Part shown: piece after piece, positions 1 to 64,000 of the stretch | How positions within the stretch are numbered: position 1 is the stretch's first letter | How the letters are laid out: each line of letters begins with the position of its first letter | Source: Methanothermococcus okinawensis IH1 | Lineage (GTDB): Archaea > AGJL01 > Methanococci > Methanococcales > Methanococcaceae | DNA: 64,000 nt | Direction: 5' to 3' | Assembly (NCBI RefSeq): GCF_000179575.2 | Contig: NC_015636.1 | Coordinates: 1,341,495 to 1,405,494 of the forward strand | Program-made: the position numbers and the translations under genes | The notes under the pieces: model-generated | What the model was told of the DNA's origin: nothing | What the model saw: the letters and a program-made list of their open reading frames with translations, nothing else | Databases searched by the model: none

Positions 1-2108
1 TTATTGTTTTCTACACCTATTTTTTCTTTGATATTTAATCTAACAAGACAAATATAGCAACTTTGAAGTTTTGATATGTTTATATTTTGCGTTAAAGGAT
101 GTAGTTCATTGTAAGGTATAAGCCCAAATGTTTGAAATACTCCTGTTGCATCTAAATTACCTTTGGTTATCCATATTTTTAGACAATTGTTTCTGTTTTT
201 TGATATCCATTTTGCCATTAAAATATCACAATCTTGGGGTGAAAACAAATAAAGTGTTCCAATATCTCGCATATCTCCATAATTCATAATAGAGTCCCTA
301 CTTAAAGATATTGAATGAACATCACATTTAAACACTTCATTAATAAATCCCGTGGATAATAGCAAATAAAAAGACAAAATTACAGAAAAAATTTTAATGC
401 TTTTTTTCGTTATAATCAAGTTGTAGGTTGTTGTATTATTGATTCTTAATCTCTTATAAATTTCAAAAATTATAGTTTTAAAACCTATTATTGTATATGG
501 TGATAGTAGTATGTATGCTAAAAGAGATAATCTATCTACACCCATAACTGCGAAATATGGAAGTAATGTGGATATCAATATCACAAACCAATATAATGAA
601 AATGATAAATATATTGGTAAATATTTATTATTTACCTTTCTAAGTATTATGTCTATTGTTGATTTTAGACAGCCTATAATTGCAAATAAAAGTAAAGATA
701 TACCTATCGCTTTTGATATTATAGAAAATATTGATGTTACCGCAGTTAATACAACTCCTCCTCTTGATGATTCAATGTTAAAATCGTAGATTATTGAATT
801 TATTACTGCGTTTCCAATATTAACTATACTATCAATAACTGATGAATTCGAAATAAAGATATACCATCCTCCGTATAATATAATATAACACAACACAACA
901 AAATTTATAGTTTTAAAGTTTATGTTTTTAATATAAATATTCAATAAATGCATTATTATCAGTGCTGATAAAATCATACCAATAAATAAACTTGCAGTTC
1001 CATAATGTGACCACAACAAGGATATCATAAATATTATTAATAATATATTTTTAGCTGTTAAATTTGACTTTGATTTGAACAATACCATATATATCAAAAC
1101 TAAAAAAAACATTGCTAATTCTTGCTTTCTAGGAATAACTACACTGAAAAATGAACCTTTTGAGATATACAAAAACACTGCAAAAAATATTTCTTTTTCA
1201 ATTTTTAAAATTTTTAAAATTTTTATATATGAATATATTCCTAATGAAATAAAAGAGATAATAAAGGGATATACTAATTTATAGATTGTAGTAATGCTTA
1301 ATCCAAAGAACAATACCATCATTGGCGTTAATATAGTATTTCCAACTATTGAGAAATAATTATTATTTATGTTGAGATTTGCCATGCCATGACTTAATGT
1401 TAATATTGGAACATATCTTTCACCATCTGCTATATGAACATTGTTTCCTATTAATGTAATATGCCATACTAATGCAATAGCCATAACCCAAATAGCATAA
1501 GGATAATATTTTTTATCAATCCAGTTGGTAAAACCAACAATCAATGCAACCAATGCAATAACAACAATCATAATCATTAACAAAATATTATTATGGTAAT
1601 AATTCACTAAATAAGTTCCAAATATTGCCATAAATGGAATTAAACTAAGAAACAAAACCTGTGGGTTTAATATATCTTTTAAATCTATAAAATCAGGATT
1701 ATTATAATTTTTATCTCTAAAATAAGCAACAATGCATAATAAAAATATAACCCCTGCCATGGTTAAAGTTATAGGAATTTCTGAGATTGGTTTATCTGTA
1801 ATACCTAAAATTGGATAAAGCATATTTATTAAAAATCCAACAAACATATCCATAAATAAACTCAGCCCAATGGCATATAAAAAACTCTCAATACTACTTA
1901 AATTATGCAATCTTAAAATTCTTAACAATAAATACCCGGGAATAAAAGATAAATAAATAAATCCAACTAACGGTCTTATAATTGGAGTATTAACCCCTAA
2001 TTTATTTAGTGCAAATAAGCCCAATAAAGATATTTGAAAAAATAAAATAACTATTAAAAATTTTTTAAATTTCCAGTTTTGTAATTTAAATGGATTTTCA
2101 AATTTCAT
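1..2108 (-). CDS. Large multi-pass membrane protein, DUF2206-like (partial, runs off left edge)
   Basis: An open frame of about 702 codons starts at 2108 (MKFENPFKL) and continues past position 1, so the C-terminus is missing. Most of the protein is hydrophobic, with at least ten likely membrane segments; the last part seen (about residue 590 on) is less hydrophobic and may be an outward domain. Layout, size and position at the end of a glycosyltransferase cluster resemble the archaeal DUF2206 membrane proteins, whose function is unknown; a glycan polymerase or lipid-linked sugar transferase role is only inference. Its start overlaps the end of the preceding glycosyltransferase gene by 11 bases, so they are probably co-transcribed. 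No GAGCTC site lies in it. Confidence 0.7.
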   Translation of the reverse strand, partial: MKFENPFKLQNWKFKKFLIVILFFQISLLGLFALNKLGVNTPIIRPLVGFIYLSFIPGYLLLRILRLHNLSSIESFLYAIGLSLFMDMFVGFLINMLYPILGITDKPISEIPITLTMAGVIFLLCIVAYFRDKNYNNPDFIDLKDILNPQVLFLSLIPFMAIFGTYLVNYYHNNILLMIMIVVIALVALIVGFTNWIDKKYYPYAIWVMAIALVWHITLIGNNVHIADGERYVPILTLSHGMANLNINNNYFSIVGNTILTPMMVLFFGLSITTIYKLVYPFIISFISLGIYSYIKILKILKIEKEIFFAVFLYISKGSFFSVVIPRKQELAMFFLVLIYMVLFKSKSNLTAKNILLIIFMISLLWSHYGTASLFIGMILSALIIMHLLNIYIKNINFKTINFVVLCYIILYGGWYIFISNSSVIDSIVNIGNAVINSIIYDFNIESSRGGVVLTAVTSIFSIISKAIGISLLLFAIIGCLKSTIDIILRKVNNKYLPIYLSFSLYWFVILISTLLPYFAVMGVDRLSLLAYILLSPYTIIGFKTIIFEIYKRLRINNTTTYNLIITKKSIKIFSVILSFYLLLSTGFINEVFKCDVHSISLSRDSIMNYGDMRDIGTLYLFSPQDCDILMAKWISKNRNNCLKIWITKGNLDATGVFQTFGLIPYNELHPLTQNINISKLQSCYICLVRLNIKEKIGVENN

Positions 2109-3266
2109 AATTATCCCTTAATTTTTTATTATAAACTTCTTCATAAACTTTTAAATGCTCCTCAGCACATTTTTTCCAACTAAATAATTTAGCCCTTTCT
2201 AATCCTTTTTTAGATAGTTCTTCCCTTAATCCCTCATTGGTTAAAACTTCATTCATTGCCTTAGCTAATTCATCTACATTATAAGGATTAATCATTATTC
2301 CAGCATCCCCTACAACCTCAGGTAATGAAGAAGTATTTGAGGTTATAACTGGTGTTCCACATGCCATAGCTTCCAAAGGAGGTAATCCAAAACCTTCATA
2401 AAGAGAAGGATAAACGAATAAATCCGCTGCATTATATAATGCTGGTAAATCCTCATCTGGAACATAGCCTGTGAATATAACATCCTTTTGGAGGTTTAGT
2501 TTTTCTATGGTCTCAAAGATAGATTTGTATTTCCATCTTTTTACTCCAGTTAATATCAATTTATGATTTATACCTTGTTTTTTGAGTTTGTAAAGTGCTT
2601 TTAATAATGTTGGAATATTTTTCTTTGGTTCCAATCCTCCAACATATAAAATAAATGGATAATTTAAATTGTATTTTTGTTTTACTTCATTTATTTCTTT
2701 TTCTTTTAGTGGTTTGTAGTTTTCATTTGCTGCTAAATGAATAACTTTTATTTTATCCTCAGGAATTTTAAAGTATTTTATTATATCTTGTTTTGTGTGG
2801 TGTGAGATTGAGATTATTTTATTTGAATTCTTTAAAATTAATGGAAATAAGTATTTATGCATTAATACTTTACTTTTTTTATGGGTTTCGGAATACAGTA
2901 ATGGAGTTAAATCATAAACAGTTAAAATTTTTTTAGGTTTTTTTAATGATAAAAAAGGTCCAAAATGATACACATCATGAACTATATCAAAATCATGTTT
3001 TTTTAATGTATTTGGTGTTATTATCATCTTTTGAATTTCATGTCCAAAAGGTATATTAGGCACGGGAATTATAAGTTCATTTAAAAAATTGTATTTGTTT
3101 AACATATTATTTAAATGCTCGCACTTTTTACGATGAATTATAGTTATTTATTATCACTATTTTTTTCATATTCTATTTTAAAAAGTTCCACTAATACATT
3201 ATAAGTATATGAACCTATTCCAGTTTTTATATCGTCAATTGAATTTGCAATAATTCCTATTTTCAT
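2098..3266 (-). pseudogene. GT4 (group 1) glycosyltransferase split by a frameshift
   Basis: The main frame (2098-3105, 335 codons from an internal ATG) holds the middle and C-terminal parts of a GT-B fold transferase: GGLEPKKN, the VPDEDLPALYNAADLFVYPS stretch and [14 protein letters not shown] with the family's E-x7-E region. The N-terminus lies upstream in another frame: an ATG at 3266 gives 40 codons beginning MKIGIIANSIDD with the GIGSYT motif, then a stop at 3144-3146. One missing base near 3145-3149 would join the two as ...NSDNKITIIHRKKCEHLNN..., which fits the family. The start is one base from the end of the preceding gene. It is either a recently broken gene or a sequence error; the long clean C-terminal frame argues that any break is recent. 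Confidence 0.8.
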
Positions 3267-4372
3267 TATTTCCCCTCATTTAATAGTTTTTTATATAGGG
3301 AAACATGCTCTTCAGCTATTTTTTTAGATGAAAATGCATCATTTAGTTTTTCCAAATTTTTCTTAAATGTCAGTATATTATTTTTATTATTTAACAATGT
3401 AAAAATACCTTCAGCAAGATTTCCAGGATCTTTTTTTTTGACAATTATCCCTATGTTATTAGGTTTAACAATATCTTTAATGCCTCCAACATTCGTAACC
3501 ACTACAGGTATTTTATAAGCTATCATCTGATGTAGTGTTTGACTTTGTGTTATCTCAGTATATGGCAATACACCAATATCTGAAATGGCAAATATGGCAG
3601 GAAGGTCTTTGTCTGGAACATATCCTAATATTTTGAAATAATCCATCAATCCATACTCATTAATTTTCCCCAATAGTTCTTTAAAATAATTTTTTGATGT
3701 TTTAGGTATGCCTCCAACTACAATTATTTTATAATTAATACCTTTATTTTTTAAGATAACCGCCGCATCTATTAAATATTCCAGCCCTTTATTTGGACGT
3801 ATTGCACCCAAAAATAATATTGTATCACATGGAATGTTGTCAAGGCCATAATGTTTAAGAATATGTTTAATGCCATCTTTAGTTTTTTGTGGGGTAGGTA
3901 TTGGAAAATGTATTTTTTGAATGTTTTTTAATCCATAATATTTTAAAAGTTTCTCAAAATGTTCGTCGGTATGTACTAATACAATATCTGCAAATTTCAA
4001 AGATATTTTTTCATATGCCAAAAATAATTTTTTTAAAATTGGGGCGTCCAAATGTTTTAAATATGATTCGGGTTTTTCATGGGAGGTTATCACTACCTTT
4101 GAATTAGCAAATAATTTCATGAGAATCATAAATAACGGAAAAAATATACCTACTGATGATGGAGTATATTGTATATGAACTATATCAGGTTTTTTTAATA
4201 TTATTTCTAAAAAATATATAAGTAGGTTAAATGGGTTTTTAGATTTTAAAAAATTTGACTTACGAGAAATTATATTTATTCCTTGCGATTTTAATTCATT
4301 TATAATATTTAAAGAATACTCTGAAATCCCACAACCATTCGTTGGAAAAGTACTTATAAAATATACCTTCAT
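3266..4372 (-). CDS. GT4 (group 1) glycosyltransferase
   Basis: A 368-residue GT-B glycosyltransferase, expected to add a sugar to a lipid-linked or surface glycan on the cytoplasmic side of the membrane. The N-terminal half opens with MKVYFISTFP and NGCGISEYS (acceptor side); the C-terminal half has FLGAIRPNKGLEYL, GYVPDKDLPAIF and a nucleotide-sugar-binding stretch. The usual E-G-F-G is replaced by TQSQTLHQMIAYK, seen in some family members. I chose the ATG at 4372 because GGTGA lies five bases before it; the GTG at 4381 is part of that binding site. The end touches the next gene's start (TAATG). Sugar and acceptor cannot be told. Confidence 0.85.
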   Translation of the reverse strand: MKVYFISTFPTNGCGISEYSLNIINELKSQGINIISRKSNFLKSKNPFNLLIYFLEIILKKPDIVHIQYTPSSVGIFFPLFMILMKLFANSKVVITSHEKPESYLKHLDAPILKKLFLAYEKISLKFADIVLVHTDEHFEKLLKYYGLKNIQKIHFPIPTPQKTKDGIKHILKHYGLDNIPCDTILFLGAIRPNKGLEYLIDAAVILKNKGINYKIIVVGGIPKTSKNYFKELLGKINEYGLMDYFKILGYVPDKDLPAIFAISDIGVLPYTEITQSQTLHQMIAYKIPVVVTNVGGIKDIVKPNNIGIIVKKKDPGNLAEGIFTLLNNKNNILTFKKNLEKLNDAFSSKKIAEEHVSLYKKLLNEGK

Positions 4373-4395
4373 TAATTTCACCTAATAATTTAATT

Positions 4396-4461
4396 TTAAA
4401 TATAATATCCCCTTCCAGTTAATGTTCTATTTAATCTATCTGAAATAATACCTATTTTCAT
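4396..4461 (-). pseudogene. Start fragment of a lost GT4 glycosyltransferase
   Basis: A 21-codon frame reads MKIGIISDRLNRTLTGRGYY and stops. It matches the first residues of GT4 transferases (compare MKIGIIANSIDD...TGIGSY at 3266) but nothing downstream fits, because the next intact gene starts only 24 bases further on. This looks like what is left after a deletion or replacement of the rest of a transferase gene. Translation of a 21-residue leader that helps express the next gene is possible but less likely. Confidence 0.55.
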
Positions 4462-4482
4462 AATTATTACCTTTTTAGACTA

Positions 4483-5706
4483 TTATTTACTTATAACTTC
4501 TTGGAACACATTTAAGTACTTCTTTGCAATATTTTCCCAACGGAATTTATGTTCCGCAGTTTTTCGTGCATTGATACCCATTTTCAATCGGGTTTCGTCA
4601 TTAGATAATATTTTAATAATTTTTTCAGAAAGTTCGTTTGGATCTTTTTGATTTACTAAGTATCCATAATTAGCATTTTTTGGAATAATATCTGGAATTC
4701 CTCCAACATTTGTCCCAATTACTGGCTTGCCTAATGCCATCGCTTCAACCAATACTAATCCTAAACCTTCAGTATCTCCTGAAGAATCCACAATTGATGG
4801 CAGTACGAATAAATCACAGGATTTATATGATTTTATCAGTTCTTCTTCGGAGACTGCCCCTAAAAACTCAACATTTTTTGATATATTTAATTTTTGAGAT
4901 AATCTTATAAGATTATTTTTTTCAGGCCCGTCTCCTGCAATAATCAATTTAGATTCGGGAAATACCCTTAAAACTTCTTTCATTGATTCTATAAGATAAT
5001 TAATACCTTTTCTTTTAACCAACCTTCCACAAGTCATTATTGTGTATTTCCCAGAGGATTTACTTGACATATATTCATTTGGATCATAATTTTCAAAGAA
5101 TTTTTCATCTACTCCATAAACTATTACTTCTATATGTTCTTTGGGGATATTCTCGAGATTATCCAATGTAAATTTTTTTGTGAATGTACTTATGGATACC
5201 ACTTTATTAGAATAAAGCAGGGACTTCCTCAATATATATCTTAAAAAGGAATATTTGTTTATTGTTAATGCAATGTCTGCACCATAAATAGTCGTGACTA
5301 TAGGTATTTTTTTAGAATTTATTAAACTTGTTGCGAGAAATCCTGAAGGAATAGCCCAGTGTGGATTTATTATATCAAAATTATATTTTTTTGTAAGTTT
5401 TAGCAATGCGATGCTCATTGATGTTATGAACGGCAAAAGTTGAATTTTAACCATGTTTTTTTTGACATTCTCAGGAATTCCTGGAAAATATGCAACATTT
5501 TCAAATTTTTGTGGATACATATATTTAAATCGATGTATTTGCACTCCATCCATAATTTCTTCACTTAATAAATTATTTGCATGTGGTGCAATAACATGAA
5601 CTTCAGCACCTAATTTTACAAGATTTTTAGCTAGTTGATGTAGGTAAATACTATCAAAATCCCCTTTCCATCGAGGATACCCTGTAGCAAGAATACATAT
5701 TTTCAT
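4483..5706 (-). CDS. GT4 (group 1) glycosyltransferase
   Basis: A 407-residue GT-B transferase. The N-terminal half opens with MKICILATGYPRWKGD and has HWAIPSGF; the C-terminal half has MTCGRLVKRKGI, the AGDGPEKN turn, FLGAVSEEELI and LGLVLVEAMALGKPVIGT, the canonical E-x7-E type donor site. No membrane segment is evident, so it should act in the cytoplasm on a membrane-bound acceptor. It lies between the aldo-keto-reductase-like gene and two more GT4 genes, which places it in the same glycan pathway. The linkage formed is unknown. Confidence 0.87.
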   Translation of the reverse strand: MKICILATGYPRWKGDFDSIYLHQLAKNLVKLGAEVHVIAPHANNLLSEEIMDGVQIHRFKYMYPQKFENVAYFPGIPENVKKNMVKIQLLPFITSMSIALLKLTKKYNFDIINPHWAIPSGFLATSLINSKKIPIVTTIYGADIALTINKYSFLRYILRKSLLYSNKVVSISTFTKKFTLDNLENIPKEHIEVIVYGVDEKFFENYDPNEYMSSKSSGKYTIMTCGRLVKRKGINYLIESMKEVLRVFPESKLIIAGDGPEKNNLIRLSQKLNISKNVEFLGAVSEEELIKSYKSCDLFVLPSIVDSSGDTEGLGLVLVEAMALGKPVIGTNVGGIPDIIPKNANYGYLVNQKDPNELSEKIIKILSNDETRLKMGINARKTAEHKFRWENIAKKYLNVFQEVISK

Positions 5707-5750
5707 AATTTCCCATTTATCAGTTGTATCTTATCATATTAAATATTTCT

Positions 5751-6629
5751 TTATAAGCAATATTTCCTAATAAGCCCAAATGTCTCATCAGCATGTTCCT
5801 TTGTGGATACTCCAACAACAACAGATTTTATATTTGGTAATGTGCCTAAATACTCGTAAGCTTCTTTTGGTTTTAAATAACCTGCGGCTAATGTACTCAT
5901 TGCCATTACATCAACATCATATTCATTTAAAACTCTTTCACATTCTTCTTTTGAAGGGTTCATCTGAAAACCAACTTTATTAAATGATGCCATAATAAGC
6001 GGTTTTTTAAACCCCCATTCATCAAACTTCATAACCATTCTTGCAAAATTAAATGTTCCAAATGAAGGAATAGCATCGTATTCATCTTTCACATGGTCAA
6101 TATAGGTTCCAAAAATCTCTTCAGCATCCATTGCAAGAGCCAGATCAGCAAATACATTGTGAAAAAACACTGCCTTTACATTTAAATCATTGAATGGAAT
6201 TAATTCTATATCAATTAGCGTTGATAGTAATTTACCAATATCTTGTTGCAATACGCCCATACCTCCTTTAAATAATATTTTCAACTTTTTAGATGTGCTT
6301 ACTGAGCCGAATATTTCATTAAACAACCCCATAACTCCCTTTTCATTTGCTTTTCTAACATAGCCCTGAGCATAAGGCAACATTGGATAAAAATTTATCT
6401 CATCAGCTAATCCTTCATTTTTTAGATAACTGAGTATATCTTTTGCCTTTGGGTGTGTTGATAGCATCATTCCTTTTACATTATTATCCAATGAATATTT
6501 TATAACATCCCCTATATTTTTCATCTGACTAAATTTCTCAACTCTACTTCTTGCAGCGTCCTGGCTAAGATGATTAACTCCAAAAAATTGATTATGTCCT
6601 AAAACAATCGGGTCAATATTAGTAGTCAT
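5751..6629 (-). CDS. TIM-barrel, aldo-keto-reductase-like protein of a glycan cluster
   Basis: 292 residues with a likely beta/alpha barrel. The clearest sign is the C-terminal strand and loop VVVGVSTKEHADETFGLI, the position where aldo-keto reductases bind the NADP phosphate, plus the strand GVMAMSTLAAGY-like DVDVMAMSTLAAGY. The usual catalytic D-Y-K-H set is not clear, so it may not be a reductase. It starts immediately after the stop of the MocA-type oxidoreductase gene, with its binding site inside that gene, so the two are translated together and probably act on the same sugar. This is inference from context. Confidence 0.6.
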   Translation of the reverse strand: MTTNIDPIVLGHNQFFGVNHLSQDAARSRVEKFSQMKNIGDVIKYSLDNNVKGMMLSTHPKAKDILSYLKNEGLADEINFYPMLPYAQGYVRKANEKGVMGLFNEIFGSVSTSKKLKILFKGGMGVLQQDIGKLLSTLIDIELIPFNDLNVKAVFFHNVFADLALAMDAEEIFGTYIDHVKDEYDAIPSFGTFNFARMVMKFDEWGFKKPLIMASFNKVGFQMNPSKEECERVLNEYDVDVMAMSTLAAGYLKPKEAYEYLGTLPNIKSVVVGVSTKEHADETFGLIRKYCL

Positions 6630-7661
6630 TTAAATCACCTCATAATCAACATCCACAGTTTTTCTTTCTTCTGCAGATTCATATATTGCATCATTAACAC
6701 ATTGGACTTTATATCCATAAAATACATCAATATTTGATTTTTCATTATTTTTTATACAATTTACCATGTATCTATCTTCCCGAGTATATTCTGGACCTCC
6801 AATATCCACTTCTACGCCTCTATATAAATCCTGTTTGTAGAGAGTTGTAAATTTTTCTTCGCTGTCTCTATAATATTTTAGATAGTCGTCATTCACAACA
6901 AGCATGCCTTCGCTACATTGAATTTCTATTTTTATTTCTGGAAGTCTATAATTCCTTACACTCCATGAAGCATCCAAATATCCTTCTAATCCACTGTTAA
7001 ATATTATGTATGAATGGATAAAATCTTCCACTTCATTAGAATAATATGATTTCGAGCTCCCCGATACTGTTGCTATATCTCCAAAATACCATAACAATAC
7101 ATCAACCAAGTGTGTTGCAAGTATATTTAACACTCCTCCACCACTTGATTCTTTTTTATATCTCCATCCTTTTCCCTTAGAAAATAATTGAGACACATAC
7201 ATGTGTGAATTAAGATATATTGGCTCCCCAATTATTTTGCTGTCTAATATCTCTTTTGCCTTTGCAAAAGTATCCACAAAGTGCTTACAGTATCCAATCA
7301 TGTTTATAACTTCTTTTGCATTGTTCATTGATTTGATTAAATCGCTACAATCATTCTTTGAAATTCCGAGTGGTTTTTCTACAAAAAAATTTATTCCCGA
7401 TTCCACACAACTTTTTGACATGTTTGTATGAAACGCGGTAGGTGTTGTGATATATACCAAATCTAAATCTTCTTTACTAAACATTTTTTGATAATCTGTA
7501 TATACATTAACATTTTTTAAAACTTTTTTAATATTTGAAGATATTAATTTTTCTTTTTCAGCTATTGCCACAACATTTACATCGTTAAAACTATTTAATA
7601 TGCCTGTATGAAGAATCCCCATTTTTCCAAGTCCAATTAGTCCAACATTAACATTTTTCAT
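6630..7661 (-). CDS. Gfo/Idh/MocA family NAD(P)-dependent oxidoreductase
   Basis: 343 residues. The N-terminal Rossmann part has VGLIGLGKMG and then FVEKPLGISKND, the EKP motif that marks this family and carries the catalytic lysine; the C-terminal half has the GGGVLNILATHLVDVLLW stretch with the family's conserved histidine. Family members oxidise or reduce sugars and sugar nucleotides. Here, next to glycosyltransferases, a role in making a nucleotide-linked sugar is likely. I placed the start at 7661 because GGTGAAATT precedes that ATG; a longer reading from 7718 adds an unlikely hydrophobic stretch. Confidence 0.85.
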   Translation of the reverse strand: MKNVNVGLIGLGKMGILHTGILNSFNDVNVVAIAEKEKLISSNIKKVLKNVNVYTDYQKMFSKEDLDLVYITTPTAFHTNMSKSCVESGINFFVEKPLGISKNDCSDLIKSMNNAKEVINMIGYCKHFVDTFAKAKEILDSKIIGEPIYLNSHMYVSQLFSKGKGWRYKKESSGGGVLNILATHLVDVLLWYFGDIATVSGSSKSYYSNEVEDFIHSYIIFNSGLEGYLDASWSVRNYRLPEIKIEIQCSEGMLVVNDDYLKYYRDSEEKFTTLYKQDLYRGVEVDIGGPEYTREDRYMVNCIKNNEKSNIDVFYGYKVQCVNDAIYESAEERKTVDVDYEVI

Positions 7662-7730
7662 AATTTCACCTTTATATTTTAATACTATTATCAAGAATAG
7701 AAAAAATCGCAATGGCAATAATAATAAAAG

Positions 7731-8423
7731 CTATTTCCTAATCCATGCTTTTAACATTACAGGAAATGCTATAAATGGATACTTCAAAACCTTTAATCGA
7801 GAAACTCCATGCATTCTTTTTTCAAATATAATTGGAACTTCTTTATATCTCAAACCTTTTTTACCAGCCCTTATTATAATTTCCTGATGAATACCCCATC
7901 TATCAGCCTTTAAATCAAGTTGTTTGGCTGCATACTTGCTAACTGCAACTAAACCACTTTGTGAATCTGTTGTTGGAACTCCCGACATAATCCTTGTTAC
8001 AGTGGTGGATATATTGTTGCATAATATTCTTGTCTTATAATTTATATTTGCTCCATCACTATATTTACCAATAAATCTTGAACCTACAACTATATCTGCT
8101 TCATCATTTATAATAGGTTCGCAAACTGGTAAAATATCCTCCTTTCTATACTGCCCATCGGCATCAAAAATAAAACAAATATCATACTCAGAATTAATAA
8201 AATATTTATAACCTTCCCTAATTGCAACCCCTTTCCCTTTATTCTCTTCAAAGGTAATTACTTCAACACCGCATTCCTTTGCATACTCTGTGGTATTATC
8301 GGAGCTCCCATCATCAACAACTAAAATTCCATCAACAATATCTTTGATATTTTCAATTACTACCTTAATAGATTTTTCTTCATTATAGGCGGGTATTAAT
8401 GCTAAAAGTTTCTTTTTATTCAT
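7731..8423 (-). CDS. GT2 glycosyltransferase, dolichyl-phosphate-mannose-synthase-like
   Basis: 230 residues of a GT-A fold transferase. It opens with ALIPAYNEEKSIKVV, followed by VVDDGSSDNT and the metal-binding FIFDADGQY, then DSQSGLVAVSK. This is the pattern of enzymes that move mannose or glucose from a nucleotide sugar to polyprenyl phosphate, giving the lipid-linked sugar used on the outer side of the membrane. It has no C-terminal membrane helices, so it probably associates peripherally. The start has a GAGGATATC ribosome site. Donor identity is not visible. Confidence 0.85.
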   Translation of the reverse strand: MNKKKLLALIPAYNEEKSIKVVIENIKDIVDGILVVDDGSSDNTTEYAKECGVEVITFEENKGKGVAIREGYKYFINSEYDICFIFDADGQYRKEDILPVCEPIINDEADIVVGSRFIGKYSDGANINYKTRILCNNISTTVTRIMSGVPTTDSQSGLVAVSKYAAKQLDLKADRWGIHQEIIIRAGKKGLRYKEVPIIFEKRMHGVSRLKVLKYPFIAFPVMLKAWIRK

Positions 8424-8488
8424 GATATCCTCATCTTAAAAATTTTAAAAATAAAAATTATTACTGAGCATATGACTCCCCTTTAAAT

Positions 8489-9514
8489 TTATTTCAATTT
8501 AATCCTTTCCAAATCCTTCTCAACCATCATCTTAACCAATTCTTCAAATTTAACTTTTGGTTCCCATCCGAGCTCCTTCTTAGCCTTTGAGTAATCACCA
8601 ATTAATATATCAACTTCCGCAGGTCTGAAAAATTCAGGATTGACCTTTACCAAAACCTTTCCAGTGTTAGCATCTTTACCAATTTCATTAATTCCTTCCC
8701 CTTCCCATTCAATATCAATTCCTACAACCTTAAAGGCATTTTCAACAAATTCTCTAACTGTATGGGTTTCATTTGTTGCTAAAACAAAGTCATCTGGTTT
8801 ATCGTGATGTAATATTTTCCACATACCATAAACATAATCCCCAGCATAACCCCAATCCCTTTTAGCACTTAGATTCCCCAATTCAACATAATCTTGTAAT
8901 CCATTATATATTTTGGCAACAGCCATTGTTATTTTTCTTGTTACGAATTCTGGGCCACGCATGGGGCTCTCATGATTGAACAGGATACCATTGCTCATAA
9001 ATAAGTTATAGCTTTCCCTATAATTTTTAATTGTCCAAAATCCTGCCAATTTGGAAACTCCATAAGGGCTTCTTGGATAAAAGGGTGTGGTTTCCTTCTG
9101 TGGAATTTCTTGAACCTTTCCATATAATTCAGATGTTGCAGCAAAATAAAGTTTTGAAGATGGTGAATATTCCTTCACTGCATTAGCTACATTTAAAGTT
9201 CCACCAATATTAACATCATAGGTAAATCTTGGGTTTTTAAAGGAGAATCCAACAAAACTTTGAGCAGCTAAATGATAAATTTCATCAGGTTGAATTTTTT
9301 TAATAGTCTCATCAATAAACAAATTGTCTGTAATATCTCCCCAATGAATATTTATTTGTTCCAATTCTTCCTTTGGTAGATGTTCTAAATTTCCCAAGGA
9401 ATTTTGGCTATTTCTCCTAACAATTCCATGAATTTCATATCCTTTTTCCAAAAGTAATTTTGTTAAATAGTACCCGTCCTGTCCTGTTATACCAGTTATA
9501 AGTGCCTTTTTCAT
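8489..9514 (-). CDS. gmd: GDP-mannose 4,6-dehydratase
   Basis: 341 residues, full length for the family. It converts GDP-mannose to GDP-4-keto-6-deoxymannose, the precursor of rhamnose, fucose and related 6-deoxy sugars. The short-chain dehydrogenase fold shows ITGITGQDGYYL for NADP binding, AATSELYGK with the catalytic Ser/Glu region, YGVSK as the catalytic Tyr-x3-Lys, and FNHESPMRG, all typical of Gmd. No obvious fucose synthase or Rmd reductase lies in the window; the nearby oxidoreductases may finish the pathway, or the partner is elsewhere. Confidence 0.93.
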   Translation of the reverse strand: MKKALITGITGQDGYYLTKLLLEKGYEIHGIVRRNSQNSLGNLEHLPKEELEQINIHWGDITDNLFIDETIKKIQPDEIYHLAAQSFVGFSFKNPRFTYDVNIGGTLNVANAVKEYSPSSKLYFAATSELYGKVQEIPQKETTPFYPRSPYGVSKLAGFWTIKNYRESYNLFMSNGILFNHESPMRGPEFVTRKITMAVAKIYNGLQDYVELGNLSAKRDWGYAGDYVYGMWKILHHDKPDDFVLATNETHTVREFVENAFKVVGIDIEWEGEGINEIGKDANTGKVLVKVNPEFFRPAEVDILIGDYSKAKKELGWEPKVKFEELVKMMVEKDLERIKLK

Positions 9515-9535
9515 ATTATATCACCAATAATATTT

Positions 9536-10453
9536 TTAAATATACCTATTTTCCTTTAACCATTCAACATAATCCTTAACGGCATCTTCAAAATTCCATT
9601 TAGGTTCATAACCTAAATATTTTTTAGCATTTGTTAGGTCTGCCTGAGTAAAATCTTGATAAAATTCTTCATAGGGATTATCAAAATATTCAGGTTTATA
9701 ATCAAAACCTAAAACATCATTTAAAACTTCTATAATATGATTAAACGAAACAGCATTTCCACTACCTGCATTTACAATGTAGCTCTCCTTAGCATCCAAT
9801 GCCAATAAATTTATTTGAACAATGTTTTTAACATAAACCTGGTCTCTCTTCTGTTCTCCCCATTTGAATATTCTTGGATTTTTTCCATCAGCCATCTGTT
9901 TAGCCAACTGCCAAACCATTGAGGCCATTTTTCCTTTATACTGTTCCCTTGGTCCAAAAACATTGAAATATCTTAATCCTACTATATGACTGTCAGGATA
10001 TTTTTTCATATATTTTTTAGCTATGCAGTCACATATCCATTTTGAAAAACCGTATATGTTATTTGGTTTTCCAGCGTATTCTTCCTTTTGAGGAGATTTG
10101 GCATTACCATAAGTTGCCGCAGAGGATGCATAAATAAACTTTATATCGTTTTTAACGGCAAAATTTAGAAGTCTTCTGAAACCTTCTGTATTTATTTGCA
10201 TCATTAATTTTTGGTCTTTAACTGTTGTATCTGTTATGGCAGCCTCATGAAATATAGCATCGATATCTTTAAATTTATTTAAATCAACATCTAAAATACT
10301 CTCAGAAATAACATCCCCTTCATAACCATGGAGATTTTTAAAATTCCCACTTGAAAAATCGTCTAAAACTACTGTATCGTATCCTTTATTCTGCAATTCC
10401 AATGCAATATTGGAACCTATAAATCCTGCACCGCCTGTAATAAGAGCTCTCAT
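9536..10453 (-). CDS. NAD-dependent nucleotide-sugar epimerase (RfaD/GalE type)
   Basis: 305 residues of the extended short-chain dehydrogenase family: ITGGAGFIGSN at the N-terminus, SSAATYGNAKSP, catalytic YGFSK, and RYFNVFGPREQ. The sequences FHEAAITDTT and FKWGEQKRDQVYVKN are close to ADP-glycero-manno-heptose 6-epimerase (RfaD), but in an archaeon the substrate may be another nucleotide sugar. It is the first gene of the minus-strand glycan cluster, with GAGGTAATT before its ATG, so the promoter should lie in 10454-10560. Confidence 0.8.
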   Translation of the reverse strand: MRALITGGAGFIGSNIALELQNKGYDTVVLDDFSSGNFKNLHGYEGDVISESILDVDLNKFKDIDAIFHEAAITDTTVKDQKLMMQINTEGFRRLLNFAVKNDIKFIYASSAATYGNAKSPQKEEYAGKPNNIYGFSKWICDCIAKKYMKKYPDSHIVGLRYFNVFGPREQYKGKMASMVWQLAKQMADGKNPRIFKWGEQKRDQVYVKNIVQINLLALDAKESYIVNAGSGNAVSFNHIIEVLNDVLGFDYKPEYFDNPYEEFYQDFTQADLTNAKKYLGYEPKWNFEDAVKDYVEWLKENRYI

Positions 10454-10564
10454 AATTACCTCTCATTTTATTTTGTATTATATTATTATGTATATGTTTA
10501 TGTATATATATTATTATCGTTTTTATTTTATATAATTTTCTAAATAAAGTATTATTTATTAATT

Positions 10565-10790
10565 TTCATTTATATTATCGGAGCTCCGAAGTATTATTCC
10601 AACTTTTCCTGTGGTTTTAACTCCCCAGTTTTTTTAATTTATAGAGTATCTTTTATTTACCGAGCTCCGAATATTAAAGAACTTTTAAGTATTCTTCCAC
10701 ATTATTACCAAGTGATTTGGATAATATCTATTAATTTTATAGGTTTTCCACCAAAATAATGCCATACAGTTTCTTATTTAGTTAGTTTAT
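10565..10790 (-). pseudogene. C-terminal remnant of an archaeal ATPase
   Basis: This stretch in the gap 10454-10791 repeats, with changes, the 3' part of the broken ATPase at 12049-12420. About 140 bases (10634-10776) match 12275-12418 closely, and a second short match lies at 10598-10630 against 12102-12136. Read on the minus strand it begins TVWHYFGGKPIKLIDIIQ and then meets stops. It is a fragment left by duplication and deletion of the neighbouring gene family, not an active gene. The rest of the gap (10454-10560) shows only AT-rich DNA suited to a promoter. Confidence 0.7.
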
Positions 10791-10791
10791 C

Positions 10792-11889
10792 TTAAACTAC
10801 TCTTTTAATAGCATTCCATACCAAGAATGACTGTGGTTTTAATGTTTCCTCAGTAGGATTTAAGAATAAAATATTTTCCTTAATCAAATAACTGTAAATA
10901 TGTAGTGAAATCTCTTTTATAGGTATCTTATATTTGTTTTTAAATAATTTTAAGGCGTTTAATACATCTTTTTTATTGATTTCAATAATATTATTTCCAA
11001 TTTCTATTTTTGGTTTGGAATATTCCATTATTTCTAAAAACATATTTAATTTAGAGACTTCTACTTTAAGCATTTGGTTTAATATATCATCTAGTTTTTT
11101 ATATCTTATCTCATCAATTATATTGTAAATATCAGCTGGTTTTCCACCAACTAATGAATAGATTTGTTCCTTTTGTTCTTTTGGCAGTTCTGGTTTGTTT
11201 AATATTTCTTTTGCTAAGAAATCCATAAATCTTAAAGAGGTTTCCTTATCAAAATCATCAACTAAAAGATGTTTTGCCCTACCTTCGAGCTCCCCTGTAT
11301 TATAAACATATTCGGCAAATAAACTATCGGATGTTAAACAAAACACATGGCATAAGTGTTGTTCCTTTGTAAGAGATACTAAGAATTGAAATAGTTCTTT
11401 TAAAAGATATTTCTGTCCATTGGTAGTTATGTCTTTTATCATCTGCAACTCATCGAGAATTAAAATTGGAGTTTTTCCATTTTTTCTTGTTTCCAACATT
11501 ATATTATTTAGATATTGAAATGCATCATTTATTCTTTCCTCAAATAATTTGTTAAACTCTACCTCAGGAATAGGAACTCCTGTTAGTATCCGAGCTCCTT
11601 TTGTGATTAGGTTTAATACCTCTGATTTATCTTTTATAGTTTCAAGGAAATCATCCTTTTTAGTTGAAAATATCGCCTCTATAAAGTCCTTTTTTTCAGA
11701 TATTAAATAAGTCCTAAAATTTATATAAAATACTTTGTAATTATCATCCAATTTATTATTTATTATATGGTTGATTAAGGTTGTTTTACCACTGTTTATA
11801 GAGCCATAGATAAAGTATATCTGGTTAGGTTCTCCTTCGAGTATTGAAGTTATTTCTTTAATTTCTTTTTCTCTGTTAAAGAATTTCAT
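10792..11889 (-). CDS. Archaeal ATPase (P-loop, ATPase_2/STAND-like family)
   Basis: 365 residues. Opens with [11 protein letters not shown], the family's usual N-terminus, then Walker [13 protein letters not shown] and Walker [11 protein letters not shown], a sensor region [11 protein letters not shown], and [12 protein letters not shown]. The C-terminal third is a likely winged-helix part ending [14 protein letters not shown]. Methanococcales carry many copies of this family; the role is unknown, though a regulatory or mobile-element link is often suggested. It is the only intact copy here and is flanked on both sides by decayed relatives. Confidence 0.87.
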
Positions 11890-12048
11890 AATTCATCCCT
11901 CTATATTTTATAATCATAATTTTTGGAGCTCTCATATAATAAAGTTAAACCCTATTCGGAGCTCCCATACTTTTATATTTTTAACTCATTTTTTTATTAT
12001 TTATACTAACATATAAAATGCAATATATAAAAAACGAGGTTAGAAAGC

Positions 12049-13147
12049 TTAGGAAATAGTACTTTGAAAATCCTTCAACACTTCATTAATTGCCAATAAT
12101 TCCAACTTCCCCTGTGGTTTTAACTCCCCAGTTTTGATATTAACAAATAGTATATTCTTTTTAACTGCCCAAATTATATCATCCGTTAATTCCTCATAAA
12201 TAAAACTATCAGCATGTTTATATCTGCCAAATAAAACTAAAACATTTTTATATAATATATTGTTCTCTCTTTTCAATTTATAGAGTATCTTTTATCTGCC
12301 GAGCTCTGAATATTAACGAACTTTTACAGTATTCTTCCACATTATTATTGAGTGATTTTTCTTGGATAATATCTATTAATTTTATAAGTTTCCACCAAAA
12401 TAATGCCATACAGTTTCTATTTCTTCTAAATTAAAATTATTTTTCATTAAAAACTCTTTTGTAGTTTCATAATCAAAATCATCTACTAAGTAGTATTTGT
12501 ATCTATCCTGCAACATTGCCTCATTGTATATTTTATTTATAAACAAACTATAAGAGGTTAAAACAACCACATGACTAAGATGCCTCTGTTCAGTTAAACT
12601 TATAAAAAAGTTAAATAATTTATAAATTAAGTATCCATTTATTTTTAAATCCTCTATCACTTGAAGGTTCTTTGGAGCGGAGCGACAAAGATTTTGGAAA
12701 ACAAAGTTTTCCAAGACATCGATTATTAGTATTGGTTTTTTCCCATTATTCTTTAAATTCTCAAAAAAACATTTAGTATATAATAAATACATCCTCTGAT
12801 TTATTTTCATCTAATATTTCATTTAATAGTGTTTTAGGTACTGGAATACCCTCCAAACTGTGTGGCATATCAATTAATAAATCTTTAAAGTATTTTTTAA
12901 TATTCCTACTGTCATAAGATGAAACCTCAAATAAAACCTTTATGAACTCATCATATTTTGATATAAAGTGAGCTCTTAAATCTATATAAAAAGCAACATA
13001 TTCCTCATCCAAATTTTTAATTACTTCATTTATTAAAGTGGTTTTGCCACTATTTATAGGACCATATATAAAATATATCAAATTAGGTTCAAATAGTAAT
13101 AGTTTTTTTAAATCATTTAGCTCCTTTTTTCTATCAAAAAATTCCAT
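12049..13147 (-). pseudogene. Broken copy of the archaeal ATPase
   Basis: Three pieces in different frames line up with the intact ATPase at 10792-11889. The N-terminal piece (12773-13147) has FFDRKKELNDL and [15 protein letters not shown]. The middle piece (12382-12795) continues after a frameshift near 12790 with TKCFFENLKNNGKKPILIID and ends at a stop in the WHYFGG motif. The last piece (12049-12276) ends ELKPQGKLELLAINEVLKDF. The Walker B region carries an extra block of about 48 bases. With at least one frameshift and one internal stop it cannot give a normal protein. Confidence 0.85.
12668..12716. repeat. Short palindromic insertion inside the ATPase pseudogene
   Basis: Compared with the intact paralogue, about 16 codons are added between the Walker B aspartate and the following LQ. 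The added DNA contains a perfect hairpin (9-base arms TTGGAAAAC / GTTTTCCAA around AAA, 12695-12715) and a GC-rich part AGCGGAGCG that is unlike the surroundings. The reading frame is kept across it. It looks like a small mobile palindromic element of the kind found inside some bacterial genes, but one copy cannot prove that. Confidence 0.45.
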
Positions 13148-13340
13148 GAAACCACCTATTTTCCAAACTTAGCCTTAACCACCATTATGGTTGAGAGATA
13201 ATTTTATAAATTCCATTTGGAGCTCCGATATTATATATAAGGAGGAGCTCTTCTAATTTAATATCATTCTAAATTATTACCTTTTTCCTAATAAATTTTT
13301 TTAGTTTTGGCTTCATTTTAATTTTAGACAGGATTATGTA

Positions 13341-14867
13341 TTATGTAATACCTAGTTTGGATTTTATCAGATTTATAATGACATTCATAACGATTTTAAC
13401 AACCATTGCTATCTCACCGAATATGGAGGTATTATTTTTTTCCTTAGAAATATTCTTTTCTTTAATGGCATAATATCCTGATTTTGATATGTCAATGGTT
13501 ATTTTACTGTTATTTTTATCATAAACATAAGGTATGCTTTTCCAAGATTTTATCTGCTCGTCATAATATAGTATTTTTAATTCCTTGTCTTTTGGAATAT
13601 TTATGGATATTTTAAGAATTAAGGGCTTGTTAAATTCTGCATTATTTGGTGATATGTAGTAAGCTAATGTAATATTTGGAAGACTTACCTCTTTTATCTG
13701 TATATCTCCAGCTTTGCTAATTTTTGTTCCATCGGATATTATCAATGTAGCATTTCCCACATGGTTTATTACTGTGCCATATACTATATTTCCTTGATTT
13801 TGACTGTTTTTGGTGTTGTTTTCTTTTATATTGTTATTTTTATTGTTATTACTATTTATATTATTTTTATTATCTGTGTTATCTGCATCATTTTTACTTT
13901 TATTTTGGTATGTCATATTATTTGTATTGTTATCACTTTTAACTGTTTTATTTTCAGAATTTTCCTGTTTTTGATAGTTAATGTATATAATTTTACTGTT
14001 TTCATTGTTGTATTTATCTTTTGCAATTATTTTGAATGTATTGTTGCCCTCTTTTAAAGTAAGAGCTCCGGTGTAATGATTGCCTGATTTTTTATAATTT
14101 AATTTATTATCGTTTAAATAAAATTTTACATTATAATCCGATTTATCTTCAACAATTACATCAAAATTAACATTAGAGATATTATAATCTCTTTTTGATG
14201 GAGATAATATTGTTATTCTTGGAGGTTCTTTATCCGTGCTATTATTGGAGGAATTCGTATTATTAACTACTGGCGGAGCAGGTGGAACTGGCGTATTGCC
14301 TTCTATTGTTATTGCCTTATTTACTCCCCCGATATTCAAATATACAGTGGTTCCCTCTGGAATGTTGTTTGTCTTATATGAATATTTAAAATTACCATTA
14401 TCATCTGCCTTTACAGTTGTAGATGCAATGATTTTTAATTTTATAGGTTTTGAAGTGTCCTTAACAGTTCCCCAAATTTTTATATCGTAGGTTCCAGTAG
14501 GCACATTTGACTGAGAAACTGTTGCTATTCCTTCTGAATTTGCATTGGCACTTTTTGTGACCCAAATACCCATTTTTACAGAAATTGATAAATCATTTAC
14601 ATTTTCTCCAATAACTTTAAAATTATTTGGAGTATTTGGTATCTCAACATTATTCATGATATATCCATAATAGGGTGGTGATACCATAGGATTTACTTCA
14701 AACCATGCCTGACAGTTTATATCTTCATTTGGATTAGTCATTCCTGTTAATGTTAAAGTATCCCCTACTTTTGGGTTTGAGGGCGTTATTTGAATATTGG
14801 ATACTGTTGCATATGCCGATGAAACAATAAATCCAAAAATGATTAGAAATAGTGGTATTTTTTTAAT
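13341..14867 (-). CDS. Exported surface protein with shared beta domain (paralogue A)
   Basis: About 508 residues. A signal peptide (KKIPLFLIIFGFIVSS) leads into a region with ITPSNPKVGDTLTLTG, then the domain shared almost base for base with the next gene upstream. Next come a Pro/Asn linker (PVPPAPPVVNN), a second beta-sandwich-like part (RITILSPSKRDYNISN), an Asn/Lys-rich low-complexity stretch (about 310-360) and a C-terminal hydrophobic helix. It is likely a surface or S-layer-associated protein held by that helix. Start choice is notable: GGTGA stands five bases before an ATT codon at 14867, while the GTG at 14876 lies inside the binding site. Its start region overlaps the end of paralogue B. 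Confidence 0.75.
   Translation of the reverse strand: MKKIPLFLIIFGFIVSSAYATVSNIQITPSNPKVGDTLTLTGMTNPNEDINCQAWFEVNPMVSPPYYGYIMNNVEIPNTPNNFKVIGENVNDLSISVKMGIWVTKSANANSEGIATVSQSNVPTGTYDIKIWGTVKDTSKPIKLKIIASTTVKADDNGNFKYSYKTNNIPEGTTVYLNIGGVNKAITIEGNTPVPPAPPVVNNTNSSNNSTDKEPPRITILSPSKRDYNISNVNFDVIVEDKSDYNVKFYLNDNKLNYKKSGNHYTGALTLKEGNNTFKIIAKDKYNNENSKIIYINYQKQENSENKTVKSDNNTNNMTYQNKSKNDADNTDNKNNINSNNNKNNNIKENNTKNSQNQGNIVYGTVINHVGNATLIISDGTKISKAGDIQIKEVSLPNITLAYYISPNNAEFNKPLILKISINIPKDKELKILYYDEQIKSWKSIPYVYDKNNSKITIDISKSGYYAIKEKNISKEKNNTSIFGEIAMVVKIVMNVIINLIKSKLGIT
14373..14755. repeat. 383-base near-identical direct repeat, copy 1
   Basis: This block matches 15398-15780 with a constant offset of 1025 bases; I found a single difference (T at 14739 against C at 15764). 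It codes for the same approximately 127 residues in both paralogues, from the TGMTNPNED region to FKYSYK. The flanks differ strongly, so the block was made identical recently by gene conversion or by a segmental duplication. Confidence 0.93.
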
Positions 14868-14872
14868 ATGCC

Positions 14873-15898
14873 TCACCTCGACAAAGTGGTATTTTTATCG
14901 GTAAATAGCCAGTATGTTTTAAAAGGTTTTAGGTATGAGTTATTTTGGTAGATTTCACCCTCGGTAGATATTATCCTATAATATATATTGGAATTTTTGA
15001 ATAATTCATTAATTGGAATATTGCCATTTCTAAGATTCCAATCGTTGTTATTTGGTGTAGTTCCTATTAAATTGTACCCTTTATAAACAATTCTTGAATA
15101 ATTGGATTTTTTGTTGGAGTAATATACATTCATTTCTGTATCATTCTTAGTATATATAAAATATCCATAAAGTGCATTTAAACTATTATTTCTATTTAAA
15201 ATCCATTTTTGATTGCCATATGATATTATCAATTTGATATTGGAATTATTGCTAAATGATATATTTGAATTATAAGGAACAGATATGGCATTCCATCCCT
15301 TATTTAGGTATAATTTATGTCCTGCAATGGATATATTTTTGCTAATATTTCCAACAGTTAGATGTAAGATTGTGGTTTTAGGTATGGCATTTATAACCTT
15401 ATATGAATATTTAAAATTACCATTATCATCTGCCTTTACAGTTGTAGATGCAATGATTTTTAATTTTATAGGTTTTGAAGTGTCCTTAACAGTTCCCCAA
15501 ATTTTTATATCGTAGGTTCCAGTAGGCACATTTGACTGAGAAACTGTTGCTATTCCTTCTGAATTTGCATTGGCACTTTTTGTGACCCAAATACCCATTT
15601 TTACAGAAATTGATAAATCATTTACATTTTCTCCAATAACTTTAAAATTATTTGGAGTATTTGGTATCTCAACATTATTCATGATATATCCATAATAGGG
15701 TGGTGATACCATAGGATTTACTTCAAACCATGCCTGACAGTTTATATCTTCATTTGGATTAGCCATTCCTGTTAATGTTATATTATCATCTATATTTGGA
15801 ATATATGGATTTATAAATATACTTGAAATAGCACAATTTGAGTTAATCAAAAATAATCCAAAAATAACCACCATTGTAAAAAATGTTATATTTTTAAT
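14873..15898 (-). CDS. Exported surface protein with shared beta domain (paralogue B)
   Basis: About 341 residues. A hydrophobic signal peptide ending near INSNCAISS is followed by INPYIPNIDDNITLTG and the domain shared with paralogue A. The C-terminal third is different: LNKGWNAISVPYN, GYFIYTKNDTEM and TYWLFTDKNTTLS look like a small beta domain often seen in S-layer-type proteins; there is no C-terminal membrane helix. AAGGAGGGGTGA precedes the gene; the codon five bases after GGTGA is ATT (15898), whereas GTG at 15907 is inside the site and the first ATG is at 15874. Function is unknown beyond a likely role at the surface. Confidence 0.75.
   Translation of the reverse strand: MKNITFFTMVVIFGLFLINSNCAISSIFINPYIPNIDDNITLTGMANPNEDINCQAWFEVNPMVSPPYYGYIMNNVEIPNTPNNFKVIGENVNDLSISVKMGIWVTKSANANSEGIATVSQSNVPTGTYDIKIWGTVKDTSKPIKLKIIASTTVKADDNGNFKYSYKVINAIPKTTILHLTVGNISKNISIAGHKLYLNKGWNAISVPYNSNISFSNNSNIKLIISYGNQKWILNRNNSLNALYGYFIYTKNDTEMNVYYSNKKSNYSRIVYKGYNLIGTTPNNNDWNLRNGNIPINELFKNSNIYYRIISTEGEIYQNNSYLKPFKTYWLFTDKNTTLSR
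15398..15780. repeat. 383-base near-identical direct repeat, copy 2
   Basis: Second copy of the block at 14373-14755, lying within paralogue B in the same orientation. It ends exactly where the two proteins begin to differ, both in the signal-peptide-side sequence and in the C-terminal part. Confidence 0.93.
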
Positions 15899-16010
15899 AA
15901 AAATCACCCCTCCTTATGACTTAATAATTATAAAATTTTAATTATCATATTTATAATTTTTTAAATTTAAAAAAGATATATCCTAAAAAAGAAAGAAATA
16001 AAATAATTAT

Positions 16011-19000
16011 TTATTGTTGCTCTACTGCAACAATTTTTTTATCTACTGTATCGTAGGCAGTTCCTATAACATAGGCATTTGATATATTTTGTAGTTTTAA
16101 GGTAACTGAACTACTTGTTGTAGATGGACTGTATGTTGCTGATGCAGTATCTGGCGTGAATATTGTTCCTACTATATCGTTTATTTTTGATGCATTTATT
16201 GGTATTAAATCATTGTTATTTACTACTATTTCTGTTCCACTGTTTCCAGCTACTGAAACATTGAATAAGTTGTTGTTTGGATTTGTTCCAACTACATTTA
16301 AGGTTATTCCTGCATTCTTATTTATCATTGCCAATCCATATCTTACATTATGTGTTGGAGTGTCATTTATTGAGATGTTGTATATTGAACCATTGGCGAA
16401 AGGATTTGTTCCTACATAGGTTAATGTCATATTGTATTTCATTACTTCAAATCCGCCTACTGCAAGGATTTTTACATAAGTGGCATTCCATGGAGTATAT
16501 CCTCCTTCTGTAATTACTACGGCTACATCACCGCTGAAATCACTTGCTGGTAATGTCCATGTAGCCTTATTATTAGATACTGTTTGGACGCAGTTGTATT
16601 TGCTATACTGGTTCATTTCAATGAGTCCAATTAAATCACTTGCATTTCCATTGAGCATTTTATTTATGGCATTTCTTAGAGATTTTCTATTGCTTATTAC
16701 TGAAAGTGTAACATTTTTACCATTCATATTTGCATTGTTGTAGGTTATTGTAATGTTATCTCCATTGTATGATACTGTGTTGTAATTGTTCATTGCTTCA
16801 ATTACTGATTCCACACTTGCATTATCTTTAAAGTATATATCTATACCTTTGTTTGTATCCTTTTTATTAACAACATTTACATTTGCTGTTATATGTGGTA
16901 GATTAATAGTTTTAGTTCCTGCAATTGATAATGTATTGTTATCCTGCCCTGCGAATTCGATAGTTTTTCCATTTGCTATAATTTTTATTGCTGGTTTTTC
17001 TGCAACTGGCTGAGTTACTGAAACTGTTATTACAGCTGAAACATCATATACTCCATCCGATACTGTCAATGTAATATTGTAGGTTCCATCTGCTGGATAG
17101 GTTATGTTTATTGTTTTTCCACCATCGAGGTATGAAACACTCTGAGCTCCTGGTGCTGACCATGTGAATGTTAAATTTTTACCTTCTGGGTCATGCGAAT
17201 TTGACGCATTTATTAATACATTTAATCCATTTTCGATGCATGGATGATCTATTATTGGTGGTTGGTTTATTGCTTTCATACTCAATGTAAAACTTACTAT
17301 TGGGTCATCTTTTAAGAATAATATTAAAACCCCATTAGCTGCATCATATTTGTAGTAGTTTCTCTGCGTTCCGGTTCCATCATATTGTGGTATAGCTCCC
17401 AATCCTTCCTTATATACATTATCTACTGGGTTATTGCCCACTGGTATGGCTACTACTGCGTAGGTATCGTTTGTAGATTTATTAAATTTAATCTCTGTAT
17501 TTACCGTAGCTTTATTTGTATCTCCATTAATACTGATATTTTTAACATCTACTGATATATCACTTACATCTTTACTTGCAACAACTACTGGTTTTATAAG
17601 TGTTTCTGTTAAGGTTGAAGTATTTTGGATTTCTTCTGCCCTGTCTAATGCATCTTTAACATTTTCTAAATGAATTGTAGTATTTTCTATTCCAGATGTA
17701 TTTGAAGTATTTGTTGTAGGTATTGCAATATCTAACGATTTAGCCCCTACTGTGGTATTTATAACAAATGCATTTGTAGCATTATCATTTATTTCAATGC
17801 TTGTGTTTGTTGTTGTGGTTGTATTTACAACTTGCAACGAAACACTTTTACCTGAGCTCGTGGTTTTTACTTCTATCTTAGGAATTACAACATCCATCAC
17901 AAATGTTTTATTTATTTCTGGATGATTTTTCAAAGCAAATATAACTTTTGCCTGATATGATTTTCCAGTGGATAATGCTGAGGTATTTTTAATGTTACAT
18001 GTTATATTTTCAGAAGTATTTACTAAATTAGTATTTGTATTAACATTAAGACTTGTAGATGTGTTTGTTATAGTTATGCTCTTATTTTTATAATTTGTAA
18101 TGGTTATAGGAATAGATTCATCTACATTTCCACTAACAATTTTTGATAAATATTCTGGACTTATATCAAAGTATTTTAAATTCACAGTTTCAGATGATGT
18201 AGTAGCTTGGTCTTTATCGTCATATACTGTTAGTGTTGCAGTATATTTTCCCTGCATTAAGTAATTTTTTGATATTGTTAAACTGTTTGATTTTCCTGAG
18301 ATATTTTTTATCTCTTTTGTTCCATCACCGTATTTTAATACAATCTTTTTCAATTCCTTGTCATCACTTACATTTATGTTAAATGTTGCCTTTAATCCGT
18401 CAACTGAAATATCAAATTTATTTATAACTGGTTTTTCATCTACTGGTGGTGTGTATCTACCTCCACTAACTGATGGAGTAGTTTTTATTGTGGTAGATGA
18501 TACCCCCAAATTACTTGCAACATTTGATATAATGCTTGATATTGATGTGCTATCACTTGAAACTGAAATCCCTGGTGCAAATGTAAGTTTTGAAATTATG
18601 TTATCTATTATATTTTCTTTTGATACTGGAATTGGAGCTATTGCACCCACATAACCCTTAACAAAACTTACTATTGCATCCATTACTGGATTGTTGGTTT
18701 TTTCAGCATAAACAACTGCAACATCTTTATTTTCAGCATTAGGGTTTATTTTTGGAACAAACGATAATGCAGTTTTTATAACTGAATCTTCACTGCCTGA
18801 TGCAATAAATGTATTTTTTGCCTGTGTTGATACTGTATTTGTTATTATTTTTGGAACTTTACTGCCTATAATTACTGCATTTTCTGGTTTTGTAGTTTTT
18901 AATAAATCTGCTACTTTATCATCTTTATTTAATCCATAATATACAACAGGAGCTCCGAAGCTCACTGCCACAGGAATTATTTTCTCATCAAATCCTTCTG

Positions 19001-19400
19001 CAATTACAATATTATTTGCCAATTCAGGCTTTTCTTTTTTAATAACTTCATACATTTTTTGGGAAGTCTCAACCCTTGTTTCTCCCCATATTCTGTTGGT
19101 ATTTATATTTAACTTACTTATTTGGCTTTCCACATTGTTGCTAACTGCAACTGGACCTCCGACAATTATTACTTTATTAATATCATTTACTTCAAGTTCT
19201 TTTTTGGCGTTATCTGATAATTTATCTGTTGGAGTATATACCAGCTTGTATCCCATTGCTTTGGCGTATGGTGCTGCAACAACGGCATCTGCTGGGGTAG
19301 ATACTACAACTGCTACATTTTCAGTAGTCTCTGAGGCAAAACTCAAAGGTAATGCCCCTAAAATTACTATCAAAGATAGCAGTATAGAATATGCTTTCAT
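16011..19400 (-). CDS. Surface protein with cell-wall-binding type 2 repeats and PKD domains
   Basis: 1129 residues. Signal peptide MKAYSILLSLIVILGALPLSFA, then about 260 residues with repeats of the CW_binding_2 kind, best seen in KVIIVGGPVAVSNNVE, RIWGETRVETSQ and NAVIIGSKVP. A linker rich in Ser/Thr follows, then PKD-like domains near 325-415 (VLKYGDGTKEI) and 690-780 (NQPPIIDHP...HDPEGKNLTFTWSAPG), with Thr/Asn-rich beta regions between and after. There is no C-terminal anchor, so the N-terminal repeats may hold it to the S-layer or another wall polymer. CW_binding_2 is best known from clostridia; its ligand in an archaeon without that wall is unknown. GGGAGGATTTCT precedes the ATG. Confidence 0.85.
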   Translation of the reverse strand: MKAYSILLSLIVILGALPLSFASETTENVAVVVSTPADAVVAAPYAKAMGYKLVYTPTDKLSDNAKKELEVNDINKVIIVGGPVAVSNNVESQISKLNINTNRIWGETRVETSQKMYEVIKKEKPELANNIVIAEGFDEKIIPVAVSFGAPVVYYGLNKDDKVADLLKTTKPENAVIIGSKVPKIITNTVSTQAKNTFIASGSEDSVIKTALSFVPKINPNAENKDVAVVYAEKTNNPVMDAIVSFVKGYVGAIAPIPVSKENIIDNIISKLTFAPGISVSSDSTSISSIISNVASNLGVSSTTIKTTPSVSGGRYTPPVDEKPVINKFDISVDGLKATFNINVSDDKELKKIVLKYGDGTKEIKNISGKSNSLTISKNYLMQGKYTATLTVYDDKDQATTSSETVNLKYFDISPEYLSKIVSGNVDESIPITITNYKNKSITITNTSTSLNVNTNTNLVNTSENITCNIKNTSALSTGKSYQAKVIFALKNHPEINKTFVMDVVIPKIEVKTTSSGKSVSLQVVNTTTTTNTSIEINDNATNAFVINTTVGAKSLDIAIPTTNTSNTSGIENTTIHLENVKDALDRAEEIQNTSTLTETLIKPVVVASKDVSDISVDVKNISINGDTNKATVNTEIKFNKSTNDTYAVVAIPVGNNPVDNVYKEGLGAIPQYDGTGTQRNYYKYDAANGVLILFLKDDPIVSFTLSMKAINQPPIIDHPCIENGLNVLINASNSHDPEGKNLTFTWSAPGAQSVSYLDGGKTINITYPADGTYNITLTVSDGVYDVSAVITVSVTQPVAEKPAIKIIANGKTIEFAGQDNNTLSIAGTKTINLPHITANVNVVNKKDTNKGIDIYFKDNASVESVIEAMNNYNTVSYNGDNITITYNNANMNGKNVTLSVISNRKSLRNAINKMLNGNASDLIGLIEMNQYSKYNCVQTVSNNKATWTLPASDFSGDVAVVITEGGYTPWNATYVKILAVGGFEVMKYNMTLTYVGTNPFANGSIYNISINDTPTHNVRYGLAMINKNAGITLNVVGTNPNNNLFNVSVAGNSGTEIVVNNNDLIPINASKINDIVGTIFTPDTASATYSPSTTSSSVTLKLQNISNAYVIGTAYDTVDKKIVAVEQQ

Positions 19401-19451
19401 AGAAATCCTCCCATTTTTTTATTTGGTATGTATATTGCTGTATGTTATACA

Positions 19452-19466
19452 TAATATATTTATAGT
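19452..19466 (-). promoter_or_regulatory. Probable TATA box for the cell-wall-binding surface protein
   Basis: On the minus strand the sequence CTATAAATATATTAT lies about 50 bases before the ATG at 19400. It fits an archaeal TATA box and would put the transcript start near 19430 with a short leader containing the GGGAGG ribosome site. Confidence 0.5.
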
Positions 19467-19628
19467 TATTTTATTATATTAAGTTTATTATTTAAAATTT
19501 AATAATGTTTATATTAATTAATGTTTAATACCTGATATTTCTTAATATATTAATCTTACTATTCTATAATCTAATATATGGTAGATTAAATTATTATTTT
19601 CAGAAAATATAGATATTATGGTGTTTTA

Positions 19629-21386
19629 ATGAAAAAATGTCTATTACTAACTATAATATTATTTTCATGTCCAATAGTGTTTGGCGACCAGATTATTGGT
19701 GAAAATGAAATAATATTCAATTATTTTCAAAGCCTTATCGATGATGGACATACCAATCTAAATTTATTAATTGAGGGCAATAAAGCAGAGCTCCTATCTG
19801 CCAATGTTTTTAATGTTTCAAAAGATTTAAAAAAGCACAATGTAAATCATACAATTTTAAATATTGCCCCAGTTTTTGAGGAATTTTACAATTCTATCAA
19901 CAATATTACAATCAATTACAACAATATGATAAAATATAGGGATGTTAAAAATTCACACGATTATATAATCTTTAAAACATCTTTAAAAAATGTTCATAGA
20001 AATTTAATGGTTTTAAATGATTCGTTAAATAAAATAGATAACATAGCTTTAACTGATAAGGACGGAAAAGTCTTAAAATTTGATACTTCCAATGTTAGAA
20101 GCGATATAAATACTATGCTAAAAGATACTATAAAGTATTCCAATAAATTAAACAAAATCAAACCAGAAGGTTTTGTTATATACTCGGATAAAAATAGCGT
20201 TTTTATTAATTCTAATATAACAATATATGGATATGTTGGTAATAACATAATAAATAACACAATAATCAACAAAACATTAAATAAAACAGCAAATTCAATA
20301 ACTCTCTATCACAATAATATATCATACAATATTACACTAAAAAACAATAGTTTTTCAAAAACATTTTTACTAAATAAACTTGGGAACCATATATTTTACG
20401 CAAAATCATCGTCAAAAACTTCAAACATACTAAATATAACCTGTTTAAAGATTCCAACATATATAGATGTAATTTACAATAATAAAGAATATGTGGGCAA
20501 TAATGCAAACCTAAAAATAAAATTATACGATTATTACGGCAATGAGTTAAGGGATAATATATATATTCATTATTTAAACAAACATGAAACTGTTAGAGCT
20601 CCTACAAACCTAAGTATAAAATCAAATTTAGAGAAAAATATAACTGTAAATATAATATATAACGGAAATAATATCCATAACAACTCCAAAAAAACAATCA
20701 CCATAAATTTTGTGAGGATTCCTACCTATATAACTGCAAATTATAATAAAGATAAAATAATTGGCAACCTATTTGATAAAAATAACAATTTATTGAACAA
20801 TAAAATTATCTATTTGGTAATTGATAATAAAACATATACTTCAAAAACAAAAAATGGAATTTTTGAATTTAATATATCAAATAATAGCCTTGGTAGATGT
20901 TATATATTTTTCAAAGGGGATTATAAATACCTGCCATCTAAAAAGTTAATTAATGATAAAAATATCATGCCATTATTCAGCAAAACCTCCAACAATGGAT
21001 ATATTTTAAGTTTTATAATACTAATTATTTTGATGGTTTTGATATCATACAGGATGAAAAAACATGAAAACATGGTAAATATAAATGCTAAAAGTGATGA
21101 TACCATTTACAACAATATCGATATAAAAATAAAGAACATATATTCAGAATTTGAAAAATATATATCTAATAAAAAATATGTCGAAGGAATAATTAAAGCA
21201 TATTGCTCGTTTGTTAATAAATTAAATATTAAAAAATCTTTAACTCCAAGGGAAATATGTAATAGATATAACCATATAAAAGGTTTAAAAACTATAACAA
21301 AAATCTTTGAAAAGGTATATTATGGTAATATAAAACCTGAAAAAGAAGATATCGAAAAATATGATAAATTCTTTAAAGAGGATTAA
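19629..21386 (+). CDS. Exported membrane protein with C-terminal DUF4129-like domain
   Basis: 585 residues. Signal peptide MKKCLLLTIILFSCPIVFG; a helical outer region to about 180; Ig-like beta repeats (IYGYVGNN, about 190-440) of the kind that span long distances; one membrane helix at about 456-475 (GYILSFIILIILMVLISY); then a cytoplasmic tail. The tail ends YVEGIIKAYCSFVNKL...LTPREICNRY...FEKVYYGN, which matches the DUF4129 pattern. That domain usually accompanies MoxR ATPases, DUF58 proteins and transglutaminases in surface-related operons; here only a SpoIIM-like gene follows, one base after the stop. The function is unknown. Confidence 0.75.
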   Translation: MKKCLLLTIILFSCPIVFGDQIIGENEIIFNYFQSLIDDGHTNLNLLIEGNKAELLSANVFNVSKDLKKHNVNHTILNIAPVFEEFYNSINNITINYNNMIKYRDVKNSHDYIIFKTSLKNVHRNLMVLNDSLNKIDNIALTDKDGKVLKFDTSNVRSDINTMLKDTIKYSNKLNKIKPEGFVIYSDKNSVFINSNITIYGYVGNNIINNTIINKTLNKTANSITLYHNNISYNITLKNNSFSKTFLLNKLGNHIFYAKSSSKTSNILNITCLKIPTYIDVIYNNKEYVGNNANLKIKLYDYYGNELRDNIYIHYLNKHETVRAPTNLSIKSNLEKNITVNIIYNGNNIHNNSKKTITINFVRIPTYITANYNKDKIIGNLFDKNNNLLNNKIIYLVIDNKTYTSKTKNGIFEFNISNNSLGRCYIFFKGDYKYLPSKKLINDKNIMPLFSKTSNNGYILSFIILIILMVLISYRMKKHENMVNINAKSDDTIYNNIDIKIKNIYSEFEKYISNKKYVEGIIKAYCSFVNKLNIKKSLTPREICNRYNHIKGLKTITKIFEKVYYGNIKPEKEDIEKYDKFFKED

Positions 21387-21387
21387 T

Positions 21388-22227
21388 ATGCAAAATAAAG
21401 CCGAATTTTTACAAAATATGTTTAAATATTTTTTAAAATTAAGTTTTTTGAAGAAATTTTTTATAACATATGTTGCCTGTTGGAGTGGATTTTTATCCAT
21501 GGTTCTTTTTTCTAAAATATTGTATTTTCTTTTTGGTAGAAATACCTTAAATGTCGCGGGAAATGTTGCATCTCAAAAATTTGAAGTTATATCTGGTGCA
21601 GTTTCACACCAGGTTGGCTATAACTATCTTTCAATATCTTTATCGTATTTTATAAGTAATTCTATAGCATGTGTGGTAATACTGTTGGTATTTCCTCTTG
21701 TAGCCTATTTGTATAAAAAAGATATGGCAAATAATATGAAAGATAATATAAAAAATAATATAGAAAATAATAGGAGCTCCCTCAAAGATTATTTAAATAC
21801 CATGATTTTATTTTATATCATAACTGTAATAAATCCATTAACTGGAATTTTGGGTTATAATATCAATATTAAAGATATAGCAGTATTATTACCTCATGGT
21901 ATTTTTGAATTTGCAGGATTTGCACTTTCAATAGTGATGGGTATCACAATAGCAAATAAAATTCTACCATTAAATGAGATATATATAGGTGAAAATAAAA
22001 AAGATAGAAAACTATCCATAAATATAATGAGTATAATAAAGGGGATAAATGATAAAAGCATATTAAAGGATATGTTAAAAATTATAGCTATATTTATACT
22101 CATTGGAATTGCGGCATCATTGGAGCCATTGGATTGGCTTATATATGAATATGCAAAGTATAATAATCTAAACATAATACAGGTTATGGTTGAAGTGTAT
22201 AGGGAATTATTATTTTATATATTTTAA
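21388..22227 (+). CDS. SpoIIM/DUF95-type membrane protein
   Basis: 279 residues with about five membrane helices. The motif PHGIFEFAGFALSIVMGI near 175-195 is the hallmark of the stage II sporulation M/DUF95 family; another helix pair surrounds IAASLEPLDWLIYEY near the end. The start at 21388 directly follows the stop of the DUF4129-like gene. The family occurs far beyond spore formers, often with MoxR-DUF58-DUF4129 genes, so these two likely form one membrane complex. Its activity is not known. Confidence 0.8.
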   Translation: MQNKAEFLQNMFKYFLKLSFLKKFFITYVACWSGFLSMVLFSKILYFLFGRNTLNVAGNVASQKFEVISGAVSHQVGYNYLSISLSYFISNSIACVVILLVFPLVAYLYKKDMANNMKDNIKNNIENNRSSLKDYLNTMILFYIITVINPLTGILGYNINIKDIAVLLPHGIFEFAGFALSIVMGITIANKILPLNEIYIGENKKDRKLSINIMSIIKGINDKSILKDMLKIIAIFILIGIAASLEPLDWLIYEYAKYNNLNIIQVMVEVYRELLFYIF

Positions 22228-22369
22228 ATCTTAAACCCTAAATTTAATGCAATAATTATTATATTTTTATATTTATAAAAAGTGAGTATATTATAGAAAT
22301 AAAAGAAAATATTAAAAAAAAATAATTAATCACATAATATCAATATATATTTTAATTATTGGTGATTAA

Positions 22370-23017
22370 ATGGATAATAATCATAAAAAAAATAAAAAAA
22401 AGCTTATTTTATTTGATTTAGACAGCACATTAATCGACTGTGAAACAATAGACGAGATAGCGAAGTTAGCTGGTGTTGGAGATGAGGTGGAAAAAATAAC
22501 TAAGGAAGCCATGGACGGAAAATTGGATTTTGGAGAAGCTTTGAGAAAAAGAGTATCGCTTTTAAAAGGTCTCCCTTTGGAAAATATACGGGAATTGGTT
22601 TTAAATCTAAAATTCACAAAAGGAGCAGAGGAAACAGTTAAAGAACTTAAAAAAAGAGGATATGTAGTAGGTGTTGTAAGTGGGGGTTTTACGATAGCCA
22701 CAGACAGAGTAAAAGATATCCTTGGTCTTGACTATGCCTATTCAAATGAACTTATAACAAAAGATGGAAAATTAACTGGGGAAGTGGTAGGACCTATTAT
22801 GAGCTCATATGCAAAGGGGGAAATATTAGAAAAAATAGCAAAAAAAGAAGGTATCGATTTAAAAGATACCGTAGTTGTAGGGGATGGTGCAAATGATATA
22901 AGTATGTTTAAAAAGGCAGGTTTAAAAATAGCATTTTGTGCAAAGGATATTTTAAAGAAAAATGCTGATATATGCATAGATAAAAAGGATTTAAGAGAAA
23001 TTTTAAAGTATGTGTAA
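22370..23017 (+). CDS. serB: Phosphoserine phosphatase
   Basis: 215 residues of a HAD-family hydrolase; releases serine from O-phosphoserine, the last step of serine synthesis. The nucleophile motif FDLDSTLID lies at about 14-22, motif II VSGGFTIATD near 104, and motif III with KGE and GDGANDISM near 168-175. The cap region GLPLENIRELV matches the structurally known M. jannaschii enzyme closely. A Lys/Asn-rich N-terminal extension of about 10 residues is unusual. GGTGATTAA precedes the ATG. Confidence 0.95.
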   Translation: MDNNHKKNKKKLILFDLDSTLIDCETIDEIAKLAGVGDEVEKITKEAMDGKLDFGEALRKRVSLLKGLPLENIRELVLNLKFTKGAEETVKELKKRGYVVGVVSGGFTIATDRVKDILGLDYAYSNELITKDGKLTGEVVGPIMSSYAKGEILEKIAKKEGIDLKDTVVVGDGANDISMFKKAGLKIAFCAKDILKKNADICIDKKDLREILKYV

Positions 23018-23117
23018 AAATGTAAAATATATACCTAATATAAAAATATGAAAAATATGACCTATTTATAAAAATATGAACATAAATATAACTATAAATA
23101 TGACTTAATAAATCTAA

Positions 23118-23132
23118 AAATATTTATATATC
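23118..23132 (+). promoter_or_regulatory. Probable TATA box for the coiled-coil protein
   Basis: AAATATTTATATATC lies about 48 bases before the ATG at 23176, a position and sequence fitting an archaeal TATA box. Confidence 0.5.
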
Positions 23133-23175
23133 AACAGTAGTATAATATATAATATCCAAAATTTGGGTGTGAAAA

Positions 23176-23814
23176 ATGGAAACAACTACCAACATAAAAA
23201 AAGAAGAATTAAAAACATTAAATGATAAAATAAAAGAGCTCTATGAAAAGGCAAAAGAATTAAAGGAAAAAAGAAATAATGCAAATGAAGAGGTAAAATT
23301 ACATAAAGAAAAAAGAGAAAACATTAATAAAATAGTTAAAGAAAAAATAGAACTTATAAGAAATCTAAAAAAAGAAAGGGGAGAGTTATTAATTGAATTT
23401 AAAGAATTGAAGGTAAATAAGGATTCAATAAATCAAAAGATACAACAATTGGAAACAATAATTGAAACCAAATGCCCATCATTAGAAAAAGAGAGAGAAT
23501 TAGTTGCTGAAATTGAATCATACAAAAAACTTCTTGAAAAAAGCAATGTTATTGACGAATTAAACAAGAAAATAGCCGAAATTTCAGAAGAAATCTCAGA
23601 ATTCGTTAAAAAATCAGCAGAAGAACATAAGCAAGTCCTTGAAAATGCAAAAATAAGTGCAGAAAGTCATCAAAAGTTGATAGAGATATATTCTCAAATA
23701 AATAAATTAAAAGAAAAATCCAAGGAATTGTATAAAAAATTGAAGGAACATAACAATAAAGAAAACATAACAGAAAGAGAAGAAAAAGAAGAAAATAACA
23801 AAAATCCAGAATAA
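23176..23814 (+). CDS. Coiled-coil protein (COG1340-like)
   Basis: 212 residues, almost entirely charged heptads (Lys, Glu, Leu, Ile) that should form long coiled coils; no membrane segment and no catalytic motif. The opening LNDKIKELYEKAKELKEKRN and the KKERGELLIEFKEL part look like the archaeal coiled-coil family COG1340, but it is about 80 residues shorter than usual. The tail is a short Glu/Lys/Asn stretch. No function can be assigned. It has its own likely promoter at 23118. Confidence 0.75.
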   Translation: METTTNIKKEELKTLNDKIKELYEKAKELKEKRNNANEEVKLHKEKRENINKIVKEKIELIRNLKKERGELLIEFKELKVNKDSINQKIQQLETIIETKCPSLEKERELVAEIESYKKLLEKSNVIDELNKKIAEISEEISEFVKKSAEEHKQVLENAKISAESHQKLIEIYSQINKLKEKSKELYKKLKEHNNKENITEREEKEENNKNPE

Positions 23815-23869
23815 TATATAAGCAATAAACCAGTAAAACAGTAAATAATAAATAACAAGAGTGTTAATA

Positions 23870-24397
23870 ATGGCAGATGCAATAATAAAGCCATATAAGG
23901 TAATTAATGAACTTTCAAAAAAATACCACCTAAGGAATGAGGAAAAAATACTCCTTGGGACTGATGGAAGCATTACAAACATTTTGGAAATATTGTTCAA
24001 TGATGAAGTTGTTGTAAAAACCATATATCAAGAGATTATAAACAATGTAAATTATAGAAGTGTTATACTTGAAATTAAGGGAATTCCTTTGATATATGCA
24101 ACTTCAAAAATTCCCCTTAAAAATATTAACGACGATAATATAAGGGAAAATATAAAAAAAGACCTGCTATCTGCTGATATACCTATTGGAAAAATATTAA
24201 AGATACATAATTTAGAAACGCGAAGAGAAATTAAAAATATCTATTATGGGGATATAGATAATACGGTTAAATTATACCTTAAAACAGACAAAAATGCACT
24301 ACCTCAAAGAACCTATGATATAATTTATAACAACAGAGTTCTTATGGAAATTACAGAAATATTTAATATAGCAGATTATTTAAAAAATGGGGGTTAA
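23870..24397 (+). CDS. Chorismate lyase, DUF98 family
   Basis: About 175 residues of the DUF98 family, whose M. jannaschii member (MJ0807) makes 4-hydroxybenzoate from chorismate for methanopterin. Features include LLGTDGSITNILEILF, VILEIKGIPLIYATS and the end LPQRTYDIIYNNRVLMEITEIF, with an Arg and Glu in the usual ligand positions. The pairing with the AmrS-type gene four bases downstream is the same as MJ0807-MJ0808. I prefer the ATG at 23870 to the GTG at 23861 because GAGTG lies at suitable distance before it. Confidence 0.85.
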   Translation: MADAIIKPYKVINELSKKYHLRNEEKILLGTDGSITNILEILFNDEVVVKTIYQEIINNVNYRSVILEIKGIPLIYATSKIPLKNINDDNIRENIKKDLLSADIPIGKILKIHNLETRREIKNIYYGDIDNTVKLYLKTDKNALPQRTYDIIYNNRVLMEITEIFNIADYLKNGG

Positions 24398-24400
24398 ATC

Positions 24401-25420
24401 ATGCAATCAGAACTTCACGAAGCAATGTTTTATGATATATTGGAAGGCAATAAGGTTAGGTGCAATATTTGTTCAAGGCACTGCATAATACCTGAGGGAA
24501 AAAGGGGATTTTGTAAAGGAAGAGAAAATATAAATGGTAAATTGTATGCTATAAATTATGGAAAGGTATGCTCTGCTGCAATTGACCCCATAGAAAAAAA
24601 ACCACTGTTTCATTTTCATCCCGGTTCTTCGGTGTTTTCAATTGCCACAGGAGGTTGTAATTTTAGATGCAAACACTGCCAAAATTGGCAGATAAGTCAG
24701 TTTCCACCAGATGAAATACCATATAATGAGTTATATCCCAAGGATATTGTAGAAACAGCTTTAAGATACAAATGCGATGGGATAGCATATACATATACGG
24801 AGCCTACAATATTTTATGAGCTCATGTATGATACGGCAAACATTGCAAGGGAAAATGGACTATACAATGTGATGATAACAAATGGATATATCGAAGAAGA
24901 GCCGCTTAAACATTTAAAAATAGATGCCATGAACATAGATATAAAAGGTAATGAAAAATTTTATAAGGAAATATGTGCTGCGAAATTAGAACCTGTATTA
25001 AAAACATGTATTGTTGCAAAGAAACTGGGCATACATGTGGAAATAACCAATTTAATAATTCCAACCTATAACGACAATATAGAGGATATAAGAAATATAA
25101 TAGAATTTGTAAGGGATAAATTAGGTAAAGAAACTCCGCTTCATTTTACGAGATTTCATCCAGATTATAAATTAACTAATATTCCACCAACTCCTGTGGA
25201 AATACTTGTGAAAGCAAGGGAACTAGCACTTGAAGAAGGTTTAAAATATGTATATATTGGAAATGTCCCAGGTCATGACGGAGAAAATACTTACTGCCCA
25301 AACTGCGGAGCTCTGCTAATTGATAGAACTGGATTTTCAATAATCAAAAACAACCTGGATACTTCAACAGGAGCTCCGAGATGTCCAGAATGTGGGGAAA
25401 TTATTGATATTATTATTTAA
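24401..25420 (+). CDS. amrS: AmmeMemoRadiSam system radical SAM protein
   Basis: 339 residues. Cysteine motif GGCNFRCKHCQNWQ (near 87-100) binds the 4Fe-4S cluster for S-adenosylmethionine cleavage. An N-terminal CNICSRHC and a C-terminal pair CPNCGALL / CPECGEII suggest additional metal sites. It is the AmrS type, related to pyruvate formate-lyase activating enzymes, found in most archaea with AmmeMemo-type partners; the reaction is not settled. It follows the chorismate lyase gene by three bases, so the two are co-expressed. Confidence 0.9.
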   Translation: MQSELHEAMFYDILEGNKVRCNICSRHCIIPEGKRGFCKGRENINGKLYAINYGKVCSAAIDPIEKKPLFHFHPGSSVFSIATGGCNFRCKHCQNWQISQFPPDEIPYNELYPKDIVETALRYKCDGIAYTYTEPTIFYELMYDTANIARENGLYNVMITNGYIEEEPLKHLKIDAMNIDIKGNEKFYKEICAAKLEPVLKTCIVAKKLGIHVEITNLIIPTYNDNIEDIRNIIEFVRDKLGKETPLHFTRFHPDYKLTNIPPTPVEILVKARELALEEGLKYVYIGNVPGHDGENTYCPNCGALLIDRTGFSIIKNNLDTSTGAPRCPECGEIIDIII

Positions 25421-25572
25421 ATCTCCATATATATTCATTTCCTTATAATTTATTTCTCTCTTATTAATATTATTATTCTTGTAAATTTATTTATTATCTT
25501 ATTTTTATTTTTATTTTTTTATTAATTTTTTTATTCATTATATTTCTTATTTCAACTAATTTGTGATAAGGT

Positions 25573-26760
25573 ATGGAAATTAAAGGAAATATTAAAGAAA
25601 AAGAATATTTTGGTATAAACAAAAATGTTTTTCTGTTGAGTATTGTAAGTTTTATAACAGATGTAAGTAGCGAAATGATTATGCCTATTTTGCCAATGTT
25701 TATTTCATCATTGGGGGGTTCAAGTGTAATTATAGGTTTAGTTGGAGGACTGAGGGACAGTATAGCCAGCATCTTAAAAGTAATATCAGGATATTACTCC
25801 GACAGAACAGGTAAAAAAAAGATTTTCGTTCTTTTGGGATATTTTACATCCTCGATATTTAAATTACTATTATCATTTTCAAAGACATGGTTAGGTATTT
25901 TATCTTTTGCAGTGTTAGAAAGGGTTGGAAAAGGCATTAGAACAGCACCAAGGGATGCTATAATAGCGGATTCCACAGTAGGAAAAAGAGGAAAGGGTTT
26001 TGGTATTCATAGAGCATTTGATACCTTGGGAGCTATTATTGGTTCCATAACAGTCTTTATATTGTATTGGTTTTTAAAATATGGATTTAATGAAATCATA
26101 TTTATTGCCGCCATAATTTCATTCTTTGCAGTAATTCCTATTTATTTTGTTAAAGAACCAAAAAGCAATAAATCGTATTTATCACTAAGATTAAGTTTAA
26201 AAAGTTTATCTAAACCCCTTAAATTGTTTATATTGGTTTCAGCCATATTTACATTAGCCAATTTTAGTTATATGTTTTTTATATTACGAGCTCAGGAATA
26301 TTTCGTAGGAAAATTATCTGTGGGAATCCCTATTTTATTGTATGTTTTATTCAATATATTTTATGCATCATTTGCCATCCCATTTGGAATTCTTTCGGAT
26401 AAAATAGGTAGGAAAAAGGTTATTATTTCAGGTTATTTTTTGTATGGATTAACTTCTTTTGGTTTTGCATATCTCCATTCTTTAAGTTGGTTTATAGTAT
26501 TATTTGCATTATACGGTATATCCTATGCTATAATCCAAGGAAATCAGCGGGCTTATGTTTCTGACCTGAGCTCCGGCAATATAAGAGGCACTGCACTTGG
26601 AACATTTCACACGGTTATAGGATTGGCAAGCCTACCTTCGAGTTTAATTGCAGGATGTTTATGGCAAATTAACCCATCTATAACTTTTATATATGGAGGA
26701 ATCTTGGCATTTATTTCGGCTGTGATATTTATATCATATATTTTTAAATATAAACTATGA
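25573..26760 (+). CDS. Major facilitator superfamily transporter
   Basis: 395 residues with about twelve membrane helices. The MFS signature loop between helices 2 and 3 is seen as GYYSDRTGKKK, and its repeat in the second half as GILSDKIGRKK. VLERVGKGIRTAPRDAIIADS is typical of a group of archaeal and bacterial MFS proteins of unknown substrate, some linked to drug efflux. It stands alone with about 150 bases of AT-rich DNA before it. The substrate cannot be told. Confidence 0.88.
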   Translation: MEIKGNIKEKEYFGINKNVFLLSIVSFITDVSSEMIMPILPMFISSLGGSSVIIGLVGGLRDSIASILKVISGYYSDRTGKKKIFVLLGYFTSSIFKLLLSFSKTWLGILSFAVLERVGKGIRTAPRDAIIADSTVGKRGKGFGIHRAFDTLGAIIGSITVFILYWFLKYGFNEIIFIAAIISFFAVIPIYFVKEPKSNKSYLSLRLSLKSLSKPLKLFILVSAIFTLANFSYMFFILRAQEYFVGKLSVGIPILLYVLFNIFYASFAIPFGILSDKIGRKKVIISGYFLYGLTSFGFAYLHSLSWFIVLFALYGISYAIIQGNQRAYVSDLSSGNIRGTALGTFHTVIGLASLPSSLIAGCLWQINPSITFIYGGILAFISAVIFISYIFKYKL

Positions 26761-26940
26761 TAGATATGATGTGATAAAATAATAATTAATAAAATAAAAA
26801 TAAGATAATAAATAATAAAATAAAAAATAGATAAATTTTATAGATAATTTATAGTAAATAATTTTATGTAGTTTATAATTTCCTTAAATTTAAAATTTAA
26901 TCTATTAAAATTTAATTTATGTACATATAATAGTGAAAAT

Positions 26941-27510
26941 ATGTTCAAAGAAGATAAAAAAAGGACTATGGAAAAGTTAAATGAGGCTATAAAAAACAAC
27001 CTTGTTGATGAAGGCGTAATGTTCATAGTGAATAAGATAAATGAAATGGATAATTACTATACCACGAGCTCCTGTATAGGAAGATGTGGTATTATGGAAT
27101 TTCCAAAAAATAAAAATCCTAAGATATATTCAAAATGGCTTGGGAAATGGCACCATTACGCCAATGAAAAAGAATTATTTGAAGCTCTAAATAAAAGGTC
27201 TAAGGATTTTGAAAATATGGTCTTTGTCATGAATTCTCCAATTCTCCATGTTGCTTCAAAGGATATATATTATGCAAAAAAACTTTTAGAACTTGCAATC
27301 CATAACGGTTTAAAGGCATCATCTATAAAATCTATAACTGATAGGAGAATAATAGTTGAAATATTAAGCACCTATAAAATGGATGTTCCAATAGGTATAA
27401 ATGGTGAGCTCATAGTGAATGATGATTATTTAAAAATATTGTTAGATGTGGGGAATAAAAAACTCGAAAAATCAAGAAGATGTTTGAATCGATTTTACAA
27501 AAAGTTATAA
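26941..27510 (+). CDS. taw3: tRNA(Phe) wyosine-pathway methyltransferase Taw3
   Basis: 189 residues, the normal length. It methylates N4 of the tricyclic wyosine base at position 37 of tRNA(Phe), 3' of the anticodon. The family motif YTTSSCIGRCGI (near 40-51) and the later HVASKDIYYAKKLLELAIHNGL, with GINGELIV near the end, are clear. GTGAAA precedes the ATG. Confidence 0.92.
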   Translation: MFKEDKKRTMEKLNEAIKNNLVDEGVMFIVNKINEMDNYYTTSSCIGRCGIMEFPKNKNPKIYSKWLGKWHHYANEKELFEALNKRSKDFENMVFVMNSPILHVASKDIYYAKKLLELAIHNGLKASSIKSITDRRIIVEILSTYKMDVPIGINGELIVNDDYLKILLDVGNKKLEKSRRCLNRFYKKL

Positions 27511-27565
27511 AATAAAAATTAAAAATAAAAATTAAAATCATTTATAAAAAATAAAAGATGATAAG

Positions 27566-28198
27566 ATGTTCAAAATTAAGAATATTATCACCATATCGGA
27601 TTATGTAACTGTTATAAATATTGTTTTTGGTATGCTTGCCATATTGTTTCAGGATTTTAGATTTATATATCTGGCGATAGTTTTTGATGCCATGGATGGT
27701 TATGTTGCGAGAAAAACAAATACTGTATCAGATTTTGGGGCAGAATTGGATAGTATCTGCGATGTTGTTAGTTTTGGAGTAGCTCCTGCTTACTTACTTT
27801 ATTACTATTTTGAAGGAACCTTTGGATTAATAGCCTCATTAATATTTCTTATATGCGGAGCTCTGAGGCTGGCAAGATTTGGTATATTGGATGTTAGGTA
27901 TTTTGTCGGATTACCCATACCTGCGGGAGCTCTTATTTTAAGTGTTACCTGTGAGTTATTTTTAAAATATAATATCGTAAATTATAACCTGGCTTCTATA
28001 ATCGTTCCAATATTGGCAATAATATTTGGGTTGTTAATGATAAGCGATATTAGATATCCAAAATATCCCAATAAAATAGGAATGATTATATTTGCAATAT
28101 CTTTAATCTTAGCATTATTTGGAATATTTGAACCATTGGCAATCTGTGCTATTGGATATGTAGGATATGGTATTTTAAAATGGGATATTGAAAAATAA
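27566..28198 (+). CDS. pssA: Archaetidylserine synthase (CDP-alcohol phosphatidyltransferase)
   Basis: 210 residues, about six to seven membrane helices. The CDP-alcohol phosphatidyltransferase signature D-G-x2-A-R-x8-G-x3-D-x3-D is seen as DGYVARK...DFGAELDSICD near 45-67. Length and the SFGVAPAYLLYY stretch after it match the serine-using branch; in methanococci this makes archaetidylserine from CDP-archaeol. It is 55 bases after Taw3, probably the same transcript. Confidence 0.87.
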   Translation: MFKIKNIITISDYVTVINIVFGMLAILFQDFRFIYLAIVFDAMDGYVARKTNTVSDFGAELDSICDVVSFGVAPAYLLYYYFEGTFGLIASLIFLICGALRLARFGILDVRYFVGLPIPAGALILSVTCELFLKYNIVNYNLASIIVPILAIIFGLLMISDIRYPKYPNKIGMIIFAISLILALFGIFEPLAICAIGYVGYGILKWDIEK

Positions 28199-28250
28199 TA
28201 ATAAAAAATAATAAATAAAATTAAAAAATAACTAAATTAATAACATGCGG

Positions 28251-29474
28251 TTAAAATTCCCTTTCAGTAGAATATTTGACTTCCTCATCTCCAAATAATT
28301 TATTTACCATCCAATCTACATTAAATTCTTCTAAATCTTCATATCTTTGACCCACTCCTAAGAATAAAATAGGCTTTCCAATTGCATAGGCAATGGATAG
28401 AGCTGCACCACCTTTTGCATCGGCATCTACTTTTGTTAGAATTACCCCATCTATATTTACAGCATTGTTAAATTCCTCAGCCTGATTTATGGCATCATTT
28501 CCAGCAAGGGAGTCACCCACAAATACAACCAAATCTGGTTTTGTTACCCTAACTACCTTTTTAATCTCATCCATTAAGTTAATATTTGTAGCCTGTCGTC
28601 CAGCAGTGTCTGCTAAAACCACATCTATTCCTCTGGCTTTTGCATGCTGTATTGCATCGTATATTACTGCGGCACTATCTGCACCTTTTTGATGTTTTAT
28701 AACTCTAACTCCAATGTTCTTAGCATGCTCTTCGAGTTGTTCAATGGCTCCTGCTCTAAATGTATCGCCTGCTGCTAAAACTACGGAGTATCCTTTATTT
28801 TTTAATTTATGTGCCAATTTAGCTATTGATGTAGTTTTTCCAGTTCCATTTATACCTACAAATACTATTACAACGGGTTCTTTTGATTTTTTCTTTTCCT
28901 CTATGAGCTCATATATATCCATATTCTTTTGAGATAATATTTCTTTTATGGCATTTTTTAGAGCATTTATTGTAATTTCTTCAGGGTTATCCTTTGCTGT
29001 TATTTTTGTTCCTACAAGTTGATTTTTTAACGATTCAACAAGCCTTTCAACAACATCATACGCCACATCAGCCTCCAATAATTCCAATTCCAATTCTTCT
29101 AAAATATCTGCTATATCGTCCTCAGTCAGTATTACATCTTTACCAAGGACTTTTTTTATAGTTTTTGTTAGTTTAAACTTATCAAAAAATCCTATTTTTT
29201 CTTTTTTTTCTATCTCCTCTTCTAATTTAGAGGGACTTTCTATTTGTGCATTATATTTAGCTACAACTCCTGTATCTTTTGTATATGCCTCTGTTTTAGA
29301 TTGTGCTACTTCTGATAATTCATTTTCCTTTTTATTAAGTATTTCCTTTTTTTCATTATTTATCTTATTTATTTTATTTCCTTCTGTCTTTTCTTCTTCA
29401 TTTCCCTTTGAATAAATTTTATCGGCAATTTTTGAGACAGTCTTACTTAATTTTTTCTTTAAGCTTCCAAACAT
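28251..29474 (-). CDS. ftsY: Signal recognition particle receptor FtsY
   Basis: 407 residues. An N-terminal charged, low-complexity part (1-95) leads into the NG domain: helical N part from about 100, then GTPase motifs [16 protein letters not shown] (G1), [18 protein letters not shown] (G3), [10 protein letters not shown] (G4) and [11 protein letters not shown]. It docks ribosome-SRP complexes at the membrane. It runs opposite to its neighbour pssA, with the two ending 52 bases apart. GGTGATATT precedes the ATG. Confidence 0.96.
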
Positions 29475-29631
29475 AATATCACCGTAATAAATATAATATA
29501 ATATATAATAAATGTAATAAAGATAATAACTAAATATAAAATAGATAGTATATCTGTTCAGTAATGTTTTTTATTTTTTCATTTTTATAGTTATTTTATT
29601 ATATGGTTGTGCCATATTAATGCACTAAACC

Positions 29632-29645
29632 AAAATATTTATATA
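29632..29645 (+). promoter_or_regulatory. Probable TATA box for hsp20
   Basis: AAAATATTTATATA lies 46-59 bases before the ATG at 29691, followed by a short leader with GGTGA at 29681. Sequence and spacing fit an archaeal promoter. Confidence 0.5.
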
Positions 29646-29690
29646 GAACCATTACGGTATATTAACATAGAAAAAAATGGGGTGAAAGTT

Positions 29691-30134
29691 ATGTTTGGAA
29701 GAGATCCATTTTCAGAAATTGAAAAATTAATGAGTGAAATGTTCATGTCTCCAATGGCTGGAATGAGAACTATGAAAACCATGAGCTCAGGTCTTGAAAT
29801 TTCAGGTAAGGGATACATGCCAATTACATTAATTGAAGGGGATAATAATGTAAAGGTCATAGCAATGATTCCTGGGGTAAATAAAGAAGATATAGTTGTT
29901 AATGCTGTTGGAGATACCTTGGAAATCAGAGCTAAAAGAGCACCATTGATGATAACCGAATCCGAAAGAATTGTTTATTCAGAAATTCCAGAAGATGAAG
30001 AAATATACAGAACAATAAAATTACCTGCAACTGTAAAAGAGGATAATGCATCTGCTAAATTTGAGAATGGAATGCTTATAGTAGAATTACCAAAAAGCGA
30101 AGTATCTATCAAAAAAGGTATCAACATTGAATAA
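29691..30134 (+). CDS. hsp20: Small heat shock protein (Hsp20/alpha-crystallin)
   Basis: 147 residues, the usual size. The alpha-crystallin domain runs from about 40 to 140 ([18 protein letters not shown], then [31 protein letters not shown] with the A-x-x-x-N-G-x-L motif), and the chaperone tail motif is reduced to ..IKKGINIE. It binds unfolding proteins without ATP. The Met-rich N-terminal arm ([14 protein letters not shown]) is common in this family. The start was set at 29691 by the GGTGAAAGTT site; a longer reading to 29607 would cross the promoter. Confidence 0.95.
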
Positions 30135-30200
30135 TGTTAATTTTAAATTATTTTAAATAATAGCTAAATAATTATTAACTCATACATTAATTTTAATTTT

Positions 30201-30809
30201 TTAATTATTACTTACATTCCATAATCCTATTTTGTGTTCTTTTGCATATCTTTCCTCTTTTAAATATTTAGTTTTCAATTCAAAATTAGACACATAAACC
30301 CTTGCATATCCATTTTTAAGTAATTCTTCGTTAAAATCATCTCCATCTATAAATATATATGCGAGATATCTACCGTAGTACCCTTTTCTTGGAGCCTCAT
30401 TGTCAAAAACTACAATGACAGTTTTATTTCCCAGCATCCTTTCCGCATAATCTTTTGCCTTATATCCCCAAACTTTTAAATAAGTTATGTTACTAATTGG
30501 ATGATTATTTATATAAAATTTTTCAGGGCTATTTTTATGATATATTTCAGGAGTATCTACCCCTAAAAGTCTTATTTTGTATTTTTTCCCATTTTTATCC
30601 ATAACCCATATAGTATCTCCATCCGTGATTTTTATAACCTTGGCAGTGAAATGCTCATGACTATTGAGAAACTTTTGATATTCATAACTATTACCATTGT
30701 AATTGTTATTATTGCCATTGTTATCTGAAAATATATCTAAACATCCGGAAAAAATTATAAAAATACTCATAAACATTATTATACTAATAACCATCAATTT
30801 ATTTTTAAT
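30201..30809 (-). CDS. Exported thermonuclease-like lipoprotein (SNase fold)
   Basis: About 202 residues. A hydrophobic signal ends in the lipobox-like IFSGCLD, so the enzyme is probably tethered outside the cell. The nuclease domain has ITDGDTIWV, IRLLGVDTPE (Arg and Glu of the active site) and APRKGYYGRYLAYI (second Arg), the staphylococcal nuclease set. It likely cuts extracellular DNA or RNA. Start: GGTGA lies four bases before an ATT codon at 30809, followed by Lys-Asn-Lys, a proper signal-peptide start; the TTG and ATG at 30797 and 30794 are too far from the site. Confidence 0.87.
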   Translation of the reverse strand: MKNKLMVISIIMFMSIFIIFSGCLDIFSDNNGNNNNYNGNSYEYQKFLNSHEHFTAKVIKITDGDTIWVMDKNGKKYKIRLLGVDTPEIYHKNSPEKFYINNHPISNITYLKVWGYKAKDYAERMLGNKTVIVVFDNEAPRKGYYGRYLAYIFIDGDDFNEELLKNGYARVYVSNFELKTKYLKEERYAKEHKIGLWNVSNN

Positions 30810-30993
30810 AATTTCACCTCATATATGGCAATATAAAATAATAATAATTTTTATAGCTAAAAATATAAATAAAATATATATATATATTAGTTCTTTAATT
30901 TATTTGGTTTTATAATTTATTTAATATTTTATTTTTATATCTGTTATATTCTTATACTTATATCATTAACTAATCATTTTAAAAGGTCATAAT

Positions 30994-31521
30994 ATGGATT
31001 TAATTTTAAACTTAATAGTATTGTTGCTGGTATTTGTATTAATTATATTATTTTTGAAATATTTAAAATTAAAAGACGAAATAGAACGCAGGGCATTGAG
31101 TTTGTTCGAGGAATGGAGAAGCACAGAGTTAAAAAAAGAAGTTGAGGAAAAAGCAAAAATACTATTTAGTGAGTGGAAACAAAAAGAAGAAAAAAATATA
31201 CGAAGGGATGCTATTAAAAGAAGCGAAGCTGTTGTAATGGGAAAAATAACAGAACATTTAGTCCCATACTTTCCAGAGTTTAAATATAATCCAAAAGATG
31301 CAAGATTCGTTGGAAGCCCTGTGGATTTTATAGTATTTGATGGATTAAGCGAGGATAATTTAAAAAAAATAGTATTTATAGAGGTAAAAACTGGAAAAAA
31401 AGGGACTTTATCACATAGGGAAAAACTGATTAAAAAATGTGTTGAAGATAAAAATATTGAATATGAATTAATACACCATGATTACAACCATAATAATAAA
31501 AATTCTAAAATAAAAAAATAA
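30994..31521 (+). CDS. Membrane-anchored endonuclease related to archaeal Holliday junction resolvase
   Basis: 175 residues. An N-terminal membrane helix (about 3-22), a helical charged linker (25-75), then a PD-(D/E)xK nuclease core: GSPVDFIVFDG and IVFIEVKTGK, with RSEAVVMGKITEHL before it. This is the Endonuc_Hjr/COG4741 family, known as a distant relative of Hjc. The Lys/Asn tail is likely disordered. It stands opposite the thermonuclease gene, and the two share a 185-base region between their starts. Confidence 0.83.
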   Translation: MDLILNLIVLLLVFVLIILFLKYLKLKDEIERRALSLFEEWRSTELKKEVEEKAKILFSEWKQKEEKNIRRDAIKRSEAVVMGKITEHLVPYFPEFKYNPKDARFVGSPVDFIVFDGLSEDNLKKIVFIEVKTGKKGTLSHREKLIKKCVEDKNIEYELIHHDYNHNNKNSKIKK

Positions 31522-31573
31522 AATTAAATTAAAAGAATAAAAAATTAAAAAATAAAATAAAAAATTATGTTAT

Positions 31574-32278
31574 TTATTCTGCTTTTACTTCTTTTACTTC
31601 CTCATTTTCCTCTACTGCCTCATTGGTAGCTTCTTCTACTTCTTCGGTTTCTTCCTGTTTAGGAGCTCCTACTGGTTTTCCAAATTCTAAAACTTCTGAT
31701 TTATATATTTCTACCCTTTTCATAGGGAATATTTTTCTACATTCCCCATATATTTTTGAACCTAAGCCACCCAATAACATTGCCTGAACGAATTCTGGGA
31801 ATGTTGCGTTTTTAGCCATATCTCTAACAATTTCTTCCATTTTCTTTCTTATATCTGTTTTATGATGGTCCCTTGCTCTAACAGCTGTTAATACCATAGA
31901 TTTAACTCTTATTTTGTATCCATCTTTTGTTCTTACATCTGTTACGGTTGTTATTTTACTTCTTCTTCTCCTAATTAATGATTTTAGATATTCTCTTGTT
32001 GTATCATGCCCAACGAATTGGGTTGTTGCGTTTGTTCCGCTAACTCCGTCTATTTTGAAATACATTCTTACCATGTGTTTTGAATGGTCATTTGTCAAGT
32101 CTTTTAAACTTGTTTCTGCCACTCTTCCAATAACCAATGATGGGTCATTTGCAGGGGTATGACCTATCAAATCCCCACCAAATGTCTGTGGAGTATATAT
32201 GTTATACCATGATTTTGTTTTCCAAGTATCTCTGGCCATTCTTCTTCCTTTGCCAGCCCTAGCTTTCATTCTTGCCAT
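31574..32278 (-). CDS. rps3ae: Small ribosomal subunit protein eS1 (S3Ae)
   Basis: 234 residues. Begins MARMKARAGKGRRMARDTWK and has WYNIYTPQTFGGDLIGHTPA, typical of archaeal S3Ae, which sits near the mRNA exit of the 30S subunit. The C-terminal 25 residues are a Glu/Val-rich acidic tail (EETEEVEEATNEAVEENEEV) longer than needed for the fold. GAGGTGTAATTC precedes the ATG. Confidence 0.96.
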   Translation of the reverse strand: MARMKARAGKGRRMARDTWKTKSWYNIYTPQTFGGDLIGHTPANDPSLVIGRVAETSLKDLTNDHSKHMVRMYFKIDGVSGTNATTQFVGHDTTREYLKSLIRRRRSKITTVTDVRTKDGYKIRVKSMVLTAVRARDHHKTDIRKKMEEIVRDMAKNATFPEFVQAMLLGGLGSKIYGECRKIFPMKRVEIYKSEVLEFGKPVGAPKQEETEEVEEATNEAVEENEEVKEVKAE

Positions 32279-32433
32279 GAATTACACCTCATTAGTGATA
32301 TTAGTATTTTATTATGGTGATTTTAATTCAATTTTTGATTTTAATATTAATAATACTTAATAATCAATATCCTAAACATATCCTTAGTTTATAATATAAT
32401 AGGTAATGGATATTATTAGGTATAGGATAAATA

Positions 32434-33051
32434 TTATACAACAACATTATCTGTTAAATCTTCATAGTTTCTAATGGGTCTTGAAGTATTTGCATATATT
32501 CTTTTTATTTTTCTTGCAATTTCCCTCTTGAATGTTCCTTTCTCAGTTTTTATCATCTTTATTTTAAAGAACATTCTCCCCACACGATAGGTTGTTTCGT
32601 TATCAAATACATAATCCTGAGGGACCAATATATTGACGGAATAGGTAGTATTCCTATCATTTATGGAAATACCGACCTTTTTAGGTATATTTAAAGATTT
32701 TGCCCATATGGTTTGGATATCCTCAACCTTCGATGACATAACCCTCTTTGTAGTTTCTATACTTGTTATCTCCACATCTTCTCCAAAAATATTTATTACA
32801 TCCCCAACTTTTAAAATCTCATCTACTGGAAGTTGAGAAACCTTTTTCTCGGATTCCCCATATCTGCTTATGATTATCTTTACATCTTTTAATTTTAAAG
32901 TTTTTTCAATATCATGAACATATCCACAGTTTAAACATTTTACAGTTAGTTTAACATGCTTCTTAGATTCTTGACTTTTTAGTATCTCATGAGGGGTTAT
33001 ATCATCGCATATTGGGCATTCAAATAATAATTCTTCATCCATTTTCATCAT
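32434..33051 (-). CDS. Archaeal zinc-finger protein, HVO_0476/COG1326-like
   Basis: 205 residues. The N-terminus has a zinc ribbon: CPICDDITPHEIL and CLNCGYVH (near 13-45). The rest is beta-rich with GDVINIFGEDVEITSIET, like an RNA-binding beta barrel. It matches the archaeal family COG1326, function unknown. It lies between S3Ae and S2 on the same strand, which suggests a link to translation. Three ATGs lie within the first ten bases of the frame; the one at 33042 has the best-placed binding site, so the protein may start three codons later. Confidence 0.8.
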   Translation of the reverse strand: MMKMDEELLFECPICDDITPHEILKSQESKKHVKLTVKCLNCGYVHDIEKTLKLKDVKIIISRYGESEKKVSQLPVDEILKVGDVINIFGEDVEITSIETTKRVMSSKVEDIQTIWAKSLNIPKKVGISINDRNTTYSVNILVPQDYVFDNETTYRVGRMFFKIKMIKTEKGTFKREIARKIKRIYANTSRPIRNYEDLTDNVVV

Positions 33052-33147
33052 CCTTGGCGTAGTGAGATATGCCTATATATTTTATTATTTTTTATATATT
33101 TTGTATCTATCATATTTCATATTTTGCATAATTTATTTACTTTTTTC

Positions 33148-33810
33148 TTATTTTCTTCTTCTCCTTCCTCTGCCTCTCTGGAATTGTTGTGGGGTAATTT
33201 TTACCTTAACATTCATAGCTCTTTCCAAGAATTCTTCATATGTGAATGGCACATCTTCTCCAATTAATCCTCTGTTTTTTAAATATTCTCTTGCTATAAG
33301 ATAGTATATTAATGAAACAGCCTTTCTACCCTTATTGTTTGTTGGAATTATGAAATCAATAAATGAGGTCAAATGTTCTGTATCACACATTCCAATGATA
33401 GGGATTCCAATTTCTATGGCTTCTTTTAATGCCTGTCTATCAACCCTAGGGTCACTTAAAAATAAAACCTCTGGTTCAAGGAATTTCCTTGATGATGGGT
33501 TTGTTAATGTTCCTGGAACAAATCTTCCTGCTACTGTATTTATGCCTGTTACTTGACCGAATTTTTTTAAAGGTCCAACTGAGTAAATTCTTCTTGAAAC
33601 TGCTAAAATATCTTCTGGTTCATAGTTTGATAAGAATTTTGCTGCCAATCTTATTCTTTCATCTGTTTTTCTAACATCTAAAACATAGAGTCCATCAGAC
33701 CTTACCCTGTAAATGAACCTTTTCATATCTTCTGTTTTTTGCTGAGTTCCTATATGGATTCCAGACGCCAAATATGTGTCTAATGTTGTCAATAGGTTTT
33801 CATCTGTCAT
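33148..33810 (-). CDS. rps2: Small ribosomal subunit protein uS2
   Basis: 220 residues. The archaeal S2 features are plain: [47 protein letters not shown], and [40 protein letters not shown]. The C-terminus is a basic [12 protein letters not shown] tail. GGAGGAGCAAAT precedes the ATG. A small hairpin lies in its leader (33838-33856). Confidence 0.96.
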
Positions 33811-33837
33811 ATTTGCTCCTCCAAAAAAGTGGTTTTC

Positions 33838-33856
33838 TGGCTTAAAAACAAAGCCA
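33838..33856 (-). promoter_or_regulatory. Hairpin in the rps2 leader
   Basis: On the minus strand TGGCTT and AAGCCA face each other around a U-rich loop of seven bases, about 28 bases before the start codon and just before the GGAGG site. It could be a structure for control of S2 translation; a six-base stem is weak evidence. Confidence 0.3.
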
Positions 33857-34364
33857 TTTTTTATTTAAGATTTTAAGTAATTTTAAATTTATGTTTAATA
33901 TATATTATTTTATTTTTTATTTATATGTTGTTCATATATTATTTAGATTATTTAATCTTTATTTTTCTGTTAAACTACTTTAAAAAATTAACAATAGCAT
34001 AATATATACTGTGGTATATATAGTTTTCTAATGAAAAAATTAATTTAAAATGGAACGAAATTAATATATAAATATAAAAATAAAAAATAAATAAAGCATA
34101 AGGTAGCATAAAAAATTGAGATAATTAATAAAATAATAATAAAATAATAATAAAAATGTAATGTATAAATAATAAAAAATAATACCATAGTTTAAATATT
34201 ATAGAGCTCTATATAAAAATTCTAAAAAACAAAAACTAAAATAATAAAATTAAAAGAATAAATAATAAAAAATAGAAATTTATTAACTCTATTTTTAGTT
34301 ATTATATGGTAATTATTTAATTATTTTTATTTTATCAATAATATATATAATCAATGGTGATTTT
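33857..34364. other. Gene-free AT-rich region between rps2 and nop5
   Basis: No coding frame or RNA gene is visible. It holds an inverted repeat of 8-base arms around TGTG at 34002-34021 (ATATATAC ... GTATATAT), which may be a promoter or binding site for either divergent gene, and an A-rich stretch (34060-34300) with one GAGCTC at 34203. Confidence 0.5.
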
Positions 34365-35747
34365 ATGATATATTTAACATTTGCACCATATGGAGCATTT
34401 GCTTTGGAATCCAATGGAAATTTAGAGAATTTAACACTAAACGACTTAAAATATTGCAAAATCTTTGAAGAAGAAGATATTCCTAAAATTATGTATAATT
34501 TAAGAAATGGAAATTTTGAAATCGTTGAGGAACTAAAAAAAGAGTGGAATTTAAATAAAGACGAAGAAAAAGAAGAAATAAGCATTGAATTATCCGAGAA
34601 CGAACCTAACATAGCAGGGGAGCTCATACGAAAAAACTTATATGAGCTCGGTAAAAAGTATAATGTTTTTGAAGATTATAACAATTTCATTGAAAAAATG
34701 AATTTATGGGGCACTGAATTTACAAAATTACTCATGAAAAAATCTTCTGAGGAGAGGGATAAATTAATAATTCAGACAGTAAGTGCATTGGATGATTTAG
34801 ACGAATCTTTAAATTTATTCTCTGAGAGGTTTAGAGAGTGGTATTCATTGTATTTTCCAGAAATGGACAAATTAATAAAAAAACATGAGCTCTATGTAGA
34901 TGTAGCATCCACATATACAGAGAGGGAGAATTATACAAGAACTAGATTAAAAAAATCTCTCCCTTCAAAATTAGCAAGGACATTATCCACAGTTGCAAAA
35001 AAATCAATGGGTGCAGAATTATCAGATAGAGACCTAAGTATTATAAAAACATTTGCAGAAGAAATAAAGTCCATGTATAAACTTAGAGAAAATTTACAGA
35101 ATTATTTGGAAGAATTGATGGAAGAAATAGCACCAAACTTAACAAAAATAGCAGGTTCATCGTTGGGTGCAAGATTAATAAGTTTAACAGGGGGTATAGA
35201 TAGGTTGTCAAAACTTCCAGCATCTACAATACAGGTAATGGGTGCAGAAAAGGCATTATTTGCACATCTTAGAGAGGGAGCTCTGCCTCCAAAACATGGT
35301 GTGATATTCCAGCATCCACTTCTTCAATCATCACCATGGTGGATTAGAGGTAAGGTTGCAAGAGCTCTTGCATGCAAACTTTCAATTGCAGTAAGGGCTG
35401 ATGTGTATGGAAACTATATTGCAGATGAGCTCTTAGATGACCTCAATAAAAAGGTAGAATCCATAAAAGAAAAATATCCAGAACCAAAAAAGAAAAAACC
35501 AGTAAGAAGGGACGATAATAGAAGAGGTAGTAATAGAGGCAGAAGCGGAAAAGATAAAGGTAGAAGAGATGTTAAAGGTAGAGGAGATAAAGATGGAAGT
35601 AGAACCAAGGGCAAACCCGCTGGAAAAGGAAAAAAACAGACAAAATTTAAAGCTGCAAAATCAGAAAAGACTAAACAGAAAAGTCATAAAAAGGATAGAC
35701 CTAAAACTGAAAGAAAGGTAATAGGAAAAACATCCTCTAAATTGTAA
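34365..35747 (+). CDS. nop5: C/D-box RNP core protein Nop5 (Nop56/58 family)
   Basis: 460 residues. N-terminal domain (1-115) binds fibrillarin; a coiled-coil region (about 130-250) dimerises; the Nop domain follows with APNLTKIAGSSLGARLISLTGG, PASTIQVMGAEKALFAHL and PKHGVIFQHPLLQSSPWWIRGKVARALA. The last 75 residues are a Lys/Arg/Gly tail (RRDDNRRGSNRGRSG...), likely RNA-binding. It guides 2'-O-methylation with fibrillarin, which is the next gene 253 bases on, and L7Ae. GGTGATTTT precedes the ATG. Confidence 0.97.
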   Translation: MIYLTFAPYGAFALESNGNLENLTLNDLKYCKIFEEEDIPKIMYNLRNGNFEIVEELKKEWNLNKDEEKEEISIELSENEPNIAGELIRKNLYELGKKYNVFEDYNNFIEKMNLWGTEFTKLLMKKSSEERDKLIIQTVSALDDLDESLNLFSERFREWYSLYFPEMDKLIKKHELYVDVASTYTERENYTRTRLKKSLPSKLARTLSTVAKKSMGAELSDRDLSIIKTFAEEIKSMYKLRENLQNYLEELMEEIAPNLTKIAGSSLGARLISLTGGIDRLSKLPASTIQVMGAEKALFAHLREGALPPKHGVIFQHPLLQSSPWWIRGKVARALACKLSIAVRADVYGNYIADELLDDLNKKVESIKEKYPEPKKKKPVRRDDNRRGSNRGRSGKDKGRRDVKGRGDKDGSRTKGKPAGKGKKQTKFKAAKSEKTKQKSHKKDRPKTERKVIGKTSSKL

Positions 35748-36000
35748 TTAAGTATTATAAATTACTTTAAATTATATATAGTCAAAGACAGAACTTTGTT
35801 AATTATTAATTCACATACAATAAAACCTATGTGATACTTACAGTTTCTATACAATAAAATGAGATAATATTAGGTTAATAAATTTCTATTAGTTAAATTT
35901 GTTATGTCGAGAACTATAAATTACATTAAATTATCATTTTTAAATATTTTAAATATTAAATATGTATTAAATGTTCTATAATTAAATATTTGGTGATACT

Positions 36001-36684
36001 GTGAAAATTAAGGAGATTTTTGATAATATTTACGAAGTAGATATGGGCGATGGAATAAAAAGAATAGCTACAAAATCGCTTGTTCCATCAAAAAGAGTAT
36101 ATGGAGAAAGATTAATAGAAGTAGATGGCGTAGAGTATAGAATTTGGAATCCAAATAAAAGTAAATTGGGAGCTTCCATAATAAATGGTTTAAAATATAT
36201 GCCAATCAAAAGGAACACAAAAGTCCTTTATTTAGGGGTATCTGCGGGAACAACACCATCTCATGTTGCCGATATAACTGAAAAAGGACCAGTTTATTCT
36301 GTGGAATTTGCACCAAGGATTATGAGGGAGTTTTTAGAAGTTTGCAACGATAGGAAAAATTTAATTCCGATATTGGGAGATGCTAATACTCCAAATGTAT
36401 ATGCTAACATGGTTGAGGAAGTGGATGTAATATTTGAGGATGTTGCACAACCAAATCAGGCAGAAATACTTGTAAAAAATGCAAAATGGTTTTTAAAAGA
36501 AAATGGATATGGAATGATTTCCATAAAAGCCAGAAGTGTTGATGTTGTGAGAAATCCAAAAGAGATATTTAAAGAACAGAAAGAAATTTTAATAAATGGC
36601 GGTTTTGAAATTATCGACGAAGTAAATATTGAACCATTTGAAAAAGACCACATGCTGTTTGTAGGAATTTGGAGAAAACATTAA
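36001..36684 (+). CDS. flpA: Fibrillarin, rRNA/tRNA 2'-O-methyltransferase
   Basis: 227 residues. GTG start with GGTGATACT before it. The fold has VLYLGVSAGTTPSHVADI (S-adenosylmethionine binding), VYSVEFAPRIMREFLEV, ILGDANTP, VDVIFEDVAQPNQAEI and GMISIKARSVDV with the catalytic K-D-K-H region. It methylates ribose positions chosen by C/D guide RNAs, in complex with Nop5 encoded just upstream. Confidence 0.97.
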   Translation: MKIKEIFDNIYEVDMGDGIKRIATKSLVPSKRVYGERLIEVDGVEYRIWNPNKSKLGASIINGLKYMPIKRNTKVLYLGVSAGTTPSHVADITEKGPVYSVEFAPRIMREFLEVCNDRKNLIPILGDANTPNVYANMVEEVDVIFEDVAQPNQAEILVKNAKWFLKENGYGMISIKARSVDVVRNPKEIFKEQKEILINGGFEIIDEVNIEPFEKDHMLFVGIWRKH

Positions 36685-36773
36685 AAATAAAAAATATAAG
36701 GAACCAATAATAAATTAAATAATTATAATTTAATAAAAATGAGTATATTATATTTTATTTTATGCATTATATT

Positions 36774-36822
36774 TTATTTTTTATTTTTTTAATTTAATTT
36801 ATTTTTATTTATTTACTTTTAT
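36774..36822 (+). terminator. T-rich stretch after fibrillarin, possible terminator
   Basis: Several runs of four to seven T on the + strand follow the fibrillarin gene. Archaeal RNA polymerase stops at such runs; there is no hairpin. Confidence 0.3.
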
Positions 36823-36943
36823 TTTTAGCAATGATACTTAATATTTTATAATATCTATATTAATATTTAGTCTGATGATTCCAAGATTTATAATTTTAAT
36901 AATTTCAATAATTTTAAAATATGTTAGTTCAATAGGTGATATA

Positions 36944-38332
36944 ATGGATAAATTCACAGAAAATCTTGCTGAATGGGATAAAAAATATGTTTGGCATCCA
37001 TACACACAGATGAAAGAGTATAATCCACCATTAAAAAATATAATTGTAGAAAAGGGTGAAGGAAACTATTTAGTGGATATAAATGGAAAAAAATACCTCG
37101 ATGCAGTCTCATCTATATGGTGCAATTTATTTGGTCATAGCGAGAAAAGAATAATAGATGCCATAAAAAATCAGGCTGAAAAGATATGTCACTCTACACT
37201 TTTAGGCTGTGGAAATATCCCTTCAATAGTTTTAGCAAAAAAACTTGTTGAAATAACTCCACCCCATTTAAATAAGGTATTTTATTCAGAAGATGGTGCA
37301 GAAGCAGTAGAAATAGCTGTTAAAATGGCTTTTGAATATTACCAATTAAGAGATGGTAAAAATAATAAAAGAACAAAATTTGTTTCAGTGAAAGAAGGAT
37401 ATCATGGAGACACAATTGGAACAATGAGTGTGGGAGGTAGTGAAACATTCCATGGATGTTTTAAACCACTTTTATTTAAGGGATATCATGCCGGAGCTCC
37501 GTACTGTTATAGGTGCGAATACCACAATTTTAAAGATACCGATGAGAGGGATGAAAAGGGATGCAGTATGAAATGTCTTGAAAACATGCTGAATCTTATA
37601 GAAAATCATAAGGATGAGATTTTTTGTGTAATTCTTGAAGCAGGGGTAATGGGTTCAGCAGGTATGATACCATATCCTGATGGATATATAGAAGAAGTTG
37701 CAAAAAAATGTAAGGAAAACGACATAATCTTAATACTCGATGAGGTGGCAACATTCGGGAGACTTGGAAAACACCTTTTTTCAGATAATGAAACATTGAA
37801 GAAATTGGGAAAGCCAGATATAATTACACTTGGAAAGGGAATAACTGGGGGGTATGTGCCACTTGCAGCAACCATTACAACAGAAGAGATATATAATCAA
37901 TTTTTAGGGGATTTTGAAGAATGCAGACAACTTTTCCACGGACATACCTACACGGGAAATCAAATATTATGTGCTGCATCTATTGCCACGATGGACATAT
38001 TAAAAAACGACAAGATATTTGAAAATATTGGCGAAAAAATAAAATTACTACATAACTCATTGGATAAATTGAAGGAGCTCGAACATGTTGGTGATGTTAG
38101 GAAGAGAGGTTTTATGATTGGTATAGAGCTCGTAAAGAATAAAGAAACTAAGGAACCATATCCTTATGAATTTAAAGCAGGATACAAAGTTGCGGATAAA
38201 TTGCTTGAAAAGGGCATATATATGAGACCCATATTTAATACTTTGATAGTTATCCCACCATTAACAATTACTGGGGAAGAAATAAAGTTTTTATGTGATA
38301 AGTTATATGAATCAATTAAAGAAACTTTATAG
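36944..38332 (+). CDS. bioA: Adenosylmethionine-8-amino-7-oxononanoate aminotransferase
   Basis: 462 residues. A class III aminotransferase with KYVWHPYTQMKEY at the N-terminus, typical of BioA, SEDGAEAVEIAVKMA, YHGDTIGTMSVGG, ILDEVATFGR and the PLP-binding lysine in ITLGKGITGGYVPLAA. It uses S-adenosylmethionine as amino donor in biotin synthesis. I chose the ATG at 36944 because GGTGATATA precedes it; a longer reading adds a hydrophobic run. No other biotin gene is in the window. Confidence 0.94.
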   Translation: MDKFTENLAEWDKKYVWHPYTQMKEYNPPLKNIIVEKGEGNYLVDINGKKYLDAVSSIWCNLFGHSEKRIIDAIKNQAEKICHSTLLGCGNIPSIVLAKKLVEITPPHLNKVFYSEDGAEAVEIAVKMAFEYYQLRDGKNNKRTKFVSVKEGYHGDTIGTMSVGGSETFHGCFKPLLFKGYHAGAPYCYRCEYHNFKDTDERDEKGCSMKCLENMLNLIENHKDEIFCVILEAGVMGSAGMIPYPDGYIEEVAKKCKENDIILILDEVATFGRLGKHLFSDNETLKKLGKPDIITLGKGITGGYVPLAATITTEEIYNQFLGDFEECRQLFHGHTYTGNQILCAASIATMDILKNDKIFENIGEKIKLLHNSLDKLKELEHVGDVRKRGFMIGIELVKNKETKEPYPYEFKAGYKVADKLLEKGIYMRPIFNTLIVIPPLTITGEEIKFLCDKLYESIKETL

Positions 38333-38406
38333 TTTTTATTAAATAATAATTATCGTAATTACTATTTAATTATTAAATAATTAGAACGATGTTATAAGGT
38401 ATTTTT

Positions 38407-38970
38407 ATGAAAATAAGGGAGTTATATCGTCAAACCATTCATATAATCTTTGGAATTGTTGTAGCTTTTTCTGTATTGTATATTAATAAATACACCCTTA
38501 TATTTTTATTAGTAGCCTTAATTGTTGTTGGAATCTTCTTATATTATTATTTAAAAGAGCATTACCTCCCAATAATATCTGATTTACTTAGCAGGTGTGA
38601 AAGGAAAAAAGAATTTGGAAAAGGGGCAATTTTATTTGCAATTGGTTTGTTGATAACATTGATTGTAGTTAAGGATATTAATGCCATATTCTATTCCATA
38701 TTGGTTTTTGCCATTGGAGATGGATTAGCTACATTAATTGGGGTTAGGGGGAAATTAAAAATAGAATATTTTGGAAAAACTATTGAAGGATTTTTGGCGT
38801 TTTTTATTTCAGCAGGTATTGTCTTATATTATCCTTATGGAATATTGGGCATTGCCGTTGCCTTTATTGGAGCATGCATTGAATTTATTAGTAAAAAAAT
38901 AAAGATAGATGATAATTTAATTCTTCCAGTTTTTGTGGGAATTATATTGGAGATAATTGGAAGCATTTAA
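38407..38970 (+). CDS. Dolichol-kinase-like membrane enzyme (COG0170)
   Basis: 187 residues, about six membrane helices. The motif VFAIGDGLATLIG plus GKTIEGFLAFFISA near 100-135 marks the CTP-dependent polyprenol/diacylglycerol kinase and cytidylyltransferase group. In archaea a role in dolichyl-phosphate recycling or lipid head-group activation is likely, but the substrate is not shown. It ends 15 bases from the oppositely oriented repeat/NYN gene. Confidence 0.8.
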   Translation: MKIRELYRQTIHIIFGIVVAFSVLYINKYTLIFLLVALIVVGIFLYYYLKEHYLPIISDLLSRCERKKEFGKGAILFAIGLLITLIVVKDINAIFYSILVFAIGDGLATLIGVRGKLKIEYFGKTIEGFLAFFISAGIVLYYPYGILGIAVAFIGACIEFISKKIKIDDNLILPVFVGIILEIIGSI

Positions 38971-38985
38971 TGCAATATATGGTAT

Positions 38986-40604
38986 TTATTTAAACTTATT
39001 TTTTATATTGACTAATCTATCCTCAACCATTTTTTCAAATAATCCTTTGATTATCTTTTTATCCACCTCAATATTTCCATTTTTAACAGTATAGTTAATA
39101 ATATAGTTGTTGATATTCTTGGCAATCCACTTATCTTTCTGTTTCCACTCATCAAATGTTTCATTTGTAATTACCAATGCAGCAACCCCCTTTATATAAT
39201 TTAATATTAAACTATAGGCTTCCTCTCTTGAATTAACTTTTTTTACATTTAATGATAGTATGTTTTTGGGATGGAGGGATCACTATTATCTACTACAAAA
39301 ATTATATTTTCAAATCCTATCTTTTTTGCCATGTTGATTGTGCGATGTATATACTTAAATATCGTGTCATCTTTGATATTTTGAGCTATATTTATTCCAT
39401 CTATAATTATGTATCTTTTTGAAAGTATTACAGGACAGGTTTTTTTGAAGTTGTATTTATCCAAATCATAATTTAACATTGAATTAATAAATTCATCGTT
39501 TAACATATATTTTTTTAAGTCTTCTTTATTATCAAATCTCTTTGAAAACCATTTTTGAGTATAATTTATTATCTTATCTTTTTCTTTATGACCTGCCATT
39601 ACCTGCAATTTTTCTTCTGGTGTGAGCTCTATCCTTTTATCATTTTTCAATTTATCCCATATCTCATCAATAGTAATCTCGCTACCAAATGGTATATCCA
39701 ATATTATATCATAGAGGAGAGCCTCCTCAAAGGTAGCTAGTCTATATTCCGACATAATACCTTTTAACTTTAAATACAATTCATAAGAGGACTTACTACA
39801 TACGCCTAATTTCTTTGCTTTGTTGTATTCTTCAATGTTTTTAAATCCTCTCTCTAAACAATTGTAATATTCCTCAGCATTTTGAAATCCATTATCTAAT
39901 GCATCTCTATATATCTCAACATTTCCAAATTCCAACAATAATGCATTGAATAATTCTTTAAAATCCTTAAATCCTTCTTCAATGGCATAATAATATAAAT
40001 CTGCATCTGAACATATTCTGTATTCATCCCTGTACCCTTCTTCTGTATAGCAGGTTATATATTTACATCCACTAAGTAAATCATCATATGCTAACCCTTC
40101 TTTTTTCAATTTATTTAGAGCTCCGATAAAACCCAATTTCTTAGCATTTTTATAATCATCTTTATCTTTAAAACCAGATTCTTTAAACTCAAAATATTCT
40201 TTTGCATTTGAAAAACCTAATTCTTTATATCTATAATAATCTTCACCAAATTCAAATCCCTTCTCAACACCATCAAATAAATCGTACAATGATTTATATC
40301 CTTTATTTGGTATCCAATATATTGCTCCATTTAATGTAATAAAAAACATTCCTGAATCTTTAATATCCTGTTTATTGGTGGCGTCCTTATTACCTTTATT
40401 AATGTTATTATCATATTTATTAGCAGTATTATTATCCCCATTATTGCCATCATATTCACAGATAATTTTAGCTTTATATTTGCTGGCAAACTTTAAAAAC
40501 TCCCTTACATCTTTTAATTTAATCATAGGCATTGCCTTAATTTCATCTACTTTAACATGTTCATAAGAACTGGCATATATTTTTAATAAACTATCATAGT
40601 TCAT
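38986..40604 (-). pseudogene. Repeat protein with NYN/Zc3h12a-like RNase domain, frameshifted
   Basis: Frame 1 (39249-40604, 451 codons) starts MNYDSLLKIY and has tandem helical repeats of the form E-x-GF-x5-EYxxxxxxGF (about residues 105-290). It ends in YIIIDGINIAQNI...IIFVVDNSDPSIPK, the start of a NYN/PIN-type nuclease with its first acidic residues. Frame 2, opening at the same place, supplies the rest: KNILSLNVKKVNSREEAYSL... and VITNETFDEW...INYTV. The shift is at a run of five A (minus strand, 39263-39267); one extra base or a -1 ribosomal slip joins them into about 538 residues. Upstream Asn/Asp/Lys repeats (about 52-75) are low complexity. Function: likely an RNase, inferred. Confidence 0.75.
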
Positions 40605-40904
40605 GAATATCCCTAAATTATAATTATCCTTATAATAATTATTTAAATTTTTAAAACTTGTTTAAATATTGGTTATAATTCATATACATCAGCATAAGCC
40701 ACATTAAAAAAATTAATTAAAATTTTATCATACTTTTTTATATTTTTCTTATATAATCGTTTTATAGTATTACATTTATTTTTTATTTACTATCAAATAG
40801 TAAAATTTAAATATTAGATATCAATAGGTATTACTGTTTTATATTATAATATTAATAAATAAAATAAAATATTCACTAAGTAATAGACTTAATTGGTGAT
40901 AAAT
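40605..40904. other. Divergent promoter region
   Basis: 300 AT-rich bases lie between two genes that point away from each other. No reading frame, RNA gene or clear repeat is seen; it should hold both promoters. Confidence 0.5.
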
Positions 40905-42266
40905 TTGAGTTCGATACATTGGAATATACCAAAATTAGCAGTGGGGATTATATGTTTTATAGGTGTGATAATCCTTGCTGGTTCAGCCTATTCAGCCTAT
41001 CATACTGAAGAAATGGCTGCAAAATATACAAATATGGGCATTAAAGAATACAGCGACGGAAACTATGAAAAGTCTATTGAATATTTTAAAGAAGCTTTAA
41101 AATATGACCCTAATTATCCTTGGGCATGGTATAATATGGGAAATGCCTATGGAAATGAAAATCAATTCCATCATTACGATAAATTACCAAGCCAAACATA
41201 CTGTGAAGCTGGATTACCCGATGAACAGAAAAAATACGATGAAGCTATAAAATGTTATAATATATTTATTAAATTAGACCCAAAAGATGCCGCCCTTGGG
41301 TATTCAGGTATAGGCAATAGCAATTATCTCTATTATGATTCTTATTTGGATAGAAAATATGAGGTATTGCCCTATTTATTTGAGGCTTTAAAACATAAAG
41401 ACGAGATTTCAAAAAATTCTGGAAAAGAAGGAGTGGCAGCATTGTATGCAAATATTGGAAGAACTTATTTAGCAATGTCTGAATTAGACGATGCACTAAA
41501 ATATTACAAATTATCCGTAAATACTGCACCTGTTGATTCTGCTTATGAGCATATTACATGGGTATATGTGAATTTAGGAGATTACAATACAGGATATAAA
41601 TATGCTCAGGATTATTTAACTCTTGGAAGTAAATATGGCTGGGATTCAGATTTAGGATTGATGCCTGCTGCAATCTGTGCCTACCATCTTGGAAAATACG
41701 ATGAAGCTATAAAATTATGCAGTGAAATACCAAGCAAATTCCCAGATTCTGCCTATGTTGGTGAAGCATACAGGTATATGGCAATATCCAACATGAAAAA
41801 AGGAAATAAAAATAATGCAATTAAGTATTTAAACGATGACATAAAAACATGCACAAATGCACTTACCTCAAAGGATACCTCACCATCAGATATTCCGGGG
41901 GCATACTTTGAAAGAGGATTGTCATACTATTTAATTGGGGAATATACAAACGATACTACCTACTATAAAAAAGCTATGAATGATTTTGAATACCTATATA
42001 ATCATCCAGAAATATCAAACAGAGAAGTGGCACATCAAAATTATTATATTAAGGGAAGTTTAGCATTAAGTTGTGTGAAAGAAAAATTAGATGATAAAAA
42101 AGATGCTGAAAATATAATCAATAAAATATCTCAAAACTTAAATTCCGACCCTAATTTAATAGGATGGAAAAAATATTATGGAAAAAGAATCAACAAATTA
42201 AAATCAGATATTTCTTCAAACTCAATATCCGAAATTCCATCATGGATTGTTGAGTTAGGACATTAA
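40905..42266 (+). CDS. Membrane-anchored TPR-repeat protein
   Basis: About 453 residues. An N-terminal membrane helix (LAVGIICFIGVIILAGSAYSAY, near 10-31) is followed by at least five tetratricopeptide-like repeats, for example NMGIKEYSDGNYEKSIEYFKEALKYDP and ALYANIGRTYLAMSELDDALKYYKLSV. The repeats face outward if the helix is an anchor. It should act as a protein-protein platform; partners are unknown. The start is probably TTG at 40905, with GGTGA five bases before it; earlier codons lie inside the binding site. Confidence 0.85.
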   Translation: MSSIHWNIPKLAVGIICFIGVIILAGSAYSAYHTEEMAAKYTNMGIKEYSDGNYEKSIEYFKEALKYDPNYPWAWYNMGNAYGNENQFHHYDKLPSQTYCEAGLPDEQKKYDEAIKCYNIFIKLDPKDAALGYSGIGNSNYLYYDSYLDRKYEVLPYLFEALKHKDEISKNSGKEGVAALYANIGRTYLAMSELDDALKYYKLSVNTAPVDSAYEHITWVYVNLGDYNTGYKYAQDYLTLGSKYGWDSDLGLMPAAICAYHLGKYDEAIKLCSEIPSKFPDSAYVGEAYRYMAISNMKKGNKNNAIKYLNDDIKTCTNALTSKDTSPSDIPGAYFERGLSYYLIGEYTNDTTYYKKAMNDFEYLYNHPEISNREVAHQNYYIKGSLALSCVKEKLDDKKDAENIINKISQNLNSDPNLIGWKKYYGKRINKLKSDISSNSISEIPSWIVELGH

Positions 42267-42283
42267 ATTAGGATATGATACAT

Positions 42284-42325
42284 AAATTTATTTTATTTTA
42301 TTTTTTTAATTTTTAATTTTTATAT
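42284..42325 (+). terminator. T-rich stretch after the TPR gene, possible terminator
   Basis: Runs of four to eight T follow the stop codon by about 20 bases on the coding strand. No hairpin is present. Confidence 0.3.
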
Positions 42326-42503
42326 TTCTTTATTTATTATGTATTATAATTTTATTGTAGTTTTTTAATTATATTTAATTATATTTTTTAATTTTTTATA
42401 TTGAATTATATATTAAATTTATATTAAGTTATATGAATTTTAAGAAATTTATACTTAATATAATTTATTTTTACAAATATGATAAATTTTAGAGGTAAGC
42501 ATT

Positions 42504-43322
42504 ATGAAGCATAAGGATAATGATAATAATAAAAAAATAAGTTTTGTTCCAAAAACACATCCAAGATACAAATCACTATTAAATCGTGAAAAGGTAGTAG
42601 AAGCATTGGATAAAGGAATACTTGCAAAAGCTGGGCTTACTGCACATGGCAGGGGTGAGGCATTCGATTACTTAATTGGTGAAAAAACTACCGATATAGC
42701 ATTAAAATCAATAAAAGCTTCTGCTGCAATGCTTGTATTGGCTGAGAATCCAGTAATTTCAATTAATGGAAATACAATAGCCCTTGCAAAAGATGAGATT
42801 GTTCAACTTGCAGAGGAATTAAATGGAAAAATAGAGGTAAATCTATTTTACAGAACAAAAGAAAGAGAAGAAAACATAAAAAAAGCTTTTGAAGAAGATT
42901 TAACTATAAAAGAAAAACTAAACAATAATAAAATAAAATTGCTTGGACTAAATGATGCGAATAGGCAAATACCAAACTTAGACAGTTTAAGGGGTAAAGT
43001 TTCAGAAAAAGGGATATATTCCGCAGATGTAGTTTTAGTTCCTTTGGAAGATGGAGATAGAACAGAAGCTCTTGTAAATATGGGTAAAAAGGTAATTTCC
43101 ATAGATTTAAATCCACTTTCAAGAACTGCAAGAAAATCTACCATTACAATAGTGGATGAAATAACAAGATGTATTCCATTATTAACAAAATATGTTAAAG
43201 AGTATAAAAAAATGGATAAGAAAGCGTTAAAGAATATTGTAGATAATTATGATAATAAAGAAAATTTGAAGGAAATGTTAAATTATATATCTAATAGGTT
43301 AAAGACTATGGATTTAGGATAA
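42504..43322 (+). CDS. 4-phosphopantoate--beta-alanine ligase (phosphopantothenate synthetase)
   Basis: 272 residues of the archaeal COG1701/DUF137 family, which joins 4-phosphopantoate and beta-alanine using ATP in the archaeal route to coenzyme A. Clear signs are [54 protein letters not shown], and [25 protein letters not shown]. Length is normal. GAGGTAAGC precedes the ATG. Confidence 0.93.
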
Positions 43323-43375
43323 TTTTATATTAATTTTATATTAATTTTATATTAATTTTATATTAATTTTATTTT
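43320..43375. repeat. Tandem 11-base repeat after the ligase gene
   Basis: The unit ATTTTATATTA (or a rotation) occurs about four and a half times in a row directly after the stop codon. It is low-complexity DNA and may vary in copy number between strains. The T-rich stretch at 43405-43440 that follows could end transcription. Confidence 0.8.
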
Positions 43376-43653
43376 TATTTATATTATTAAACTTATTTAT
43401 GTTTTTATTATCTTTTTTTTAAATTTATTATTTTATTTTTTAGCATAATTATTTAATTTTTTAATATCTATTTTATATTTTATCATAAGTAGTATTAACT
43501 TAATCTTCTAATTTAATCTTCTAATTTATCTTATAATTTAATTTTCTAATTTTTAAAGTTTATAGGTATTTATTATTTGTTAATCTTTTTAAATTAACAT
43601 AACTTATATATATAACTATATATAATTAATTAGAGTTTATTGAGGTGAAAAAA
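43376..43653. other. AT-rich region before the molybdate/tungstate transporter genes
   Basis: No gene is seen. There is a partial repeat of TAATCTTCTAATTT near 43500-43530 and a likely TATA box (TTATATATATAA) at 43604-43615, about 40 bases before the ATG at 43654. No clear metal-regulator operator could be recognised by eye. Confidence 0.45.
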
Positions 43654-44496
43654 ATGAACAATAAAATCCTTGTTTTTATCTCATCAATAGTCATTATAAC
43701 CACTGGGTTATTATGTGGCTGTTTAAATGAAAATAACCAATCAACAATCCATAGCGACTCAACAATCCATAATGACAAATCATTTGAGGGAAAAACCATC
43801 GTAGTTCTATGTGGAGCTGGATTGATGAAACCCATGAATGAGCTTATACAAAATTTTGAGAACAAAACAGGAGCTCATGTAAAAGTTCATTACGGCGGTA
43901 GTGCTGAGATATTTGGAGTATTAGCAACAACAGGAGGCGATATTTTTATTCCTGGGGCTTACAAATATACCGAGGATGCTATGAATAAAGGATTTATCCT
44001 CAACAATACCGTAAAAAATATAACTTATCATATACCTGTTATAGCGGTTTCAAAAGGAAATCCAAAGAATATAAAAGATTTGGATGATTTAGCAAAACCT
44101 GGGATTAGAGTAGTAGTAGGAGACCCAAACGCATGTGCAATTGGAAAGGTAAGTAAGAAAATTTTAGAAAAGAACCATTTATGGAAAAATGTTAGCAAAA
44201 ATATTATTGTCAAGACCCCAACGGTTAATCAACTTCTTATTTATTTGGCAACGAATCAGGCCGATGCATCAATTATATGGGAAGATATGGTTGTTTGGTC
44301 AGAAGGAAAAGGCAAAATCGAGGTTGTTAAAATCCCAAAGAATAAAAATATGATAAAAACAATTCCAACAGCCATAACAGTCTATGCTAAAAAAGATAAT
44401 AATTTAGCAGTTGCTAAGGCATTTAACGATTATATTTCAAGTGATAAGGCAAAAGAAATATGGAAAAAATGGAATTTTGTTCCATGCAATGATTAA
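43654..44496 (+). CDS. Molybdate/tungstate ABC transporter, substrate-binding lipoprotein
   Basis: 280 residues. Lipoprotein signal with LLCGC (Cys near 23). The mature part has VVLCGAGLMKPMNELIQNFENKTG, VHYGGSAEIFG and GDIFIPGAYKYTEDA, the type II periplasmic binding fold of ModA/WtpA proteins, which captures the oxyanion outside the cell. Permease and ATPase genes follow. The exact anion, molybdate or tungstate, cannot be decided; its length is nearer ModA than WtpA. GAGGTGAAAAAA precedes the chosen ATG. Confidence 0.85.
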   Translation: MNNKILVFISSIVIITTGLLCGCLNENNQSTIHSDSTIHNDKSFEGKTIVVLCGAGLMKPMNELIQNFENKTGAHVKVHYGGSAEIFGVLATTGGDIFIPGAYKYTEDAMNKGFILNNTVKNITYHIPVIAVSKGNPKNIKDLDDLAKPGIRVVVGDPNACAIGKVSKKILEKNHLWKNVSKNIIVKTPTVNQLLIYLATNQADASIIWEDMVVWSEGKGKIEVVKIPKNKNMIKTIPTAITVYAKKDNNLAVAKAFNDYISSDKAKEIWKKWNFVPCND

Positions 44497-44574
44497 TAGT
44501 TATTATTTATTATTAAATTATTTATAATTATTACTCATTTAATATTACTTATTAAATATTTATGTGGTGATTCA

Positions 44575-45363
44575 ATGAAGTATATCAATGTTAATTTTAG
44601 GGGTTTTTGTATATTGTTATCATTTTTATTCACTTTTTTATTATTTTTGGCTATTGCTTCATTATTCTTGGTTCCTAATCCTTCGGATGTTTTAAATTCA
44701 TTAAAAACTGAGGAAATGATATATTCTTTAAAGTTGTCAATACTAACCTCTTTAATATCCACATTTCTTGCTATATTATTATCGGTGCCAATAGGTTATG
44801 CATTATCGAGGTATGAATTTAAAGGAAAAGATGTTGTAAAATCGATTCTTGATTTACCTATGGCATTTCCAGAGTTAGTTTTAGGTTTGGCATTGCTTTT
44901 ACTGTTTGGACAGTCATTTATTGGAAAGGCATTAGAAAATATTGGAATAAATGTGGTTTTTACAAAGTTAGGCATTGTTGTTGCTCAATTTTTTACGGCA
45001 CTGCCCTATGCTATTAGGGTTCTTTACACAACATTTGAAGGAATATCTCCACGATATGAACTTGTTTCAAGGTCTTTGGGATATAATGAGTTTGAGACTT
45101 TTTTTAATGTTGTAATGCCTTTGGCAAAGAACGGATTATTTGCCTCTACAATAATCACATTTGCGAGATGTATGGGAGCATTTGGGGCGGTTTTAATCCT
45201 TGCTGGCGGTTCTTATATGAATACTGAGATTCTGCCTATAACATTGTATTTAAATATATCCTATGGAAATCTTGGAATGGCTATAACAAGTGGAATATTG
45301 CTTATACTAATATCATTTGTAGCTATATTGATATTTGAAAAATTCGAAGGGAATAACAGGTGA
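44575..45363 (+). CDS. Molybdate/tungstate ABC transporter, permease
   Basis: 262 residues with about six membrane helices. The inner loop that docks with the ATPase, EFFNVVMPLAKNG-like (seen as YNEFETFFNVVMPLAKNGLFAS), follows the usual EAA pattern. Opening helices and YALSRYEFKGKDVVKSILDLPMAFPELVLG match ModB/CysT-type permeases. It lies between the binding protein and the ATPase gene. Confidence 0.9.
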   Translation: MKYINVNFRGFCILLSFLFTFLLFLAIASLFLVPNPSDVLNSLKTEEMIYSLKLSILTSLISTFLAILLSVPIGYALSRYEFKGKDVVKSILDLPMAFPELVLGLALLLLFGQSFIGKALENIGINVVFTKLGIVVAQFFTALPYAIRVLYTTFEGISPRYELVSRSLGYNEFETFFNVVMPLAKNGLFASTIITFARCMGAFGAVLILAGGSYMNTEILPITLYLNISYGNLGMAITSGILLILISFVAILIFEKFEGNNR

Positions 45364-45368
45364 ATGAA

Positions 45369-46475
45369 ATGGGTTTTATAAAGGTAGAAAATTTAAGCAT
45401 AGATTTAGGTGAATTCCACCTTGTTGATATTGATTTTGAAATAAAAAAAGGAGATTATCTAACAATTATAGGTCCTACGGGCAGTGGAAAATCCATATTA
45501 TTAGAAACAATAGCAGGATTTTACAAGCCTAAAAAAGGGAGGGTTTTTCTTGAAGGGGAAGATATAACAAATCTACCGCCTGAAAAAAGGAATATGAGCA
45601 TAGTATATCAAGATTATGTCCTTTTTCCCACTAAAACAGTCTTTGAAAATATAGCCTATGGATTAAAGAAAAAGATTAATGATAAAGAGGAGATTAAAAA
45701 AGAGGTAACTCAAATTGCTGAAATATTAAATATAGCTCATTTACTTCATAGAAAACCAGATACTTTAAGTGGAGGAGAACAACAAAGAGTAGCATTGGCA
45801 AGGGCATTAGTGGTAAAACCAAAATTGTTATTAATGGATGAGCCATTTAGTGCTTTGGATGTAAAAACTAGGGAAAATTTAAGAAATTTGGTTAAAAAAG
45901 CTATTGAAAAATATGAAACTACTATATTGCATGTAACCCATGATTTTGACGATGTCTGGAATTTGGCAACAAAAATTTTAGTTATGAGAAATGGAAAGAT
46001 ATTACAAAAGGGAGATATTAATGACATATTTTACAGACCTTCCATAAACTTTGTTGCTGATTTTGTTGGAACAAATGTTTTAGAAGGCGAAATAATTGGA
46101 AAGGAAGACGGACTATCGAAAATAAAAGTAGGCGATTGTATTTTATTAAGTATTGATGATAGTGAAAATAATAACAATTATAATAAAAGCAATAAAGATA
46201 ATAACATTGATAAAAATAATAATGTAAAATTGTCCATAAGACCCGAGGATATAATAATCTCAAAAAACCCAATAAATATCTCTGCAAGAAATGAATTTAA
46301 ATGCAAAGTTAAAGAAATTAAAAAAATAGGTAATTTGGTGTATTTAATATTAAATATAGGTGGAACACCAACAAAATGTATTTTAACACCAAATGCATTA
46401 TCTCAGTTGGAAATAAAAGAAGGAGATGAAGTTTATGCAATTATAAAAGCTATTAATGTGAGAATTATTAACTAA
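45369..46475 (+). CDS. Molybdate/tungstate ABC transporter, ATP-binding protein
   Basis: 368 residues. Walker A GPTGSGKS, Q-loop in VYQDYVLFP, signature LSGGEQQR, Walker B KLLLMDEPFSALD and the switch histidine in HVTHDF are all present. A C-terminal part (about 235-365) resembles a TOBE/Mop domain, interrupted by an Asn/Lys run (NNNYNKSNKDNN). It powers the permease. The start is the ATG at 45369, five bases after GGTGA, overlapping the permease stop region; GTG at 45360 lies inside the site. Confidence 0.92.
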   Translation: MGFIKVENLSIDLGEFHLVDIDFEIKKGDYLTIIGPTGSGKSILLETIAGFYKPKKGRVFLEGEDITNLPPEKRNMSIVYQDYVLFPTKTVFENIAYGLKKKINDKEEIKKEVTQIAEILNIAHLLHRKPDTLSGGEQQRVALARALVVKPKLLLMDEPFSALDVKTRENLRNLVKKAIEKYETTILHVTHDFDDVWNLATKILVMRNGKILQKGDINDIFYRPSINFVADFVGTNVLEGEIIGKEDGLSKIKVGDCILLSIDDSENNNNYNKSNKDNNIDKNNNVKLSIRPEDIIISKNPINISARNEFKCKVKEIKKIGNLVYLILNIGGTPTKCILTPNALSQLEIKEGDEVYAIIKAINVRIIN

Positions 46476-46493
46476 ATTATATATATTCTTATT

Positions 46494-46790
46494 TTATTTT
46501 TTTCTTCTTCTATCAAACTCATCCATTACTTCGTCGTATTCCACACCACAGTATGCAAGTAATACCAATGTATGAAATATTAAATCCGCACTTTCATATA
46601 TAATATCATCCTTTACTCCATCCTTTGCAGATAGTATTGTTTCTGTTGCCTCTTCTCCTACCTTTTCACAGATTTTGTTTAAGGCTGTTTTTTTATCATC
46701 TGTTGTTAAGTAAGCCACATAAGAACCTTCGGGTTTATCTCTAATACGCTGTTTTATTATATCAAATTCTTCCCTTAATACATCTTTCAT
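46494..46790 (-). CDS. hisE: Phosphoribosyl-ATP diphosphatase
   Basis: About 98 residues. The second step of histidine synthesis: it removes pyrophosphate from phosphoribosyl-ATP. Motifs are [34 protein letters not shown] (E-E-x-x-E metal site) and [22 protein letters not shown]. The enzyme is alone here, with no hisI partner. An ATG at 46790 is preferred over GTG at 46799; the evidence for this is modest. Confidence 0.93.
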
Positions 46791-46911
46791 GAGAACCACG
46801 ATATTTTATAAATAGGAATTATATTTCTTTAAATTTTATTATAATTTATCTTCTTATCTTTAATTTTATTTTATTTTTTTATTAATTTTTACATTTAATT
46901 TATATAATTTA

Positions 46912-47331
46912 TTATTCCAATTCTTTTAATCTTTTTACCAGCTTTACAGCAGCCTCAACTGCTCTTTTACCATATTCAATTCTTTCTTCAGCCTGTAATC
47001 TTGTCATTCCTGGTCCTGAGATGCCCAAAGTAACAGGTTTGTTGTAATCCAATGATAAATCTGCTATTTTCCTTGCTGCATTTTGGACAACGATTTCATC
47101 GTGTTCAGTATCTCCTTCAATTACGCACCCAATAGTTACTACTGCATCAACATCTTCCTTTTCTAAAAGTTTTTTAATTGCAATAGGCATATCAAATGCC
47201 CCTGGAACAACTATTTTATATTTTACCTCTGCATTTAAAAATTTTGCATGCTCTTCTGCGACTTTTTCCATTAAATATGTTATATCTCTATTAAACTCTG
47301 CAACTACAAATCCTAATTTTATTGAATCCAT
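46912..47331 (-). CDS. ribH: 6,7-dimethyl-8-ribityllumazine synthase
   Basis: 139 residues. The penultimate riboflavin step, condensing the pyrimidine and butanone phosphate. [46 protein letters not shown] (catalytic His) and [16 protein letters not shown] match the archaeal type, which assembles into a capsid-like shell or pentamers. It is followed on its transcript side by hisE and preceded by the carbonic-anhydrase-like gene, as in M. jannaschii MJ0303-MJ0304. Confidence 0.95.
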
Positions 47332-47439
47332 ATTTTTGCACCTTTTTATATTTTTATTATATTTCTTTTTAATATCATTTATTTTTTATATTATATGATT
47401 TATTTTTATTTTATTAATTATTCCTTTATATTCTTCATT

Positions 47440-47910
47440 TTATAAACTTTTTGATAATTCAATATATCTCAGTGCATTATCCCTTATGGATTTCACTTCA
47501 TCATCAGTTAATGACCTAACCACTTTTGCAGGAGCTCCGATAACCAAACTATTTGGTGGTATTATTTTGTTCTGAGTAATTAATGAGTGAGCTCCGACAA
47601 TACAGTTGTCTCCTATCTTTGCACCATTTAATATTGTTGAGTTCATGCCTATAAGAACATTATTTCCAATAGTGCATCCATGAACAACTGCTCCATGCCC
47701 AACTGTAACATATTCTCCAATTGTTGTAGGATGTCCCTTTGAACAGTGGATTACACAGTTATCCTGAATATTCGAACCTTTTTTAACAACAATATTATCA
47801 ACATCCCCTCTTAAAACTGCACCATACCATATATTTACATTTTCTCCAAGTTCTACATTTCCAACTACTGTGGCATTTTTTGCTATTTTTGGATTATTTT
47901 CACTTTTCAT
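47440..47910 (-). CDS. Gamma-carbonic-anhydrase-like left-handed beta-helix protein
   Basis: 156 residues of hexapeptide repeats: VVGNVELGENVNIWYGAVLRGDVDNIVVKKG, NIQDNCVIHCS, TVGHGAVVHGCTIGNNVLIGMNSTIL, ending in a C-terminal helix. Arg, His and His metal residues of the gamma-class fold (RGD, H in CVIH, GHGAVVHG) are present. A role as carbonic anhydrase or a carrier-type transferase in archaea is unproven. The gene contains two GAGCTC sites at 47531 and 47589. Confidence 0.85.
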   Translation of the reverse strand: MKSENNPKIAKNATVVGNVELGENVNIWYGAVLRGDVDNIVVKKGSNIQDNCVIHCSKGHPTTIGEYVTVGHGAVVHGCTIGNNVLIGMNSTILNGAKIGDNCIVGAHSLITQNKIIPPNSLVIGAPAKVVRSLTDDEVKSIRDNALRYIELSKSL

Positions 47911-47937
47911 AGTATCACATTATAATTTATTTATAAT

Positions 47938-48216
47938 CTATAACCTATTATTAATACTGGCAACGCTTTTCCATTTCTTCTCATATTCATCCATAAATAT
48001 TAAAGTTTTTTCAACTTCTATTGCACATATATTCTTAAAGTTTATTATTGCAAATTTTTTTTCATTTTCATTAAAAAGCAGCATACCATGTCCCTTGCCT
48101 GTCTCAAAAAATTTTAGATATTTATCTTTAAGCTTTACCACCGCATCAAAATCAAAGTCTCCTTCCAATACACTACCTGGGTAATGTATTTTAACATGCA
48201 ATACTGGCTTTTTCAC
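47938..48216 (-). CDS. Small conserved-looking hypothetical protein
   Basis: 92 residues from a GTG start, with GGTGATATT before it at normal distance. The composition is beta-rich: VLHVKIHYPGSVLEGDFDFDAVVKLKDKYLKF, then MLLFNENEKKFAIINFKNI. No motif or signal was recognised. It is 28 bases before the carbonic-anhydrase-like gene and could share its transcript. The function is unknown. Confidence 0.65.
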   Translation of the reverse strand: MKKPVLHVKIHYPGSVLEGDFDFDAVVKLKDKYLKFFETGKGHGMLLFNENEKKFAIINFKNICAIEVEKTLIFMDEYEKKWKSVASINNRL

Positions 48217-48316
48217 AATATCACCATATCGTGTAATATTATAAAATTATTATAATATGCATTTAAATAGATTTAAACAGATTTATTTAATTATGTTATC
48301 CATTATCTATTATATT

Positions 48317-49546
48317 TTACCTTCCGAGCTCCGAATGAGCCTTTGCCAAATGACCTGCTGCAAGAGCTCCCATAAGTGATAACTCCCCTGCTAAAACTGC
48401 TCCACCTACTATTTCAGCAAATTTAAGTGCCTTATCTCCACCTCTACAACCAATCATCTCCAAACATTCTTTCTGAGTTTCTACTCTTGTTCCTCCTCCA
48501 ACAGTCCCAATAGGAACATCTGGAAGTGTAACAGAGAAATAAAGGCCGTCATCAACACACTCTGCAACTGTTATCCCCATACTTCCCTCAACAATATGGG
48601 CTTCATCCTGACCTGTTGCAAGAAACAGAGCTCCTATTATATTTGCATAATGAGCGTTAAATCCCATTGAGTTGCTTATGGCAGAACCTATAAAGTTTTT
48701 ATACATATTTACCTGTTCTATTGCCTTTGAAGTGGTTTTTAAGTATTTTTTTATTTCTTCCTCTTTTAAAAAGACCTCTGCAATTATTGTTTTTCCTCTA
48801 CCTTCTATTAAATTTATTCCAGCAGGTTTTTTATCTGTGCAGACATTTCCACTTAATGCCACAGTATGAACTTTAATACTTCCATTCTCTTCCTTTTTCA
48901 TTTCGTTTTCAATAAAATTACATGCCTTTTCTGTGGCTATGGTTACCATATTCATGCCCATAGCGTCCCCTGTCTTATAGGTAAATCTTGGATATACATA
49001 TCTACCAACAATTATTATGGGATTGATAGATATTAATTTACCATGTTTTGTGGTGGTTTCGGCTACCTCTTTTATTTTTTGGAAGTTATTTTCAATCCAT
49101 TCCTTTAATTTAATGGCATCGATAATGGAGTTGGTTTTGATTACCGGAGCTCTTGTCATCTTATCATCGACTACTCTAACTGTGCATCCACCACATTTGG
49201 TAATAATTCCGCAACCCCTATTTACCGAAGCAACCAATGCCCCTTCTGTTGTTGCCAACGGTATATAATATTCCCCATTTGCATATTTTCCATTTATCTT
49301 TAAAGGTCCTGCAAAACCCAAAGGAATCTGCACTGCTCCAATCATATTTTCTATATTCTTTTCCATGGCTTCTTTTTCATTTATAGAGTATTTATCGATA
49401 TGTTTAAATGCTGTATCTGTCAAAGATTCTATGTATTTTCTTCTTATCTCAACAGATTTTTTTGAATCAAACATATTGTCAAGTTGATAGGGTTTTATCT
49501 CCTTGTTTTTTAGTTTTTCTACGATTTTTGTTATATCTTCCATCAT
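48317..49546 (-). CDS. hmgA: Hydroxymethylglutaryl-CoA reductase (NADPH)
   Basis: 409 residues. It makes mevalonate for the isoprenoid chains of archaeal lipids. Class I features: ENMIGAVQIPLGFAGPL (catalytic Glu, HMG binding), the lysine region of CTDKKPAGINLIEGRGK, GDAMGMNMVTIATE, QDEAHIVEGSMG and the catalytic His in LAAGHLAKAHSELGR at the C-terminus. No membrane anchor, as in other archaea. The two-Met start has a GTGGT site. Confidence 0.96.
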   Translation of the reverse strand: MMEDITKIVEKLKNKEIKPYQLDNMFDSKKSVEIRRKYIESLTDTAFKHIDKYSINEKEAMEKNIENMIGAVQIPLGFAGPLKINGKYANGEYYIPLATTEGALVASVNRGCGIITKCGGCTVRVVDDKMTRAPVIKTNSIIDAIKLKEWIENNFQKIKEVAETTTKHGKLISINPIIIVGRYVYPRFTYKTGDAMGMNMVTIATEKACNFIENEMKKEENGSIKVHTVALSGNVCTDKKPAGINLIEGRGKTIIAEVFLKEEEIKKYLKTTSKAIEQVNMYKNFIGSAISNSMGFNAHYANIIGALFLATGQDEAHIVEGSMGITVAECVDDGLYFSVTLPDVPIGTVGGGTRVETQKECLEMIGCRGGDKALKFAEIVGGAVLAGELSLMGALAAGHLAKAHSELGR

Positions 49547-49775
49547 ACCACTTCTTATATTTAGTTAAAATGATTTATTGAATATTGAGATATTACTTAA
49601 TAAGTCAATAGCCTATAATATATTTTTAATCGATGTTTATTTTAAATATAATTAATTTTTCTATTTATTTTTAATTTTTATTTTATTTTATTTTTAATTT
49701 TTATTCGTTATTATAGATTTTTTACCCTTTTAATTTTTATTTTTTATTAATTTATCGTTATATATTTTTTATTCT

Positions 49776-51290
49776 TTAAATGACCTTATCAAGCAGTGAA
49801 GCTATATTCATAACCTTTATATCCTTTATATCCTTTATATCCTTTAAATTCTCTTTTTTAGCCTTTTCACTTTTTAATTTATTTAAACTATCTCTTATAT
49901 GATATTCACAGAAAGGACATACTGTAATTACACAATCCGCATCAGTATCATAAATCATTTTAGCCTTTCTCTTACCTATTGCAGAAGCTACCTCAGGTTT
50001 TCCACTTCTAACGCCACCACCAGCACCACAGCATTGGTCAGGTATTTCCATCTCTATAAACTCTAAATTAGGCATATTTTTCAAAATATTTCGCGGTTCA
50101 AGGTATATGCCCTGTCCTCTTTTTAAATGACATGGGTCATGATATGTTACTTTTATATCTAATGGTTTGTATTCAATAAGTCCAACATTATTTAGGAGCT
50201 CTGTAATATCCATGACCTTAAAGTCCTTTTCCACATAATCGTTTTTCAATGTGCTTCCACATCCTGCACATATAGTAACCACTGCATCTACATCTAAATT
50301 ATTAAATATGTTTAAATTATGCTTTTTTAACTTATGGGCAACATCTCTTTGACCAGTTCTTAAAAATGGAGAACCACAACAAACCTGATTTTTTGGAATT
50401 ATTACAGAAATCCCATGGGCATTTAATACCCTTATAGCACTTTTCCCCACATCTTGAAGCCGATAATCAACCAAACACCCTGTAAAAAATGCCACCCTCA
50501 TTTTTTCATTTTCTACAATATATTCCTCTTTTATATTTTTATCCTCCAATAATGGGGTTTTTTCTTTTACCACAGACCTATTGCCTTTTAAAACATTTTC
50601 TCTAACTGCTAAATGATTATTCAAATAATATCCATTTTTAAAGGATAATGCCCTTAATTTCTCTATGGCTTTATGGACAATATCTATCTCTTGCGGGCAT
50701 ACTTCAACGCACTTTCCACAGGTTGTGCAATTATATATATGTTCAAAATAGGCTTCTTTCTCCCTATCTCCCTTATCTCTTGGGTCAAATGCGAATCTTG
50801 CAAGCTGTCTCATAAATGTTGGTCCAGCATAATCTGAGAATTTCCTAGATGGACATATGGAAAGACAGCTCAAACAGTCTATACATCCTCTTACATTTTT
50901 TAAATCTTTTATGTCATTTGGGCATATGGATAGAAGCTCACCCTCTTTATCTTTTTCCTCTTCATCATACTGTAAATAGTTTCGTAAATTGTATAATTTT
51001 TTATAATACGATGACCTATCAACGATTAAATCCTTAATTACCTTAAAACCTCTTAATGGCTCTATTTTCATACCATCTTCGACCTTAGTTTTGCAGGCAA
51101 GTTTAGGTTCGTTATTTATAGTCATGGCACAGCTTCCACATTGACCTGCCCTGCATGATGCCCGATATTGTATATTTTTATTATATGTTTTGTTTATGTA
51201 ATTTAAGGCATCTAAAACTGTTATATTTTCGGGAACCTCATACTCCTCAAATACTCCATTCCTACTTACTTTTATTTTTACTGTTTTCAT
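49776..51290 (-). CDS. tfrB: Thiol:fumarate reductase subunit B
   Basis: 504 residues. An N-terminal 2Fe-2S domain (CRAGQCGSCAM near 46-56), two 4Fe-4S sites (CIDCLSCLSICP and CTTCGKCVEVCP), and a C-terminal CCG part like HdrB (FFTGCLVD, QVCCGSPFLR, CAGCGSTLKND, HDPCHLKRGQ, QCCGAGGG, CPFCEYH). It works with TfrA, encoded elsewhere, to reduce fumarate with coenzymes M and B as donors. A tandem K-D-I stretch sits near the end (repeat feature). Gene order with the exchanger matches MJ0091-MJ0092. Confidence 0.94.
   Translation of the reverse strand: MKTVKIKVSRNGVFEEYEVPENITVLDALNYINKTYNKNIQYRASCRAGQCGSCAMTINNEPKLACKTKVEDGMKIEPLRGFKVIKDLIVDRSSYYKKLYNLRNYLQYDEEEKDKEGELLSICPNDIKDLKNVRGCIDCLSCLSICPSRKFSDYAGPTFMRQLARFAFDPRDKGDREKEAYFEHIYNCTTCGKCVEVCPQEIDIVHKAIEKLRALSFKNGYYLNNHLAVRENVLKGNRSVVKEKTPLLEDKNIKEEYIVENEKMRVAFFTGCLVDYRLQDVGKSAIRVLNAHGISVIIPKNQVCCGSPFLRTGQRDVAHKLKKHNLNIFNNLDVDAVVTICAGCGSTLKNDYVEKDFKVMDITELLNNVGLIEYKPLDIKVTYHDPCHLKRGQGIYLEPRNILKNMPNLEFIEMEIPDQCCGAGGGVRSGKPEVASAIGKRKAKMIYDTDADCVITVCPFCEYHIRDSLNKLKSEKAKKENLKDIKDIKDIKVMNIASLLDKVI
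49817..49848. repeat. Nine-base tandem repeat in tfrB
   Basis: The unit ATATCCTTT is repeated three to four times and codes for a short Lys-Asp-Ile run (KDIKDIKDIK) near the C-terminus. It may expand or contract without frameshift. Confidence 0.75.
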
Positions 51291-51428
51291 AATTTCACAT
51301 TTTTATTTTTATTATTTATTTTATTATTTTTATTATTTTATTTTTAATTTAATTATTCTCAGCTTATATTTATTTTATTAATTTTTATTTTATTAATTTT
51401 ATTTATTTTTAGTAATTATTATTTTATT

Positions 51429-52430
51429 TTAAATAATGTTGGATAATTTTAGAATAAATAACATATAAATTAAAATGAGCGATAATCCTTCTATTCTGCC
51501 TATTTTTGAATACTTGAAATTTTTCATAATTTTTGTAATATTTGTCGTATTAGTTTTATTAATTCTATTTTTTACCATATCAATTATTAAATTTTTACTC
51601 ATGTAGGCAACCATAAGAATAACGAGAATTAAATTTACCTCCATTTCAAATTTAACAGGTGGTATATAACATATCATTCCAGAAAATGCCAAAGCACATC
51701 CTATATTAGCCATGTTACTACCTATTACATTTCCAAGCACTATATCTCCAAGTTTTCTCCTAATGGCAGTAATTGAAACTACGAGCTCAGGTAAGGATGT
51801 TCCAAATGCAACTAAGGTAAATCCAATAATCTTATCGGATACTCCAAGAAATGTGGATATATCTTTTGCCCCATCGACAAATAATTCACTTCCAATAATT
51901 ACAGCCAATAATCCTACAATAGTATATATTACTGCTGTGATTATAGACATTTTTTTAGAAGACTCCTCCTCAACATTTGGAGTTTCTCCATTTTTAATGG
52001 TATATAAGATATATCCCAAAAGCAGAACAAATAAAATCAATCCATCAACAAATCCAAAACCATTATATCCTATTATAAATAGTATAATTGTATATATCAA
52101 ATAAATATAAGAATTTTTTAAAATTGAACTATGTTTAACTATTACAGGACTTATTAAAGCACTTATTCCAAGTATCAACCCAATATTTGCAATACAGCTT
52201 CCAAGAGAATTTCCAACTGCAATACCTGGTAAATGTGCATAGGATGCATAAACGCTTGTGATTATCTCAGGTAATGATGTTCCAAATGCAACTATGGTGG
52301 CACCAATAACGAAATCTGATACATTTAAATATTTTGCTATCCTCGAGCTCCCAAGAACAAACCAATCGCTTCCATAGTTTAATAACAGCAATCCCATTAA
52401 AAGAATAAATATACTCAATAAAATTTCCAC
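51429..52430 (-). CDS. Na+/Ca2+ exchanger, homologue of M. jannaschii MJ0091
   Basis: 333 residues and ten membrane helices in two inverted halves. Each half has the alpha-repeat: GATIVAFGTSLPEIITSV and GFTLVAFGTSLPELVVSI, with their Glu residues that bind ions, plus the GNSLGSCIANIGLILG and GNVIGSNMANIGCALAF turns. The M. jannaschii counterpart NCX_Mj has a known structure and exchanges Na+ for Ca2+. The GTG start at 52430 follows GGTGA by four bases; a longer reading from 52475 is not needed. Confidence 0.93.
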   Translation of the reverse strand: MEILLSIFILLMGLLLLNYGSDWFVLGSSRIAKYLNVSDFVIGATIVAFGTSLPEIITSVYASYAHLPGIAVGNSLGSCIANIGLILGISALISPVIVKHSSILKNSYIYLIYTIILFIIGYNGFGFVDGLILFVLLLGYILYTIKNGETPNVEEESSKKMSIITAVIYTIVGLLAVIIGSELFVDGAKDISTFLGVSDKIIGFTLVAFGTSLPELVVSITAIRRKLGDIVLGNVIGSNMANIGCALAFSGMICYIPPVKFEMEVNLILVILMVAYMSKNLIIDMVKNRINKTNTTNITKIMKNFKYSKIGRIEGLSLILIYMLFILKLSNII

Positions 52431-52799
52431 AATCTCACCAAATAAGAAAAACTTATAAAATAAGGTAAAAAACATAAATATGTTTTAATTTAATAATTAA
52501 TTATTTATATCATTCTATCAGTTATTATTAATCATTCATTATATTGAGTATATTATTTTAATTATTATATTATAATTTATATTTATTTGATTATTTTAGT
52601 TAGTAATATTAGTAGTATTAATACTATTAAATACATAATTTAACTCAATATTTAACTTAATAATTTATTTTTTATAAGTATTAACTATTTATTTCGTAAT
52701 TATCAGAAAAATCATTAAAAATTATTAAATATTAAATATAAAATTATTTTAAGAAGCAATATATAACATATATTTATTCAGTAAAAATTCGGTGAAATT
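52431..52799. other. Divergent promoter region between exchanger and leuA
   Basis: 369 AT-rich bases with no gene. A perfect 14-base palindrome (TAGTATTAATACTA, 52613-52626) lies about 175 bases before leuA and may be an operator. Promoter boxes for each direction cannot be chosen with confidence. Confidence 0.45.
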
Positions 52800-54347
52800 A
52801 TGGAGCCTTATTCTAAAACCAACAATATAATTAAAAATTCCATTAATAATCTAAACCTACCAAAAAATGTCAAGATTTTTGATACTACGCTAAGAGATGG
52901 AGAACAAACACCCGGAGTATCCTTAACCCCAGATGAAAAGGTAGAAATTGCTATAAACCTAAATAATATAGGCGTAGATATTATAGAAGCAGGATTTCCT
53001 ATCTCATCCCATGGAGAGCAGGAAGCCATTAAAAAAATAACATCACTAAATATGAATGCAGAAATTTGCGGTCTTGCAAGGGCTGTTAAAAAAGATATAG
53101 ATGTTGCAATAGACTGCGGTGTTGATAGCATACATACATTTATAGCAACATCCCCACTCCATAGGGAATATAAATTAAAGATGAGCAAAGAAGAGATAAT
53201 AAATAGAGCAGTAGATGCCATAGAATATATAAAAGAACATGGATTAAAAGTAGAATTCTCAGCAGAGGATGCCACAAGGACGGAAATTGATTATCTGATA
53301 GAAGTTTATAAAAACGCAGAAGATGCAGGTGCTGACAGAATAAATGTTCCAGATACTGTTGGAGTGATGATTCCAAGAGCAATGACATATTTAATAAGCC
53401 AGTTAAAAAAGGAAATCTCCATTCCTATTTCAGTTCATTGCCATAACGATTTTGGTCTTGCAGTGGCAAATTCATTGGGTGCAGTTGAAGGCGGAGCTCA
53501 GCAGGTGCATTGCACAGTAAATGGATTAGGTGAAAGGGCAGGAAATGCAGCTCTTGAAGAGGTAGTAATGTCATTAATGATGATTTATGGCATAGATACC
53601 AATATAAATACCGAAAAATTGACAGAAATATCAAATTTAGTGTCAAAACTTACAGGTATAAACACCCAGCCAAATAAGGCAGTTGTTGGAGAAAATTCAT
53701 TTGCCCATGAAAGTGGAATACATGCCCACGGCGTGCTTGCCCATGCTCTCACTTATGAGCCAATACCTCCTGAAATTGTTGGTCAAAAAAGAAAAATCAT
53801 ACTTGGAAAACATACAGGAGCTCATGCTATCCAATCAAAGTTAAAGGAGCTCGGGTTGGAAGTTGGTAAAAATGTTTCAGAGGAGCAGTTTAAGGAAATT
53901 GTAAATCGAATAAAAGACATTGGAGATAAAGGTAAGATGATTACCGATGCCGATGTAATAGCAATTGTTGAGGATATTACAAAGAGAACCATAAAATCAA
54001 AAAGAACTGTTAATTTAGAACAAATAGCAGTAATGACAGGAAATAAGCTAATTCCTACGGCAAGTGTAGAATTAATAATAAACAATGAAAGATATATTAC
54101 TTCAAAGGTTGGAGTAGGACCAGTAGATGCTGCATTAAAAGCCATTCAATCTGTGATAGGGGAGAAAATAAAGATAAAAGAATACCATATAAATGCCATC
54201 ACAGGTGGAACTGATGCCTTAGCAGAAGTAATTGTTAAATTAGAAGGCTATGGAAAAGAAATTACGGCAAAAGCAGCAAATGAAGACATAGTTAGGGCAT
54301 CTGTTGAGGCAATAATTGATGGAATAAATAAAATAATGGACATGTAA
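52800..54347 (+). CDS. leuA: 2-isopropylmalate synthase
   Basis: 515 residues. It condenses 2-oxoisovalerate with acetyl-CoA in leucine synthesis. The catalytic barrel begins [16 protein letters not shown] (metal-binding Asp) and has [15 protein letters not shown] (His metal ligands) and [15 protein letters not shown]. The C-terminal LeuA dimer/regulatory domain runs from about 400 to 510. Related citramalate (CimA) and homocitrate (AksA) synthases share most motifs; the near match to MJ1195 and the length favour LeuA. GGTGAAATT precedes the ATG. Confidence 0.9.
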
Positions 54348-54408
54348 TAAAAAAAATTAAAATAATATAAATAAAAAGATGAAATCCCATAAGAAAGAAG
54401 GTGAAATT

Positions 54409-54738
54409 ATGAAAATTGCAATACCTATGGAAAGCGATAAAGTATGTCCTCATTTTGGAAGAGCTCCGTATTTTTTAATTGCCAATATCGATAACGAGAA
54501 AAAAGAGATAATAAATACAAAAGTTGTAGAAAATGTCCCTTGCGATGGTCAAGGTCATGGTAAAGCCGTCAAAATTTTAATAGATGAAAAACCGGATGTA
54601 GTGATTTGTATAAATATGGGTGGGAATAGTATGGAGAATTTATCAAAAAGAGGTGTTGAAATATATACCTGTGAAACCGATGATGTGGATGAGTGTATAA
54701 AATTATATTTAGAAGGAAAATTGGAAAAATTAAATTAA
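54409..54738 (+). CDS. NifX/NifB C-terminal-like FeMo-cofactor family protein
   Basis: 109 residues of the NifX/VnfX/NafY domain family (COG1433): MKIAIPMESDKVCPHFGRAPYFLIANI, GHGKAVKILI, PDVVICINMGGNSMENL and YTCETDDVDECI. Many archaea have such proteins outside nitrogenase clusters; the role is likely iron-sulfur or molybdenum cofactor handling. The start at 54409 follows GGTGAAATT; the upstream codons are not needed. It sits near leuA with only 61 bases between. Confidence 0.85.
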   Translation: MKIAIPMESDKVCPHFGRAPYFLIANIDNEKKEIINTKVVENVPCDGQGHGKAVKILIDEKPDVVICINMGGNSMENLSKRGVEIYTCETDDVDECIKLYLEGKLEKLN

Positions 54739-54760
54739 CAATAAATTAAATATTTTACTT

Positions 54761-56419
54761 TTATTCTGTTTCTATTTTTGGTTTATATCCAATAGTACCC
54801 CACGAATCTGTGGCATTTGTTAATATGCCTATTATGGAGTAATTTCCTCCATCTGTACTATTATCAAGTGTATATTGAGTAGGGTCTCCATAATATATAG
54901 TGCCAGTGAAGGTTTTTGGTTTCTCTTCTTTATAGGTGGGGTTTGTATTTTCATTTCCTATTGTTGTTTTAATATTTTCATCAGATATATTTCTTAAAAA
55001 TATCCAATCTATTGAAACTGTTGCATTACTATTGGTAAATGTATTTATTGAAATTGGACGATTGTTTTTATCGATAATTAAATTTAATGGAGGGGGGAGT
55101 AATGATGAAGAGAATGATTTATTATATTCAACAGATAAATTGCCATCCATTATTGAAAAATTAACTTCTTTATCCATTCTATCTATGTCATAGATATAAA
55201 ATTTATTTAAATAATTTTCTCCATTAGTTACATAATCTCCACTAAAAACATTAGTCATATTATTAATTCTCATATACAACCATCTAGAATCCCACTCATA
55301 GCAATCCCATCCTACACCATCAGTGTCAGATTTATTTTCAAAGAATCCAACAGCCTGAGCATGCACCGGTGTGAAATTTCCTTTAAACATTAGCTCATAT
55401 CCTGGTCCGTATGTTTTATTAGTCCAAACGCTTGAACCAAGACCTTGAACAATCAATTTACCATCCTCAATATAATAGGCTCCACTAACATTCCATATAT
55501 CCCTGTTTATCCTATTATTGTTGAAATCATCAAATAATATGAATGTATTTTCTGGATTTTGTCTATCTACTTTTGTAGTTGAATTATACAATAATTTAAT
55601 ATATCCTTGTCCATTGTTATAGTTATAGATTTGATTTTTATTACATCTTATCCATATTATCGACATATTACTATTACCATTTTTCCACATATAAACCCAA
55701 TAAGGCAGTAGAACATTCCACTTATTACTTGTAGAATTCCATCCAATTATTCGTATTTCTCTCGGTGATGAAGAGTTATACATGTGACTATAATTAAAAT
55801 TAGAGTTGTTTAATATAATACAAAATGTATGATTGTTATTATTATTATCATTTGGAAAATTATCTATATTTATTTCTCTTTCATTATGCCAAGTATAATA
55901 AAAATGATTTTTATAAACATAAGGGTCTGGAATTTTGGATAATTTAATATTCTTATTTACCTCTATATTTTTATGAGATAATATAGATACATTATTTACT
56001 TCTTTTGTGTAATATAAATTAACATTACCCTTTATATTAACAACAAGTGGGTTATTGGTGTGTGTTATACTGATATTTCCAACAGATAATGTAATATTTC
56101 TATTATTTAATTTAGATAATGAATTGTTTAATTTATATGATATATTGTTTTCAATGGATTCTTTTGCATTGGATGCATTATTATAAAATGGAATATCTCC
56201 ATTCATAATAGAATAAGAAATATTTACAAATACATCATTTACTATCTTGTCCAAATTCCTATTTGCAGCAGTTTCTATGTTATTTGTGTATAATGCTATT
56301 TTCTTAATTTCTATTGAATTTTCAACATCGTTGGTTTTTATATTTACTGTTTGGTAAAATATCGTAGAGGTTAAAAATACCAATAAAACCAATACTATCG
56401 AATTTTGTGAGAAATACAT
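54761..56419 (-). CDS. Pilin-like anchored surface protein with DUF2341/LamG-like region
   Basis: 552 residues. A type IV pilin-like N-terminal helix (MYFSQNSIVLVLLVFLTST) with a short extension; then a helical part with IETAANRNLDKIVNDV (about 35-60), a beta region with many Asn, and ILFDDFNNNRINRDIWNVSGAYYIEDGKLIV, the start of a concanavalin/LamG-like fold seen together with DUF2341. It ends without a second anchor. Last gene of the minus-strand pilus-type cluster; it begins five bases after the stop of the 180-residue gene. GAGGATGATT precedes the ATG. Confidence 0.75.
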   Translation of the reverse strand: MYFSQNSIVLVLLVFLTSTIFYQTVNIKTNDVENSIEIKKIALYTNNIETAANRNLDKIVNDVFVNISYSIMNGDIPFYNNASNAKESIENNISYKLNNSLSKLNNRNITLSVGNISITHTNNPLVVNIKGNVNLYYTKEVNNVSILSHKNIEVNKNIKLSKIPDPYVYKNHFYYTWHNEREINIDNFPNDNNNNNHTFCIILNNSNFNYSHMYNSSSPREIRIIGWNSTSNKWNVLLPYWVYMWKNGNSNMSIIWIRCNKNQIYNYNNGQGYIKLLYNSTTKVDRQNPENTFILFDDFNNNRINRDIWNVSGAYYIEDGKLIVQGLGSSVWTNKTYGPGYELMFKGNFTPVHAQAVGFFENKSDTDGVGWDCYEWDSRWLYMRINNMTNVFSGDYVTNGENYLNKFYIYDIDRMDKEVNFSIMDGNLSVEYNKSFSSSLLPPPLNLIIDKNNRPISINTFTNSNATVSIDWIFLRNISDENIKTTIGNENTNPTYKEEKPKTFTGTIYYGDPTQYTLDNSTDGGNYSIIGILTNATDSWGTIGYKPKIETE

Positions 56420-56423
56420 ATAA

Positions 56424-56966
56424 TCATCCTCTAATATATAATTTAACAGTTGATATGCCTGTATTTCTTGAATAATATACTGGCATGTGAAGTTTATATT
56501 GGGTGTATGGCTGTGCATGTATGGCATCACTATAATCGATATATCGCTCATTTGAAATATGGATATTATTTTCATCTCCATAAATCACATACCAACCCTC
56601 ACTTCTATTTAATGTTAAGGTGGCAATCACATAACAAGAGGAGCTCCCATTGAAATTTTTACTTAATATCGTGTTATTATCGATTTGTAGTTTATAATTA
56701 TTTAGATGTATTGATTCATTTAACAATTTAGCCGATTCATTTTTCAGAGCTCCGCTTCCATTGTCAAAATAATATAAAAGAACAGCGTCCTGTAATACCC
56801 CACTACTTGCAAGGTTGTCCATTGTAGATACTGCCTTATCAAACTGGTATTCATTTTTAACGGCATCTACATATACATTATTATGCTCTACCACCGATAC
56901 AGACCAATACCCCATACCGATTATAAGAATAATAGTTCCAATCACCAAATCACTATCAAATATCAT
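56424..56966 (-). CDS. Minor-pilin-like protein with N-terminal membrane helix
   Basis: 180 residues. The first 25 (MIFDSDLVIGTIILIIGMGYWSVSV) form a single membrane helix, followed by a charged amphipathic stretch (EYQFDKAVSTMDNLA) and a beta part with repeats of DENNIH and PVYYSRNTG. That helix-then-globule plan is shared with archaeal pilin-like proteins, although no class III cleavage motif is evident. It overlaps the end of the previous gene by four bases (ATGA), so the two are translationally coupled. No homologue recognised. Confidence 0.65.
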   Translation of the reverse strand: MIFDSDLVIGTIILIIGMGYWSVSVVEHNNVYVDAVKNEYQFDKAVSTMDNLASSGVLQDAVLLYYFDNGSGALKNESAKLLNESIHLNNYKLQIDNNTILSKNFNGSSSCYVIATLTLNRSEGWYVIYGDENNIHISNERYIDYSDAIHAQPYTQYKLHMPVYYSRNTGISTVKLYIRG

Positions 56967-58858
56967 TTTACCACCACTATTGAAATATTTCTTGGTGAAA
57001 ATGTAATGGTTTGAAATTGTCCTCCGTTGCCATTTCCTAAATTAAATTCTATGGGGTAATCTGAATGGAGTATTCTTATTTCATTTAATCCATCATTTAA
57101 TTCATTTTTTACATCATCATAGGATGTAAATGTAGTTTTCATATTTTTACTAAATACCTTGCCATTTATAGAAAATACAACAGGAGCTCCATATGATAAT
57201 ACTGGTTCCTCAGAAATATAAGGTCTAACAAATACCCAATCTATGTCAATATATCCATTTTTTTCATTTTCAGGTGGCGTATATCCACCCGTTGAAGTGT
57301 CATATCTTCTAGCTACAAAGGAAATAGGCATATCTCCATCATATATGTAGGCATTTCTTTGATAGATATTATTTTCACTATCGTTAATTATTAAATTTAC
57401 ACTATTCATCCCATCCCTTTGGATTTCATAGGCATTCCAATTATCGTACAAACTCATAGGAAGTATGCTATAATCTATATCATTATCGTTATCTTTTGAT
57501 GATTCAAATCTTAAATGGTCACCACCCCAGTGGTAATTTGAAATTATTTGTCTATTATAATCATTATTATTACCATAATAAAAACCAGCCCACTCATCAT
57601 ATTTTTTATGGAATTTCACATGGAATTTCACTGCATAGATACTACCATATTTATCCTTAGAATATATTCTTATCCAGTCATTAGCACCAGTATAGGCACT
57701 ATAATTTAATCTTAAATAGGTATAGTTTATACCATTGGGGTATGTGCCATTTTTAAACAAATTCCAGTTGTTTCTAAAATTATTTTCATTGAAATTTTTG
57801 TTCCATTTATTTGTATCTATATGTCCGGAAGAAAAATTATCAAAAAATTCAAAAGTATTTTCTCCATTACTTTCAGATTCTGCATTTGGATTTCCATAAA
57901 GCATATATATTATAGTATGTTCATTTGGAATTAAATCCATTTTAACCCATGCTATGGTATGATGGGTATTTATTGTTTGAGGTTCAATCCAATAATTTAG
58001 GGAATTTCCGTTTTCATCTAAAAATCTAACATCTTTACAATATTTATTCATTTCTCCATCATTTATGTATGTTTGAGAATCGAATACTACCTTTACATCA
58101 TAATAACCGTTTTGATTAAAACTATGCACATTTATTGGAGAGGCATATTTCCAGTCTGCATAAGCTCTAAATCTGTTTCTGTTGTTGGTCAAAATTCTCG
58201 CAGAGAAATCTTTATTCACCCCCGATATGTAGAAATAAATGATATCCCCATTGGAACCATAGGCCTTATAACCATTTGGATATTGCGAATTATTATCCAT
58301 TGTAATTAATGGAATATAAACTACATCGTGGAATACAGTAATATCTCTCCCTTCAACCCTTTTATTAAGGTTATTTATCGAATTTTTAGTTTTTATTTTA
58401 TCAGCCACATTTGTATAACATGTAATGTTTGATTTGTCAAAAGTAATGTTGAGGATATAATTGTTGTTTGTGATATTGGCACTTGAATTATACAATTCCT
58501 CATCATATTTATTGGGATATATTATAAAATACATTTTTTTATCAGCATCTGAAAAATTGTGGTATATATCAAAAGTTTTAAGATTGTTATTTCTTAAACT
58601 ATCCACAATGTGTTCTTTAAAATTGCCACTGTTGTTGTAAAAATCCCCTGGAAATGAATATTTTTTTAAATAATAATCTTTTAACAATAATGAATTATGT
58701 GCCTCATCTATATCTTTTTTAGTTTCGAGTGCAGTTAAAAAGTTGTGGGTATATGCCATACTACCAATATAAAAAACCATGACAAATATAATAGATACTA
58801 TTATAGCTTCATAAGTAAAAATATATCCTTTTTTAGATTTAATTTTTGATTTAAACAT
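56963..58858 (-). CDS. Pilin-like DUF2341 surface protein
   Basis: 631 residues. The N-terminus KSKKGYIFTYEAIIVSIIFVMVFYIGSMAY is like a class III/pilin leader (basic, Gly, then a long hydrophobic helix with an early Glu). A middle DUF2341 domain (VKVVFDSQTYINDGEMNKYCKDVRFLD, IEPQTINTHHTIAWVKMDLIPNEHTIIYMLYGNP) leads into a LamG-like segment from EFFDNFSSGHIDTNKWN. The family is found in archaeal surface proteins of unknown ligand, likely carbohydrate binding. The ATG at 58858 has GGTGAAATT before it. Confidence 0.78.
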   Translation of the reverse strand: MFKSKIKSKKGYIFTYEAIIVSIIFVMVFYIGSMAYTHNFLTALETKKDIDEAHNSLLLKDYYLKKYSFPGDFYNNSGNFKEHIVDSLRNNNLKTFDIYHNFSDADKKMYFIIYPNKYDEELYNSSANITNNNYILNITFDKSNITCYTNVADKIKTKNSINNLNKRVEGRDITVFHDVVYIPLITMDNNSQYPNGYKAYGSNGDIIYFYISGVNKDFSARILTNNRNRFRAYADWKYASPINVHSFNQNGYYDVKVVFDSQTYINDGEMNKYCKDVRFLDENGNSLNYWIEPQTINTHHTIAWVKMDLIPNEHTIIYMLYGNPNAESESNGENTFEFFDNFSSGHIDTNKWNKNFNENNFRNNWNLFKNGTYPNGINYTYLRLNYSAYTGANDWIRIYSKDKYGSIYAVKFHVKFHKKYDEWAGFYYGNNNDYNRQIISNYHWGGDHLRFESSKDNDNDIDYSILPMSLYDNWNAYEIQRDGMNSVNLIINDSENNIYQRNAYIYDGDMPISFVARRYDTSTGGYTPPENEKNGYIDIDWVFVRPYISEEPVLSYGAPVVFSINGKVFSKNMKTTFTSYDDVKNELNDGLNEIRILHSDYPIEFNLGNGNGGQFQTITFSPRNISIVVVK

Positions 58859-58966
58859 AATTTCACCAAATTTCCCCACAATAATGTCTTATATTTGTTT
58901 ATTGAATTATTTATTTAATATATATGGGTTCCTATGTGTCCTTTATTTATTATGTATCATTTTATA

Positions 58967-59452
58967 TTATTCATTTTTTAAATAATTTTTATTTTTATTA
59001 TTAATTATCCCTATTTTTAATAATATTTTAACCCATATAAAATTTAAAATTAAAGCCACTGGAAATATTATAAAACTTATTATATCATGAATGGTAGTGT
59101 AATCCGCTAAATAAGAAGAATTTTTTAAAATAAATATTATTCTTAATATATTTGTAAGTGTTATAATAATTATTCCTACAATTGAATATATTAATTTATA
59201 TTTAATGGGTGTTTTAGGAGTTCCAAATACATAAGCCAAAAATAATGACATTTCAAAAGAGCATGTGCAGGCAGGCATTATAGAAAATATATTTCCATTG
59301 TAAATAACATTGTTTTCAAAATATGGTGTCGTCAGTAAATAACCAACTATAACAGCTAATATCTTAGCAATTTCCATCTCAAAAGTTCTTAAAAAAAGAT
59401 ATGTTATAATTAATAATATTAAAAAATTTACTAAATATCTTTTATTTTCCAT
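58967..59452 (-). CDS. Archaeosortase/exosortase family transpeptidase-like enzyme
   Basis: 161 residues with about five membrane helices. The three catalytic positions of the family are present in order: Cys62 in MPACTCSFE, Arg104 in LTNILRI, and His122 in TTIHDI. In the usual signature the residue two after the Cys is Gly; here it is Cys64, which is odd. The family cuts a C-terminal sorting signal and attaches the protein to a lipid or other carrier. Its gene overlaps the prepilin gene by 11 bases and lies next to a 1013-residue PKD protein with a sorting-like tail. Confidence 0.8.
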   Translation of the reverse strand: MENKRYLVNFLILLIITYLFLRTFEMEIAKILAVIVGYLLTTPYFENNVIYNGNIFSIMPACTCSFEMSLFLAYVFGTPKTPIKYKLIYSIVGIIIITLTNILRIIFILKNSSYLADYTTIHDIISFIIFPVALILNFIWVKILLKIGIINNKNKNYLKNE

Positions 59453-59669
59453 GGGTCGTGACCTCTTTTATTCCATCAACCTGTTTCATAACATTGTTAT
59501 CGGCGGTGGTCGTGATTTCAGTGTTTGAATTTTCAGCAGTGGTTGATGAGGATTTCACATGTTTTAAATAATAAAATGAAGCAATTGAAGCTACTGCAAC
59601 AGCAGCAGCCAATAATATAGCGAATTCTAATGATAATTGCCCCTTGTTTGAAAATATTTTTTTTATCAT
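59442..59669 (-). CDS. Class III signal peptide prepilin (DUF361 type)
   Basis: 75 residues. [20 protein letters not shown] contains the class III prepilin motif K-G-Q-x-S-x-E: the EppA-type peptidase would cut before Gln10 and leave the hydrophobic assembly helix ([22 protein letters not shown]). The rest is a short Ser/Thr-rich part with no conserved globule. Such small pilins can form a pilus core. It overlaps the PKD gene by four bases and the archaeosortase gene by 11 bases. Confidence 0.85.
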
Positions 59670-62600
59670 CTATACCACCTACCTATATAAGCTATTGTTA
59701 TAATGGTAGTTATGAATAACAGTATATTTATTGGTAAAGGAATCGGTATGCTTCTTTTTATTCCCCCTACATTGATTGAAACAAATCTTATGGTTGAATC
59801 CTTATTTCCATCATTATCTACAATAGTTAATTTAACGGTATATGTTTTACTGTTATTATATTTGTGTGAAATTATTTTGTTAGTGGTGGTTGTATTAGTG
59901 CCATCTCCAAAATCCCATATATATTTTACAATTTTTCCATCTATATCATAAGATTTTGAAGCGTTAAATGTCACATTTGAGCCATTAACTGTAAAATCAA
60001 ATATTGCTATTGGGGGATAACTTGTCATCCCTTCAATGAATATTGGTTTTTGCACTGTATCGCTTATGCCTACATTATTCCAAACTGTTAATGTTATGTA
60101 ATAAGGTCCTTCTTTTGGGTAGATGTGGCTTGGATTTTGTTTATTTGATGAAGTTCCATCTCCAAAATCCCATGTCCATCTAACAATTTTTCCAGGTGTT
60201 GAGTTTGACTTATCTATAAAGTTTATCGTTGTATTAACCTTTAATGAAGAAGGATATCCGAAATCTGCTTTAACATAATATACAGTTAATATCTTTGATA
60301 TTGAACTTGAAGCGTTTAATTCATCATGAACTGTAAGTGTAACGGTGTAATTTCCAGGGTTGTTGTATGTATGGGTTATTATAGGATTTGTTGTATTTGC
60401 ATTAAATCCATCTCCAAAATCCCATGAATAATTTATACCACTTTCTTTGTCATATGATGACAAAGCATTAAATATTACTTGTTTATTAACTTTTGGATAT
60501 GTTGGTGAATAGGTAAAATCAGCCACTGGTGGATTATTTATAACTTTAAATTCAACAATTGTGGAATTTTTACCTCCCATTCCATCCCAAATTGTTAGAT
60601 TTGCAGTGTAATTTCCAGGTTTAAATTTGTGAGTTACTACTTTTAATTCATTTGATGAATAATTCCATACTATATTTCTTGAACTATTATAAACGGTTAA
60701 GTTAAATCCATATATTTTTGCCATTGGGGAGTTTTGGGGAATTGTATAATTGCCTATTTTATTTCCCTTATAATCATATTCTGGAATATTTCTATTTGCA
60801 TCTGGGTCATGACTATTTAATGGATTAAAGGATACCATATCAATATAACTTGCAGGATTTGGATAAACATATAATTTTGCTACTGGATTTTTATTATCAA
60901 TTATATACACAGTTTTTCCATTTTCACAACGTGCCACTTTCATATCTATGTGATATACACCTTCGGATGAGTAACTATGGTTGAGAGTATATGGGGAGTG
61001 ATACGTTTTAATAGAAATAGAATTTCCATCTCCAAAATATATGTTGTGAATTTTATTTATATAATGTGCTGGTTCAACTATTGTGATATTTATTGGAAAG
61101 TTTGTTGGGGCTATTGTAGGATTGGCATAAATTTGAGGATAACTATTATAACCTCCAACACCTATTGGTGAAGGAATACCTACTTCGATATTTCCATATT
61201 CATCAACAATAAACACATGAGGATAGTAAAGACCTGAGTTTTTATATTTATGCGTTGGAGCTTTTTTAAAAGAAATTGTTCCATCTCCAAAGCTCCACAT
61301 AATAAATATTGGATTATTTACTGGAGAGCAGTTAAATTTAACTTTTTTATTTACAGAAACCTCTGTGCGACTTGCAGTAGCCGTTATATCAATATAATAT
61401 CCATCTTTCAATTTAACATCTGATTTATTTATTGGATTATCTGAATAATAGTATAAATCAACTGTATGATTTTCTTTATCATATTCATAATCATAACTTT
61501 TTTTATCATGTGTTTTTGATGGATGAAAATTGTATTTCGTATTTCCCACATCATCAACAACTATAAAATTCAAGGTATCCGATTTCCACCAGCTACCTTT
61601 TCCATAGCTCATCCAAAAGAATGGCCACATAAACGGAAATTTGTATTTATGGTAAGATGGATTAAATGAATTTTTATGAGCATAATTTGTTTCCTTTCCA
61701 TCCCCAAAATCCCATTTCCACAATTTTCCCCAAGCTCCACTCATTTTAAATTTTATAGAATCATTCACATTATATGTCATTTTATATGGATTAACATATG
61801 TATTTCCTCTGTTATCGTTATGTTTGCCTGAACTATTATATACATAGGTATGAGCTTCTCCATTGTAGTGATTAGGCCCCATGACCCAATATATATACCC
61901 TCCCCTATGTCTTTTTACATGTATTCCCTCATCTAAATAACCAACCATAACCCTTCCATAATCATCAACAACTAAAACCCTTGGAAAATAAAATCCAGGT
62001 TTTGTATAGGTATGTGTTGGAGATTTTTCAAAGGAAAATGTTCCATCTCCAAAACTCCACATAGTAAATATTATATTTCTACTTACCGAATAACTAAATT
62101 TAACAGTGTCTCCTTCTACAATTTCAGTTTTATCAGCATTTACATTAACTTGTGTTGTATCTATACTTAATCCAGAAAATTCTTCATTCATTTTAATGTT
62201 TGAGAAGTATTTTATTATAACAGTATTATTTGAGCCGTTGTATAAAATATCCCAAGTAGTTTTAGAATTTGAAGGACTACCATTAAAAATATATTTTGTA
62301 TTGGAGATGTCCCCCACTACAAGCCAGTTATAAGTCAATGCCTTAGAATATGCAGTATTATTTAGATATCCGCACCATGATACTGGATATGGAAATGGAA
62401 TGTTATATTTATGTGTAACTATTTTATTAGAACCATAATCTGTTTCTGTTAAATCCCCAAAATCCCATTTTGTAAATCCGCTATTTATAATATTTTGGGA
62501 TATGTTATCTTTTGCTAACGCTTTAAATGTTAAAGTATCATTTACGTTATATGCAATAATATAAGAGTTATAGTTATTTGTGTAGTTTGAGCTATTTGTT

Positions 62601-62707
62601 ATATTCATAGTATCTGAGTGAATTGGAATTATATAACCATTTGATGACCATAGAAATCCTCCAATACCAAACAAAATAATTATCTGAATTATATATTTAG
62701 TATTCAT
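59666..62707 (-). CDS. Giant PKD-repeat surface protein with sorting-type C-terminus
   Basis: 1013 residues. After a signal helix ([20 protein letters not shown]) come up to eight PKD-like domains, shown by W-x-F-G-D-G cores: [84 protein letters not shown]. The tail is [30 protein letters not shown]: short Pro-rich motif, one membrane helix, basic end, the layout of archaeosortase substrates. The start at 62707 follows GGTGAAATT. It ends overlapping the prepilin start. Likely an adhesin or stalk protein, held by lipid or membrane after sorting. Confidence 0.82.
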
Positions 62708-62885
62708 AATTTCACCACTTATCATATAGAAAACATTGTGATTGGCACTAACTTTATACACATATACGTTGAAATTAAAATTTAAAATAAAATAACTAAT
62801 CAACTTAGGGTATATTATTATTTTCTTGTTATATGCACTTCGTTTGATATGGGCTTCAGGTGTTGTATTATTTATTTGAGTGAAT

Positions 62886-63323
62886 TTATTGAATTTGAAT
62901 TGAAGTATTTTTTAAAATATAATATCTACTATTATCGTAAGTTATGTTTATGGTTTTATTTAGGTTTTTTCCCGATGATGATAGGATATCTCCTGTTATA
63001 TTAACCCCCTTATCAGTAGGTATAAAAAATATAGTTCTTGTTGTATCTACAACAATGCTTTTATTGCCAAAATACAGAGTATATGATTTAAGACCTATTG
63101 GTTTTAATTCCATTGATATAGTTACATTTTTTGAATAACTTAGTAAGGCATAATTTTCAAAACTATCTGCAATTGAATAAAGCCTATCGGCTAATTCAGC
63201 ATTTTTAAAACTTTTAGATGTATTAAACACATTGTAATATATTAATGTAGATATCAACAATAAAAACATAATTGCAAGAACTGCATCAATAGAAATTTGA
63301 CCTTTTTTATAATAAAGTTTCAT
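62886..63323 (-). CDS. Class III signal peptide pilin-like protein
   Basis: 145 residues. [26 protein letters not shown] has the prepilin pattern K-K-G-Q-I-S-I-D with Asp in place of the usual Glu at +5, then a hydrophobic helix. The globular part is beta-rich ([32 protein letters not shown]). Single gene at the start of the minus-strand pilus-type cluster, separated by 178 bases from the PKD gene. I chose the ATG at 63323; a GTG three codons earlier is inside the binding site. Confidence 0.8.
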
Positions 63324-63776
63324 AATAATCACATATTATTTTAGTTTAAATAATGTGATAATTCCTTTATTTATTTTTTATTGCCTGTAATTATGATATT
63401 ACTATAAAAATATTATATTATTAATTTTAGTTATTAGTTATCTAAATAAATAATAAAATTGGGTATAATTTAAATAATAATTAAATATCAATATATTATT
63501 AAATATTGCAATTATAATATATATAATAATATAGTTAAAGATGTATTAAACACATGAGCTCCTATTGATGATAATCTATTGATAAAATATATAATAAATG
63601 CGCTTTTTGTTATTTTCAAAAGTTAACCTTATATATAATTTATTAACAAAATATATTTATCATTAACAAAATATAATTTATTATTAATAACATCTAAACT
63701 ATAAGTTTGGAATCTGAGGCATATAAAAGTCTCTTATTATTTTTATTTCCTATTTTAAATTAATGGATGTGATACC
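63324..63776. other. Divergent intergenic region before the TPR gene
   Basis: 453 AT-rich bases without a reading frame. It holds one GAGCTC (63556), a 14-base direct repeat (ATTAACAAAATATA at 63642 and 63662) and a likely TATA box (CATATAAAAG, about 63719-63728) for the gene at 63777. Confidence 0.45.
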
Positions 63777-64000
63777 ATGGGGTTTTTCAATACTATTAAA
63801 AAATTTTTTAATACGAAAAAAAAAGCTAAATCATGGATAATCAAAGGAATTGCTCTCGAAAAATTAGGGAAACACGAGGAAGCTATTAAATACTATGATA
63901 AAGCATTGGAAATATGCCCAAATTATGCTGAGTTATGGAAGCTTAAAGGAATTGCCCTTGAAAAATTGGGGAGATATAGAGAAGCCAGTGAATGTTACAA
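63777..64000 (+). CDS. TPR-repeat protein (partial, runs off right edge)
   Basis: 74 codons are visible. MGFFNTIKKFFNTKKKAK is a basic start, then two tetratricopeptide units, SWIIKGIALEKLGKHEEAIKYYDKALEICP and LWKLKGIALEKLGRYREASECY. The repeats are very alike in DNA too. No function beyond a binding scaffold can be given; the rest lies outside the window. Confidence 0.85.
   Translation, partial: MGFFNTIKKFFNTKKKAKSWIIKGIALEKLGKHEEAIKYYDKALEICPNYAELWKLKGIALEKLGRYREASECY

Follow-up and report, generated by a model that had tools for sequence, protein, structure and literature searches.

An ArtD/PIP-CTERM trio among the epd pilus genes of Methanothermococcus okinawensis IH1 and its probable role as a surface-anchoring partner of the pilus

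What an archaeosortase does beside a pilin is the question raised by a locus of the heat-loving, methane-producing archaeon Methanothermococcus okinawensis IH1. Knowledge of archaeosortases comes mainly from haloarchaea, in which they anchor the S-layer and other surface proteins. In the stretch of DNA analyzed here, the window (64,000 nt, NC_015636.1, 1,341,495-1,405,494), an archaeosortase gene overlaps the gene of a small class III prepilin, which in turn overlaps the gene of a long PKD-repeat protein (Table 1). A preliminary description had suggested that a dedicated sortase, its apparent substrate and a pilin are made together and that the sortase fixes the subunit or the tip protein of a pilus.

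Table 1. Genes of the trio, its sorting signal and the flanking pilus genes, in window coordinates.
Feature	Position	Strand	Remarks
PKD-repeat surface protein	59666..62707	-	1013 aa from ATG; N-terminal signal and PIP-CTERM tail; proposed ArtD substrate
PIP-CTERM sorting signal of the PKD protein	59669..59749	-	motif, membrane helix, RWYR; genome place G000:C2:1401163-1401243
Small class III prepilin	59442..59669	-	75 aa; processing site KG/QLSLEF; alignment of 15
Archaeosortase D (ArtD)	58967..59452	-	161 aa; TIGR04175
Pilin, EpdC counterpart	62886..63323	-	same cluster as the G015 gene carrying the published epdC insertions
DUF2341 protein with pilin-like N-terminus, MMJJ_08210 counterpart	56963..58858	-	PF10102 94 bits; cluster and position
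180-aa protein, EpdH counterpart	56424..56966	-	sequence (MIFDSD start) and position match the EpdH family
DUF2341 protein, EpdI counterpart	54761..56419	-	PF10102 53.6 bits; cluster and position; start is ATG 56419

The coordinates bear out the overlaps described earlier, i.e., four bases (ATGA) between the PKD and prepilin genes and eleven bases between the prepilin and archaeosortase genes, and a purine-rich, ribosome-binding-like stretch precedes each of the three starts. The PKD protein has a signal-peptide-like N-terminus, is matched by the Pfam families PKD_4 (280 bits) and PKD (234 bits) and ends, as had been noted, in PIPLP, a membrane helix and RWYR. This end is recognized by the NCBIfam model PIP-CTERM (TIGR04173) with 44.2 bits (cut-off 30), the match covering residues 1019-1045 of the long open reading frame, which are its final 27 residues at the extreme C-terminus. 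The archaeosortase, for which a comparison with the known Art models had been proposed, is an ArtD (TIGR04175, 198.6 bits, cut-off 125). Its Cys, Arg and His are invariant in 15/15 aligned sequences, at AC[TS], N-I-x-R and H-[DN], respectively, residues that we take to fit a sortase active site. The prepilin matches TIGR04205 (86.9 bits, cut-off 65; NCBIfam) and carries the class III signal PF04021 (38.3 bits; Pfam), and in the alignment of 15 sequences a Gly or Ala precedes Gln+1 and a Glu stands at +5. A sequence search of the PDB found no entry similar to ArtD and nothing noteworthy for the prepilin.

Further PKD domains occur elsewhere in the window in a secreted protein of 1129 aa (16011-19400, minus strand), together with one cell-wall-binding repeat 2 domain, which is unusual on a methanogen surface protein. 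Two adjacent secreted proteins of 511 and 344 aa (13341-15907, minus strand) have no Pfam match; over >100 residues their N-terminal regions are almost identical. An archaeal ATPase_2 gene is split into two overlapping frames (12382-13147, minus strand), probably as a frameshifted copy, and adjoins an intact paralogue at 10792-11889.

How closely ArtD and the PKD protein belong together was surveyed in 36 Methanococcales genomes, which also constituted the sample of the phylum-wide ArtD search. ArtD scores above its cut-off in 15/36, and each of these 15 genomes encodes exactly one PKD protein of the PIP-CTERM type, the other 21 none. The PIP-CTERM model itself matches once in each of 14 ArtD genomes and in no other genome of the 36; in the fifteenth, G013, the same PKD protein was found by homology, its tail being missed by the model. 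At its cut-off the TIGR04205 prepilin is likewise specific to the ArtD genomes (15/36). ArtD thus looks dedicated to a single PKD protein, as had been supposed. The order and adjacency of PKD protein, prepilin and ArtD are kept in 14/15 ArtD genomes, and in all 14 with an adjacent trio both junctions overlap, which argues against a chance arrangement. The three genes form one unit, in agreement with the idea that their products are made together, and the opposite case, sortase genes of relatives never standing beside such proteins, did not occur. In G035 a different repeat region replaces the N-terminal part of the PKD protein, and the PKD/PIP end is retained. In G009 the PKD gene (L195:7052-10105) and the prepilin-ArtD pair (L088) lie on separate contigs, neither of them beside pilus genes.

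The surroundings of the trio could be identified with the help of published insertion coordinates from Methanococcus maripaludis JJ, in which transposon mutants had been screened for natural transformation (PMC10133366). Of these, 33/33 usable coordinates in nine epd-operon genes land in the expected genes of genome G015, as do those in artE and MMJJ_16440; one coordinate printed for MMJJ_08230 (753,363) lies outside the gene, is probably a misprint and was left out. From this fit it follows that G015 is strain JJ or has JJ coordinates, and that the window genes flanking the trio correspond to those of EpdC, MMJJ_08210, EpdH and EpdI. All four are present in order around it; the window pilin is 48% identical over 97 aa to the G015 epdC gene. 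The flanking DUF2341 proteins, which had been considered minor or tip components, are pilus-operon proteins and positional counterparts of MMJJ_08210 and EpdI, and DUF2341 proteins in such loci were proposed to be PilY-like tip proteins (Makarova et al., 2016, PMC4858521). Both DUF2341-type proteins encoded by the G002 operon are short (358 and 294 aa; L079:7221-8297 and 8814-9698), and DUF2341 itself is not matched anywhere in this genome, yet the trio is kept.

The usual run is thus pilin, trio, DUF2341 protein, 180-aa protein and DUF2341 protein, and the trio lies among these epd type IV-like pilus operon counterparts in 14/15 ArtD genomes from two families. In G035 it is located inside one contiguous operon bounded by the gene of the pilin peptidase EppA and the second DUF2341 gene; eppA and epdA are not in the trio's operon in the window genome, where eppA is found at ~360 kb and the trio at 1,400 kb. 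Relatives without ArtD have this run but not the trio; in Methanococcus the run closes the eppA/epd operon, whose EppA scores 527 bits. In G023, which belongs to the window's own genus, the same flanks enclose a gap of 66 bases where the trio would be, and the pilus proteins are 63-68% identical to those of the window.

In ArtD genomes the trio occupies the slot between EpdC and MMJJ_08210; in strain JJ this slot contains the gene MMJJ_08230, encoding a protein unrelated to the trio with a sorting-signal-like tail. Most members of this family have 157-185 aa, an N-terminal signal and a tail composed of K[TSA]PI[PSD], a helix and a basic end, the Methanococcus copies having KLPI or similar. Assignment to PIP-CTERM was rejected, as the layout is similar yet TIGR04173 does not match, for the four Methanococcus copies not even at E up to 10; nor does any NCBIfam sorting-signal model recognize the family, and a scan of the genome contigs found only two relatives. 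A single-sequence structure prediction for one member (pLDDT 62) yields a beta-sandwich that weakly matches carbohydrate-binding modules (TM ~0.35); given the low pLDDT and the weak structural match, a carbohydrate-binding function was not deduced. Insertions in MMJJ_08230 were recovered in both screens for uptake defects (PMC10133366), and they may be polar on the downstream genes, since these are themselves required. The accessible part of that report refers to MMJJ_08230 as an uncharacterized protein and draws no connection to ArtE. Many relatives have an empty slot, so the pilus as such requires neither cassette.

A connection between MMJJ_08230 and ArtE is suggested by their distribution. 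By profile search the MMJJ_08230 family and ArtE agree in 27/27 near-complete genomes, 22 having both and five neither, and the family is nearly always single copy in ArtE genomes; the four discordant genomes are each 81-89% complete. The joint loss corresponds to two independent events on the species tree, too few for statistical proof. An in-frame deletion of artE was shown to abolish transformation and to be complemented in trans (PMC10133366); the published transformation data concern ArtE, not ArtD. The neighborhoods of artE contain only housekeeping genes and no adjacent substrate gene. A tail-only profile found further secreted proteins in ArtE genomes, ending in TKTPIPLGAIILTLIAIPLIILRKKVK and similar; in the five near-complete genomes lacking ArtE no match had an E value below 0.03. 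This ArtE-type tail is not covered by any NCBIfam model. In some genomes several proteins with such tails seem to be candidate ArtE substrates.

A tail K[TS]PIPLGAxILTLI...LR..K is common to unrelated secreted proteins in ArtE genomes (L200:2957-3484 and 4017-4559, L202:2047-2583, L203:295-915, L206:1248-2099, L209:1705-2235) and is a candidate ArtE sorting signal. Genes of proteins with ArtE-type tails repeatedly adjoin a lipoprotein gene (L153:6910-8240, L200:4017-5392, L201:2561-3921, L209:1705-3050), and the tailed protein at L153 is a GH114 glycoside hydrolase by its Pfam match. A secreted nuclease, MMJJ_16440, is required for transformation in M. maripaludis (PMC10133366); directly upstream of its orthologue lies a gene of the MMJJ_08230 family in G003 and G033, and another gene with an ArtE-type tail in G035. 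The window itself encodes a secreted SNase-domain lipoprotein related to MMJJ_16440 (30201-30797, minus strand; PF00565, 83 bits), which is 56% identical to the orthologue from G033.

Taken together, we consider it probable, at roughly 0.6, that the trio is an ArtD/PIP-CTERM sorting cassette serving the epd type IV-like pilus, with the PKD protein as its anchored surface partner. The N-terminal signal would direct export of the PKD protein, and the C-terminal helix would hold it; ArtD, translated from the same overlapping message, would cut at the PIP motif and transfer the protein to a membrane lipid, a step proposed by analogy to ArtA in haloarchaea (PMC7157517). The result would be a long lipid-anchored PKD surface rod beside the pilus; its location next to the pilus genes is observed, and its action there is proposed from this position. 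The small prepilin, probably cut by EppA, would be a dedicated pilin of the epd pilus: with 75 aa it falls in the size class of the major pilin of M. maripaludis (74 aa) and, like the proteins that EppA is likely to process, it has Gln+1 and Glu+5 (PMC3875500), which makes it probably a pilin of the same apparatus. In Methanococcus, which is without ArtD, the MMJJ_08230 family, as proposed ArtE substrate, would fill the same slot. As the screen for transformation defects also hit MMJJ_08230, both cassettes probably provide a surface protein that is anchored by an archaeosortase and assists the pilus in attachment or DNA uptake. Tentatively, and at somewhat less than even odds, this could be extended to the notion that anchored surface proteins are a regular part of pilus-based DNA uptake in Methanococcales, with ArtD/PKD and ArtE/MMJJ_08230 as two pairs that can each fill the same slot of the epd operon; if both pairs serve uptake, this would explain why deletion of artE abolishes transformation. 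The anchoring of MMJJ_08230 may thus be a reason for the involvement of an archaeosortase in archaeal DNA uptake, and the occurrence of ArtD and candidate ArtE substrates in the same pilus-operon position gives both enzymes a concrete, testable role.

The trio could instead be a self-contained surface-anchoring cassette for the envelope or an adhesin, sharing the transcription unit of the pilus genes but having no function in the pilus. The separate location of its parts in G009 and the many genomes with a pilus operon lacking the trio speak for this, as do the identities to G002, which amount to 61-69% for the window trio proteins but only 37-52% for the pilus neighbors. This contrast and a well-supported four-genome group in the ArtD plus prepilin tree that conflicts with the rpoB tree suggest that the cassette may have moved as one unit; an AU test for horizontal transfer of the trio gave p = 0.505. 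A cassette unconnected to the pilus is nevertheless unlikely, as the trio is found at pilus genes in nearly all ArtD genomes of both families, comes with its own pilin and has its slot taken in Methanococcus by an unrelated protein of the sorted type.

If ArtD joined the PKD protein to the pilin rather than to lipid, a covalently fixed pilus adhesin would arise as with the Gram-positive pilus sortases. The overlap of the three genes and the restriction of the pilin to ArtD genomes at its cut-off would suit such a linkage, but the characterized relative ArtA attaches its substrates to lipid (PMC7157517) and apart from the general class III pattern the aligned pilins conserve nothing that could serve as acceptor, making it very improbable. 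The related claim of the preliminary description, that the sortase fixes a subunit or tip of the pilus, found no support, as the sorting tail is on the PKD protein, not on the pilin, and nothing places the PKD protein in the filament. ArtE, with its apparently multiple candidate substrates in some genomes, could lead one to regard ArtD as a general surface sortase that stands beside the PKD protein incidentally; at its sensitivity the 36-genome survey contradicts this, a single PIP-CTERM protein being present in each ArtD genome and none in the rest, which leaves this possibility hardly any weight.

Several elements of this picture are known from other contexts. The trio as such is already catalogued, since the NCBIfam models for ArtD (TIGR04175), PIP-CTERM (TIGR04173) and the class III, ArtD/PIP-CTERM-associated prepilin (classIII_w_PIP, TIGR04205) describe this system and all three window proteins score above their cut-offs; the model names do not mention the surrounding pilus operon. 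A description of this location was not found in the literature searched, a body of work standing apart from the founding paper (Haft et al. 2012), and some of this context may have been published before. In that literature PIP-CTERM was not found mentioned, titles and abstracts on archaeosortases and pili do not make the link, and the word "sortase" is absent from the main text of the 2016 census (Makarova et al., PMC4858521). ArtA of Haloferax volcanii, acting on PGF-CTERM proteins, belongs to the same superfamily (TIGR04178 match) and its substrates share the three-part layout of the tail; in contrast to ArtD, with one substrate per genome beside a pilin, ArtA has many diverse substrates including the S-layer protein (PMC7157517). 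The epd/EppA pilus of M. maripaludis provides the counterparts of the genes around the trio, epdC, MMJJ_08210, epdH and epdI, but lacks the trio itself, its slot being occupied by the short and unrelated MMJJ_08230 with a different tail. By score, ArtD is most closely related to ArtE, which reaches 49.5 bits with the window protein and stays below the cut-off, and the two differ in their location: artE lies outside the pilus operon among housekeeping genes, whereas artD is part of the trio.
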